A DNA stretch of 32,837 nucleotides. It comes from Caldilineaceae bacterium (GTDB lineage Bacteria; Chloroflexota; Anaerolineae; Caldilineales; Caldilineaceae). Positions 1 to 32,837 of this stretch are shown one piece after another; within the stretch, counting starts at the first letter, position 1, and each line of letters opens with the position of its first letter. Both the position numbers and the translations under genes were made by a program. The notes under the pieces were generated by a model. The model did no database searches. It saw nothing but the letters and a program-made list of their open reading frames with translations, and was not told the DNA's origin. The DNA is taken from positions 1 to 32,837 of the forward strand of contig JAHDWG010000023.1 of NCBI GenBank assembly GCA_023384495.1. Direction: 5' to 3'.

Positions 1-61
1 GCTCATCGCCGTCATAAGCTGGCTGCTTGATACTTTTTTACCGGAAACTAGAGTTTGAGAT

Positions 62-87
62 ACAACCGTTATTCGGATGGATTCTTC
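62..87 (+). repeat. Dispersed short repeat, copy 1
   Basis: This copy shares the core AACCNTTATTCGGATGG with 432-457 and, with a few changes, with 5227-5253. The three copies keep the order CAACC, ATTCG, ATGG, TTCT over about 26 bp. An inverted fragment (TATCCGAATA) lies at 381-390. Confidence 0.5.
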
Positions 88-91
88 GCAC

Positions 92-131
92 AAAAAAAAC
101 GAGAGCGGGGTTGTCGCCATCCGCTCTCGTT
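92..131 (-). terminator. Rho-independent terminator, minus strand
   Basis: An 11-bp perfect inverted repeat (99-109 with 121-131, AACGAGAGCGG and its complement) encloses an 11-nt loop. On the minus strand the stem is followed by a run of T (plus-strand A-run at 92-100). The plus-strand side has no T-run, so it should act only on leftward transcripts. Confidence 0.6.
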
Positions 132-201
132 GAGTTCAGTCTGAACCGGAAGTTATCCAGGCGTCATCCGTCCCCCTGCGCAAGATGGCGACAAGCGGCT
201 A

Positions 202-252
202 AACCAAAAATAAAAATAACCAAAAGAAAACCCGCGCTCATATGAGCGCGGG
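202..252 (-). terminator. Rho-independent terminator, minus strand (22-bp palindrome)
   Basis: A perfect 22-bp palindrome at 231-252 (CCCGCGCTCAT and its complement) is followed on the minus strand by a T-rich tail, seen as the A-rich plus-strand stretch at 204-230. No T-tract follows on the plus strand. It lies about 100 bp upstream of the other leftward terminator, in a region with no minus-strand gene. Confidence 0.55.
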
Positions 253-431
253 CTGGATCGAAACGCAGGGCAAACCAGAATAGACTGCCGAGCAATGCTG
301 CTCGCAGCCATCTGCAAATGCTTCAACACACGTTTGTAGCGGTTCACAACTTGCCTACCAGTTAGCTTGGTTGTAGCGCCTATCCGAATAAATCTGCGAC
401 CAACTCCATTCGGCGTGTAGCTGTTGGGACT

Positions 432-457
432 CGCAACCCTTATTCGGATGGGTTCTC
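432..457 (+). repeat. Dispersed short repeat, copy 2
   Basis: CGCAACCCTTATTCGGATGG followed by GTTCT. It differs from copy 1 at only a few positions. With the inverted fragment at 381-390 it may belong to a degraded larger element. Confidence 0.5.
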
Positions 458-578
458 AGGTCAGGATCGCTTGAATGCCGATACGATAGCATGGGCGGTC
501 ATCCTTGTCAAACCGCGGGAGGATTGTAGAACACATTGAGGTTGTGCTCGAACCGCTAAGCAGCCACCTACCTGATTT

Positions 579-605
579 TTGCCAAGCGCGATTGCCTGTT
601 ACAAT
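579..605 (+). promoter_or_regulatory. Candidate promoter for the receiver-kinase gene
   Basis: TTGCCA at 579-584 (5 of 6 to TTGACA) and an extended -10, TG-T-TACAAT, at 597-605, with a 15-bp spacer. The transcript would have a leader of about 125 nt before the ATG at 737. Read from consensus only. Confidence 0.4.
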
Positions 606-736
606 CTATCTGCCGTACACTTACGATCTAATGACGAAGTGGCATTTCTGTTAGAGGTCACTGGCTTCAAAGTAACCACGCGAACGATATTTCTGATTTT
701 GCGCTAAACCACCCTATCCAGTAAGGCAATCCATTT

Positions 737-1846
737 ATGACTATATCGACCAAAGTGGCGCGCGTTCTGATCGTAGATGACGATCCGCTCGCCCGCGAGA
801 CGCTCGAAGCACTGCTGCGACGCGAGGGCTATAACCTGCTCTTTGCCGCCAGCGGGGCTGATGCGATAGAAAACCTGGGCCAATTGACGCCTGACATCAT
901 CCTTATGGATGTGATGATGCCGGGTATGAATGGCTTTGAAACTTGCCGTCGCATTAAACAAATGGCCGATTTTCGCCATATTCCGATCATCTTGGTCACA
1001 GCGCTTGACAGCACTGCCGACTTTGTAGCGGGGCTTGATTCCGGCGCCGACGAGTTTATCACCAAGCCCTTTAGCTCGCCTGAACTCCGCGCACGCATCC
1101 GCTCGATGCTGCGCGTCAAGCGTCAGTATGACGAGTTGCAGTATACCCTCCAGACGCGCGATCTGCTCTCCAACATGATCGTCCATGATATGCGCAACCC
1201 GCTGGCGGCGGTGATGTTGTACATTCAACTGCTCAAGCGACGCGGCAATCTCCAGCCCGAACAAGAGCGTTATCTGGATATGATCTTTAACGAGGCGCAC
1301 CATGTAAGCTCGTTTCTTGAGGATATCCTGCTCCTCAATAAGCTCGACAAGGAACCAATCCCGCTGGCTCGTGGGCCGCTCGACGTGGAGCGCATTGTCA
1401 ACGGCATCCGTCAAAAGATCGCTGGTCTGCTCAGCGCGCGCAGTGTCCAACTCAAAATCATCGAACCATCGACCAAATCAACCGCAATCGAGGTGGACGG
1501 TGTGTTGTTTCAGCGCGCGCTCGAAAATCTCATGGCCCATGCCATCAAGTCCACCCCTGCGCAATCGACCGTGGAACTGGCCTTTCTCGACCGCAGCAGC
1601 GCGCCTGAACTGCCTGACAACGTCAAGCTTCGGATCGCCGTGACCAATGCCGCCGCCCACTTGCGTGAGGATGATCAAGAGCGCATCTTCGACAAGTTTG
1701 CCGTATTGACGATGAAAGAAGAGGGGCAGCCCCATGTCGGGCTTGGGCTTGCCTACTGCCGCATGGTCGTGGAGGCGCACGGCGGTCGCATTTCCGTCTC
1801 CAATGTAACGCCCCAGGGCCTCCAATTCGCAATCGACCTTCCATAA
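737..1846 (+). CDS. Response-regulator receiver / histidine kinase hybrid
   Basis: This 369-residue soluble signalling protein has a receiver domain first (about 8-125: acidic triad VDDDP at 13-17, phosphoacceptor D58, T88, K110). A dimerisation/phosphotransfer domain follows (H150 in VHDMRNPL), then an ATPase domain to the C-terminus. There is no membrane segment, so its input is probably phosphorylation of its receiver by another kinase. The ATPase domain is unusual. The second Asn of the N-box is His268, and the G1 box that should read DxGxG reads TNAAAH (303-308), while the G2 box GLGLA (335-339) is kept. It may bind ATP poorly or act mainly as a phosphatase or scaffold. The gene lies 84 bp before the ABC exporter and may be co-transcribed. 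The domain call is firm; the stimulus is unknown. Confidence 0.9.
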   Translation: MTISTKVARVLIVDDDPLARETLEALLRREGYNLLFAASGADAIENLGQLTPDIILMDVMMPGMNGFETCRRIKQMADFRHIPIILVTALDSTADFVAGLDSGADEFITKPFSSPELRARIRSMLRVKRQYDELQYTLQTRDLLSNMIVHDMRNPLAAVMLYIQLLKRRGNLQPEQERYLDMIFNEAHHVSSFLEDILLLNKLDKEPIPLARGPLDVERIVNGIRQKIAGLLSARSVQLKIIEPSTKSTAIEVDGVLFQRALENLMAHAIKSTPAQSTVELAFLDRSSAPELPDNVKLRIAVTNAAAHLREDDQERIFDKFAVLTMKEEGQPHVGLGLAYCRMVVEAHGGRISVSNVTPQGLQFAIDLP

Positions 1847-1930
1847 TCGCGGGCCATCATCGCGGGCCACACCACAACCTTGGTGGGTTGCCGTGTGCGC
1901 CCTTCTTACCTCATCACCGAATTCACACTC

Positions 1931-3832
1931 ATGACTGTAGCCACCCAAACCAACCTCCATCCCCTGCGGCGACTCTGGGAGTACGCCGGCCACCATCGCC
2001 CTTCGGTGCTCTGGGCAAGTTTTTGCTCGGTAATGAACAAACTTTTCGACCTGGCGCCCGAAGCGTTGATCGGGGCTGCGGTCGATGTGATTGTCCGCCG
2101 GCAGGATTCGTTTATCGCCAGCTTCGGTATCCCCGATGTGCGCACCCAGTTTGTGGTGCTGGCCATTGCCACAGGCGTAATCTGGGCCTTAGAGTCGCTC
2201 TTTGAATACCTGTATCGCACGGCGTGGCGAAATCTGGCGCAAACCCTGCAGCACGAACTGCGGCTCAACGCCTATGCCCATGTGCAAGACCTTGAGCTGG
2301 CCTACTTTGAAGACCGCAGCACGGGCGGCTTGATGGCTATCCTCAACGACGATATCAACCAACTGGAGCGCTTTTTGGATGATGGCGCCAACCAGATCAT
2401 TCAAGTGATCGTCACGACCGTCGTAATCGGCGCCATCTATCTGGGGTTGGCCCCGTCGGTGGGGTGGATGGCGCTGGTCCCCATGCCCTTTATCGTGTGG
2501 GCGTCGGTCTGGTTTCAAGGCTTTTTGGCGCCCCGCTATGCCACTGTGCGCGAACAGGTGGGTCTACTCAACAGCCAACTGGCCAACAACCTGGGCGGCA
2601 TTGCAACGATCAAGAGCTTCACCGCCGAAAAGTTCGAGATCGAACGCATCCGTCACGAAAGTGATGAATATCGCCTGCGCAATGCGGCGGCGATCAAGCT
2701 GAGCTCAGCCTTTGTGCCCCTGATCCGCATGATCATCGTGGCCGGCTTTATTGCCATGCTCTTCTTTGGCGGCCTCATGGCGTTGGAGGGGCGGCTCAAT
2801 GTCGGCGCCTACAGCATTATGGTCTACATTACCCAACGCCTGCTCTGGCCGCTGACCATGCTCGGCAGCACCTTTGACCTCTATCAACGCGCGATGGCGT
2901 CGACCGCGCGTGTCTTCAGCCTGTTGGACACGCAGCCGCAGATCACCAGCGGCGGCCAGTCGTTGCCCCTGGCGACTGTGCGGGGGGAGGTGGTCTTCGA
3001 CCAGGTCACCTTTGACTACGGCATGAGGTCCGCCGACGATGAGCTACACTCGTTCGAGCGCCGCGCCGTGATCCGCGGCCTCTCGCTCCACATCCCCGCC
3101 GGCGAGACGGCAGCCATCGTCGGCGCCACGGGCGCGGGCAAGAGCACGGTAATCAAGCTGCTGCTGCGCTTCTATGATGTGCAAGGGGGGTGCGTGCTGC
3201 TCGACGGCCACGACATTCGCAACCTCAAGACCGAAGACCTGCGCCGCGCGATTGGTTTTGTCAGCCAAGATGTCTTCCTGTTCCATGGCACTGTGCGCGA
3301 GAACATTGCCTATGGCAAGCGCGACGCCACACGGGACGAAGTCATCGACGCCGCCAAGGTGGCCGAGGCGCACGACTTTATCATGCAATTGCCGAATGGC
3401 TACGACACGGTGGTGGGCGAGCGGGGGCAAAAGCTCTCTGGCGGGCAGCGGCAGCGCGTCTCGATTGCCCGCGCCGTGCTCAAAGACCCGCCCGTGCTGA
3501 TCCTCGACGAAGCCACCTCCGCTGTAGACAACGAGACCGAGGCCGCCATCCAGCGTTCGCTCGAACGCATCGCGGTGGGGCGCACCACCATCGTGATTGC
3601 GCACCGCCTCTCTACCGTGCGCAACGCCGACCGCATCTTTGTGCTTGACAGCGGCCAGTTGCGCGAACAGGGCAAACATGAAGCGTTGGTGGCAGCCGGG
3701 GGCATCTACGCCGCGCTGTGGAATGTGCAGACCGGCTTCCGGGCGCGCACGGTGACGGGCAACGGGCAACCCGCGCCGCCGCCAGCCGCCGCCAAGGATG
3801 GCGCCGCTATCCGTGATAACAAGCCAGGTTAG
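1931..3832 (+). CDS. ABC exporter, fused membrane and ATPase domains
   Basis: This 633-residue half-transporter has an N-terminal six-helix exporter domain (about 25-330) and a C-terminal nucleotide-binding domain. The latter has Walker [10 protein letters not shown] near 398, signature LSGGQRQR near 502, Walker [11 protein letters not shown] near 523 and the switch His in IAHRLST near 555. All catalytic motifs are intact, so it should work as a homodimer, or heterodimer with an unlinked partner, exporting a lipid, peptide or drug across the inner membrane. About a dozen charged residues are inserted just before the first ATPase strand. I chose the ATG at 1931 because the upstream TTG at 1880 would add a 17-residue non-conserved extension; neither has a strong Shine-Dalgarno. 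The substrate cannot be told from sequence. Confidence 0.9.
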
Positions 3833-3891
3833 GTCGAATGGTTCATGGGGTAGGTGCGATTGGATTGCAAAGTCACTTTGTTACAGATGCA

Positions 3892-4338
3892 CTAGCCCAG
3901 CCCTTCGAGGATCCGTTTCAGGTTTTCGCCCTCTTCCTTCATGTGTTGGCGCACTGCGTTGAATTCGCGCGCATTGAGCCTGGCCCCAATCGGCCCCGTG
4001 CGGATGTGGATCTCGGCCACAAAGCGGCACTGCTCCCCTTGCGGTTCAATCGCAAAGAGCAGCCGCGGCATGAGCAGACGGATCAGGCGGTTCGTCACCG
4101 CAAACTCGATGTGGCGGTTCGGCTCGATGCGAGTGAAGCGCACCCGTTTCTTGAGCAGTTGTCCACCGATGCGCTCCTCGAAATAGAACTCGACGCCCTC
4201 GCGCAGCCCGCGCCCCTCTTCCCATCGAAAGAGCAGATGGTCGGGGTGCCAACGAAGATAATTTTCGTCCATGTGCTCAAAAAAGGCGAAGATGCGGTCG
4301 GGCGTCGTGTGGATAAGAATCTCGTCACGCAGAATCAC
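3892..4338 (-). CDS. SRPBCC (START-like) family protein
   Basis: This 148-residue soluble protein matches the polyketide-cyclase/START-like fold. The N-terminus reads as the typical 'influences by strand, then FAFFEHMDENYLRWHPDH' helix region, alternating beta strands fill the middle, and a long C-terminal helix (about 122-146) would close a hydrophobic pocket. Such proteins bind lipids or other hydrophobic ligands; the ligand here is unknown. The start is GTG at 4338, supported by GAGGTG a few bases upstream. The gene lies 78 bp downstream of the ECF sigma gene on the same strand with no obvious terminator between, so the two probably form an operon. It converges on the ABC exporter gene, with 59 bp between the stop codons. 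Confidence 0.75.
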   Translation of the reverse strand: MILRDEILIHTTPDRIFAFFEHMDENYLRWHPDHLLFRWEEGRGLREGVEFYFEERIGGQLLKKRVRFTRIEPNRHIEFAVTNRLIRLLMPRLLFAIEPQGEQCRFVAEIHIRTGPIGARLNAREFNAVRQHMKEEGENLKRILEGLG

Positions 4339-4416
4339 GGTTCACCTCGCTTCATGCAGTCATGGTGGGGTTTGCCAAAGAACAACGACCGGATGCAATC
4401 TTGCGCTTGTCTATGT

Positions 4417-5085
4417 TCAACGTGGCCCAATGCCCTGGGCATGAAGAAAGTCACGCAGCCAGACCCGGCCCCGGCTCAGCCGTGACTTGACCGTGCCCAC
4501 GGGAATGCCCAAAATCTCCGCCGCTTCTTCGTATTTGTAACCCTGGACATCACAGAGCACGACCACCATGCGCTGGTCTGCCGGCATCATGCGCAGCCCA
4601 CGTTCGAGCCAGGCGTGAACCTCCATCCGCTCGGCATGGCTGTCGGGACGCTCGGCAGGGTCGATCAACAACGCCGTGTTCTCATCGGCGAGGGTGAATG
4701 CGTCGAGGCTAGCGGTGCGCCGGTTGCGTCGTTCGCGCAACAGATCATAACAGGTGTTGGTGACGATGCGTAAAAACCAATGTTTGAAGCGGCCACTCCG
4801 AAAAGAGGGCAGCGCCCGGTATGCCTTGAGCAGTGATTCTTGCACCACATCGGCGGCGTTCTCTTCGTCGTGGAGGATGCGATAGGCTACGGCATAGGCC
4901 GGCCCTTCGACTTCACGCACAAGCTCGTTGAAGGCGTCAATATCACCCGCAAGCACACGAGCGATCACACGCATGGTCGCCCGGCAACGGGCATCGGGCG
5001 GCTCATCGCCGCTGGGGATCGCCGCAACGGAATCATCAACACTCCAATTGGGGGTCAGGGGGGTGGCTTGTGGGCCATACACCAT
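4417..5085 (-). CDS. ECF-type RNA polymerase sigma factor
   Basis: This 222-residue sigma-70 family protein has only regions 2 and 4. Region 2 spans about 50-120, with the core-binding stretch AADVVQESLLKAYR near 77-90 and the -10 recognition part FKHWFLRIVTNTCYD near 100-114. Region 4 spans about 155-214, with the helix-turn-helix EAAEILGIPVGTVKSRLSR near 187-205. An N-terminal extension of about 45 residues is not part of the core domain. The ATG at 5085 is supported by GGGAGG ending 8 bases upstream. No anti-sigma factor or zinc-finger membrane protein is adjacent; the downstream gene is an SRPBCC protein. The gene is divergent from the GH127 enzyme, sharing a 191-bp control region. The family call is firm; the regulon is unknown. 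Confidence 0.92.
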   Translation of the reverse strand: MVYGPQATPLTPNWSVDDSVAAIPSGDEPPDARCRATMRVIARVLAGDIDAFNELVREVEGPAYAVAYRILHDEENAADVVQESLLKAYRALPSFRSGRFKHWFLRIVTNTCYDLLRERRNRRTASLDAFTLADENTALLIDPAERPDSHAERMEVHAWLERGLRMMPADQRMVVVLCDVQGYKYEEAAEILGIPVGTVKSRLSRGRVWLRDFLHAQGIGPR

Positions 5086-5190
5086 GCTTGCATCCTCCCG
5101 GTTCGGTTTGGCGCACTTTGCTCATCTTTACTGTCATCGCCATTGAACCACGCAATCGGCGCGTGGCGGTGGCGTTGAGCGCCACACAAC

Positions 5191-5199
5191 TGGTACAAT
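5191..5199 (+). promoter_or_regulatory. Extended -10 promoter element before the GH127 gene
   Basis: TG-G-TACAAT is an extended -10 match (5 of 6 in the hexamer). A TTGAGC lies upstream but only 13 bp away, too close for a standard -35. The predicted leader is about 70 nt and contains the dispersed repeat at 5227-5253. Confidence 0.4.
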
Positions 5200-5226
5200 G
5201 AGCGTCACAACCATATGGAGCCTGTA

Positions 5227-5253
5227 CGCAACCGTCATTCGCATGGGTTCTTA
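5227..5253 (+). repeat. Dispersed short repeat, copy 3
   Basis: CGCAACCGTCATTCGCATGG followed by GTTCTTA. It is related to the copies at 62-87 and 432-457 and ends 23 bp before the GH127 start codon, inside its predicted leader. Confidence 0.45.
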
Positions 5254-5276
5254 GCGTTCGCGAGGGAGCACCCACC

Positions 5277-7118
5277 ATGCCATACCCGTTATTGCACCGT
5301 TCCACCGGCGCCCGCGTTGCCTTTCAGGGCTACCTGGCCGACTATCTGCGCGGCGTCAGCGAGCAGTGGCTGAAAATCGCGCCGGACGCCAACCCGGCCA
5401 TGCTCGAAATGTTTGCCGACCGCAACCGCCACCCGCTGCGCGACCTGGTTCCGTGGGCCGGTGAGTTTGCCGGCAAATATCTGACCGCAGCCACGCAGGT
5501 GTTGCGCCTCACCCATGATGAAGCGCTGCGCGCCCGGCTTGCCGAGTTCGTCAACCAACTGACTGCGCTGCAAGCCGAAGATGGCTACCTCGGCCCCTGG
5601 CCACATGGCTACGAGCTCAGCGGCAGAGCGCCACAGCTTCAGCACCCCACATGGGACGCCTGGGGGCACTATCACAACATGCTCGGGTTGCTGCTCTGGC
5701 ATGAAGAGACGGGCGACGAGAAGGCGCTCGACGGCGCACGCCGTATCGGTGACCTCTTCTGCGCTCGCTTCTTGGGGGCGACGCGGCCTCGCCTGGTGGA
5801 TACGGGGGCCACCGAGATGAACCTGGCGCCGGTTCACGCATTGGCGCTGCTGTATAAGGTCACCGGCGCTGGGCGCTACCTCGATCTCGCGCTTCAGCTT
5901 GTCGGCGAATTCGCCGCCGAAGATGAGGCCGGCCAGCCGCTAGCCGGTGACTATCTGCGGGCGGCGCTGGCGCGGCGCGAGTTTTTCGAGACGCCCAAGC
6001 CACGTTGGGAGAGCCTGCATCCCATTCTGGGGCTGGTTGAACTCTACTATCTGACGGGTGAAGAACGGTATCGCCAGGCCTTTGAGCACTGGTGGTGGAG
6101 CATTGTCAAGCTGGACCGGCACAACAACGGCGGCTTCTCATCGGGCGAGCAGGCGCAGGGTAATCCCTACCATCAGGGCGCGATTGAAACGTGCTGCACC
6201 ATCGCCTGGATCGCGCTAAGCGTGGAGATGTTGCGGCTGACCGGCGACCCCGTTGTGGCCGACGAACTGGAGCTTTCAACCCTCAACTCGGTGGTCGGGC
6301 TACACTCGGCCACCGGGAGGTGGGCCACCTACAATACGCCCATGGATGGGGTGCGCAAGGCCAGCGCACACGATATTGTTTTTCAAGCCCGGGCCGGCTC
6401 GCCCGAGCTGAACTGTTGTAGCGTCAATGCAGCGCGCGGCTTTGGCATGATCAGCGATTGGGCGCTCATGCACGATGACGAAGGGCTGGTGCTAAACTGG
6501 TATGGGCCTGGGCGCATGTCGGCCACCTTGCCATCGGGCGCAGCCGTGCAGCTTGTGCAGATGACTGATTACCCACGCACGGGCGTGGTCCGCCTTCATG
6601 TGGAGATGGCCGAGCCGGAGGCGCTGACGCTCAAGCTGCGCATCCCCTTCTGGTCCACCGAAACGCAAGTGCGTGTCAACGGCGAACCAGTGAGCGGGGT
6701 GGCGCCCGGCGCCTATTTGCGGCTACGAAGAGAATGGGTGGCAACAGATCTGGTCGAAATCGACCTCGACTTTGCGCCCCACTTTTGGGTGGGGGAACAG
6801 GAGTGCGCCGGGTTGACGTCGGTCTATCGCGGGCCGGTATTGCTCACCTACGACCGTCGCTTCAACGATTTCGACCCCGACGACATCCCTACACTCGACG
6901 CCCGCACCCTGGCCGGCGAACTGGCCCCCTGGCAGGGTCGGCTCGAACCGGTGCTATTGTGGGCGGTGGATACAGCCGACGGACGCATACTCCACCTCTG
7001 CGACTTTGGCAGCGCCGGCGAGGGGGGGACGCCCTACCGCTCATGGCTGCCTGTGCAGGGCGTAGAGCCGACTCCCTTCAGCCGGGCGAATCCATTGCGC
7101 AGCGGGCGGCCCGGATGA
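5277..7118 (+). CDS. GH127-type (DUF1680) beta-L-arabinofuranosidase
   Basis: This 613-residue protein has the family plan: an (alpha/alpha)6 barrel (about 10-400) followed by beta-sandwich domains. Characterised GH127 enzymes hydrolyse terminal beta-L-arabinofuranosyl residues using a zinc-bound cysteine nucleophile. The equivalents are visible: E304 and C306 in AIETCCT, and the adjacent pair C380-C381 in ELNCCSVN, with spacing close to the Bifidobacterium HypBA1 set (E338, C340, C417, C418). By that match C380 is the nucleophile. There is no signal peptide, so it probably acts on imported oligosaccharides in the cytoplasm. GAGGGAG about 9 bases upstream supports the ATG. No sugar transporter or other glycosidase is adjacent. 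The family also contains enzymes with other specificities, so the substrate is provisional. Confidence 0.85.
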   Translation: MPYPLLHRSTGARVAFQGYLADYLRGVSEQWLKIAPDANPAMLEMFADRNRHPLRDLVPWAGEFAGKYLTAATQVLRLTHDEALRARLAEFVNQLTALQAEDGYLGPWPHGYELSGRAPQLQHPTWDAWGHYHNMLGLLLWHEETGDEKALDGARRIGDLFCARFLGATRPRLVDTGATEMNLAPVHALALLYKVTGAGRYLDLALQLVGEFAAEDEAGQPLAGDYLRAALARREFFETPKPRWESLHPILGLVELYYLTGEERYRQAFEHWWWSIVKLDRHNNGGFSSGEQAQGNPYHQGAIETCCTIAWIALSVEMLRLTGDPVVADELELSTLNSVVGLHSATGRWATYNTPMDGVRKASAHDIVFQARAGSPELNCCSVNAARGFGMISDWALMHDDEGLVLNWYGPGRMSATLPSGAAVQLVQMTDYPRTGVVRLHVEMAEPEALTLKLRIPFWSTETQVRVNGEPVSGVAPGAYLRLRREWVATDLVEIDLDFAPHFWVGEQECAGLTSVYRGPVLLTYDRRFNDFDPDDIPTLDARTLAGELAPWQGRLEPVLLWAVDTADGRILHLCDFGSAGEGGTPYRSWLPVQGVEPTPFSRANPLRSGRPG

Positions 7119-7156
7119 AACTTCCTGTTGAAGAGTTCCCACGGGGTTTCTCCAAC

Positions 7157-8332
7157 TCAATTGACCCCGGCCAGGTCTGGCTCTTTGTTGTCCATCTCGA
7201 CGAACTTGCCGGTGACGGTGTAGATGATTCGCTCGCAGATGTTGGTGGTGCGGTCTGCGGCGCGCTCCAGATTGTGCGCCGCCCATGAGAGATAATTGGC
7301 GTGGTCGATAAGCTTGGGGTTGGCGACGATGATGTCGATCAGCTCGCGATTGATCGTGTTGTAGAGCGCATCGACCTCGTCATCCTGGTTGGGGATTTGG
7401 CGCGCCTGCTCCACATCCTGCGCCACAAACGCATCGAGCGAAGCGCGCAACATACGGACGACAATGTCGCACATCTGGGGCATATGCACCAGCGGCTTGA
7501 CCAACGGCTCGCGCCCAATGTAGAGCGTAATACGCGCAATGCCCTTGGCGTAATCACCGATGCGCTCCAACTCGGAGGCGATCTCCAGGATGCCGGCAAT
7601 CAGACGCATGTCGCGCGCCATGGGCTGCTGCGTGGCGATCAGCGTCAGACACGCATCCTCAATGGCGTAGCGCTTCTGGTTGATCAGCCGATCATCGGCG
7701 ACCAACTGGCGCGCCTGGTCGAGATTCTGCGCCTTTAGGATTTCGATTGAACTGTGTAGCGCCTGACAAACCACACTGCCCATGAGCAATAGTTCGTCTT
7801 GTAGACGCCGCAATTCTTGCTGATAGTGCACTCGCATGGAACTCTCCGTCCCGGACGGGCGACCGGGCAGCGTGATGGATGATGGAGAAGCGCTGGCCTG
7901 ACCGGCAGGCGGAAACGCTTGTTGCAAATATAGTAACACACTTTTCCGAATTTTGTCACGCACGCGCCGAAAGACCTTGAGCTGCTCGTCGAGGCGACCG
8001 CTGGCCAGGGCCGGGTCTTCAAAGCCAATATGCACCTTTTTCCCCTTGCCCAACCAGACGGGACAATTCTCGGCGGCATCGTCACAGACGGTGATCACTA
8101 GGTCAAAGTCCTGGCCCACAAACTCCTCGGTGGACTTGGAGCGGTGGCGCGAGAGGTCGATCCCAAGTTCGGCCATCACCTCAATCGCCAGCAGATGCAC
8201 ATAGCCCGAAGGTTTGGTGCCCGCCGACTGGGCATGCCACTGGTCGCCGAGAAAGTGGTTGATCAGCCCCTCCGCCATTTGGCTACGACAGGAGTTGCCC
8301 GTACAGAGGATGAGAACGCGTCGTTTGGTCAT
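7157..8332 (-). CDS. arsC-phoU: Arsenate reductase-PhoU fusion protein
   Basis: This 391-residue protein joins two usually separate functions. Residues 1-140 are a thioredoxin-coupled arsenate reductase of the low-molecular-weight phosphatase fold. It has the P-loop CTGNSCR with C10 and R16, the redox pair C83 and C90, and acid D106 in EDPA, matching C10, C82, C89 and D105 of the staphylococcal enzyme. A linker rich in Pro, Ser and Gly (about 141-165) leads to PhoU (166-391), with both three-helix repeats and the acidic motifs ELERIGD and NLERAAD. PhoU restrains the Pst transporter and PhoR signalling when phosphate is ample. There is no stop codon between the domains. A Shine-Dalgarno (GGAGAG) sits 4 bases before an in-frame ATG at 7837 (M166), so free PhoU may also be made. 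It is the last gene of the pst operon, 6 bp after the aquaporin. Confidence 0.93.
   Translation of the reverse strand: MTKRRVLILCTGNSCRSQMAEGLINHFLGDQWHAQSAGTKPSGYVHLLAIEVMAELGIDLSRHRSKSTEEFVGQDFDLVITVCDDAAENCPVWLGKGKKVHIGFEDPALASGRLDEQLKVFRRVRDKIRKSVLLYLQQAFPPAGQASASPSSITLPGRPSGTESSMRVHYQQELRRLQDELLLMGSVVCQALHSSIEILKAQNLDQARQLVADDRLINQKRYAIEDACLTLIATQQPMARDMRLIAGILEIASELERIGDYAKGIARITLYIGREPLVKPLVHMPQMCDIVVRMLRASLDAFVAQDVEQARQIPNQDDEVDALYNTINRELIDIIVANPKLIDHANYLSWAAHNLERAADRTTNICERIIYTVTGKFVEMDNKEPDLAGVN
7835..7847 (-). promoter_or_regulatory. Internal ribosome binding site and ATG for PhoU alone
   Basis: Within arsC-phoU the minus strand reads GGAGAG (7847-7842), TTCC, then ATG (7837-7835), in frame with the fusion and exactly at the start of the PhoU domain. 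It suggests either a second translation product or the relic of two genes fused by loss of a stop codon. The 4-nt spacing is short but workable. Confidence 0.5.
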
Positions 8333-8338
8333 TGGGCT

Positions 8339-8989
8339 TCACTGCTCCTTTCGAGTCAGGCCAAATCCACCCACCGCCAGCGCAGCGCCGAGCAACGGCG
8401 CCACCATATAGAGCCACAGCGCCGCCAGATTGCCAGACACGAGCGCAGGCGCCAGTGAGCGCGCCGGGTTCATGGATGCGCCTGTAACTGGCCCGCCAAA
8501 GAGCGCATCGAGACAGACTGTGGCGCCGATGGCCAGCCCAGCGGTAATCCCGCGTTCTTTGGCGCCCGTCGCCACATGGATGATGACAAACATGAGAAAA
8601 AAGGTCAACACAATCTCCAACAAGAAGGCGGCCCAGATCGCCACAGATGGCGCCGGTATGGTGGCCCCAAGCGTAGCGTCGCCGGGGAATGCGCCCCGCA
8701 ATGTGAGGCTGGCAAGCAACGCGCCGGCCACCTGGCTACCTACATACGGCGCCACCTCTCGCAGAGGGAAGCGCCCCGCCAGCCAAAAGCCAAACGTGAC
8801 CGCGGGATTGAAATGCGCCCCTGAGGTTTCGCCAACTGCATAGATCATCACCATGACCACTAGCCCAAAGGTAAGCGCAATGCCTACGTGCGTCACCGCG
8901 CCCTCGCTGGCCGCATTGACGACAATCGCGCCAGTGCCGGCAAAGACCAGTGCAAAGGTCCCTACAAACTCCGCCCAATATCGATTCAT
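8339..8989 (-). CDS. Aquaporin (MIP family channel)
   Basis: This 216-residue inner-membrane channel has six hydrophobic segments and both pore motifs, HFNPAV (NPA at 61-63) and MNPARS (NPA at 174-176). Aligned by eye to E. coli AqpZ, the selectivity positions are F41, A162, A171 and R177. The His that narrows water-specific pores is Ala here, which suggests a wider pore that could pass small neutral solutes such as As(OH)3 or glycerol (inference). It lies between pstB and the arsC-phoU fusion. A comparable pairing of aquaporin and ArsC in Sinorhizobium meliloti (AqpS) exports arsenite produced by arsenate reduction. I chose the ATG at 8989, which gives the usual N-terminus MNRYWAEFVGT; an in-frame GTG at 8998 would add three residues. 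Neither has a strong ribosome site. Confidence 0.9.
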   Translation of the reverse strand: MNRYWAEFVGTFALVFAGTGAIVVNAASEGAVTHVGIALTFGLVVMVMIYAVGETSGAHFNPAVTFGFWLAGRFPLREVAPYVGSQVAGALLASLTLRGAFPGDATLGATIPAPSVAIWAAFLLEIVLTFFLMFVIIHVATGAKERGITAGLAIGATVCLDALFGGPVTGASMNPARSLAPALVSGNLAALWLYMVAPLLGAALAVGGFGLTRKEQ

Positions 8990-9085
8990 AACCACCACAA
9001 GCTCATTAGATGACAGATGGATGTCGGATCAAACCACCTGTGTTTGATGCAACCATTGTTGATGTGAAAGCAGCAACTGCGCCTC

Positions 9086-9901
9086 TTAACCAAAGCGGCC
9101 CGTTATATACTCTTCAGTCTTTTTGTGTTGCGGGTTGGTGAAGAGCTGCTTGGTGGAGCCGAATTCCAACAAGTGGCCGGTGCGATGTTCGTCGACCATA
9201 AAGAAGGCGGTATAATCTGAGACGCGCGCGGCCTGCTGCATGTTGTGCGTCACGATGATGATGGTGTAACGCTCGGCCAGTTCCTTCATCAGGTCCTCGA
9301 TCCGGAGTGTGGCGATGGGGTCTAGCGCCGAGCATGGCTCATCCATGAGGATGATGTCGGGGCGGGTGGCGATGGCGCGGGCAATGCAGAGCCGCTGCTG
9401 CTGGCCGCCGGAGAGGCTGTATGCGCTCTGGTTAAGCTTGTCCTTGACTTCATCCCACAGGGCGGCGGCGCGCAGCGATTGCTCGACCAGCTCGTCCATG
9501 TTGCCCCGAAAGCCGTTGACCCGCGCGCCCCAGGCAATATTCTCGTAGATCGACTTGGGGAAGGGGTTGGGCTTCTGAAAGACCATGCCGATCCGCCGTC
9601 GCACCTCAACTGGGTCAACCTGCGGGTCGTAAATGTTAAAATCTCGGAAACGCACCTCGCCACCCACGCGCGCCGATGACACCAGGTCGTTCATGCGGTT
9701 GAAACAGCGCAAGACGGTGCTTTTGCCACACCCCGACGGCCCGATCATCGCCGTGATCTTGTGCTCCTCAATGTTCATATTCACATCGCGCACGGCATGA
9801 AAGCCGCCGTAGTGGACGTTCAAATCAGCCGTTTCGATGATCATCTTGCCCAGATGAGTGGCTGACTCGGGTCGATCCGCCACAAATGTTGCAATTCCCA
9901 T
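9086..9901 (-). CDS. pstB: Phosphate ABC transporter ATPase PstB
   Basis: PstB is the cytoplasmic ATPase that powers phosphate import. All motifs are present: Walker [11 protein letters not shown]-loop VFQKPNPFP, signature [14 protein letters not shown], Walker [14 protein letters not shown] and switch His VTHNMQQA. The C-terminal EYITGRFG is typical of PstB. The ATG at 9901 (MGIATFVAD) has AAGGAG 11 bases upstream; the longer frame would begin with TTG at 9925 inside the pstA stop region. From the ATG the protein is 271 residues, about 20 longer at the N-terminus than E. coli PstB. It follows pstA with 20 bp between, so the two are almost certainly co-translated. Confidence 0.97.
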
Positions 9902-9921
9902 AGTAACAGACACTCCTTCAA

Positions 9922-12036
9922 TCAAAGCTGCTTGCTAAACCGGTTGCGCAGCAGGATGGCGCTGGCGTTTAGCGACAGCAACAGAACCAGCAACACTACA
10001 ATCGCCGCCGCCGCAATGTTGCGAAATTCGGGTTGGGGCCGCGAAGTCCACTGGTAGATCTGCACCGGCAAGGTGGTGAACTTCGAGAAAGGCCCGTTGG
10101 GGTCGAGCGCGACAAAGGTGGATGCGCCCACCACCACCAACGGCGCCGTCTCACCAATGGCGCGCGACATGGCGAGGATGTTGCCGGTGAGGATGCCGGG
10201 GATGGCGTTGGGCAACACGTGCGCCCAGATCACCTGCCAGCGCGTGGCGCCCAGCCCAAAACCCGCCTGGCGCAGCGAATCGGGCACGGCGCGGATCGCC
10301 TCGCGCGCATTGATGATGATCAGCGGCAGCACCAAGAGCGCGAGCGTCAGGCTGGCCGAGATGACTGTGCGCCCGTTGGCCGTGGTGGGGTCCACCGCGC
10401 CAAAGAGTTTGCCGCTGGTAAAAGGCTCAAAGGTGCGCACAAAGACGGCCAACCCCAACATGCCATAGATAATCGAAGGGACGCCGGCCAGGTTGTTGAT
10501 GTTGGTTTCGATAAAGCGGTTGACCCGGTTGTCCTCGGCATACTCCTCCAGATAGATGGCGGCGCCCACCCCCACTGGCAGCGCAAGGAGGAGTGTAAAG
10601 AGGATCACCCACAGCGTGCCCATAATGGCCGGGCGGATGCCTGCGCTCTCGGCCCTGGCGTCTTGGGGCGAGGTGAGAAAGCGCATCGAGACCCAACTGC
10701 GCCACGTAAGCTCGCCATTGGGGATCAGAGCAACGGCGGCCTCGATCTGCGGGCGGCGCAGCAATGAATCGGTAAGTGACCATGAGCGCACCGCCGTCGG
10801 CTGCACCACGCGCTCCAACACCAGCTCATAGAGATTCTCGCGCGTGCGCTCGGCAAAGGGCTGGTCATTTTCAAAACGGCGCATAAGCCCGCTGGAGACA
10901 TTGGCGGCCAAGACTTCGATCAGCGTTTCTTTGGGCAGTTCGCTCAGTTCGCGGGCGTAGACGCGCTCCACAAAGAAGTCGAGTGTGCCGCTGTCGCTGC
11001 CTGGGATATAGCGCACGATCGGCTCGTTGGGCCAGGCCGGGTTGACATCGGACCAGCGCTCCGCCGTCATAAAGACTTGACGAAGCGCATCGGCGCTCAG
11101 GTTGGTGACAAAGGTGTTCTCCCGGTGAACCACCACAGCCAGCGCGTCAAAACCCACCTCGAATTCCAGCGGCTCACGCTTGGCGCTGCGGCAGATCTCG
11201 ATTTCGGCGCGGGTGATGGCGCGGCTGGCATTGGCAATGTCCACCCCCGCGTCGTTGCAGAAACGGGCAATCCCCGCCTTGGTGCCGATGTTGTCGATCT
11301 GGACTGCGCCGGCAAAGCCGGCGGCCTGAAATTGATCGGCGGCCTGCTTCGTCAGCGGATAGACCGTGGAGCTGCCGGCAACGACAATGTCACCATCCAC
11401 AGCGCTTGGGTCTGCCAGGGGAATCACGGCGTTTTGCAGCGCGGCCTTGCCTTCGGCGATGTCGGCGTCGGTGGTCGGGAAATAGCCGACTTCGCCTGCA
11501 AGCGCTGGGGCATTGGTCAAGTAGTGATCGACAAATGCGGCGACTTGTGGCTTTTGTTGCAGAGTGGCCGCGGTCGAGTAGATATAGAGCGGGCGAGAAA
11601 GCGAGTATGAGCCGTCATCCAGTGTTGCCAAACTGGGCGTTACCCCATCCACTGCGACCAAATTGAGCTCGTCGGCGAGCGCTTGATAATAGGCATAACC
11701 GAAGAAGCCGACGGCATAAGGGTTTGCCATCACACCGGCGGCCAACTCGTTGTCGTCTTCGCTGGTGGTGATATTGAGCGCATCTAGCATATTTTGCTCT
11801 TCCACCGCCAGCACGATGGCGTCTGGGTCCACCTTGTTCTGCACAGCGACAAAGCCAAAGGCGCCATCAATAATGTTGTAAAGGAGCGCGATGAGGGCGA
11901 CGATCCCAACCAGGGTAGACGCAACAAAAACAGTATACCAAAACTGGCCACGTCGCTGACGCTCGCTGACTTGCCTCTTTGCCACTTCGCCTTCGGGATA
12001 GCCGGTCGCTTCTGGCCTGCGTGTCTCCATCGCCAT
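9922..12036 (-). CDS. pstA: PstA permease with an inserted, circularly permuted PstS domain
   Basis: This 704-residue protein compares with about 300 for classical PstA. Residues 34-60 are membrane segment 1. Residues about 470-697 carry the remaining segments and the ATPase-coupling EAA motif ([19 protein letters not shown], 578-596). Residues about 363-460 resemble the extra segment of Chloroflexota-type PstA. Between about 76 and 362 lies a whole phosphate-binding domain related to the neighbouring pstS, but in swapped order: the C-terminal half comes first (FFGYAYYQ at 111-118, KPQVAAF at 162-168, VGYFP at 183-187) and the N-terminal half second ([10 protein letters not shown] at 220-229, NASRAI at 269-274, PGSDSGT at 345-351). 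All phosphate-contact loops are intact. The domain should face the extracytoplasmic side as a tethered second receptor. The start overlaps the pstC stop by one base and has GAGGAG upstream. Permease identity is firm; receptor function of the insert is inferred. Confidence 0.95.
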
Positions 12037-13043
12037 TATTGATACTCCTCTCGGAAGCGGGCCACGAGAATCCGGCTTAGGATGTTGAGGCCAAAGGTGA
12101 TCACAAAGAGCACAAGCCCAATCGCAAAGATGCTGCTATAGTCGATGGTGTCATAACTCAAGTCGCCGCCACTGATGCGCACAATATGCCCGGTCATGGT
12201 CTCGGCGGCCACAAAGGGGTTGAGCGTGAAATTTGGCCCGGCGCCGGCGGCAATCGCCACCACCATCGTCTCGCCCACCGCGCGCGAGATGGCCACGATC
12301 ACCGCCGCCGAGATGCCAGAGAGCGCCGCCGGCAACACCACCCGCAGCGCCGTCTCTAGCCTCGTGCCGCCCAGCCCATAGGCCGCCTCGCGCAGCGACA
12401 TGGGCACCGCACGCAGGGCATCCTCGCTCATGGAGGTCACCAACGGCAAGATCAGAATCCCAATGACCAGTCCAGCCGATGCCGTGTTATAGATTTGCAC
12501 AGTCTCGTAGCCAAAAATTGTGCGCAGGAAAGGGGTCATAAAGGTCAGCGCAAAGTAGCCGTAGACAACCGTAGGGATGCCGGCCAGCACCTCAAGGATC
12601 GGCTTGAGCGCGCCGCGCACCCGAGCACTGGCATACTCGCTCAGATAGATGGCGATGGCCAATCCAACCGGCAGGGCAAAGAGCATGGCAATGAAACTAG
12701 TGACCAGGGTGGCCGTCACCAAGGACCAGATGCCAAACTGCCCGATCACCGGCTGCCAGCGCGTGGTCAAAAAGAATTCACCCAGGGTGACCTCGTCGCT
12801 CCCAAAAAAGAGCCACGATTCCCGACCCAGCACATAGATAATGCCAATCGTAGTCAACACCGAAACCGCGCCACACACAAACAGAAAACCTTGGATTAGC
12901 GCTTCGCCGATGCGGATTTTTTTGTGCAAACCCAGGTCCCCTGGTCCACCGATTGTCACGTGCGCCGCCGCTGGCTGGTCTGCCCGGCCTGGGGCGGCGC
13001 CGGCAGACGGCAGCGTGGCGGTTTCAGCTCGCAGATCACTCAC
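12036..13043 (-). CDS. pstC: Phosphate ABC transporter permease PstC
   Basis: This 335-residue inner-membrane subunit pairs with PstA to form the phosphate channel. A hydrophilic, Ala/Pro-rich N-terminus of about 40 residues precedes the first helix (about 48-72). A periplasmic loop follows, then the core helices with the EAA coupling motif ([19 protein letters not shown]). The GTG start at 13043 has AGGGAG 6 bases upstream. The stop codon overlaps the pstA start (TAATG), pointing to coupled translation. Unlike PstA, it carries no inserted domain. Confidence 0.96.
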
Positions 13044-13155
13044 GGTCCACTCCCTTTGCTATGCTGCGTTTCCAAACATACGCTTTGATCAACTGGGTTC
13101 GCAGCGCGTTTGTTCGGGTACAGCAGCCGTCCTCGCGCCCACCGTTGAAAGCATG

Positions 13156-13187
13156 ACACGTTGGGGCGCTTTGAGGCCCCAACGTGT
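13156..13187 (-). other. Hairpin between pstS and pstC
   Basis: A 12-bp perfect stem (ACACGTTGGGGC at 13156-13167 with its complement at 13176-13187) encloses an 8-nt loop, in the 179-bp gap after pstS. No T-run follows on the minus strand, so it is probably an mRNA end-protecting or attenuating structure that lets pstS be expressed above the membrane genes, rather than a full terminator. Confidence 0.5.
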
Positions 13188-13222
13188 ACATTTCAGATGC
13201 AGTTTACGGGTTCAGTACTTGA

Positions 13223-14263
13223 TTACTCGCCGAGTGCGGCAACCCAGTTCGCCTTGGCCTCGTCCAGCGCCGCCGCCGGCGCCGGGAAGTAGCCGACCCC
13301 ACGAATCTCTTCGTTGACATAGGTCAGGTAAAAGTTGATGAAGGCGGCCACCTGCGGCTTGTCTTGCATGATCTGGGCGTCCGAATAGATGAAGATTGGG
13401 CGCGCCAGCGGATAGAGGCCAGCGTCTACGTTGTCAGTGGTGGCCTCGACATCATTCAGCGTGAGGATGTCCAGCCGGTCTGCATTCTCCTGGTAGTAGG
13501 CATAGCCAAAGTAGCCAATGGCGTTGACATCGCCTTCCACACCCTGCACCAGCACATTGTCATCTTCACTCAACTGCAGATTCGCCGCGCTCAGGTGCCG
13601 CTCTTCAGCCAGCTCTTTATAAGCCGGCGTCATCACCGCTTCGACAAAGTAGTCGAATGTACCGCTGTCGGTGCCGGGAATGAAGCGCAGGATCGGCGTG
13701 TCGGGCCAGCTTGGGTCCACATCAGACCAGTTCGTGGCTTCATCCGAGAAGATGACCGCCAGTTGCTCAAGAGTGACGCCCGCGTCAAGCCAATCATTGT
13801 TGGGGTTGACCACCACAGCTAATGCATCCGTGCCGATGCGGAACTCAATGGGTTCGCGACCAATGGCGCGGCAATTCTCGACCTCGCTGTCGCGAATCGC
13901 GCGGCTGGCGTTGGAAATATCCGATTCACCAGCCTTGCAGAAGCGCTCGAAGCCGGCGCCCGTGCCGATGCTGTCGATGGTGATGTTGCCGGCGTAGCCC
14001 TCGTCGCGAAAGCGGGCGGCCACGGCCTCGGTCAGCGGGAAGACGGTGGAGCTGCCGGCGGTGATGATGTCACCCGTCACCTCCAGCGGGTTGACTTCGG
14101 GCAGTTCGCTATCCACCATCGCGGCTGCTTCAGCGGCTGGGGCTTCGGCAGGGGGCGTTGTTGCCTGGGCGGCGGGGGCGGCGGGGGCGGCGGGCGCAGG
14201 GGCCGCACAGGCCGCTACCATCAGCCCGACGAGCACCAGCAACATCAGAGCATGACGACGCAT
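13223..14263 (-). CDS. pstS: Phosphate-binding lipoprotein PstS (SphX-like)
   Basis: This is the extracytoplasmic phosphate receptor of the Pst system, 346 residues. The N-terminus is a lipoprotein signal (MRRHALMLLVLVGLMVAAC, lipid Cys at 19). An Ala/Pro linker of about 35 residues follows, then the binding domain. Phosphate-loop motifs are AGSSTVFPLT, SNASRAI and PGTDSGT; the C-terminal half has [16 protein letters not shown] and VGYFP. The same motifs, in swapped order, occur inside PstA. I chose the ATG at 14263 because it has AGAGGAG upstream and begins the signal peptide; the open frame extends 53 residues further without such support. It is first in the pst operon, downstream of Pho-box-like repeats. 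Confidence 0.96.
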   Translation of the reverse strand: MRRHALMLLVLVGLMVAACAAPAPAAPAAPAAQATTPPAEAPAAEAAAMVDSELPEVNPLEVTGDIITAGSSTVFPLTEAVAARFRDEGYAGNITIDSIGTGAGFERFCKAGESDISNASRAIRDSEVENCRAIGREPIEFRIGTDALAVVVNPNNDWLDAGVTLEQLAVIFSDEATNWSDVDPSWPDTPILRFIPGTDSGTFDYFVEAVMTPAYKELAEERHLSAANLQLSEDDNVLVQGVEGDVNAIGYFGYAYYQENADRLDILTLNDVEATTDNVDAGLYPLARPIFIYSDAQIMQDKPQVAAFINFYLTYVNEEIRGVGYFPAPAAALDEAKANWVAALGE

Positions 14264-14417
14264 ACGAATTTCTCCTCTTTTTTCACTCATTTTGTTCATG
14301 TTGGACCATTGTTCCTGTTGGGCCGCCGATTCAACAGCGCAGTGTCGATGTCCGCATACATGCGCCGATTCGGCAATCAATGCCAGAATCAATGTCAGGT
14401 AACTGTGACGCATGAAA

Positions 14418-14439
14418 AGCATAAAGGGGTTCAGTTAAC
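14418..14439 (-). promoter_or_regulatory. Candidate pstS promoter: TTAAC unit plus -10
   Basis: Minus strand: TTAAC (14438-14434), a 10-bp spacer, then TATGCT (14423-14418; 4 of 6 to TATAAT). The 10-bp gap equals that between Pho box and -10 in classical Pho promoters. The leader to the pstS ATG would be about 150 nt. Confidence 0.35.
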
Positions 14440-14477
14440 ATTGCCGTCGCCCCGCTTTAACGACCCGTCAAGGAACT

Positions 14478-14519
14478 GTAAACATTTGGTTAAGACAGCA
14501 TCGTTAACCATTTGTTAAC
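14478..14519. promoter_or_regulatory. Pho-box-like direct repeats, divergent
   Basis: Read on the minus strand, TTAAC-like units begin at 14518, 14507, 14493 and 14482 (TTAAC, TTAAC, TTAAC, TTTAC): two pairs, each with 11-bp spacing, separated by 14 bp. PhoB-family regulators bind 11-bp direct repeats. The first two units lie in GTTAAC palindromes, so they can be read in either direction, which suits a shared divergent site. Confidence 0.6.
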
Positions 14520-14667
14520 ATATACCCTCGTTTCCATAACACTTGCAAGGCATCTCCTAACATCCCCTTTACCAAACCATAATCGTTGTCTTGTATGGTG
14601 GAAGAGTGACGCATTCGGGCCTGCCACCAGCCCAGGGCGCCGCGCAGTGTGGTCTCCGTGTTGCACA

Positions 14668-14697
14668 ACTTGACCTGTAGGAACTTGACGTGAAGGA
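14668..14697 (+). repeat. 15-bp tandem repeat carrying the ribosome site
   Basis: ACTTGACCTGTAGGA (14668-14682) is followed directly by ACTTGACGTGAAGGA (14683-14697), with two mismatches. The second copy supplies the AAGGA Shine-Dalgarno of the gene starting at 14706. Confidence 0.55.
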
Positions 14698-14705
14698 AGA
14701 GAAGA

Positions 14706-15320
14706 ATGGATATGGCCGCCGTACGTGGAGCGCAACCGTTGTACAAATTGCCAAAACAGATCGAGCGCGCCCTAAACGGCGCGCTCTTGCCAGGCCGGCG
14801 CATCCTCATTGAACAGGTCGCGGCGCAGCGCACACCGAAGCGCGTCTTGGTCATCGGCCAGTGGCGTGCGGCCGATCTCGATCATATGCGCGAGTCGTTT
14901 CCCCGCGCCCGGTTTACGCTGATCGCACCAACGGCTGAGCACGAGACGGCCGGCCACACATCCCCCACTGAAACCGACGCCACGCGCTGGCTGGCCGGCC
15001 CCTACAGCCAACCGGTGAAGACAACCCACCCCTTCGATGTCGCCTTCTTGGCCTATGGGCTTGGCCGCAGCCAAATGGATGTGGACGCCATCATTACCGC
15101 CCTTCAAACCGATCTACGCCCCGGTGGCCTTGTGGCGGTTGTCGATTTCCATGACGCGCCTTTGGCGCCCATGCAGGCATGGCTGCGTCGCTGTGCAATT
15201 GAAGCGAACGGCCACCTGCTGCCAACCCTAACCACCCACTTCAAGCGCAGCACCATTGCAGTCGAGGGTGCGCACGGCGGGCTGTGGCGCTATCTTCTGT
15301 TTCTCGGTGAAAACCGTTAA
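14706..15320 (+). CDS. Methyltransferase-like protein (class I fold), function uncertain
   Basis: This 204-residue soluble protein has a Rossmann-type pattern. A first strand ends VLVIGQW (near 47-53) where SAM methyltransferases have a GxGxG motif, a later strand reads FDVAFLAYGLGRS, and LRPGGLVAVVDFHD near 136-149 is the classic post-motif of UbiE/BtaB-like methyltransferases. The SAM glycine motif is degenerate and an acidic ribose ligand is not obvious, so it may not bind SAM normally. The C-terminal part loosely recalls lipid headgroup methyltransferases, but no BtaA partner is present. It is first in a rightward operon behind Pho-type repeats, followed 26 bp later by the PHP gene. AAGGAAGAG just upstream supports the ATG. 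Fold moderately sure; activity unknown. Confidence 0.65.
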   Translation: MDMAAVRGAQPLYKLPKQIERALNGALLPGRRILIEQVAAQRTPKRVLVIGQWRAADLDHMRESFPRARFTLIAPTAEHETAGHTSPTETDATRWLAGPYSQPVKTTHPFDVAFLAYGLGRSQMDVDAIITALQTDLRPGGLVAVVDFHDAPLAPMQAWLRRCAIEANGHLLPTLTTHFKRSTIAVEGAHGGLWRYLLFLGENR

Positions 15321-15346
15321 TCCAGACAACAGCGAGCAAGCCATTC

Positions 15347-16096
15347 ATGGGAAAAGCCGACCTGCACGTCCACACAATCTACAGCTACGATGGCACCGCC
15401 ACGGTGGCCGCCACGCTAGAATATGTGAAACGTCATACCGACCTGACCACCATTGCAATCACCGACCACGACACCATTGACGGCGCGCTCGAAGCCGTTG
15501 CGCTGGCGCCCCGATATGGCATTGAGGTCATCCCCGGCATTGAGGTCACCACCGCCGAGGGGCATCTGCTCGCCCTCTTCGTACAAGCACCCATCCCCGC
15601 CGGACGTTCGCTTATCGAAACGGTCCATCTTGTGGCCGAACAGGGCGGAATCGCCATCGCCGCCCACCCAGGCGGCCCGTGGCGGTGGTGTCTACGCGAA
15701 GCGAACATCGCGGCGGCGCTGGCAGACGCGCAGATAGCCCAAACGCTAGTAGGGCTTGAGGCGTACAACGCCAGCCTGCCCAACCTGGCCCTCAATCAGC
15801 ACGCCTGCGCCATGGGACAACGATTGCCACTGGCCATGGTCGGCGCCAGCGATGCCCATATGTTATGGATGATCGGGATGGCGGCTACCTGGTTTCCCGG
15901 TGAAGGCAGCCGTGATCTCCGCACAGCGCTCGCCCATCGCACAACCACCCTGAGCGTGTCGGCGCGGCCAGCGCACTTTCTTGCCAGTTATCTGAAACAC
16001 CAACTGCTGCGGATGATGGGTTTGGCGCAATGGGCGCCCTCTACACCTGGCGCGCCGATTGCACTCCGGCGGTTGGCCGCGGTGCACCAGCCCTGA
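15347..16096 (+). CDS. PHP-domain metal-dependent phosphoesterase
   Basis: This 249-residue protein has the PHP metal-site residues in order: HVH (H7, H9), TDHD (D40, H41, D42), E66, AAHPGG (H107) and GASDAH (D169, H171). PHP proteins hydrolyse phosphoester bonds using a trinuclear metal centre. Stand-alone members include histidinol-phosphate phosphatase, nucleoside bisphosphate phosphatases and enzymes acting on short nucleic acids. The order and length fit the YciV/TrpH-like group, though the substrate cannot be fixed. A basic tail of about 50 residues follows the domain. In a Pho-box-controlled operon it could salvage phosphate from an organic ester (inference). No strong ribosome site precedes the ATG. 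Confidence 0.85.
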   Translation: MGKADLHVHTIYSYDGTATVAATLEYVKRHTDLTTIAITDHDTIDGALEAVALAPRYGIEVIPGIEVTTAEGHLLALFVQAPIPAGRSLIETVHLVAEQGGIAIAAHPGGPWRWCLREANIAAALADAQIAQTLVGLEAYNASLPNLALNQHACAMGQRLPLAMVGASDAHMLWMIGMAATWFPGEGSRDLRTALAHRTTTLSVSARPAHFLASYLKHQLLRMMGLAQWAPSTPGAPIALRRLAAVHQP

Positions 16097-16217
16097 TCTT
16101 GGTCGCCGGTCAACACGACGCCCCCACCCTGGACTGCCAGAGAGGCAAAATCAGGGGGTTTATGCGTTTCACAAGTGGGCCGAGGAACGAAGGTCCAACA
16201 AGCGAAGGGAATGGGCA

Positions 16218-17462
16218 ATGGCGCAAACAGTGGATCGGCTCTATCGGATTGCCTTTTTTGTCGAGGGGATGCACGCCAGCGAGGTGGACACAAGCACCCG
16301 CCTTCAGGCCCAGGCCCTGCGTACTCTCGGCCATCAGGTGATCATCTTTAGCCCCTGGCAAGCAACTAGCACCCGTCTACAGCCGGCTGAAACGGTGCAG
16401 TTGGCGGCCATGAGCGTGAAGTTGAAATCACGCATTGACCTGAGCTATCCGCTCTCGTGGCAGTTGTTGCGTATTTTCAAAGCGCAACCCTTTGATCTGA
16501 TCCACATCCACACCTCAACATCGGTCAATCTGCTGGCGTGGCAGATGGCCACACTCTACAAATTGCCTATCGTCTACACCTATCACACACTGTCCAAAGA
16601 ATATCTCCACTATCTTGGCTTGTTTTCGGAGCAGATGACCACGCTCTTCACCCCAATGGTAGAGTTATATGATAAAATGATCTGCGACCGGGCGGCGCTT
16701 GTGATAACGCCATCAGCCAAGGCCGCCGCCTATCTTCGCAATCTAGGAATTCAACCCGAGATACGCACGGTGCCCAACGGTGTCGATGTGGCGCGCTTTC
16801 GTCCCGGACAGTCGACTTTGCTCCAGACCGAATTCGGTGTGCCGCGTGATGCTTTCGTCTTACTTTTTGTGGGCCGGCTCAATCAGGAAAAGCGCCCGCT
16901 GCTGGCCTATGAACTCTTTCGCCACGCGGCCCACGCCCACCCCCGTTTGCACCTGGTGATGGTGGGCGACGGCGCGCTGCGACCCGTATTGGCCCAGCGC
17001 GCCCACCATGACGGCCTTGCCCAGCGCGTCACCCTGACGGGAAAGGTAGACTACGCGCAGATGCCGGGCGTTTACAACGGCGCCCACCTATGGATCTCAA
17101 CCTCGCAGAGCGAGGTCCACCCGATGGCCGCGCTAGAGGCCGCAGCCTGTGGGCTGCCAGCGGTTGCCTTTGCCGACCCGGCGCTGACAGGGATCGTCGA
17201 GCACGGCGTCAGTGGGTGGCTGGTGACGGAGAATGAAGCGTTTTTGGATGGCATTGCGCAACTTCTCGATTCGCCCGAGCGTTATGCTATGATGCAGAAC
17301 GCTGCTATTGCGCAGGCCCAACGCTATCATATCGAGGCGAGCGCACGACGGATGGTCGACTGCTATCACGAGGTAATGGCTAGCAGGGCCGCGCGCATAC
17401 CTGAAAATCGCAAACCGCGCCACCGTGGGCGACTGGATCTGCTACGAGAGTTTCGTCGATAG
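16218..17462 (+). CDS. GT4 glycosyltransferase, diacylglycerol glucosyltransferase-like
   Basis: This 414-residue GT-B enzyme has an N-terminal acceptor domain with the region FDLIHIHTS, then VYTYHTLSKEYLHY, the pattern shared with bacterial 1,2-diacylglycerol 3-glucosyltransferases. The C-terminal donor domain begins at LLFVGRLNQEKRP, and EX7E is E299/E307 in SEVHPMAALE. Related enzymes move glucose from UDP-glucose to diacylglycerol on the inner leaflet, making glycolipids that replace phospholipids when phosphate is scarce. Other GT4 acceptors such as mannosyl or phosphoinositol lipids cannot be excluded. I chose the ATG at 16218 (MAQTVDRLYRIAFF) because GAAGGGA lies about 7 bases upstream; the frame extends 53 residues further without homology. 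A 121-bp gap separates it from the PHP gene; the PAP2-like gene follows 26 bp later. Confidence 0.85.
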   Translation: MAQTVDRLYRIAFFVEGMHASEVDTSTRLQAQALRTLGHQVIIFSPWQATSTRLQPAETVQLAAMSVKLKSRIDLSYPLSWQLLRIFKAQPFDLIHIHTSTSVNLLAWQMATLYKLPIVYTYHTLSKEYLHYLGLFSEQMTTLFTPMVELYDKMICDRAALVITPSAKAAAYLRNLGIQPEIRTVPNGVDVARFRPGQSTLLQTEFGVPRDAFVLLFVGRLNQEKRPLLAYELFRHAAHAHPRLHLVMVGDGALRPVLAQRAHHDGLAQRVTLTGKVDYAQMPGVYNGAHLWISTSQSEVHPMAALEAAACGLPAVAFADPALTGIVEHGVSGWLVTENEAFLDGIAQLLDSPERYAMMQNAAIAQAQRYHIEASARRMVDCYHEVMASRAARIPENRKPRHRGRLDLLREFRR

Positions 17463-17488
17463 AGAAATGTGAAGGAAAGGCAAACCCC

Positions 17489-18121
17489 ATGATGCAACCG
17501 GCGTCGGTATTCCGTACCGACCATGACGCCACCAACTCACCTACAACCCGAAGCCGCCGTGTGGCCTACTGGGTTTCACAGATTGCCAGCCCCCCCGTGT
17601 TGGGGGTGGCTGTGACCATGGTGGCGGCCGCGGCGCTGGCTACGCCAGCGGCGTGGCTATGGTCTGTCATCTATCTTGTGTTGGCGATCGGCGTGCCCTG
17701 CCTCTACATTGTCTGGCTTGTGTGGCGCGGCGAGCTGGCGGATGTACACCTACCCGTCCGCGAGCAGCGCATTCGCCCCATGCTCTGTGCGGTGGGCGCC
17801 GCCCTGGCCGCCTGGGTGGTGCTCAATCTGGCCGCGGCCCCGCGTTTGTTGCAATCCATTGCCGCCGTCAACAGCGTGCAATCTCTGCTCTTTGTCCTCA
17901 TCACGTTGCGCTGGAAGATCAGCCTGCACACAGCCACGTCGGCAAACCTGACCGTGCTGGGGCTGGGCCTGATGGGCAGCCCCGCGCTGCCGCTGGTGGC
18001 GCTGACGCCGCTGGTGGCGTGGGCGCGCATTCAACTGCAACGGCACACACTAGGGCAAACCTTTGCAGGGGCCACGCTGGGCGCGACGCTGGTCATTGCA
18101 GCATTGTGGTATGTTGCTTAA
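17489..18121 (+). CDS. PAP2-like membrane protein with degenerate active site
   Basis: This 210-residue integral membrane protein has about five or six hydrophobic segments. Its layout matches PAP2 lipid phosphatases: REQRIRP near 90-96 where the family has KX6RP, SLH near 146-148 where it has PSGH, and ARIQLQRHTLGQ near 183-194 where it has SRX5HX3D. The key His survives, but the final Asp is Gln and other residues differ, so catalysis may be weak or altered. An active enzyme would convert phosphatidic acid to diacylglycerol, the acceptor of the preceding glycosyltransferase, and release phosphate. AAGGAAAGG upstream supports the ATG; an ATG follows immediately. The stop codon lies inside the first Pho-box unit at 18118. 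Confidence 0.65.
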   Translation: MMQPASVFRTDHDATNSPTTRSRRVAYWVSQIASPPVLGVAVTMVAAAALATPAAWLWSVIYLVLAIGVPCLYIVWLVWRGELADVHLPVREQRIRPMLCAVGAALAAWVVLNLAAAPRLLQSIAAVNSVQSLLFVLITLRWKISLHTATSANLTVLGLGLMGSPALPLVALTPLVAWARIQLQRHTLGQTFAGATLGATLVIAALWYVA

Positions 18122-18171
18122 CATACTCTTAACTTGCCGTTGTGACTGCGTTAACAACAGCCAATTACACT
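18118..18171 (+). promoter_or_regulatory. Pho box of four 11-bp units with -10
   Basis: Units start at 18118, 18129, 18140 and 18151: TTAAC, TTAAC, TTGTG, TTAAC, each followed by 6 bp, exactly 11 bp apart. TACACT (18166-18171; 4 of 6 to TATAAT) begins after a 10-bp gap, the spacing of classical Pho promoters where PhoB replaces the -35. A start site near 18178 is predicted. The first unit overlaps the stop codon of the PAP2-like gene. Confidence 0.65.
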
Positions 18172-18177
18172 GTGGAT

Positions 18178-18300
18178 GGTTGCGCAGCATTCTGGGGAGC
18201 TGAACACTCGCAATCCATCCTCTTTTCCAATTACCTCGATCCCACCCTCCTTCACACAGGGGTGCGCCTTGTAGCCGGGCGCACCCCTGTGTATTTTTTG
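18178..18300 (+). ncRNA. Candidate phosphate-responsive small RNA
   Basis: A transcript from the Pho-box promoter would start near 18178 and end at the terminator near 18300, about 120 nt, with no open reading frame of note and no gene inside. It could also be a terminated leader that regulates phoB-phoR. Ends are inferred from promoter and terminator positions; no known RNA family is recognised. Confidence 0.35.
18254..18300 (+). terminator. Strong rho-independent terminator
   Basis: A 15-bp perfect stem (ACACAGGGGTGCGCC at 18254-18268 with its complement at 18278-18292) with a 9-nt loop is followed by ATTTTTTG. It ends the rightward operon and any transcript from the Pho box at 18118. Confidence 0.85.
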
Positions 18301-18533
18301 CACATGCGCGGGCTTGCTACACGGCGGTTGCCTTGAAAACACGCATGAGGGGCCGGCCAGGGCGGCAAAGCAACGCGCATTTTCGAGCAGAGCTGAGGAT
18401 GAATGCAGCCCGGCAGACTTGCGCGCTTGCCCCTTTGCGTGGATACTCACAGCGTGTGTGAAGGTTGCCCGGCGTCGTGGGTTGCTCTCGGTTTGACGTT
18501 GCCGGCAAACATTTTTTGATGCAGGGGGCGGTC

Positions 18534-19256
18534 GTGAATCCAAAAGTGTTGGTCGTTGAAGATGAGCCGGCGCTGGCTGATGCGCTGGAGTACAGCCTGT
18601 CGCGCCAGGGGTATGAAGTGAGCGTTGCCGGCGATGGGGTCAAGGCGCTGGAGATGGCTCGTCAGACGATCCCCGATCTGGTAGTGCTCGACATCATGCT
18701 GCCTCATCTGGATGGCTATGAGGTCTGCCGCATCCTACGCCAGGAGACAAACGCGCCGATTATCATGTTGACGGCGCGCGCCGATGAGGTTGACAAGGTG
18801 GTGGGTCTCGAAGTTGGCGCCGATGACTACCTGACCAAACCCTTTAGTATGCGCGAACTGATTGCCCGCGTCAAGGCGCTGCTGCGCCGCGTCCGTCTCG
18901 ACCGTGAAGAGATGGCGACGACCAGCACCCCCAATGGTCACCCCGATGTGCCCACCGAGCGTATGGTTTTTGGCGACCTGGTCATCGATCTGAGCCGTCG
19001 CGAGGTTTCATTTGGCGGGGGGGCGTTCCATCTCAAACCAAAAGAGTTCGACCTTCTGGTCTTTCTGGCGCGCAACCGGGGCATCGTGCTCAGCCGAGAC
19101 CTGATCCTCGAACGGGTGTGGGGCTGGGACTACGACGGCGGCAGCCGCACGGTGGATGTTCACGTGCGCTGGCTGCGCGAAAAGATCGAAGCGGACCCCG
19201 CCAACCCCACACGCCTGGTCACTGTCCGCGGGATCGGATACCGGTTTGAGGGGTGA
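18534..19256 (+). CDS. phoB: PhoB-type response regulator (OmpR family)
   Basis: This 240-residue transcription factor has a receiver domain (about 4-120: E9, D10, phosphoacceptor D53, T80, K102) and a winged-helix DNA-binding domain (about 140-238), with the recognition region ending [15 protein letters not shown] and RGIGYRFEG at the C-terminus. This is the PhoB/RegX3 arrangement. Phosphorylated by the kinase encoded next door, it should bind the 11-bp TTAAC repeats here and at 14478-14519. I chose the GTG at 18534 because AGGGGG lies 5 bases upstream; an in-frame ATG at 18519 lacks a ribosome site. The phosphate role is inferred from the pst operon, the Pho-type repeats and the PhoR-like partner; the family itself is certain. 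Confidence 0.88.
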
Positions 19257-19272
19257 GCTTTGAAACCAAGAT

Positions 19273-19301
19273 TTGACAGATTACAAGAATCATTGTATTC
19301 C
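19273..19301 (+). promoter_or_regulatory. Possible separate promoter for the phoR-type kinase
   Basis: A perfect TTGACA (19273-19278), a 17-bp spacer and a weak TATTCC -10 lie in the 113-bp gap between the regulator and kinase genes. The weak -10 keeps confidence low. Confidence 0.3.
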
Positions 19302-19369
19302 AGTAGAGGTCACAGATGGTCGTCTTCGGAACCGACCTCGTCGAATAGAAGAAACACAGCCCAACCAAA

Positions 19370-20770
19370 ATGCTTCACTCACCGCGCCTGCGGTGGCGCA
19401 CCGCATTCTCCTATGCCGTCGTCATTGCCCTGATCCTCACGGGGTTGACCTATTATCTCTCTGCGCGGTTTGACATTCCGCCAGGGCAAGCTGCGCGCCC
19501 TGTGGCAGTGGCCGGCCTGTTGATTTCTGGGTTGATGGTCTTCCAGGCCGAGCGTGCGGCGGCCACCGTGCGCCGGCTTACGCTAGTGGCGCATCGCATT
19601 GCCCAAGGCGACCTGGATGCGCGCATCATTTCGTTGAGCAGCGGCGAGATCGGCCAGCTTGCCCGTGCGTTCAACCGTATGGCCGACCGGCTGCAAAAAC
19701 AGATCGAGAAGCGCAACCGCGAGCGAGACCGGCTGGACACGGTGCTCCACGCGCTGAACGATGGCGTGCTGATCATCAACCGCCATGGCGAGGTTCGGCT
19801 GATCAACAGTGCGGCCGAACGCATCCTCCAGGTGACAGCCACCGTCGCACGCGACCGCACCTTTATCCAGGCGGTGCGCGACCACCGCATCGTCGAGGTT
19901 TTTCAGCGTTGCCTGCAGAGCGGGCATGAAGAGAACGCCATGTTGGAGCTTGAGGGCGGACGGATGCTGCGCGTGGCGGCGACGCCCTTTCTCCGTGGGC
20001 GGCAGCGCGGGCATGTTGTCATCCTACAAGATTTGACGCAGCTCTACCAGTTGCAGACTGTGCGCCGCGATTTCATCAGCAACATCTCTCACGAATTACG
20101 CACACCCGTCGCCTCGCTGCGCGCCCTGGTCGATACCCTGGCCGACGGCGCGATCGATGACCCGCCCGCCGCCCAACGCTTCCTTTCTCGTATGGATGTA
20201 GAAGTGGAGGCCATGGCGCAAATGGTGCAAGAGCTATTGGAGTTGGCGCACATTGAGTCAGGCCAAACACCGCTGCGGCTACGCGAGTTGCCCGCCACCG
20301 AGGTCGTTGGCCCAGGCGCTGAACGGCTTCGCCCCCAGGCCGAACGGGCGGCCATTTCATTGACCATCGACTCACCGGAAAAGCTGCCTTCGATTGTGGT
20401 AGACCCGGATCGCATCCAACAGGTCATGGCCAATCTCGTGCAAAACGCGATCAAGTTCACCCCTGCCGGGGGCGCTATCCACGTCCAGGTAGAGCATCAC
20501 CCTGACCGAGGCGAATTGGTGGTTGCCGTGTGCGACACAGGCGCGGGCATTGCGCCCGATGATCTCTCGCGAATCTTTGAGCGCTTCTACAAGGCCGACC
20601 GCGCCCGCTCGGGGGAAGGCGCCGGCCTGGGATTGGCGATTGCCAAACACATTGTGCAGGCGCACGGTGGGCGGATCTGGGCCGAGAGCACTTATGGCAA
20701 AGGCAGCAACTTCTATTTCACCCTCCCCACCACGTCTCCGGCAGAGGTCCCCATCGCCCCCGCCGTATGA
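19370..20770 (+). CDS. phoR: PhoR-type sensor histidine kinase
   Basis: This 466-residue inner-membrane kinase has two hydrophobic segments (about 12-31 and 44-58) with almost no extracytoplasmic loop. HAMP (about 60-113) and PAS (about 122-225) follow, then the phosphotransfer domain with H241 in SHELRTPVASL and an intact ATPase domain (NLVQNAIKFTP, CDTGAGI, GAGLGLAIAK). The short loop, PAS domain and lack of an external sensor fit PhoR, which reads phosphate status through contact with Pst and PhoU rather than a ligand. The partner regulator ends 113 bp upstream. The ATG has no clear Shine-Dalgarno. Phosphate function is inferred from context. Confidence 0.87.
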   Translation: MLHSPRLRWRTAFSYAVVIALILTGLTYYLSARFDIPPGQAARPVAVAGLLISGLMVFQAERAAATVRRLTLVAHRIAQGDLDARIISLSSGEIGQLARAFNRMADRLQKQIEKRNRERDRLDTVLHALNDGVLIINRHGEVRLINSAAERILQVTATVARDRTFIQAVRDHRIVEVFQRCLQSGHEENAMLELEGGRMLRVAATPFLRGRQRGHVVILQDLTQLYQLQTVRRDFISNISHELRTPVASLRALVDTLADGAIDDPPAAQRFLSRMDVEVEAMAQMVQELLELAHIESGQTPLRLRELPATEVVGPGAERLRPQAERAAISLTIDSPEKLPSIVVDPDRIQQVMANLVQNAIKFTPAGGAIHVQVEHHPDRGELVVAVCDTGAGIAPDDLSRIFERFYKADRARSGEGAGLGLAIAKHIVQAHGGRIWAESTYGKGSNFYFTLPTTSPAEVPIAPAV

Positions 20771-20825
20771 TCCCTCCATTGATCCCAATCTGCTCGTCAC
20801 AATTCCACGGGCATAGGAAAGATGG

Positions 20826-20840
20826 TATACTCTTTCCATG
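20826..20840 (+). promoter_or_regulatory. -10 element placing the start at the ATG (leaderless candidate)
   Basis: TATACT at 20826-20831 (5 of 6 to TATAAT) ends 6 bp before the ATG at 20838, so transcription would begin at or next to the start codon. There is no Shine-Dalgarno before this ATG, as a leaderless message would require. The -35 region is poor. Confidence 0.35.
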
Positions 20841-21860
20841 CGCAAACGTCTTCTTCACCGGTTGCAGCCGTTGTTGCTGCTGATTAGCCTGGCGCTTGTG
20901 GCGCTCTTGTTACACAATCAATGGACGGAACTTCAGGCCCACCCCTGGCGTTTGCACGGTGGGTGGCTCGTGGTTTCGGCGGCTGCCCTGCTGGCGGCCT
21001 GGCTGATCGAAGTCAACCTCTGGCAGCGGCTGCTGGCCGGCGTCGGCGGGGGATTGCCCTTTTGGCCGGCGTGGCGCATCTGGTTTCTCACGGCGCTGGT
21101 GCGCTATATCCCCGGCAACATTTGGCAGCCGCTTAGTATGACGCTCTATTGCCAACAGTGGGGGGTGCGTCCCGAGGCGACGCTCATGAGCATGGTGCTC
21201 TATCAGGCGGTGACGTTGCTTGCCGTGGCCCCGATTGCCGCGCTCTATCTGCTCTTGAACCAACAGACCGGGGTATGGACAGGGCTGTTGGCGGGCGCAA
21301 CGCCGTGGCTGGTGGGGGTGGGGTTGGCGCCCCTGCTCGTCTTTCTTATCCGCCCAGACTGGCTCGTGGCGCTGGTGAACTGGGCGCTGCGGCGGATTGG
21401 GCGCCCCGCGCTGGAGGCAACCCTCTCCACCGGGCGGCTGTTGCTGTTCCTGTCGTTGGGCGTGCTCAGTTGGCTGCTGTGGGGTGTCTCGTTTGCCGCC
21501 CTCACCTTCGGGCTACGCGTCTATGCGATCGATGAAATCCTGCGTCTGGCGCCCTATTTGGTGGCGGTCTTTTCGGTGGGCTACGCCATCGGCTTTTTGA
21601 GCCTGATCACGCCGAGCGGGTTTGGCGTGCGCGAGGGCGCCTATTATCTGCTGCTCACGCCGCTGCTCGACGGCGGCGCGGTGACGGTGGCGGCATTGGC
21701 CATGCGCATCTGGATCGTGCTTGGCGAGGTGATGATGGCCGGGTTGAGCGCGATCGGCTTGCGCGGCGCTGTGGCCGAAACCAGCTCGCCGCCAACAAGC
21801 GCCTATGCACCGACGCCAGTGTCACCCTATGTAGCCCCCCATGAGCCGCGGACGGAGTAA
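20838..21860 (+). CDS. LPG-synthase-type transmembrane protein (UPF0104/flippase-like)
   Basis: This 340-residue integral membrane protein has about eight hydrophobic segments. Diagnostic family motifs are RYIPGNIWQP near 92-101 and TPSGFGVREGAYY near 256-268. The family includes the membrane half of lysylphosphatidylglycerol synthase, where it flips lipids, and stand-alone members near glycosyltransferase genes that probably move glycolipids or polyprenyl-linked sugars. The aminoacyl-transfer domain of MprF is absent, so lysyl-lipid synthesis is not implied. A Pro/Ser/Thr-rich tail of about 30 residues ends the protein. It opens a rightward block of glycosyltransferase genes, so lipid-linked sugar translocation is the likely role (inference). 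Confidence 0.8.
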   Translation: MRKRLLHRLQPLLLLISLALVALLLHNQWTELQAHPWRLHGGWLVVSAAALLAAWLIEVNLWQRLLAGVGGGLPFWPAWRIWFLTALVRYIPGNIWQPLSMTLYCQQWGVRPEATLMSMVLYQAVTLLAVAPIAALYLLLNQQTGVWTGLLAGATPWLVGVGLAPLLVFLIRPDWLVALVNWALRRIGRPALEATLSTGRLLLFLSLGVLSWLLWGVSFAALTFGLRVYAIDEILRLAPYLVAVFSVGYAIGFLSLITPSGFGVREGAYYLLLTPLLDGGAVTVAALAMRIWIVLGEVMMAGLSAIGLRGAVAETSSPPTSAYAPTPVSPYVAPHEPRTE

Positions 21861-21971
21861 TGCAATGGCGCAAATGCAAATGGCTGGCGCAACCCAACCA
21901 TGCTGCGCGTGGCGAGCAGGCCACAAAATGCGCGGGCGCACCTCAATCAACCGCGGAGGCGCCGGCCCAGC

Positions 21972-24020
21972 ATGACCAGGCGCACACAGCAGGATAGGGT
22001 TTGGTTGCTCTTGCCGGTGTTGGCCGCGTTGGCGCTGCGCCTCTACCGGCTCGATACGCAAAGCCTCTGGTATGACGAAGCGGTGACGGCAGACCTGGCC
22101 CAGCGCACCGCCGCCGACCTCATCCACTGGACGGCCGGCGATATCCAGCCACCGCTCTATTATCTGATCATGGCCGGCTGGGCATGGCTTGCCGGGCTGA
22201 GCGAATGGAGCCTGCGTGCTCCCTCGGCCTGGTTTGGCGTGCTGGCCGCGCCGCTGCTGGCTGCCGTGACCATCCAGCTCACCGGTCGACGGGCGGCGGG
22301 TCTGCTTGCCGCATGGCTGGCTGCGCTCCATCCGCTCCTTGTCTATTATGGACAAGAGGCGCGCATGTACACCCTTTTGTTGGCGCTGGGGATCAGCGCC
22401 GTCTATTGCGCGCTGCGCATGACGGAGGAACGTGGCCGGGCTCTGTTTGGCGCAGGCTATGTGGCGGCAGCGACGGCCGCCCTCTATACCCATTACTTCG
22501 CCCTCTTTTTGTTGGGAGGGCTGGCCCTGGCGCTGCTGTGGATTCAACGACGGCGCGCGCCGGCGGGGGCGCAAGGAGGAAACGTCGTACCATACGGTAT
22601 GGTTTCGTTTGCGCATTCGGCCCCTCTGGCAGGGAACAGACTTGGGCGTGGGTTCGGCCCGCTGGCGCTCGCCAACAGCCTGGTGGCGCTGCTCTATCTC
22701 CCCTGGCTCGGCGTCATTGCCAACCAATGGGGAGGGGATCGCAGCTACTGGCAGGGCGCGTTCAAGGTGGGCGAGGCAGTGCGCAGCGTAGCCGTCACCT
22801 TTACCAGCGGCGAGGCCTTTCATGAGTCGATTGGGGTCTGGCTACTGATCCCCTATCTGCTGATTACGCTACTGGCGCTATGGCGCCTGCTGGGGCGGGC
22901 GCAATCGAGTGGCGAAACTGCCCAGGCCGACGCATCCACCCTGATGCTGGCCGGATTCTGGCTGCTGACGCCCGTGATCGGGGTATTGATGCTGGCCGCG
23001 CTGGCCCCCAAGTTTAATGCTCGCTATGGCCTGGTGGCGCTGCCGGGGCTGCTGCTGCTGTGGAGCGCAGGGCTGACGCGCTGGCCGGCGGTAGATCAGC
23101 GCATCGGGCGCGCCGGCAGGTCGACTTGGTGGGGCGCCCGGCTTGCCATCGCGCTGTTGCTCGTCGGCGCGCTGTGGGGCAACGCCCATTGGTTTTTCGA
23201 CCGCGCCTTTACCAAGGATGACTGGCGCGGCGTCGCCACGTTTCTGCGCCCCCGCCTTGCCCCCGACGAACGGGTTGTGCTGGTAAGTGGCCACGCCTAC
23301 CCGGCATGGAACTACTATGCGCCCGACATCCCCGTGGTGCGCCTGCCGGCCATCGACGTGCTTGATGTCGACGCCGTGCTGACGTTTGCCAACACGGTCG
23401 AGCCGCTGCGGGCGGCGTTCAATGAACAGACCGGCATGCACGGCGCATGGCTCGTGGGCTGGCAGGATGAGGTGGTGGACCCGACCGGGGTGACGCCGGT
23501 GCAACTGGAGTTGGGCGGGCGCGAGAAGGGTCAATCGGCCACCTTCTGGGGCATCGGCCTGCGCCGTTTTTCGCAGATTCGCCCCCACCGCATTGCCGAC
23601 GCCCCCCCGATCACCCAGCCGCGCGACGAGCGACTGGGTGGGCAAATTGGTCTGCTCGGCTATCACCTGATGGAGAATGGCGATCTGCTGTTCTTCTGGA
23701 AGCGGCTGGCCGACGATGCCCGGTTGGCCGACGACTATCAGATGACGGGTGAAACGGTGGACGCCGGCGGCGCCGTGGTGGCGCGCCTGGCTGACCGCCG
23801 CTTGTCAACCTACGGCTATCCGGTGACGCGCTGGCCCATGGGCGAAACGGTGATGGGCCACGTGCCGGCGGCGGATTGGCTTGGCCCTACGCCGGCGCTG
23901 GGCGCCTATACGCTGCGGCTGGGCGTCTACGGCGTCAGTGGGGGCCGCATCCAGCCGCTGCCCGCGGCGGATGGACGCACAGTGATTGACTTGCCCGTGA
24001 TGGTCACGGACATTGACTAA
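21972..24020 (+). CDS. GT39/GT83-type membrane glycosyltransferase
   Basis: This 682-residue multi-pass enzyme is of the PMT/ArnT superfamily. After the first membrane segment the catalytic acidic pair appears in SLWYDEAVTA (D35, E36). PLYY, HPLLVYYGQEARMY and many hydrophobic segments to about residue 400 follow. The C-terminal 270 residues are a soluble, probably extracytoplasmic domain. These enzymes transfer a sugar from a polyprenyl-phosphate donor to a protein, lipid or glycan outside the inner membrane. Acceptor and sugar are unknown. I chose the ATG at 21972 with GGAGG 12 bases upstream; an earlier in-frame ATG at 21900 has no ribosome site and adds 24 basic residues. A 111-bp gap precedes the lipoprotein gene. 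Confidence 0.82.
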   Translation: MTRRTQQDRVWLLLPVLAALALRLYRLDTQSLWYDEAVTADLAQRTAADLIHWTAGDIQPPLYYLIMAGWAWLAGLSEWSLRAPSAWFGVLAAPLLAAVTIQLTGRRAAGLLAAWLAALHPLLVYYGQEARMYTLLLALGISAVYCALRMTEERGRALFGAGYVAAATAALYTHYFALFLLGGLALALLWIQRRRAPAGAQGGNVVPYGMVSFAHSAPLAGNRLGRGFGPLALANSLVALLYLPWLGVIANQWGGDRSYWQGAFKVGEAVRSVAVTFTSGEAFHESIGVWLLIPYLLITLLALWRLLGRAQSSGETAQADASTLMLAGFWLLTPVIGVLMLAALAPKFNARYGLVALPGLLLLWSAGLTRWPAVDQRIGRAGRSTWWGARLAIALLLVGALWGNAHWFFDRAFTKDDWRGVATFLRPRLAPDERVVLVSGHAYPAWNYYAPDIPVVRLPAIDVLDVDAVLTFANTVEPLRAAFNEQTGMHGAWLVGWQDEVVDPTGVTPVQLELGGREKGQSATFWGIGLRRFSQIRPHRIADAPPITQPRDERLGGQIGLLGYHLMENGDLLFFWKRLADDARLADDYQMTGETVDAGGAVVARLADRRLSTYGYPVTRWPMGETVMGHVPAADWLGPTPALGAYTLRLGVYGVSGGRIQPLPAADGRTVIDLPVMVTDID

Positions 24021-24131
24021 ACAACATGACCTACGCAGCGCCCGATGATGATCAAGCGTGACAATTCCGTCAATGAGCAAACCTTCTGTCAAGGCTTGCG
24101 TAAGCCCTATGAAAAGCAAAGTTTTCCAACT

Positions 24132-25430
24132 ATGATTCGTTTGTATTGGCTTCTGCTTGTCTGCCTGCTGACCCTGGCCGGCTGCGGCCAGCTCGACCCT
24201 GCGTTCGGGCCGCTGCTCTACAATGTCAGCGTTGCGCCCGATGCCATCAGCCCCAACGCCGACGGCAACCAGGATGTGACTGAGATTTCCTATAGCTTGC
24301 GGCGGGTTGCCGCCGTCAGCATCTATTTTGAGGACGAGGCTGGTGAGCGCCACTTTTTCCGCCGCGAACGTCGCCGCTCGTCCGGCAGCTACAATGTGCA
24401 GTGGGGTGGGGTGGTTGACCACGTTGCCGTTGTGGAGACCGACTATGGCCCACAAGAGATTCTCAGCCGGGTGCTGCCTGATGGGCGCTACACCTGGGTG
24501 ATCGAGGCCACCGGCGACGACGGCAACACCGAAATGGCCAGCGGCATGATCAGCTTGCAAGACGGCGATACGGAGTTGCCCGAGCTGCACAATTTTGCGG
24601 TCGTGCCCCAGATTTTTACACCCAACCAAGACGGCATTGACGACCGGGTCAGCATCAGCTACTATCTGACCAAAGATGTCACGAATGCGCCACTGGTCTA
24701 TCTTGTGGACCCAGAAGCCCCCGACGTGCGCTATTTTCTGGCCGAAAAACCGGCGCTGGTCAAGCCCAATGAGCGCGGTTACCATGAGTTCGACTATGAT
24801 GGCGGCGTCGACCTCAACGCCGAGCCGCCGCCCGACGGCGTCTATCACGTCGTCGGTGAGGTGCGCGATGCCGCCGGCAACGCCGTGCGCGTTGTGCGCG
24901 AGCTGACCATCGTCGAAGGGGGCAAGCCGCGCGCCGACGTGGCCCAGGGTGAAATCGACTGGGACGGCGAGATGAACCGGGTTGTGGCCACGCCGCTGGG
25001 GGGGAAACTCTGTTTTAAGGCGATTGTCACCAACGAGGGCGTCGTGCCCATCCGCACTACCGGGCCGTGGCCAGGTCAGGAATATCGCTTCACCGAAAAC
25101 GTCAACACCCTGGCCGCGCGCGAAGATGAGGCATGGTACCAGCAGGCCGGTGTCTGGCGGTTTGGGGTCAATTTCGACACCACCGGCGTCGACTTTCCGT
25201 TCCGCTGGGCGATTGGGCGGCAGGCGGATCTGGAACGGCGCATCGACAGCCGCGGGCGTGAACAGTGGTATTTGCTGCCCGGCAAATCGGGCGAAGTGAG
25301 TGGGTGCATTGTGTTCGACGAAGCGCCGCCGCGCGGCACCAATTTCTGGTGGGGGGGTCTGATCCATGAATTTGTGGCGGTCGTCAACAACAACATCGAC
25401 CGCATTAGCGTCCAGGTTGGCGCGCCCTAG
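24132..25430 (+). CDS. Lipoprotein with two FlgD/CHU_C-like Ig repeats
   Basis: This 432-residue exported protein has a lipoprotein signal (MIRLYWLLLVCLLTLAGC, lipid Cys at 18). Two related beta-sandwich units begin with near-identical motifs: ISPNADGNQDVTEISYSL (39-56) and FTPNQDGIDDRVSISYYL (162-179). The SPNxDGxxD pattern is typical of FlgD-Ig and CHU_C-like domains, with Asp-rich turns that may bind calcium. The remaining 200 residues are beta-rich and unassigned. I chose the ATG at 24132 because it starts the signal peptide; the frame extends 29 residues upstream without one. It sits between the GT39 and GT2 genes, so it may be a surface anchor or a substrate of the glycosylation system. 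Exact function unknown. Confidence 0.75.
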   Translation: MIRLYWLLLVCLLTLAGCGQLDPAFGPLLYNVSVAPDAISPNADGNQDVTEISYSLRRVAAVSIYFEDEAGERHFFRRERRRSSGSYNVQWGGVVDHVAVVETDYGPQEILSRVLPDGRYTWVIEATGDDGNTEMASGMISLQDGDTELPELHNFAVVPQIFTPNQDGIDDRVSISYYLTKDVTNAPLVYLVDPEAPDVRYFLAEKPALVKPNERGYHEFDYDGGVDLNAEPPPDGVYHVVGEVRDAAGNAVRVVRELTIVEGGKPRADVAQGEIDWDGEMNRVVATPLGGKLCFKAIVTNEGVVPIRTTGPWPGQEYRFTENVNTLAAREDEAWYQQAGVWRFGVNFDTTGVDFPFRWAIGRQADLERRIDSRGREQWYLLPGKSGEVSGCIVFDEAPPRGTNFWWGGLIHEFVAVVNNNIDRISVQVGAP

Positions 25431-25449
25431 CCAGCTTACAATCCATCCC

Positions 25450-26511
25450 ATGCATCTTGCAGTCGTTATTCTCAACTACAACACGCGTGAGCTGCTGCGC
25501 CAATGTTTGCGCAGCATCCTCGACGCGGCTGCCGCCAGCGCCGGTCAACTGACGGTAATCCCCCTGGTGGTGGACAGCGCCAGCAGCGACGGCAGCGCGG
25601 CCATGGTCGCGGCGGAGTTTCCAGACGTTCCGCTGCTGGCGTCGCCCGAAAACTTGGGCTACACCGGCGGCAACAACCTGGCGCTGCACCGTTTGGGGTT
25701 TGCGGTGGAGGCGCCTTCGTCGTCACTGATGCTGCCGGCGCCATTGCCCAAGCCCGACTACGTGCTGCTGCTGAACGCCGACACGACCGTCGCGCCCGAC
25801 GCCCTGGGCGAAATGGTGTGCGCGCTCGAAGCGCACCCGGCGGCCGGCGCGTGTGGCGCACGCCTTTGCTATGGCGACGGTTCCTTTCAACACGGTGCGT
25901 TCCGCTTTCCATCGTTGGCGCAACTGGCGCTCGACCTCTTTCCGCTGGCGACATGGCCGGGCATTCGGCATCTGGCCGCGCGCCTCTACGAGAGCCCGAT
26001 CAACGGGCGCTATCCGCGCGCCTGGTGGCAGCAGTGTGCGCCCTTTGCCGTCGATTTTGTGTTGGGCGCGGCGCTCCTGGCGCGCGGCGCAGCGATCGAC
26101 CAGGTGGGGGGGCTGGACGACGGCTACTTCATGTATTGCGAAGAGATGGACTTGTGTCTGCGGCTGGCCGAGGCGGGCTGGAAAGTTCTCGCCGCGCCCA
26201 GCGCCCAGGTAGTTCATTACGAGGGCCAGAGCAGCCGGCAGGTGCGCTGGCCGGCCTATGAACGGCTCTGGCGGAGCCGGCTCCGATTCTACGCCAAACA
26301 TGCCCATCGCTACCCGGCGGGCTATGGTTGGCTGGTCCGGCGGCTGATTGGGCTGGGGATGGCGTGGCGCGCCAGGGTGGCCATGCGCCGCTTCGCCCGG
26401 GGCGCGCTGACGGGGATCGAAGCCCAGGCAGAGTTGAATGCGTATCAGGCCATCCGCGCCCTAACCCATGCGCCCCCATCGGCGCTCATGCAGCCTCACC
26501 AGGAGCGGTAA
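25450..26511 (+). CDS. GT2 family glycosyltransferase (rhamnosyltransferase-like)
   Basis: This 353-residue GT-A enzyme has the nucleotide-sugar site in order: VVILNYNT at 5-12, VDSASSDGS at 41-49, ENLGYTGGNN at 67-76, LLNADT at 107-112 (metal-binding acidic motif), and YCEEMDLCLRLAEAGW near 233-248 for acceptor binding and catalysis. This is the wbbL/RfbN-like group that adds rhamnose or other deoxysugars to lipid-linked glycans at the cytoplasmic face. The actual sugar is unknown. The ATG at 25450 lies 19 bp after the lipoprotein stop, so the genes are likely co-transcribed. The open frame continues upstream into the previous gene without homology. Confidence 0.88.
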   Translation: MHLAVVILNYNTRELLRQCLRSILDAAAASAGQLTVIPLVVDSASSDGSAAMVAAEFPDVPLLASPENLGYTGGNNLALHRLGFAVEAPSSSLMLPAPLPKPDYVLLLNADTTVAPDALGEMVCALEAHPAAGACGARLCYGDGSFQHGAFRFPSLAQLALDLFPLATWPGIRHLAARLYESPINGRYPRAWWQQCAPFAVDFVLGAALLARGAAIDQVGGLDDGYFMYCEEMDLCLRLAEAGWKVLAAPSAQVVHYEGQSSRQVRWPAYERLWRSRLRFYAKHAHRYPAGYGWLVRRLIGLGMAWRARVAMRRFARGALTGIEAQAELNAYQAIRALTHAPPSALMQPHQER

Positions 26512-26536
26512 CGCGCCGAGGCCGGGAACCCGCACC

Positions 26537-27289
26537 ATGCACCAACTCGTTGCCGTGATCCTGACCAAAGATGAGTCGCGCCACATTGGCGACTGTGTGG
26601 GGGCCGTCCGCCCGTGGGTGGATGCGGTCGTGGTGTGGGATTCGCTGAGCCATGACGGCACGCAAGGGTTGGCGCAGGCAGCCGGCGCCCTCGTGGTAGA
26701 GCGACCTTTCGACAACTATTCGGGTCAACGCCAGGCCGCGCTGGATGGCGTAGAGGCCGAGTGGGTGCTCTTTGTCGACGCCGACGAGCGCGTCACCCCG
26801 GCGCTTGGCCAGGAGGTGCGGTCGCAGATCGACAGCGGCGGCGCAAATGGCTATTGGATTCCCCGTCGCAACCTCATCGTGGGGCGCGAGATGCGTTTTG
26901 GGGGTTATTATCCCGACTATCAGTTACGGCTCTTGCGGCGCGCTGCGGCGCGCTATGACTTGAACCGCGTGGTGCATGAATATGCCGAGGTCGAAGGGGA
27001 AGTGGGTTGGCTCAAGGCGCCGTTTATCCATTACAACTACGAGAGTTGGGCGCAGTTTCACCGCAAACAGCGGGCCTATGCACGCTATGAAGCAATGATT
27101 TTGGCCGGCAAAGGGATTCGCCCGCGCCTGCACAATTTTATTTTGCAACCGTGGCGCGAATTTGTCCGCCGCTTTCTCACGCTGGCCGGCTGGCGCGATG
27201 GATGGCGCGGGCTGCGGCTGGCTCTACTCCTTGCCTGGTATTATGGGTTCATGCCATACTGGCTGCTTTGGCGACAGCGGGGAGCGTAA
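26537..27289 (+). CDS. GT2 glycosyltransferase, LgtF/WaaE-like
   Basis: This 250-residue enzyme is of the short GT2 group that includes LPS-core beta-1,4-glucosyltransferases. Motifs: AVILTKDESRHI at 6-17, WDSLSHDGT at 34-42 and LFVDADERV at 78-86, then YYPDYQLRLLRR and NRVVHEYAEVEG. A C-terminal hydrophobic stretch (about 225-245) suggests membrane association. It lies 25 bp after the other GT2 gene, and the block of four to five genes probably assembles one surface glycan. Its last 41 bp overlap the 3' end of the kinase gene on the opposite strand, and no terminator is visible there. Confidence 0.87.
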   Translation: MHQLVAVILTKDESRHIGDCVGAVRPWVDAVVVWDSLSHDGTQGLAQAAGALVVERPFDNYSGQRQAALDGVEAEWVLFVDADERVTPALGQEVRSQIDSGGANGYWIPRRNLIVGREMRFGGYYPDYQLRLLRRAAARYDLNRVVHEYAEVEGEVGWLKAPFIHYNYESWAQFHRKQRAYARYEAMILAGKGIRPRLHNFILQPWREFVRRFLTLAGWRDGWRGLRLALLLAWYYGFMPYWLLWRQRGA

Positions 27290-28934
27290 ACGAGAAGCGA
27301 CTGCCCCCACCCGGCAGGGACTCGGCGCCTACCTGGCCGCCAAGCCGATCGACAATGCGCTGGACAATCGACAGCCCCAACCCGTGGCCGTTGCTGGAGC
27401 GGCGGCGACGGGCCTGTGGGTGAAAGATGGCCATCGGGTTATCAATAGCAAGACCGGGGCCGTTGTCTTGGACCCAATAGCGCACGATGCCGTTTTCGCC
27501 CTCATCAAAGCCCAATACGAGATGGGGCGGACGACCACCGTATTTGATGCCATTGCTTAGATAGTTATACCAGACTTCTTCCAGCCAGGGGCTGTAGCCA
27601 AGCGCCAGGGGCCAGTTGTCGGGGAAGACGATTTCGGCGCGATATTCAGCCACCATATTGGCCATCCGTCGCACCACCGATTCAGTGACCTGCGCCATGT
27701 CCACCGGTTCTAGTTCGACCTCTTCGTTCGTCCCTACACTGGCGAGCAGCAGGAGCGCATCCACAATGCTACTCATTTTGATCCCATATTCGACAATCGT
27801 GTTGAGGCTTTCTTGAACCGTCTCGATTGGAAACGCAGCAAAATCGTCGCGTAGCATATCAGCATAGCCGACCACCATGGTGAGGGGGTTTTTGAGGTCG
27901 TGGGCAACGGAATAGGCGAAGGCATCCAGCGCGTCGTTCTGCACTTCCAGCAGGTCGCGCTGCTGGCTGACCGAGGCCATCAGGCGGGCATTCTCGATGG
28001 CATTGGCGGCGTAGGCAGCCACTGTGCCGGCAACTTCCTGGTCGCGCTCGTTGAAGTGGCCGGCCAGTTTGTTGACAAATTCGAGCACACCGATAACCCG
28101 GTCGCGGGTAATGAGCGGCACCGCCAGGATCGACATCGTGTTGTAGCCCGTCTTCCCATCCACCACGGCGGAAAAGCGGGGGTCGCGGTCGACAGCCTGC
28201 ACATTGACGGGCTGACCGTGCTGCGCTACCCAGCCAACGACCCCCTGCCCCAGATTCATGCGCGGCGCATTCGGCGTGATATCCTTGCCATCGAGGTACA
28301 TGGCTGCGCACACCAATTCGCGCTGGTCACTGTCACTCCACAACCAGACGGAACTTCCCTCCGTCACCACGATCTCGGTAATGGTCTGCACCAATTGCGA
28401 GATGACCTGTTCCAGATTAAGCGTCGAGGTCAGCAGATGCGCCAACCGGGTCAACAACAGCAGGTTGCGATTGTCTTGGCGAAGCGATTCGAGCGCCATC
28501 TCGGCAGCGCGGCGGCGGCTCTGTTCCTCAAGTAGACGACTGATGGTCTGTGCGAGCAGGTGGGCATGAACGTCGATATCGCCGGGGAAGAGATAGTCCG
28601 CCGCTTCCAGAAGGGCTGGCGAGGGGGCGTGCTGCGGGTTGGCCGGCCCCGTAACCAGGAGCAGTATCGGGGAGTGAGGGTAAGCACCCCATGTCGAGAA
28701 TGGGGCAGCCGCCGCCACGGTTGTGTCGGTTGTGTTCAACACGACAAGGTCGTAGGAGCTCTGCGCGGCTTGCGCCAACACGGGCGAAGCGCCATCCGCT
28801 ATGTCGACACGACACCCTTGGTGCTGAAGCAGCGCACGCAAGCGCGCGGCAGCCTGCGGGGCGCCTACGTAGAGGATCCGCCACTGCCCTTTCTTGTCTG
28901 CGGGCGCCCCTTCCGAATGTCGCGTCATACGCAT
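27249..28934 (-). CDS. Pseudo-receiver / GAF / histidine kinase
   Basis: This 561-residue cytoplasmic kinase begins with a receiver-like domain (about 18-135) in which the phosphoacceptor position is Asn (VVLNTTD, N67) and the conserved Lys is missing, so it cannot be phosphorylated normally. A GAF domain follows (about 163-320), then a phosphotransfer domain with H345 in SVAHDLKNPL, and an intact ATPase domain (NYLSNGIKYGG, VQDNGPGL, GHGLGLSI). The GAF domain probably senses a small ligand or redox state. The ATG at 28934 overlaps the sbcC stop by one base (TGATG), and GTG codons just upstream are alternative starts. No response regulator is adjacent. Translational coupling with a DNA-break repair gene is unusual and could indicate damage signalling, or simple gene packing. 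Confidence 0.88.
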   Translation of the reverse strand: MRMTRHSEGAPADKKGQWRILYVGAPQAAARLRALLQHQGCRVDIADGASPVLAQAAQSSYDLVVLNTTDTTVAAAAPFSTWGAYPHSPILLLVTGPANPQHAPSPALLEAADYLFPGDIDVHAHLLAQTISRLLEEQSRRRAAEMALESLRQDNRNLLLLTRLAHLLTSTLNLEQVISQLVQTITEIVVTEGSSVWLWSDSDQRELVCAAMYLDGKDITPNAPRMNLGQGVVGWVAQHGQPVNVQAVDRDPRFSAVVDGKTGYNTMSILAVPLITRDRVIGVLEFVNKLAGHFNERDQEVAGTVAAYAANAIENARLMASVSQQRDLLEVQNDALDAFAYSVAHDLKNPLTMVVGYADMLRDDFAAFPIETVQESLNTIVEYGIKMSSIVDALLLLASVGTNEEVELEPVDMAQVTESVVRRMANMVAEYRAEIVFPDNWPLALGYSPWLEEVWYNYLSNGIKYGGRPPHLVLGFDEGENGIVRYWVQDNGPGLAIDNPMAIFHPQARRRRSSNGHGLGLSIVQRIVDRLGGQVGAESLPGGGSRFSFTLPAVAKAASMA

Positions 28935-31645
28935 CACTCACCACCCACAATCATACTGGCGCCGTTGACGCGCTCGATCCGGATCAAATGTTGCGTCGCC
29001 TGTTCAAAGGTATCATCGTGGCTGATGACAAAGAGCTGGCGAAAGCCGCGAATATCCAGAATCTGGCGTGCGAGTGAATCGCGTCGAGTCTCATCCAAAT
29101 TGGTTGTCGGTTCGTCAAAAAATGCAACGTTAATATTACTCATTTCGCGCAAGAGAGCAAGCCGAACCGCCAACGCTGCGCACATCTGTTCACCACCCGA
29201 AAGTTGGGCAAACTGGCGCCGGCGGCCCTCCACCTCCAACGAGATCCCATAATCGTCATGCCAAATCAGGCGGCGCGTATAGTCCTGCATCATGTCACAA
29301 AAGAACTCATCAGCGCGGCTGCTGACCTGCTGAATCAATGCCTTGGTCACCTGCGGCCCCGCCTTCTTGAGCAAGTCGCGCATGGCGGCCAATGTTTCCT
29401 CTTGATGCTGGATACGCGACTTGGTCGCCTCTTGCTCGGCCAGTTCGGCCTCTTGCGCCTGAAGAAGAGCGCACTCCTGTTCATCCGCCTGCTGCTGGCG
29501 CTGAAGCAAGGTTTGTTGTGCATTCAGCGCAGCCTGATCGGCGCGCAACTGCCGCTCTTCGCCCACGGCCCGTTCCAGCGCCGCCGGGTCGAACTGCGCC
29601 GCCACCGCGGCCAATTCGGCTGCCAACTTTTCCGCTTCGGCAACCGCCTGGCCATGCAGGGTCCGTCTTTGGGTAAGCTCCGCAGAACGCTCTTCCACAC
29701 TTGCGGCCAGTTGTCGGTGGGTCAGCACGGCCTGATAGGCTGGCTCGCTATCGCGCAATTCAGCCCCCACCTTGTCGAGAAGCTGGTCCAGATCAGCAAA
29801 TGGGCCAAGCGCGGCGTCACACTCGCCTAACTGGCCTTCGAGCGTCGCCCGCTGTTCGTTCTGGGCGCGTCGCTGGCGCTCGATATCGCTTCGGCGCGCG
29901 GCCACGGTTGTCGCGACATCGAAACGGCGCCTTGGGTTGCCCAGCGCCGCCAGTTGTTGCTGCAAGTCGGCGATCTCTTTGGTTGCGCCCTGCAAGGTGT
30001 CGACACGTGCGGTTGCCTTCTGTAGGACCGATTCGGCCTCTTGCAGCTCTTGCGCAACCTGGTGATGTTCATCGGCCCGCGGCAGCCGCATGAGCGCCTT
30101 TTGCGCCTGTTGGCGCGCCGCTTCTTGTGCGCTTTGCGCCGCCTCGTCGCGTTTGATCTGCTCGGCGACCTGTTTGTATTCGGCGCGCATCTCCCCAATC
30201 CGCGTTTCGTTGCGCGCTAACATGGCCCGCCGATGGGTTTCGCTCAGGGGCTGTTCGCAGACCGGACAGAGCGCCGTGCTGACATCGGCCAATGCCTGGT
30301 TCTGTTTTGCAATGGCGTCGGCCGCGTGTTTGAAGCTGGCCAGTTGCTCTTTGGCAGCGTCGACCGCAGATCGGCGAGCGGCGATCTCTTGGTCCATTGT
30401 GAGGATCTGTGACTCCAGCCCGGCAACCTGTGCAAGCTGGTTGCCCAGGGTTGTCAGCCGTTCGGTCAGACGCGCAACCTGTTGTTGATGGGTGGCGACC
30501 TGCTGTGTGGCGTCGTCGAGTTGGGTCTGCTTTTGCTGCGCCAGCGCCAGCGTTTGTTCCAGTTGGTTTTGCTCGGCAAGCGCGGGCGAGAGCGCGGCCT
30601 CCGTGGTTTCCGCTTCGGCGACCGTGGCCAGCTCGCGGTTGGCTGCATCCAGCGCCGCCTCAACCTGCGCCAGGCTGCGGGCCAGTTCGGCGCGTTGACG
30701 CTCCAGTTGCTGTCGTTGGCGCGCTTGGGCGTCCAGCGCTTGACGGCTGGCCTGGGCGGCCAGATACTGATCGTAACCGGCCTGTTGCTCCTGCACGAGG
30801 GTTCGGGCTTGTTCGGCCTGACGCAGCGCGAGGGCAGCCGCCTCAACCTGGGCTGCGAGCGTCTGGATGCGCGCCTCTGCCTGCGTCCGCTGATTGTGCA
30901 GCGTGGTCACCGTCTGTTGAGTGCGCTCGAGGGCAATACGCTGGGATTCGACCACGGCAAGATGGGCGGCCTGTTGGGCAAGCCGGGTTGTCAGCACGGC
31001 CAGTTCACGCTGCCGCTGCTGGATCGCGTCTTGAAGGGGGGAGAGCCGTTCCAAGCGGGCGGTAAGGGTTGCGATTTCCACGTCCAGCGCCTGACGCCGT
31101 TCGCGCAGCAGGGTGGCGGGTTCGCGCAGCCGGTCGGCGGCGCGGCCATATTCCTCCACTTGCAGCAAGCGGTCGAAGGTGGGCTTTCGTCTGCTCGGCG
31201 TGTCCAAAAAGATGGCGGTGAATGCGCCCTGCGGCACGCCCACGGCGTCGCGAAAGAGCGAGGGCAGGTCGGATTCGGCCTCGACCCCCATCTGGCGGCG
31301 GAGGAAGCGCAGCACATCGGCGCGGCCCTCACAGACCTTCAGTTGCAGCTCGGGGTCAAAGATTCGATATTGGGTAGAGGCGCCACAGCGACGGATGACA
31401 TGATAGACCCGGTCATCGACGCTGCTGTGAAACACCACGGTGATTTCAGCGCTGTCGGCCCCTTCGCGCACAAAGTCGTCATATTTGTAGCCCAGGGCGT
31501 CAAAGAGTACAAAGCCAATTGCTTCGAGGATGGTGCTTTTGCCCGCGCCGTTATGGCCGACGATCGCGTTGACGCCCTCAGCAAACGCGACATGCCCATG
31601 TTCATAGCTTTTGGTGTTTGAGAGGGTTAACGAGAGAATCTGCAT
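28934..31645 (-). CDS. sbcC: SbcC/Rad50-type DNA repair ATPase
   Basis: This 903-residue SMC-like protein partners SbcD (Mre11) in opening and trimming DNA ends and hairpins. The N-terminal ATPase half has Walker A GHNGAGKST (30-38). Long coiled coils rich in Gln, Ala and Glu run from about 170 to 770, interrupted at the zinc hook CPVC (C460, C463). The C-terminal half has signature LSGGEQM near 815 and Walker B VAFFDEPTTNLDE near 845. The length is close to archaeal Rad50 and below E. coli SbcC (1048). The ATG at 31645 lies 19 bases inside the end of sbcD, so the two are translationally coupled. Confidence 0.95.
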   Translation of the reverse strand: MQILSLTLSNTKSYEHGHVAFAEGVNAIVGHNGAGKSTILEAIGFVLFDALGYKYDDFVREGADSAEITVVFHSSVDDRVYHVIRRCGASTQYRIFDPELQLKVCEGRADVLRFLRRQMGVEAESDLPSLFRDAVGVPQGAFTAIFLDTPSRRKPTFDRLLQVEEYGRAADRLREPATLLRERRQALDVEIATLTARLERLSPLQDAIQQRQRELAVLTTRLAQQAAHLAVVESQRIALERTQQTVTTLHNQRTQAEARIQTLAAQVEAAALALRQAEQARTLVQEQQAGYDQYLAAQASRQALDAQARQRQQLERQRAELARSLAQVEAALDAANRELATVAEAETTEAALSPALAEQNQLEQTLALAQQKQTQLDDATQQVATHQQQVARLTERLTTLGNQLAQVAGLESQILTMDQEIAARRSAVDAAKEQLASFKHAADAIAKQNQALADVSTALCPVCEQPLSETHRRAMLARNETRIGEMRAEYKQVAEQIKRDEAAQSAQEAARQQAQKALMRLPRADEHHQVAQELQEAESVLQKATARVDTLQGATKEIADLQQQLAALGNPRRRFDVATTVAARRSDIERQRRAQNEQRATLEGQLGECDAALGPFADLDQLLDKVGAELRDSEPAYQAVLTHRQLAASVEERSAELTQRRTLHGQAVAEAEKLAAELAAVAAQFDPAALERAVGEERQLRADQAALNAQQTLLQRQQQADEQECALLQAQEAELAEQEATKSRIQHQEETLAAMRDLLKKAGPQVTKALIQQVSSRADEFFCDMMQDYTRRLIWHDDYGISLEVEGRRRQFAQLSGGEQMCAALAVRLALLREMSNINVAFFDEPTTNLDETRRDSLARQILDIRGFRQLFVISHDDTFEQATQHLIRIERVNGASMIVGGE

Positions 31646-32837
31646 ATGGCATCGATCTGATTGGCGAGCTCATCGACAATGGCTTCAGGGCCGGCATCGC
31701 CCAGGGCCAACCCCTTGAGCGTCAGCGCGGCGTCTGTCCAGTGGGCGCTGTGCTGGCTGAATCGGCTGTCCTGTTCGAGCAGGAGACTGAGCACCTGGCG
31801 CTCCAGTTCGGTGCGGCTTAGCCCTTCGGTCGTCTCAATGACGCGGTCAACGGGCTGTGTGAGGTTCTTAACCAGTGACAGCAAGGGGTGAAATGACTCA
31901 TCGACCAACGTCTCAACCGCCCGCAGATCCAATGCGCTACGGTCAAAGGGCAGCACCCCATGCAACTGCACCTCCACCACCGGGCGCTGGCGGTCGGGCG
32001 CTGGATGGGCCGCCACGTCGCGCGCACGGCGGCGAAAGAGCTCTCGGCAATGGTCCAACAGGGCGTCGGGCGTTGTCAGCAGGTCGGTCTTGACCGTAAG
32101 CCGATGAAAGGTGCGCCGGAGGTTGGGCCTGCGGGTGGCCGTATGTTTGGGTGCGCCGTCGGCGCGCGGGCGGTCGGTGTCCACCTCAACCAGATAGTAA
32201 CCGCGATCGCCCCAGGCCGTCTCGTTGATGGCGCAGCTTTCCAAGCTGCCGGGGTTGTAGATCCAGTTATCGAACTCGTAGGGTTTATGAATATGGCCAA
32301 GCGCCACATAATCCACAAACGGGCGCAGAACGGACCACTGGCGCAGCGAGAGGCCGCCCTGGTCGGGCAGCACCCCCTCTACGCCTGCGTGGGTGACAAA
32401 GATCGAATAGGCCACGCCGCTGTGGTCGAGCGAGGAAAGGGCCTGGGCATAGCGCTCCACCACCTTGTCTGTGACAGCCCCCATATAGCGCAGACCATGC
32501 ACACGCAGGCCCGGCACAGGCTCCACATAGGAGCCAACGCGGTTGTGATAGGGCGTGAGAACCGGCTCGCCTTCCTTGAAGGTGGCGGGGTGCAGCAGGG
32601 TGAGCAACTGGCGCATCGCCAGCATTTGCACCCAACTGACGCGCTCATCATGATAGACCAACTCATGGTTGCCTTCCACCGCGATACAGGGGATGCCGGC
32701 AGCCTTGAGCCGCTCCAACCCGGCCATGGCCTGGTTGAGGGTCAACGCCTCGATGGAGCGTTTGTGGAACAGGTCACCGGCCAGGATGACAAAGTCGACT
32801 TGCTCGCGCTTTGCAATTTCGATGACGTCGAGACAAG
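31627..32837 (-). CDS. sbcD: SbcD/Mre11-type nuclease, 5' end outside the window
   Basis: This metallophosphoesterase nuclease forms the SbcCD complex. The gene runs off the right edge: the frame stays open to the last full codon (32835), and the part beyond the first in-window start candidate encodes FVILAGDLFHKRS, the second metal motif. The first motif (DxH) must lie beyond the edge. Other active-site motifs are GNHE, VTHAG and ALGHIHKPY. The C-terminal third is the capping and SbcC-binding part. About 403 residues are visible. The TTG at 32745 is not the real start because conserved motifs lie upstream of it. It overlaps sbcC by 19 bases. Confidence 0.94.
   Translation of the reverse strand, partial: CLDVIEIAKREQVDFVILAGDLFHKRSIEALTLNQAMAGLERLKAAGIPCIAVEGNHELVYHDERVSWVQMLAMRQLLTLLHPATFKEGEPVLTPYHNRVGSYVEPVPGLRVHGLRYMGAVTDKVVERYAQALSSLDHSGVAYSIFVTHAGVEGVLPDQGGLSLRQWSVLRPFVDYVALGHIHKPYEFDNWIYNPGSLESCAINETAWGDRGYYLVEVDTDRPRADGAPKHTATRRPNLRRTFHRLTVKTDLLTTPDALLDHCRELFRRRARDVAAHPAPDRQRPVVEVQLHGVLPFDRSALDLRAVETLVDESFHPLLSLVKNLTQPVDRVIETTEGLSRTELERQVLSLLLEQDSRFSQHSAHWTDAALTLKGLALGDAGPEAIVDELANQIDAICRFSR

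Follow-up and report, generated by a model that had tools for sequence, protein, structure and literature searches.

In the window, the whole 32,837-nt stretch of Caldilineaceae DNA analyzed here, an arsenate reductase gene (arsC) and phoU share a single reading frame as the last gene of a pst operon. We consider it likely that a pst operon equipped with an arsenic module lost the arsC stop codon, that co-expression of the two genes was selected, and that their covalent link is tolerated and specific to the lineage. The shared arsC-phoU operon is widespread and has probably been selected, and the fusion, which is rare, may add little to it. The fused gene and its parts are located as follows:

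7157..8332, minus strand: fused gene arsC::phoU, identified by its open frame, domain matches and predicted fold
7919..8332, minus strand: ArsC domain, residues 1-138, with C10, R16, C83, C90 and D106 (Pfam, NCBIfam, solved structures)
7838..7918, minus strand: linker, residues ~139-165, predicted to be disordered at 144-161 (AlphaFold2 pLDDT) and open in three frames
7844..7847, minus strand: GGAG, a possible Shine-Dalgarno sequence 6 nt 5' of Met166 (duplex energy -6.6 kcal/mol)
7835..7837, minus strand: ATG of Met166 inside the frame, where PhoU canonically starts and from which free-standing PhoU proteins align
7193..7837, minus strand: PhoU, residues 166-380, with two repeats and the motifs ERIGD and ERAAD (TIGR02135, motifs)

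The frame runs from ATG to TGA over 391 amino acids with zero internal stops, so the uninterrupted ArsC-PhoU frame proposed in an earlier, sequence-only reading was confirmed in strand, coordinates and content. Pfam recognized an LMWPc domain at residues 6-131 (E 2e-20) followed by two PhoU repeats (E 2e-41). AlphaFold2 predicted two confident domains, with the residues between them (144-161) at pLDDT below 50; the pTM of 0.58 fits two bodies without a fixed orientation, and a fixed domain interface is not apparent in the model. The linker, proposed earlier as a flexible stretch of 25 residues, indeed seems flexible and is about that long, but its boundaries had to be corrected to ~139-165, with Met166 as the PhoU start.

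The ArsC domain was matched by TIGR02691, the NCBIfam model of thioredoxin-type ArsC, at residues 7-132 with 126 bits; as this is under the cut-off of 174.3, we call the domain thioredoxin-type by its residues only, outside that equivalog. The CX5R loop is present (C10, R16), and so are the second and third redox cysteines and the aspartate of the DP motif (C83, C90 and D106-P107; C82 and C89 are the pI258 counterparts of the cysteines). All catalytic residues named by the sequence-only reading were therefore found, and C10, R16, C83, C90 and D106 are identical in 43/43 pst-linked ArsC sequences. Solved structures close to the domain are 1jl3 and 1ljl. From these residues we infer that the domain would perform thioredoxin-coupled arsenate reduction. 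It is the second reductase of the genome, since a separate arsI-arsC-arsD-arsA-acr3 cluster is present on another contig (C122; locus L144, G000:C122:1-4658).

The C-terminal part is a full two-repeat PhoU, as had been claimed: TIGR02135 covers residues 169-378 with 190.7 bits, over its cut-off of 130.25, and both repeats carry the metal-site motif E-x-x-x-D (ERIGD at 256, ERAAD at 356). A close solved structure is 1t72. The genome, a Chloroflexota MAG, yielded no PhoU other than the fused one, which is encoded together with pstSCAB. The order of genes in the window is pstS-pstC-pstA-pstB-MIP-arsC::phoU, with the fusion last, and the genes before it are:

13223..14422, minus strand: pstS (TIGR02136, 240 bits, over cut-off)
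12036..13043, minus strand: pstC (TIGR02138, 259 bits, over cut-off)
9922..12036, minus strand: pstA, containing a PstS-like domain as a circularly permuted insert (TIGR00974, over cut-off)
9086..9925, minus strand: pstB (TIGR00972, 393 bits, over cut-off)
8339..8998, minus strand: MIP channel, a possible arsenite exit, with an ATG at 8989 (PF00230; two NPA motifs)

For pstS, the ATG at 14263, which GAGGAG precedes, is the likelier start. No arsR was found in the pst operon, as the ORFs from pstS to phoU all belong to other families; a small ORF at 14504-14854 matched no family searched in Pfam or NCBIfam. The insert in PstA is permuted with respect to the adjoining PstS: residues 80-198 of PstA resemble PstS 273-391 (46%), and 202-370 resemble PstS 104-274 (49%). 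Long versions of pstA were also seen in several relatives (e.g., L035, L037, L067 and L137), and others match only partly.

The selectivity filter of E. coli AqpZ is F-H-T-R. Spacing relative to the NPA motifs, with AqpZ as reference, gives F-A-A-R as the filter residues of the window MIP, and its pore would be wider than that of AqpZ. In genus g6, a sister genus of the same family (genomes G005 and G032), acr3 occupies the place of the MIP gene:

L068 5607-6713, minus strand: acr3 inside the pst operon of genus g6, between pstB and arsC
L071 2759-3865, plus strand: acr3 inside the pst operon of genus g6, between pstB and arsC

The g6 operon thus combines phosphate uptake with a built-in reductase and exporter. 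An acr3 gene in this position suggests that the window MIP may serve as an arsenite exit, even though membership of the MIP family alone is no proof of arsenite transport. In some ars operons MIPs are known to stand in for pumps (PMC4435449).

Upstream of pstS, and before a gene for a PhoB-like regulator, we found 11-nt-phased repeats that resemble Pho boxes:

14503..14519, plus strand: repeat GTTAACCATTTGTTAAC upstream of pstS, resembling a Pho box and phased by 11 nt, exact match
14478..14494, plus strand: second, weaker repeat GTAAACATTTGGTTAAG, 2 mismatches
18117..18133, plus strand: Pho-box-like repeat before the PhoB-like regulator, 2 mismatches
18465..20770, plus strand: PhoB-like response regulator (18465-19256) and PnpS/PhoR-like kinase (19370-20770), NCBIfam, family level

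The unit of the repeats upstream of pstS is GTTAAC. Sites with up to 2 mismatches occur three times in the window, compared with 0.37 expected. In relatives (window excluded), sites of the form TTAAC-N6-TTAAC are enriched upstream of pstS, with 5/7 in 2.7% of the bases. Cyanobacterial Pho boxes are repeats of CTTAACCT that are bound as 8-bp units separated by 3 bp (PMC1906773), and the 11-nt phase is common to them and the window repeats. By its putative upstream Pho-box repeats the window operon would belong to the Pho regulon, and the repeats before pstS and the PhoB-like regulator imply that ArsC is most likely made whenever phosphate is scarce. Some 4 kb separate the regulator and kinase genes with their repeat (18117-20770) from the pst operon; as both proteins score below the NCBIfam equivalog cut-offs, their putative PhoB/PhoR identity holds at the family level only.

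To place the fusion among its relatives, 85 Chloroflexota genomes were read, at loci chosen by similarity to the window protein. An arsC directly upstream of phoU, fused or separate, was present in 40/85, a share that exceeds chance but, owing to the choice of loci, is not a phylum average. The two genes are separate in 36 of these 40 genomes and fused in four, namely the window and 3/9 species of the distant genus g27; arsC was located downstream of phoU in one of the 85 and was not nearby in 44. In many relatives pstS-pstC-pstA-pstB is followed by arsC and then phoU, and the gap from the arsC stop to the phoU start ranges from -17 to 257 nt, most commonly 38. A 400-genome sample of Chloroflexota gave no further full-length fused match, and none of the plasmid records searched spans both the ArsC and the PhoU half. 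G003 and G032 had appeared fused from open-frame lengths and were rejected, as their DNA shows stops. The two-domain architecture sought in relatives is thus found in three g27 species but not in the 36 genomes with separate genes; the opposite outcome, separate genes in all relatives, was nearly, yet not fully, observed. In the PhoU tree the window adjoins an unfused PhoU without arsC (G010, locus L033) and g27 falls in a remote clade; the fusions are therefore independent, with two stop losses.

Other arrangements of arsC were also seen in pst operons. Two arsC-phoU pairs follow pstB in tandem in G066 (L075 2732-5033), two different arsC genes stand in tandem between pstB and phoU at L034 2018-2864, and at L133 1514-1927 arsC is located between pstS and pstC.

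The spacer between arsC and phoU in genus g27 indicates what a fused linker may encode. All nine g27 species (L087-L089, L090-L095) share TTGAYC-17 nt-TAYCAT, then AGGAGGGG, then ATG before phoU, whereas elsewhere the spacer differs both in sequence and in length. The conserved bases look like a dedicated phoU promoter and ribosome binding site (RBS). In the three fused species the promoter-like bases, AGGAGGGG and the ATG are all kept inside the linker, where they double as codons. When these three were compared with each other, the ratios of non-synonymous to synonymous changes were 3:1, 2:0 and 3:1 in the linker and 2:9, 5:14 and 7:17 in PhoU. As the linker changes are mostly non-synonymous, no protein-level constraint on the linker is visible in these small numbers. 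In g27 the fused product is probably made alongside free PhoU and does not clearly replace it.

In the window, a duplex as stable as that of the GGAG sequence (-6.6 kcal/mol) is reached at 9% of internal codons, so that it gives weak evidence only for an internal RBS; as a significant feature by itself this RBS was rejected. A promoter-like match near the 3' end of arsC (7959-7930, minus strand) is of low quality, with 9/12 matches. A structured linker RNA, or a hairpin hiding the Shine-Dalgarno sequence, was also rejected, because folding was no better than that of shuffled sequences.

Arsenate gets into cells by mistake via phosphate transporters. In the sequence of events that we propose, arsC and phoU, the last two genes of the operon, would have merged into one frame when the arsC stop was lost. 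Phosphate starvation would induce the operon through a PhoB/PhoR-type system, and the induced Pst transporter would admit some arsenate. The ArsC made at the same time would reduce it at C10 via the C10-C83-C90 thiol cascade with thioredoxin, and arsenite would leave through the adjacent MIP channel or through Acr3, encoded at a separate locus of the genome. Ribosomes starting at arsC must yield the ArsC-PhoU polypeptide, and PhoU alone might also be made from Met166.

Two alternatives question the gene itself or the identity of its first domain. It is improbable that the fusion is an artefact, with a MAG consensus that miscalls the arsC stop or is chimaeric and genes that really are separate. 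Such an error would be favored by the source, a single assembly that is split into 764 contigs and has 8% contamination; the window fusion is known from this MAG, which is the sole genome available for its genus, and near relatives are unfused. However, the other two frames are open through the linker as well, and their first stops come at nt 596 and 639, past the PhoU ATG at nt 496 (counted from the ArsC ATG). A single-base indel error can therefore not yield the fusion from two closely spaced genes, and a frameshift artefact was rejected as its origin after the stops were listed in the three linker frames and none was found; a substitution miscall exactly at the arsC stop codon could still produce an apparent fusion. 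The contig, moreover, reads as one coherent pst operon, and arsC-phoU is also fused in the three separately assembled g27 genomes. On its one MAG, the window fusion is probably real. That the N-terminal domain is a low-molecular-weight phosphatase acting on a phosphate-signaling protein, and not an arsenate reductase, seems very unlikely, even though the LMWPc fold is common to tyrosine phosphatases, the TIGR02691 cut-off is missed, the context is pst and not ars, without arsR, and a second ArsC sits in a real ars operon of the same genome. Phosphatase models reached only 24.7 bits, compared with 126 for the ArsC model; C83 and C90, which the thiol cascade but not a phosphatase needs, are invariant in 43/43 pst-linked copies, and the sister genus has the acr3 arsenite pump adjoining.

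A third alternative assigns a function to the covalent link: with PhoU as its tether, ArsC would be stationed at Pst, or PhoU control of Pst/PhoR would respond to arsenate or to the redox state of thiols. Both domains are intact, ArsC and PhoU were fused twice independently and the fusion is kept in three g27 species, and known ArsC fusions pair functionally linked partners (PMC6205960). Nevertheless, we regard this as unlikely, because 36/40 genomes with the pair leave it unfused, the g27 linker is unconserved as protein and doubles as phoU promoter and RBS, and the window linker is predicted to be disordered, with a pTM of 0.58 and no apparent fixed domain interface. The sequence-only reading had tied the reductase to phosphate uptake, and this part stands, given the pst operon, the Pho-box-like repeats and the MIP or Acr3 alongside; that the covalent link matters does not follow, as most pairs are unfused. 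For its further suggestion that arsenate or redox state controls PhoU, we found nothing pointing that way, and such control through the fusion is possible but unsupported. In its specific form, a two-domain regulator in which ArsC turnover or thiol oxidation alters the hold of PhoU on Pst/PhoR, it appears quite doubtful; if true, incoming arsenate would directly throttle phosphate uptake. Stop loss in a co-expressed operon is the reading we prefer, and the separate pairs, the two independent origins and the unconserved g27 linker point to the fusion as its probable by-product. Persistence of the fusion in three g27 species means that some benefit or coupled function is possible.

Arsenic resistance is usually described as arsenic-induced via ArsR. 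In many Chloroflexota the reductase, in some genera with an arsenite exit protein, is located inside the phosphate-scavenging operon itself, which suggests that arsenic protection is deployed ahead, whenever high-affinity phosphate uptake switches on. Rare fusions of this kind offer a natural test of whether joining ArsC and PhoU in one molecule brings any gain.

In the open-access literature we found no report of an ArsC-PhoU fusion or of arsC within pst operons. ArsC fusions with other partners are already known, namely AqpS-ArsC (Salinispora tropica), Acr3-ArsC (Mycobacterium tuberculosis), ArsR-ArsC and ArsN-ArsC (PMC6205960); as in these, a small ArsC is joined in-frame to a partner encoded adjacent to it in many relatives, but the partner in the window, new by this search, is the phosphate-uptake regulator PhoU and no arsenic protein. 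The ArsC domain resembles thioredoxin-type ArsC of S. aureus pI258 and B. subtilis (PDB 1jf8, 1jl3) in C10-X5-R, N13/E21/S36, the spacing of 7 between cysteines two and three and the DP motif, and differs in its diverged sequence (126 bits, with the cut-off at 174) and in its fusion with PhoU. Like the PhoU of other pst operons (TIGR02135; PDB 1t72, 1xwm, 2i0m), that of the window is full-length, has two repeats and ends the operon, but it bears an N-terminal ArsC. In AqpS-type ars operons (Sinorhizobium meliloti; PMC4435449) a MIP gene is also next to arsC and replaces the pump, whereas the window MIP, a putative arsenite channel, is part of a pst operon in a genome that also has acr3. Phosphate uptake and arsenic genes are physically linked in arsenic islands too, where pst operons adjoin ars or aio genes (PMC3834237; PMC5930303); here, in contrast, arsC, together with MIP or acr3, is located between pstB and phoU, without arsR.

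Follow-up and report, generated by a model that had tools for sequence, protein, structure and literature searches.

The window analysed here, a 32,837-nucleotide stretch of DNA, comes from a metagenome-assembled genome (MAG) of an uncultured Chloroflexota bacterium (764 contigs, 95% complete, 8.23% contamination). Its pst and phoB-phoR genes enclose four further genes, which raises the question of whether the latter constitute an operon that exchanges phosphorus lipids for sugar lipids at low phosphate, as suggested by the initial annotation. Most of what is known about phosphate-driven lipid replacement concerns proteobacteria, cyanobacteria and eukaryotes, and our literature search found no description of it in Chloroflexota. 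The reading that we prefer, a candidate PlcP-free, PhoB-controlled glycolipid-replacement operon, is assigned a probability of about 0.55.

Genetic organization and predicted phosphate control

The four co-directional ORFs, designated MT, PHP, GT4 and PAP2L (Table 1), occupy positions 14706-18121 and are separated by gaps of 26, 121 and 26 bp. They are flanked by the divergent pstS-C-A-B genes (minus strand) on one side and by phoB-phoR (plus strand) on the other. The start of GT4 was set at 16218, replacing a mechanical TTG start at 16059. Codon usage of all four ORFs fits that of the other genes of the window, with far lower values for the two alternative frames of each; the training set comprised 11 genes, including PHP and GT4 themselves. 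The ORFs, their neighbors and the two Pho-box arrays between which the initial annotation had placed the gene set were all found again in the window.

Table 1. Features of the analysed locus (positions refer to the window).
Feature	Position	Strand	Remarks
pstB	9086-9925	-	homology within pst clusters of relatives
pstA	9922-12036	-	homology within pst clusters of relatives
pstC	12036-13043	-	homology within pst clusters of relatives
PstS	13223..14263	-	lipoprotein start near 14263; mechanical ORF extends to 14422
Pho-box region, pstS/MT intergenic	14435..14519	.	11-bp TTAAC units at 14435, 14457, 14468, 14479, 14490; perfect pair 14504/14515
MT	14706..15320	+	204 aa; related to BtaB-like methyltransferases, but has lost the SAM motif
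PHP	15347..16096	+	249 aa; metal-dependent phosphoesterase carrying a PHP domain and PHP_C, with intact metal ligands
GT4	16218..17462	+	414 aa; glycosyltransferase of the GT4 type in the Mgs-like clade, with E299-x7-E307 and a TYHT motif in the acceptor loop
PAP2L	17489..18121	+	PAP2-fold membrane protein, 210 aa
Second Pho-box array	18118..18156	+	units at 18118, 18129, 18140, 18151; overlaps PAP2L stop codon
Intrinsic-terminator-like hairpin, strong	18254..18292	+	16 pairs, then T run
PhoB-type response regulator	18519..19256	+	start at ATG 18519 or GTG 18534
PhoR/PnpS-type histidine kinase	19370..20770	+	

Applying a criterion of four TTAAC units with a period of 11 and no more than five mismatches, arrays were detected in the window only at 14435-14493 and 18118-18154 (5 matches on both strands, compared to a mean of 0.01 and a maximum of 1 in 100 mononucleotide shuffles). 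The units at 14435-14490 read best on the minus strand, towards pstS, and the second array points at the terminator-like hairpin. The exact pair TTAACN6TTAAC occurs at 14504 and 18118. Analysis of 38 regions upstream of pstS or phoB, three of them from the window itself and the others from relatives, revealed 33 TTAAC pairs at a spacing of 11 and 31 at a spacing of 22, compared to 0-9 pairs at each of the other spacings within 6-30. The 11-bp direct-repeat boxes flanking the operon match the pstS promoter boxes of the lineage. These boxes, and the position of the four genes between pst and phoBR, favor the Pho control that had been predicted for the set.

The exact pair is not enriched genome-wide (7 matches, compared to 11 for a reversed-pattern control) and is therefore unable to define a regulon; its use for listing the Pho regulon of this genome was abandoned. 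Nor were there matches to a pattern of three complete TTAACA units. No sigma-70-like promoters were found within 14100-18700 and no known RNA families within 14000-18700.

The encoded proteins

The identification of PHP as a PHP phosphoesterase was confirmed: the PHP domain (44 bits, cut-off 26.4) and PHP_C (41.9 bits) both score above their Pfam cut-offs, and the metal-ligand residues H7, H9, D15, H41, E66, D169 and H171 are present in 12/12 aligned proteins, with H107 nearly invariant.

GT4 scores above the cut-off for Pfam Glycos_transf_1 (111.8 bits). Of 37 NCBIfam families, the best match was alpha-monoglucosyldiacylglycerol synthase (Mgs, NF049988), with 117.1 bits against a cut-off of 400; the score for the non-lipid enzyme MshA is close to this value (110.8 bits). 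Mgs is likewise the best family for the GT4 ortholog of relative G016. In the phylogenetic tree, GT4 falls within a supported Mgs-like clade (99/99), separate from the PimA-like, SqdX-like and cysS-linked GT4s. With Mgs it also shares the GT4 domains, the E-x7-E pair and the TYHT motif, and it differs in its sub-threshold score and in a Glu at alignment column 22, which is Gly in the other 11 aligned GT4s. The acceptor motif reads TYHTLSKEYLHY. A motif of this HTYHT type had been taken as a signature of diacylglycerol glucosyltransferases, but Tll1590 (PDB 6kih) carries TYHSL at the same place, so the motif is not lipid-specific and was rejected as proof of a lipid acceptor. We take Tll1590 to be a sucrose-phosphate synthase. 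The membership of GT4 in the Mgs-like clade agrees with the original assignment.

The score of PAP2L against Pfam PAP2 is weak (17.7 bits, cut-off 27.2), and a homolog in relative G013 clears the cut-off (33.5 bits). The predicted structure (pLDDT 87.8) upholds the earlier description of the fourth protein as PAP2-like: the 17 top VIA-align rows, judged from their titles, are PAP2-superfamily proteins (Z from 12.2 to 7.5), among them G6PC1 (12.2), PgpB (10.7) and LpxE (10.5). Foldseek alone gave a weak result (best E 0.26). The PAP2 catalytic signature consists of Arg, S-x-H and R-x5-H-x3-D. In PAP2L, residues R91, R94, S145-x-H147 and R180-x5-H186 are invariant in 8/8 aligned proteins, as is Gln190, which takes the place of the signature Asp; we believe that G6PC1 also has Gln at this position.

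MT matches Pfam Methyltransf_23 weakly (17.5 bits, cut-off 27). It shows 35% identity to a BtaB-like protein of relative G010, whose gene adjoins btaA, and scores 55.8 bits against a profile of six BtaB-like proteins including the latter (19.2 bits against the five rhizobial ones alone). The position of the SAM motif reads VLVIGQWRAADL in MT and LE[VI]GCGTG[RN]N in 6/6 BtaB-like proteins; both the SAM-binding Gly-rich motif and the acidic residue after strand 2 are kept in all six and neither in MT. Since this motif is lost, MT probably methylates nothing, and an active methyltransferase was rejected; the structure model (pLDDT 56.4) is too poor to inform the SAM-site question. In addition, no match to BtaA (PF11899) was found in this 95% complete MAG. 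The description of the first gene as methyltransferase-like thus needs correction: it is a relative of the betaine-lipid methyltransferase BtaB that has lost the SAM motif.

Distribution in Chloroflexota

A search of 60 relatives and the source genome revealed the complete quartet at this locus only. The best identities found elsewhere were 62% for PHP (G010), 47% for GT4 (G016), 48% for PAP2L (G006 and G013) and 35% for MT (G010). The proposed check of co-occurrence across Chloroflexota therefore did not extend the quartet beyond this MAG, and a conserved four-gene operon was rejected, the homologs being scattered. In relatives, 16 loci situated at pst or at a pst edge were read gene by gene; MT, PHP and GT4 are missing from the interval that separates pst and phoBR in all of them. 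The GT4 ortholog of G016 is located 14 kb from pstS, with no box upstream. The only MT relative among the 60 genomes is the one in the btaA-btaB pair of G010; no MT relatives (E ≤ 1e-22) were found in 399 other genomes of the phylum, and viral contigs and plasmids yielded no matches.

Lipid-type GT4s are found next to members of both the PHP and the PAP2-like family in other Chloroflexota. Of the 79 PHP loci, 19 lie in a pst-pho cluster, 8 belong to phosphatidylinositol operons and 6 have a neighboring GT4; within the pst clade of this family, an 11-bp TTAAC pair was present in 17/21 regions upstream of PHP (shuffled mean 0.87). In 5/20 fetched loci, and also in G039, PAP2L and a lipid-type GT4 are neighbors on the same strand.

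A putative lipid replacement and its alternatives

According to the preferred reading, PhoB would bind the 11-bp TTAAC arrays at low phosphate and switch on the four genes together with pst. GT4, to judge from its clade and motifs, may add a sugar to diacylglycerol, yielding a phosphorus-free glycolipid. PAP2L, a candidate membrane phosphatase by its fold, could use phosphatidic acid, or a lipid phosphate resembling it, as the source of this diacylglycerol. PHP, as a cytosolic metal phosphoesterase, would free phosphate either from leftovers of the lipid swap or from the head group of a lipid phosphate (putative substrates). We infer this division of labor, with PAP2L supplying diacylglycerol and PHP recovering phosphate, as did the initial annotation. 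MT, a descendant of a BtaB-like enzyme that lost its SAM site, may assist by binding lipids without catalyzing a reaction, or may be a relic undergoing decay. Against this reading stand the single MAG in which the full quartet was seen, with its 764 contigs and 8.23% contamination; the sub-threshold Mgs score of GT4, its close score for MshA, its Glu in column 22 and its unspecific acceptor motif; the low Pfam score and the Gln190 of PAP2L; the GT4 ortholog of G016, distant from pstS and without a box; the nucleic-acid enzyme among the solved relatives of PHP; the apparent inactivity of MT; and the direction of the second array towards a terminator.

An unlikely but not negligible alternative is a Pho-regulated operon for phosphate scavenging and sugar metabolism with no lipid swap, in which PHP would act on nucleotides or sugar phosphates, GT4 would form a soluble glycoside or compatible solute, and PAP2L would be a general membrane phosphatase. 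Consistent with this, the solved relatives of PHP identified by profile comparison include a 5'-3' exoribonuclease and what we take to be a 3',5'-nucleotide phosphatase; several pst-linked PHP loci have neighbors that look, by eye, like surE, divergent ppx, CHAD and ppk; and GT4 shows the nearly equal MshA score and the acceptor motif type shared with Tll1590. The lipid-type GT4s found beside PHP and PAP2L in other Chloroflexota argue against it, as do the Mgs-like clade of GT4 and the betaine-lipid enzyme descent of the first gene.

The loss of the SAM motif in MT, the Glu in column 22 of GT4, the failure to find the complete set in any other genome and the lack of MT relatives at E ≤ 1e-22 in the 399 phylum genomes would also fit a horizontally assembled, non-functional cassette that persists through its place between pst and phoBR. 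This explanation is improbable, given that all four frames are full-length and normal in their codon usage, that the PHP metal site is intact and that the boxes are intact on both sides. Similarly poor prospects attend a teichuronic-acid style swap of a phosphate-rich envelope polymer for a phosphate-free one, with GT4 extending a sugar chain on polyprenyl phosphate and PAP2L recycling polyprenyl diphosphate: PgpB, one of the fold matches, is described as a C55-PP phosphatase and GT4 distantly matches TuaC (53.9 bits), but this score is far under the TuaC cut-off of 550, the best GT4 matches are lipid and thiol-pathway enzymes, and the operon contains no other polymer genes.

A glycolipid-replacement operon at this locus, the reading that we somewhat favor, would be a functional parallel of the proteobacterial plcP-agt and plcP-btaA-btaB operons. 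The plcP-agt operon of alphaproteobacteria, SAR11, Pseudomonas and methanotrophs, as described in PMC4796936 and PMC9239053, combines Pho-box control with a glycosyltransferase and a lipid-side hydrolase, as is predicted for the present locus; here PHP and PAP2L stand instead of the metallophosphoesterase PlcP, GT4 is Mgs-like and the host belongs to Chloroflexota. None of the four proteins matches Pfam Metallophos, the phosphoesterase being PHP, which bears out the earlier remark that the gene set is unlike the PlcP-Agt pair. PMC4796936 (type 1 cluster) and PMC3972451 (sinorhizobial btaAB) count btaA/btaB among the Pho-controlled lipid modules that are linked to plcP; the first gene here is a BtaB relative, without the SAM motif and without a btaA found in the genome. 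If the lipid swap is real, its helper enzymes differ from those of the known PlcP route.

In a section of PMC3972451, phosphate recovery after PlcP-type cleavage is assigned to "yet unknown phosphatases", for which the PHP family is a concrete candidate, as it is for the phosphatase step following phosphatidylinositol-phosphate synthase. In open-licence PMC text, no paper was found on BtaB or betaine lipids in Chloroflexi, on a PHP domain linked to a lipid phosphoesterase role and the Pho regulon, or on a PHP domain as a phosphatidylinositol phosphate phosphatase. It is a speculative and rather doubtful extension that Chloroflexota possess a PlcP-independent lipid remodelling in which PHP and PAP2-fold phosphatases with lipid GT4s replace phospholipase C. 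Throughout the lineage, the PHP family would then supply a Pho-regulon phosphatase for phosphates derived from lipids, and would include the unassigned phosphatidylinositol-phosphate phosphatase of inositol-lipid operons; MT would be a repurposed, SAM-free BtaB serving as a lipid-binding subunit. The Chloroflexota phosphatidylinositol operon (INO1-acyltransferase-acyltransferase-PHP-GT4-PIP synthase) shares with the present locus a PHP gene directly followed by a lipid GT4; at this locus the GT4 belongs to another branch, INO1 and PIP synthase are absent, and only here is there a link to pst-pho.

Organization of the four-gene operon

The coordinates of the operon and of the features discussed with it are listed in the table. 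The operon comprises genes for a BtaB-like methyltransferase relative (MT), a PHP phosphoesterase (PHP), a glycosyltransferase (GT4) and a PAP2-fold membrane protein (PAP2L). Their reading frames are all backed by codon usage, according to a model trained on 11 genes (PHP and GT4 included, MT and PAP2L outside the training set). The source MAG of the contig (Chloroflexota, 7.6 Mb, 764 contigs) has a completeness of 95.48% and a contamination of 8.23%.

Coordinates of the features in the window and at loci of other genomes
Feature	Position	Strand	Remarks
ORF with ArsC-like and PhoU matches, adjoining an aquaporin-type gene	7157-8332 and 8339-8998		end of pst operon
First TTAAC array	14435-14519		
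Operon MT-PHP-GT4-PAP2L	14706-18121	+	co-directional; flanked by minus-strand pst operon and plus-strand phoB-phoR
Second TTAAC array	18118-18156		
Strong terminator	18254-18292		before phoB start
btaA-btaB pair, locus L108 (G010:C718)	9360-11194		
PAP2L in long ORF, locus L113	8864-10354		
PAP2L in long ORF, locus L114	8466-9905		

Loci of relatives, read gene by gene, usually show the order phoB-phoR-pstS-C-A-B with phoU near by. The window departs from this order: pst and phoBR stand apart, in divergent orientation, on either side of the four-gene operon. The initial annotation had suggested checking the co-occurrence of the four genes, and the complete quartet was found in 0 of the 60 relatives searched; it is known from one MAG. 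Genes in other genomes are mechanical ORF calls combined with the codon model, and the neighbourhood names surE, ppx, ppk, CHAD, EamA, DedA, INO1 and acyltransferase were read by eye from translations.

As described in three papers (PMC4796936, PMC3972451, PMC9239053), PlcP frees diacylglycerol, which is glycosylated by Agt or converted by BtaA/BtaB, under PhoB control. The window operon resembles such PlcP-Agt and BtaAB systems in its predicted Pho-type control, lipid-type GT4 and BtaB relative, but carries PHP and PAP2L in the place of PlcP. Without a PlcP gene of its own, the operon is not of the PlcP-Agt type, in agreement with the earlier statement that its gene set differs from that pair. 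If the inference holds, the four genes would work like a lipid-replacement operon.

A single ORF that closes the pst operon matches both ArsC-like and PhoU genes of relatives. It is possibly a fusion and, together with the adjoining aquaporin-type gene, looks like linked arsenate handling.

Pho boxes and predicted control

The Pho boxes initially placed on either side of the operon proved to be the sole four-unit TTAAC arrays with an 11-bp period in the window (5 hits on both strands; shuffles: mean 0.01, maximum 1). In 38 pstS, phoB and MT upstream regions (35 from relatives and 3 from the window), TTAAC-like pairs were concentrated at spacings 11 (33) and 22 (31), with 0 to 9 at all other spacings from 6 to 30. 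From this accumulation we infer, by way of pstS, that the 11-bp arrays are the Pho boxes of this lineage. Such a chain is absent upstream of most of the relatives' phoB genes in the same set, and genome-wide enrichment of the exact TTAAC pair was not found.

The second array is directed towards the terminator. Because of this arrangement, PhoB could activate a transcript of about 120 nt that stops there, possibly a leader or small RNA; 18118-18300 gave no match in Rfam.

Affiliation of the glycosyltransferase and methyltransferase

The top NCBIfam match of GT4 was the alpha-monoglucosyldiacylglycerol synthase Mgs (117 bits vs a cut-off of 400), with MshA at 110.8; the ortholog in relative G016 behaved similarly. 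In a tree of 26 GT4s, the window protein groups with Mgs-like sequences of three genomes (G062, G105 and G171; 99/99), separate from the cysS-linked, SqdX-like and PimA-like groups (the latter two being our own names). Another GT4 copy of the same genome, on contig C268, falls in the cysS-linked group. Alignment column 22 holds Glu in the window GT4 vs Gly in the other 11 aligned GT4s. Leaving aside those of phosphatidylinositol operons, the GT4s in the tree that have PHP or PAP2L as a neighbour at other loci fall into a single SqdX-like group (100/100; 9 rows), whose scanned members best match GlcNAc-phosphatidylglycerol synthase in NCBIfam. Judging from the tree, the PHP and PAP2L partner families are paired in the window with a GT4 of another branch. 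A recurring set surrounds an SqdX-like GT4, namely PHP or PAP2L with a GT2-like gene and sometimes a DedA-like one (loci L052, L198, L269, L273, L284), in Roseiflexus, Anaerolineae and the window's own family.

The gene initially described as methyltransferase-like is a BtaB relative, but it lacks both the Gly-rich SAM motif and the acidic residue after it, which 6/6 BtaB-like proteins keep. A single relative of MT (35% identity) was detected among the 60 relatives, in G010, and none at E <= 1e-22 in 399 other genomes of the phylum. The G010 gene lies directly downstream of one for a BtaA-type DUF3419 protein (349 bits), an order also present in Sinorhizobium, Rhizobium and Shinella replicons; the window's own genome yielded 0 DUF3419 matches. 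This btaA-btaB betaine-lipid pair belongs to a MAG of the window's family, and its BtaB retains the SAM motif; no TTAAC pair was found upstream of it.

Genomic contexts of PHP and PAP2L

The window PHP exceeds the cut-offs of both Pfam PHP and PHP_C, and its metal ligands are intact. Named genomes were scanned with the close PHP clade, and the best 79 loci among the matches listed were sorted by context. Of these, 19 lie in pst-pho clusters, a label that we gave where the stretch contained PstS or PhoB scored above 290 bits; phosphatidylinositol operons account for 8 loci, 6 adjoin a co-directional GT4, and the remaining 46 fall outside these contexts. In the PHP tree, pst-linked PHPs mostly form one clade (22 rows, 18 pst-linked; support 99). 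The window PHP joins that of G010 (98) and then that of locus L198 (84), which itself adjoins a GT4. A larger group that contains the pst clade is the sister of these three. Given this position outside the main pst clade, the window's pst-PHP link arose separately, which speaks for function, although the number of events is small.

TTAAC pairs at spacing 11 precede PHP in 17 of 21 pst-clade regions (one of the 22 was too short and was dropped), compared to a mean of 0.87 in shuffles (maximum 4) and to 6/21 at spacing 10. Among the other 57 loci the counts were 10 at spacing 11 (shuffles: mean 1.22, maximum 6) and 7 at spacing 10. Part of these boxes may instead serve the divergent neighbour gene.

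PHP also occurs in whole or partial inositol-lipid operons (INO1, acyltransferases, PHP, GT4, PIP synthase) at L043, L046, L260, L261, L263, L265, L267, L270, L274 and L275; in these operons it is a candidate enzyme for the dephosphorylation of phosphatidylinositol phosphate.

The structure model of PAP2L (pLDDT 87.8) aligned best to G6PC1, B. subtilis PGP phosphatase, PgpB, inositol-phosphorylceramide synthase and LpxE (Z 12.2 to 10.4). Z values under about 13 call for caution in helical proteins, and the stronger point is that the 17 best rows, judged from their titles, all belong to the PAP2 superfamily, so that the model bears out the PAP2-like assignment. Foldseek alone gave weak matches (best E 0.26).

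Matches to PAP2L occur in 14 relatives, and in 5 of them (G013, G015, G021, G025, G029) the homolog lies near pst/phoU genes. Homologs also adjoin PHP in G037 and stand beside a co-directional GT4 in G039. The last arrangement recurs in 5 of 20 further loci, hand-picked from the strongest of the matches in 124/400 genomes, all five from one family (f4). In two families, PAP2L is part of one long ORF (L113, L114), of which it makes up the C-terminal half; the N-terminal half, as read by eye from the translation, resembles an EamA-type transporter.

Follow-up and report, generated by a model that had tools for sequence, protein, structure and literature searches.

The phoB-like gene in the 32,837-nucleotide stretch of Caldilineaceae DNA analysed here (the window) is preceded by a Pho box, a -10 hexamer at the spacing typical of its family and then a strong terminator, with no gene in between. 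We propose that this is an autoregulatory promoter of phoB-phoR whose leader is interrupted by the terminator about 120 nt in, giving a Pho-induced short RNA while limited read-through caps the feedback, a reading in which our confidence is about evenly balanced. Judged from the DNA sequence, the promoter probably makes a short RNA, with only a trickle of transcription reaching phoB.

Results

A Pho promoter upstream of phoB

The Pho box (18118..18156, + strand) can be read directly as four units at 11-bp spacing: TTAACA at 18118, TTAACT at 18129, TTGTGA at 18140 and TTAACA at 18151. It is followed by a -10 hexamer, TACACT (18166..18171, +). The original prediction described four exact units with the -10 at a canonical 10-bp gap. 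The spacing is indeed exact, but only units 1, 2 and 4 match TTAAC, unit 3 (TTGTGA) being degenerate; the hexamer is present, but lies 9 bp from the last TTAACA, a gap that becomes 10 if counted from TTAAC. Unit 1 covers the TAA stop codon (18119-18121) of the 17489-18121 open reading frame, as had been predicted.

In pattern searches of the 7.6-Mb genome to which the window belongs, TTAACN6TTAACN17TTAAC has a single perfect match, the 18118-18156 box, and base composition predicts about 1e-5 occurrences per genome of the three-unit pattern combined with TANNNT. The shorter TTAACN6TTAAC occurs seven times, three of them inside the window: an overlapping pair, one match on each strand, upstream of pstS and a single match upstream of phoB. 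Taken together, a putative PhoB-activated promoter before phoB is strongly supported and, in our view, convincing.

Further boxes of this genome lie ahead of pstS and of genes for a second PBP_like_2 (phosphate-binding-type) protein, for an ABC permease and for a metallo-beta-lactamase-fold protein, a set that appears consistent with a phosphate regulon. Those of the divergent pst operon, in which pstS and pstC were named by profile match, share the motif and lie at 14433..14518 (-). In this pstS promoter the Pho units form two or more blocks, one directly after the other, and TATGCT follows the final block at gap 9. Because this -10 overlaps the start of the longest ORF (14422), pstS itself probably begins at a more internal position.

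A rule for Pho promoters in the family

A search of 46 genomes of the window's taxonomic family with the three-unit pattern, allowing at most one mismatch, gave 75 distinct boxes, which were aligned. They share the architecture of the window's box, and unit 3 is degenerate throughout. TANNNT follows the last unit at gap 9 in 16 sites (8 genera) and at gap 20, one more 11-bp unit, in 12 sites (8 genera); the mean for other gaps is 0.9, with the exception of gap 27, whose 12 sites all belong to one genus. Since many of these sites are orthologous, the genus counts are the safer figures. The window promoter, with TACACT at gap 9, fits the rule exactly. When three mismatches were allowed the pattern performed no better than a reversed control, so weak boxes, such as that before phoB in genome G010 (below), are only suggestive.

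In Bacillus subtilis-type PhoP boxes, TT[ACT]ACA is repeated at a spacing of about 11 bp ahead of a -10. Repeat motif and spacing are the same here; what differs in the present family is the degenerate third unit and the distance of the -10 from the last matched unit, 9 or 20 bp.

Terminator-like stems of at least 12 pairs occur within 400 nt of only three of the 75 boxes, and in one of these three the stem is the 3' hairpin of a Pho-driven noncoding RNA of genus g8, described below. Some further sites deserve mention in their own right. At L264 (G006:C393, about 1392-1429, -), a Pho promoter with TATCAT at perfect spacing is followed by two terminator-like hairpins, at about +124 and +174 after the box, and by a wax-ester synthase/DGAT gene some 380 bp on, a layout much like that of the window. 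At L197 (G010:C17, box 1501-1538), TAAACT at gap 9 precedes a terminator-like hairpin of 9 pairs; about 217 bp on lies a gene whose N-terminus looks like that of the GTPase TypA/BipA. L036 (G022:C27) has a strong Pho-box-like site, TTAACA...TTAACAAAGCGTTAACA, near the phoB 3' end; it lies on the opposite strand, points towards the end of phoB and is followed by a short hairpin.

The terminator and the predicted short transcript

An intrinsic terminator occupies 18254..18299 (+), with a stem at 18254-18292 followed by A and TTTTTT; the T run is present only in the + direction. Both the stem and the T-run had been predicted, with a stem of 15 bp where we count 16 pairs, 11 of them GC, so that a G+C-rich stem is joined to a run of U. 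Among 17 terminator-like sites at window positions 1-20000 it is the strongest by far; the next best has 11 pairs, and weak sites are as numerous as in shuffled sequence. No ORF of at least 60 aa starts between the -10 and the terminator, in agreement with the claim that no gene lies there.

From the positions of the -10 and the terminator, a transcript of about 120 nt is predicted (18176..18299, +), starting at about 18177-18179. Given how strongly promoter and terminator are supported, a short Pho-induced transcript would follow if the promoter fires. The minimum-energy fold of the predicted transcript (about 18178-18299) consists of a possible 5' hairpin (18176..18218, +) and the terminator, and its z-score of -4.0 is driven by the latter; the body alone shows no extra stability over shuffled sequence (z +0.44). 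We examined fold and centroid for the mutually exclusive antiterminator of a conditional attenuator, and only the terminator and the separate 5' hairpin appeared in these two structures. The transcript also holds a C/U-rich, nearly G-free unstructured linker (18211..18258, +; one G in 48 nt), which was noticed after the fact and is the only such G-poor stretch of at least 42 nt on either strand of the window. It would make an attractive single-stranded seed.

No Rfam match was found anywhere in the window. Pairing of the short RNA with the 22 start regions of the window gave a best z of -2.6 and nothing convincing, and pairing with the start of phoB itself was worse than in shuffles. Over 10 nt, CCTTCACACA, just ahead of the terminator, is perfectly complementary to TGTGTGAAGG in the phoB leader. 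This pairing was set aside, since a rough estimate puts its chance expectation at about 2% and half of it falls inside the terminator stem.

Searches with 18170-18300 returned no matches in 60 relatives; across 396 class genomes they gave nothing beyond fragments that were short or terminator-like, and no homologue of the body. The interval is thus not conserved at genus distance and beyond, in a comparison that includes no congener, for which reason the missing homologues do not refute a small RNA. A scan for PhoB in another genome collection gave a best identity of 68%, with no close relative there for a footprint.

Genes and repeats around the promoter

The phoB-like response regulator gene (18534..19256, +; Response_reg and Trans_reg_C domains) adjoins the pst genes. 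Its GTG start at 18534 lies 233 bp after 18300, exactly as predicted, with an alternative ATG at 18519. The protein matches the models for PhoB, YycF and MtrA, in each case under the cut-off, and the adjacent phoR/pnpS-like sensor kinase (19370..20770, +) has PnpS as its best NCBIfam match, then WalK and PhoR, again all below cut-off. The names phoB and phoR rest on these sub-cut-off matches and on the two genes being linked to pst genes and to Pho boxes.

Low-copy dispersed intergenic repeat pieces (GCTACACGGCGGTTGCCTTGAAAACACG ... GGCAAAGCAACGCGCATTTTCGAGCAGAGC; 18312..18400, +) lie between the terminator and phoB, and match five other places in the genome over 26-47 bp at 83-90% identity (partial copies in contigs C177, C585, C171, C357 and C169 of G000). 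No sigma-70-like promoter was found between the terminator and phoB.

The gene upstream of the box, whose stop codon overlaps it, encodes a membrane protein (17489..18121, +) with no Pfam or NCBIfam match and with homologues of 48% identity in G006 and G013. The G006 homologue has its own terminator directly after the stop codon, which means that the 18254-18299 terminator might also serve the upstream genes.

phoB upstream regions in relatives

When the regions upstream of phoB were compared in 29 further family genomes, the majority lacked a Pho box, and autoregulation from a proximal promoter is therefore not general in the family. Two genomes, each from a different genus than the window's, do carry Pho-promoter-like sequence directly before phoB, in both cases with no terminator: G016 has TTAACG-N5-CTAACA-N9-TATACT, and G010, which encodes the closest PhoB (82% amino-acid identity), has a weaker four-unit box (three mismatches) with TAGGGT at gap 9. 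These two lend comparative support to reading the window's promoter as a phoB leader. In the window itself the path from Pho promoter to phoB is interrupted by the terminator at 18254-18299.

A Pho-driven noncoding RNA in genus g8

In genus g8 of the same family, seven boxes come after a gene whose best match, GlcF, falls just short of the model cut-off, and six of the seven share downstream noncoding sequence. A covariance model built from those six sequences found the RNA in 15 genomes of genus g8 and in no other genus. In 13 species a four-unit Pho box with a -10 at gap 9 stands directly upstream of the RNA, which is about 190 nt long (L269-L281 at 1501-1700, e.g. L269:1501-1698, + strand, G036:C4:30466-30663). 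Across the 13 aligned sequences, 14 pairs are changed on both sides, mostly in the 5' and central helices, against a mean of 6.7 in shuffles, a count that no shuffle out of 500 reached. Because the sequences were aligned by fitting them to the model, these covariation counts lean towards the structure. The 3' hairpin has 16 pairs and is 94% paired. No Rfam match was found for this RNA, nor a reading frame that is open with a shared start in all sequences. In G033 and G031, weaker second matches occur about 3.3 kb from the first, and L173 (G062:C36, box 1501-1538) keeps the Pho box and -10 of the g8 RNA but lacks the roughly 170-nt body, which looks like a deletion.

Homology between the window RNA and the g8 RNA was considered and rejected, the g8 model having no match in the window's genome. 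Both have the Pho promoter architecture, a predicted noncoding RNA, a 3' terminal hairpin and a box soon after an upstream stop codon. The g8 RNA, however, is about 190 nt long, differs in sequence and is not beside phoB in the stretches examined. It does show that, in this family, noncoding RNAs are found behind putative Pho promoters.

Discussion

We favour the following mechanism for the phoB promoter of this bacterium. At low phosphate, PhoB~P would bind the four 11-bp units and recruit RNA polymerase to TACACT. Most transcripts would then stop at about 18299, at what we take to be an efficient terminator, to give the short RNA induced by Pho, and those that read through would extend into phoB-phoR, so that positive feedback is established and at the same time capped. 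The original prediction had offered either a phosphate-starvation small RNA or a terminated leader; the comparison with G016 and G010 supports the leader, whereas what speaks for the small RNA, the G-poor linker and the unrelated g8 RNA, is circumstantial. As a counterpoint to the leader model, a phoB promoter of another type could lie after the terminator and have escaped detection.

A reading we entertain tentatively is that the promoter exists to make a dedicated, trans-acting small RNA of about 120 nt, with the linker pairing to Shine-Dalgarno regions of its targets at low phosphate and phoB transcribed independently. The anatomy would suit it, with a 5' hairpin, a 48-nt C/U-rich unstructured stretch unique in the window and a strong terminator, as would the rarity of long stems behind the boxes of the family, where one of the three cases is the 3' hairpin of a conserved Pho-driven RNA. 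This is countered by a 5' hairpin no better than those of shuffled sequences, a body without homologue in the 396 class genomes, the absence of a convincing target among the window's start regions and the lack of an Rfam match. The G006 homologue, which ends in a terminator just after its stop codon, raises a different explanation: the terminator might belong to the upstream cluster (14706-18121), and the Pho box might be a former phoB promoter, stranded when terminator and repeat cut it off, with the short RNA a functionless by-product. Dispersed repeat pieces do separate the terminator from phoB. However, a relic would not be expected to be the best box of its genome or to keep exact -10 spacing, and the window's terminator lies 133 bp after the stop codon and behind the promoter; we judge this account unlikely.

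That the transcript encodes a Pho-induced small protein, from a leaderless 32-codon ORF (ATG 18176 to TAG 18274), deserves hardly any weight. Its ATG starts 5 nt after the -10 hexamer, where the start site would sit slightly too close to the -10; its stop codon falls inside the terminator loop, and the 396 class genomes offer no homologue for a comparison of coding conservation. For the leader with a terminator, a close known parallel is E. coli phoBR, which has a PhoB-activated promoter and positive feedback limited by coupled negative feedback (PMC6194859). Both systems would drive phoBR from a PhoB-activated promoter, putative here, with positive feedback. The limit on feedback differs, being auto-repression at the promoter in E. 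coli and a candidate terminator in the leader in the window; the words leader and terminator are absent from that paper. In a limited literature search, none of the passages covered described a phoB leader that contains a terminator.

Like the RNA predicted here, several known small RNAs are linked to PhoB or to limiting phosphate, among them EsrL of E. coli, phosphate-responsive sRNAs of Sinorhizobium meliloti and sRNA1060/1062 of Pseudomonas aeruginosa, which act on phoB (PMC12351708, PMC8829014, PMC12506140). In these papers, EsrL is described as PhoB-repressed and sRNA1060/1062 as LasR-activated repressors of phoB translation, and none of the RNAs is described as the product of the phoB promoter itself.

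Several implications follow. The rule of four 11-bp units, a degenerate third unit and a -10 at 9 or 20 bp provides a description of Pho promoters for a poorly studied family, apparently of Chloroflexota, and the g8 RNA is an independent, conserved and structured Pho-driven RNA in another genus of that family. It is conceivable, if rather improbable, that the starvation promoter of phoB has become dedicated to a phosphate-starvation small RNA, the terminator having turned an autoregulatory promoter into an sRNA gene. If so, one termination event would set both the feedback on phoB and the output of the sRNA and, together with the unrelated g8 RNA, a repeated origin of Pho-driven regulatory RNAs in the family would be suggested. 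More generally, self-activating two-component systems need a limit on their feedback, and a terminator in the leader would be a simple and testable one, which, placed inside an autoregulatory leader, would also yield a starvation-specific RNA for free.
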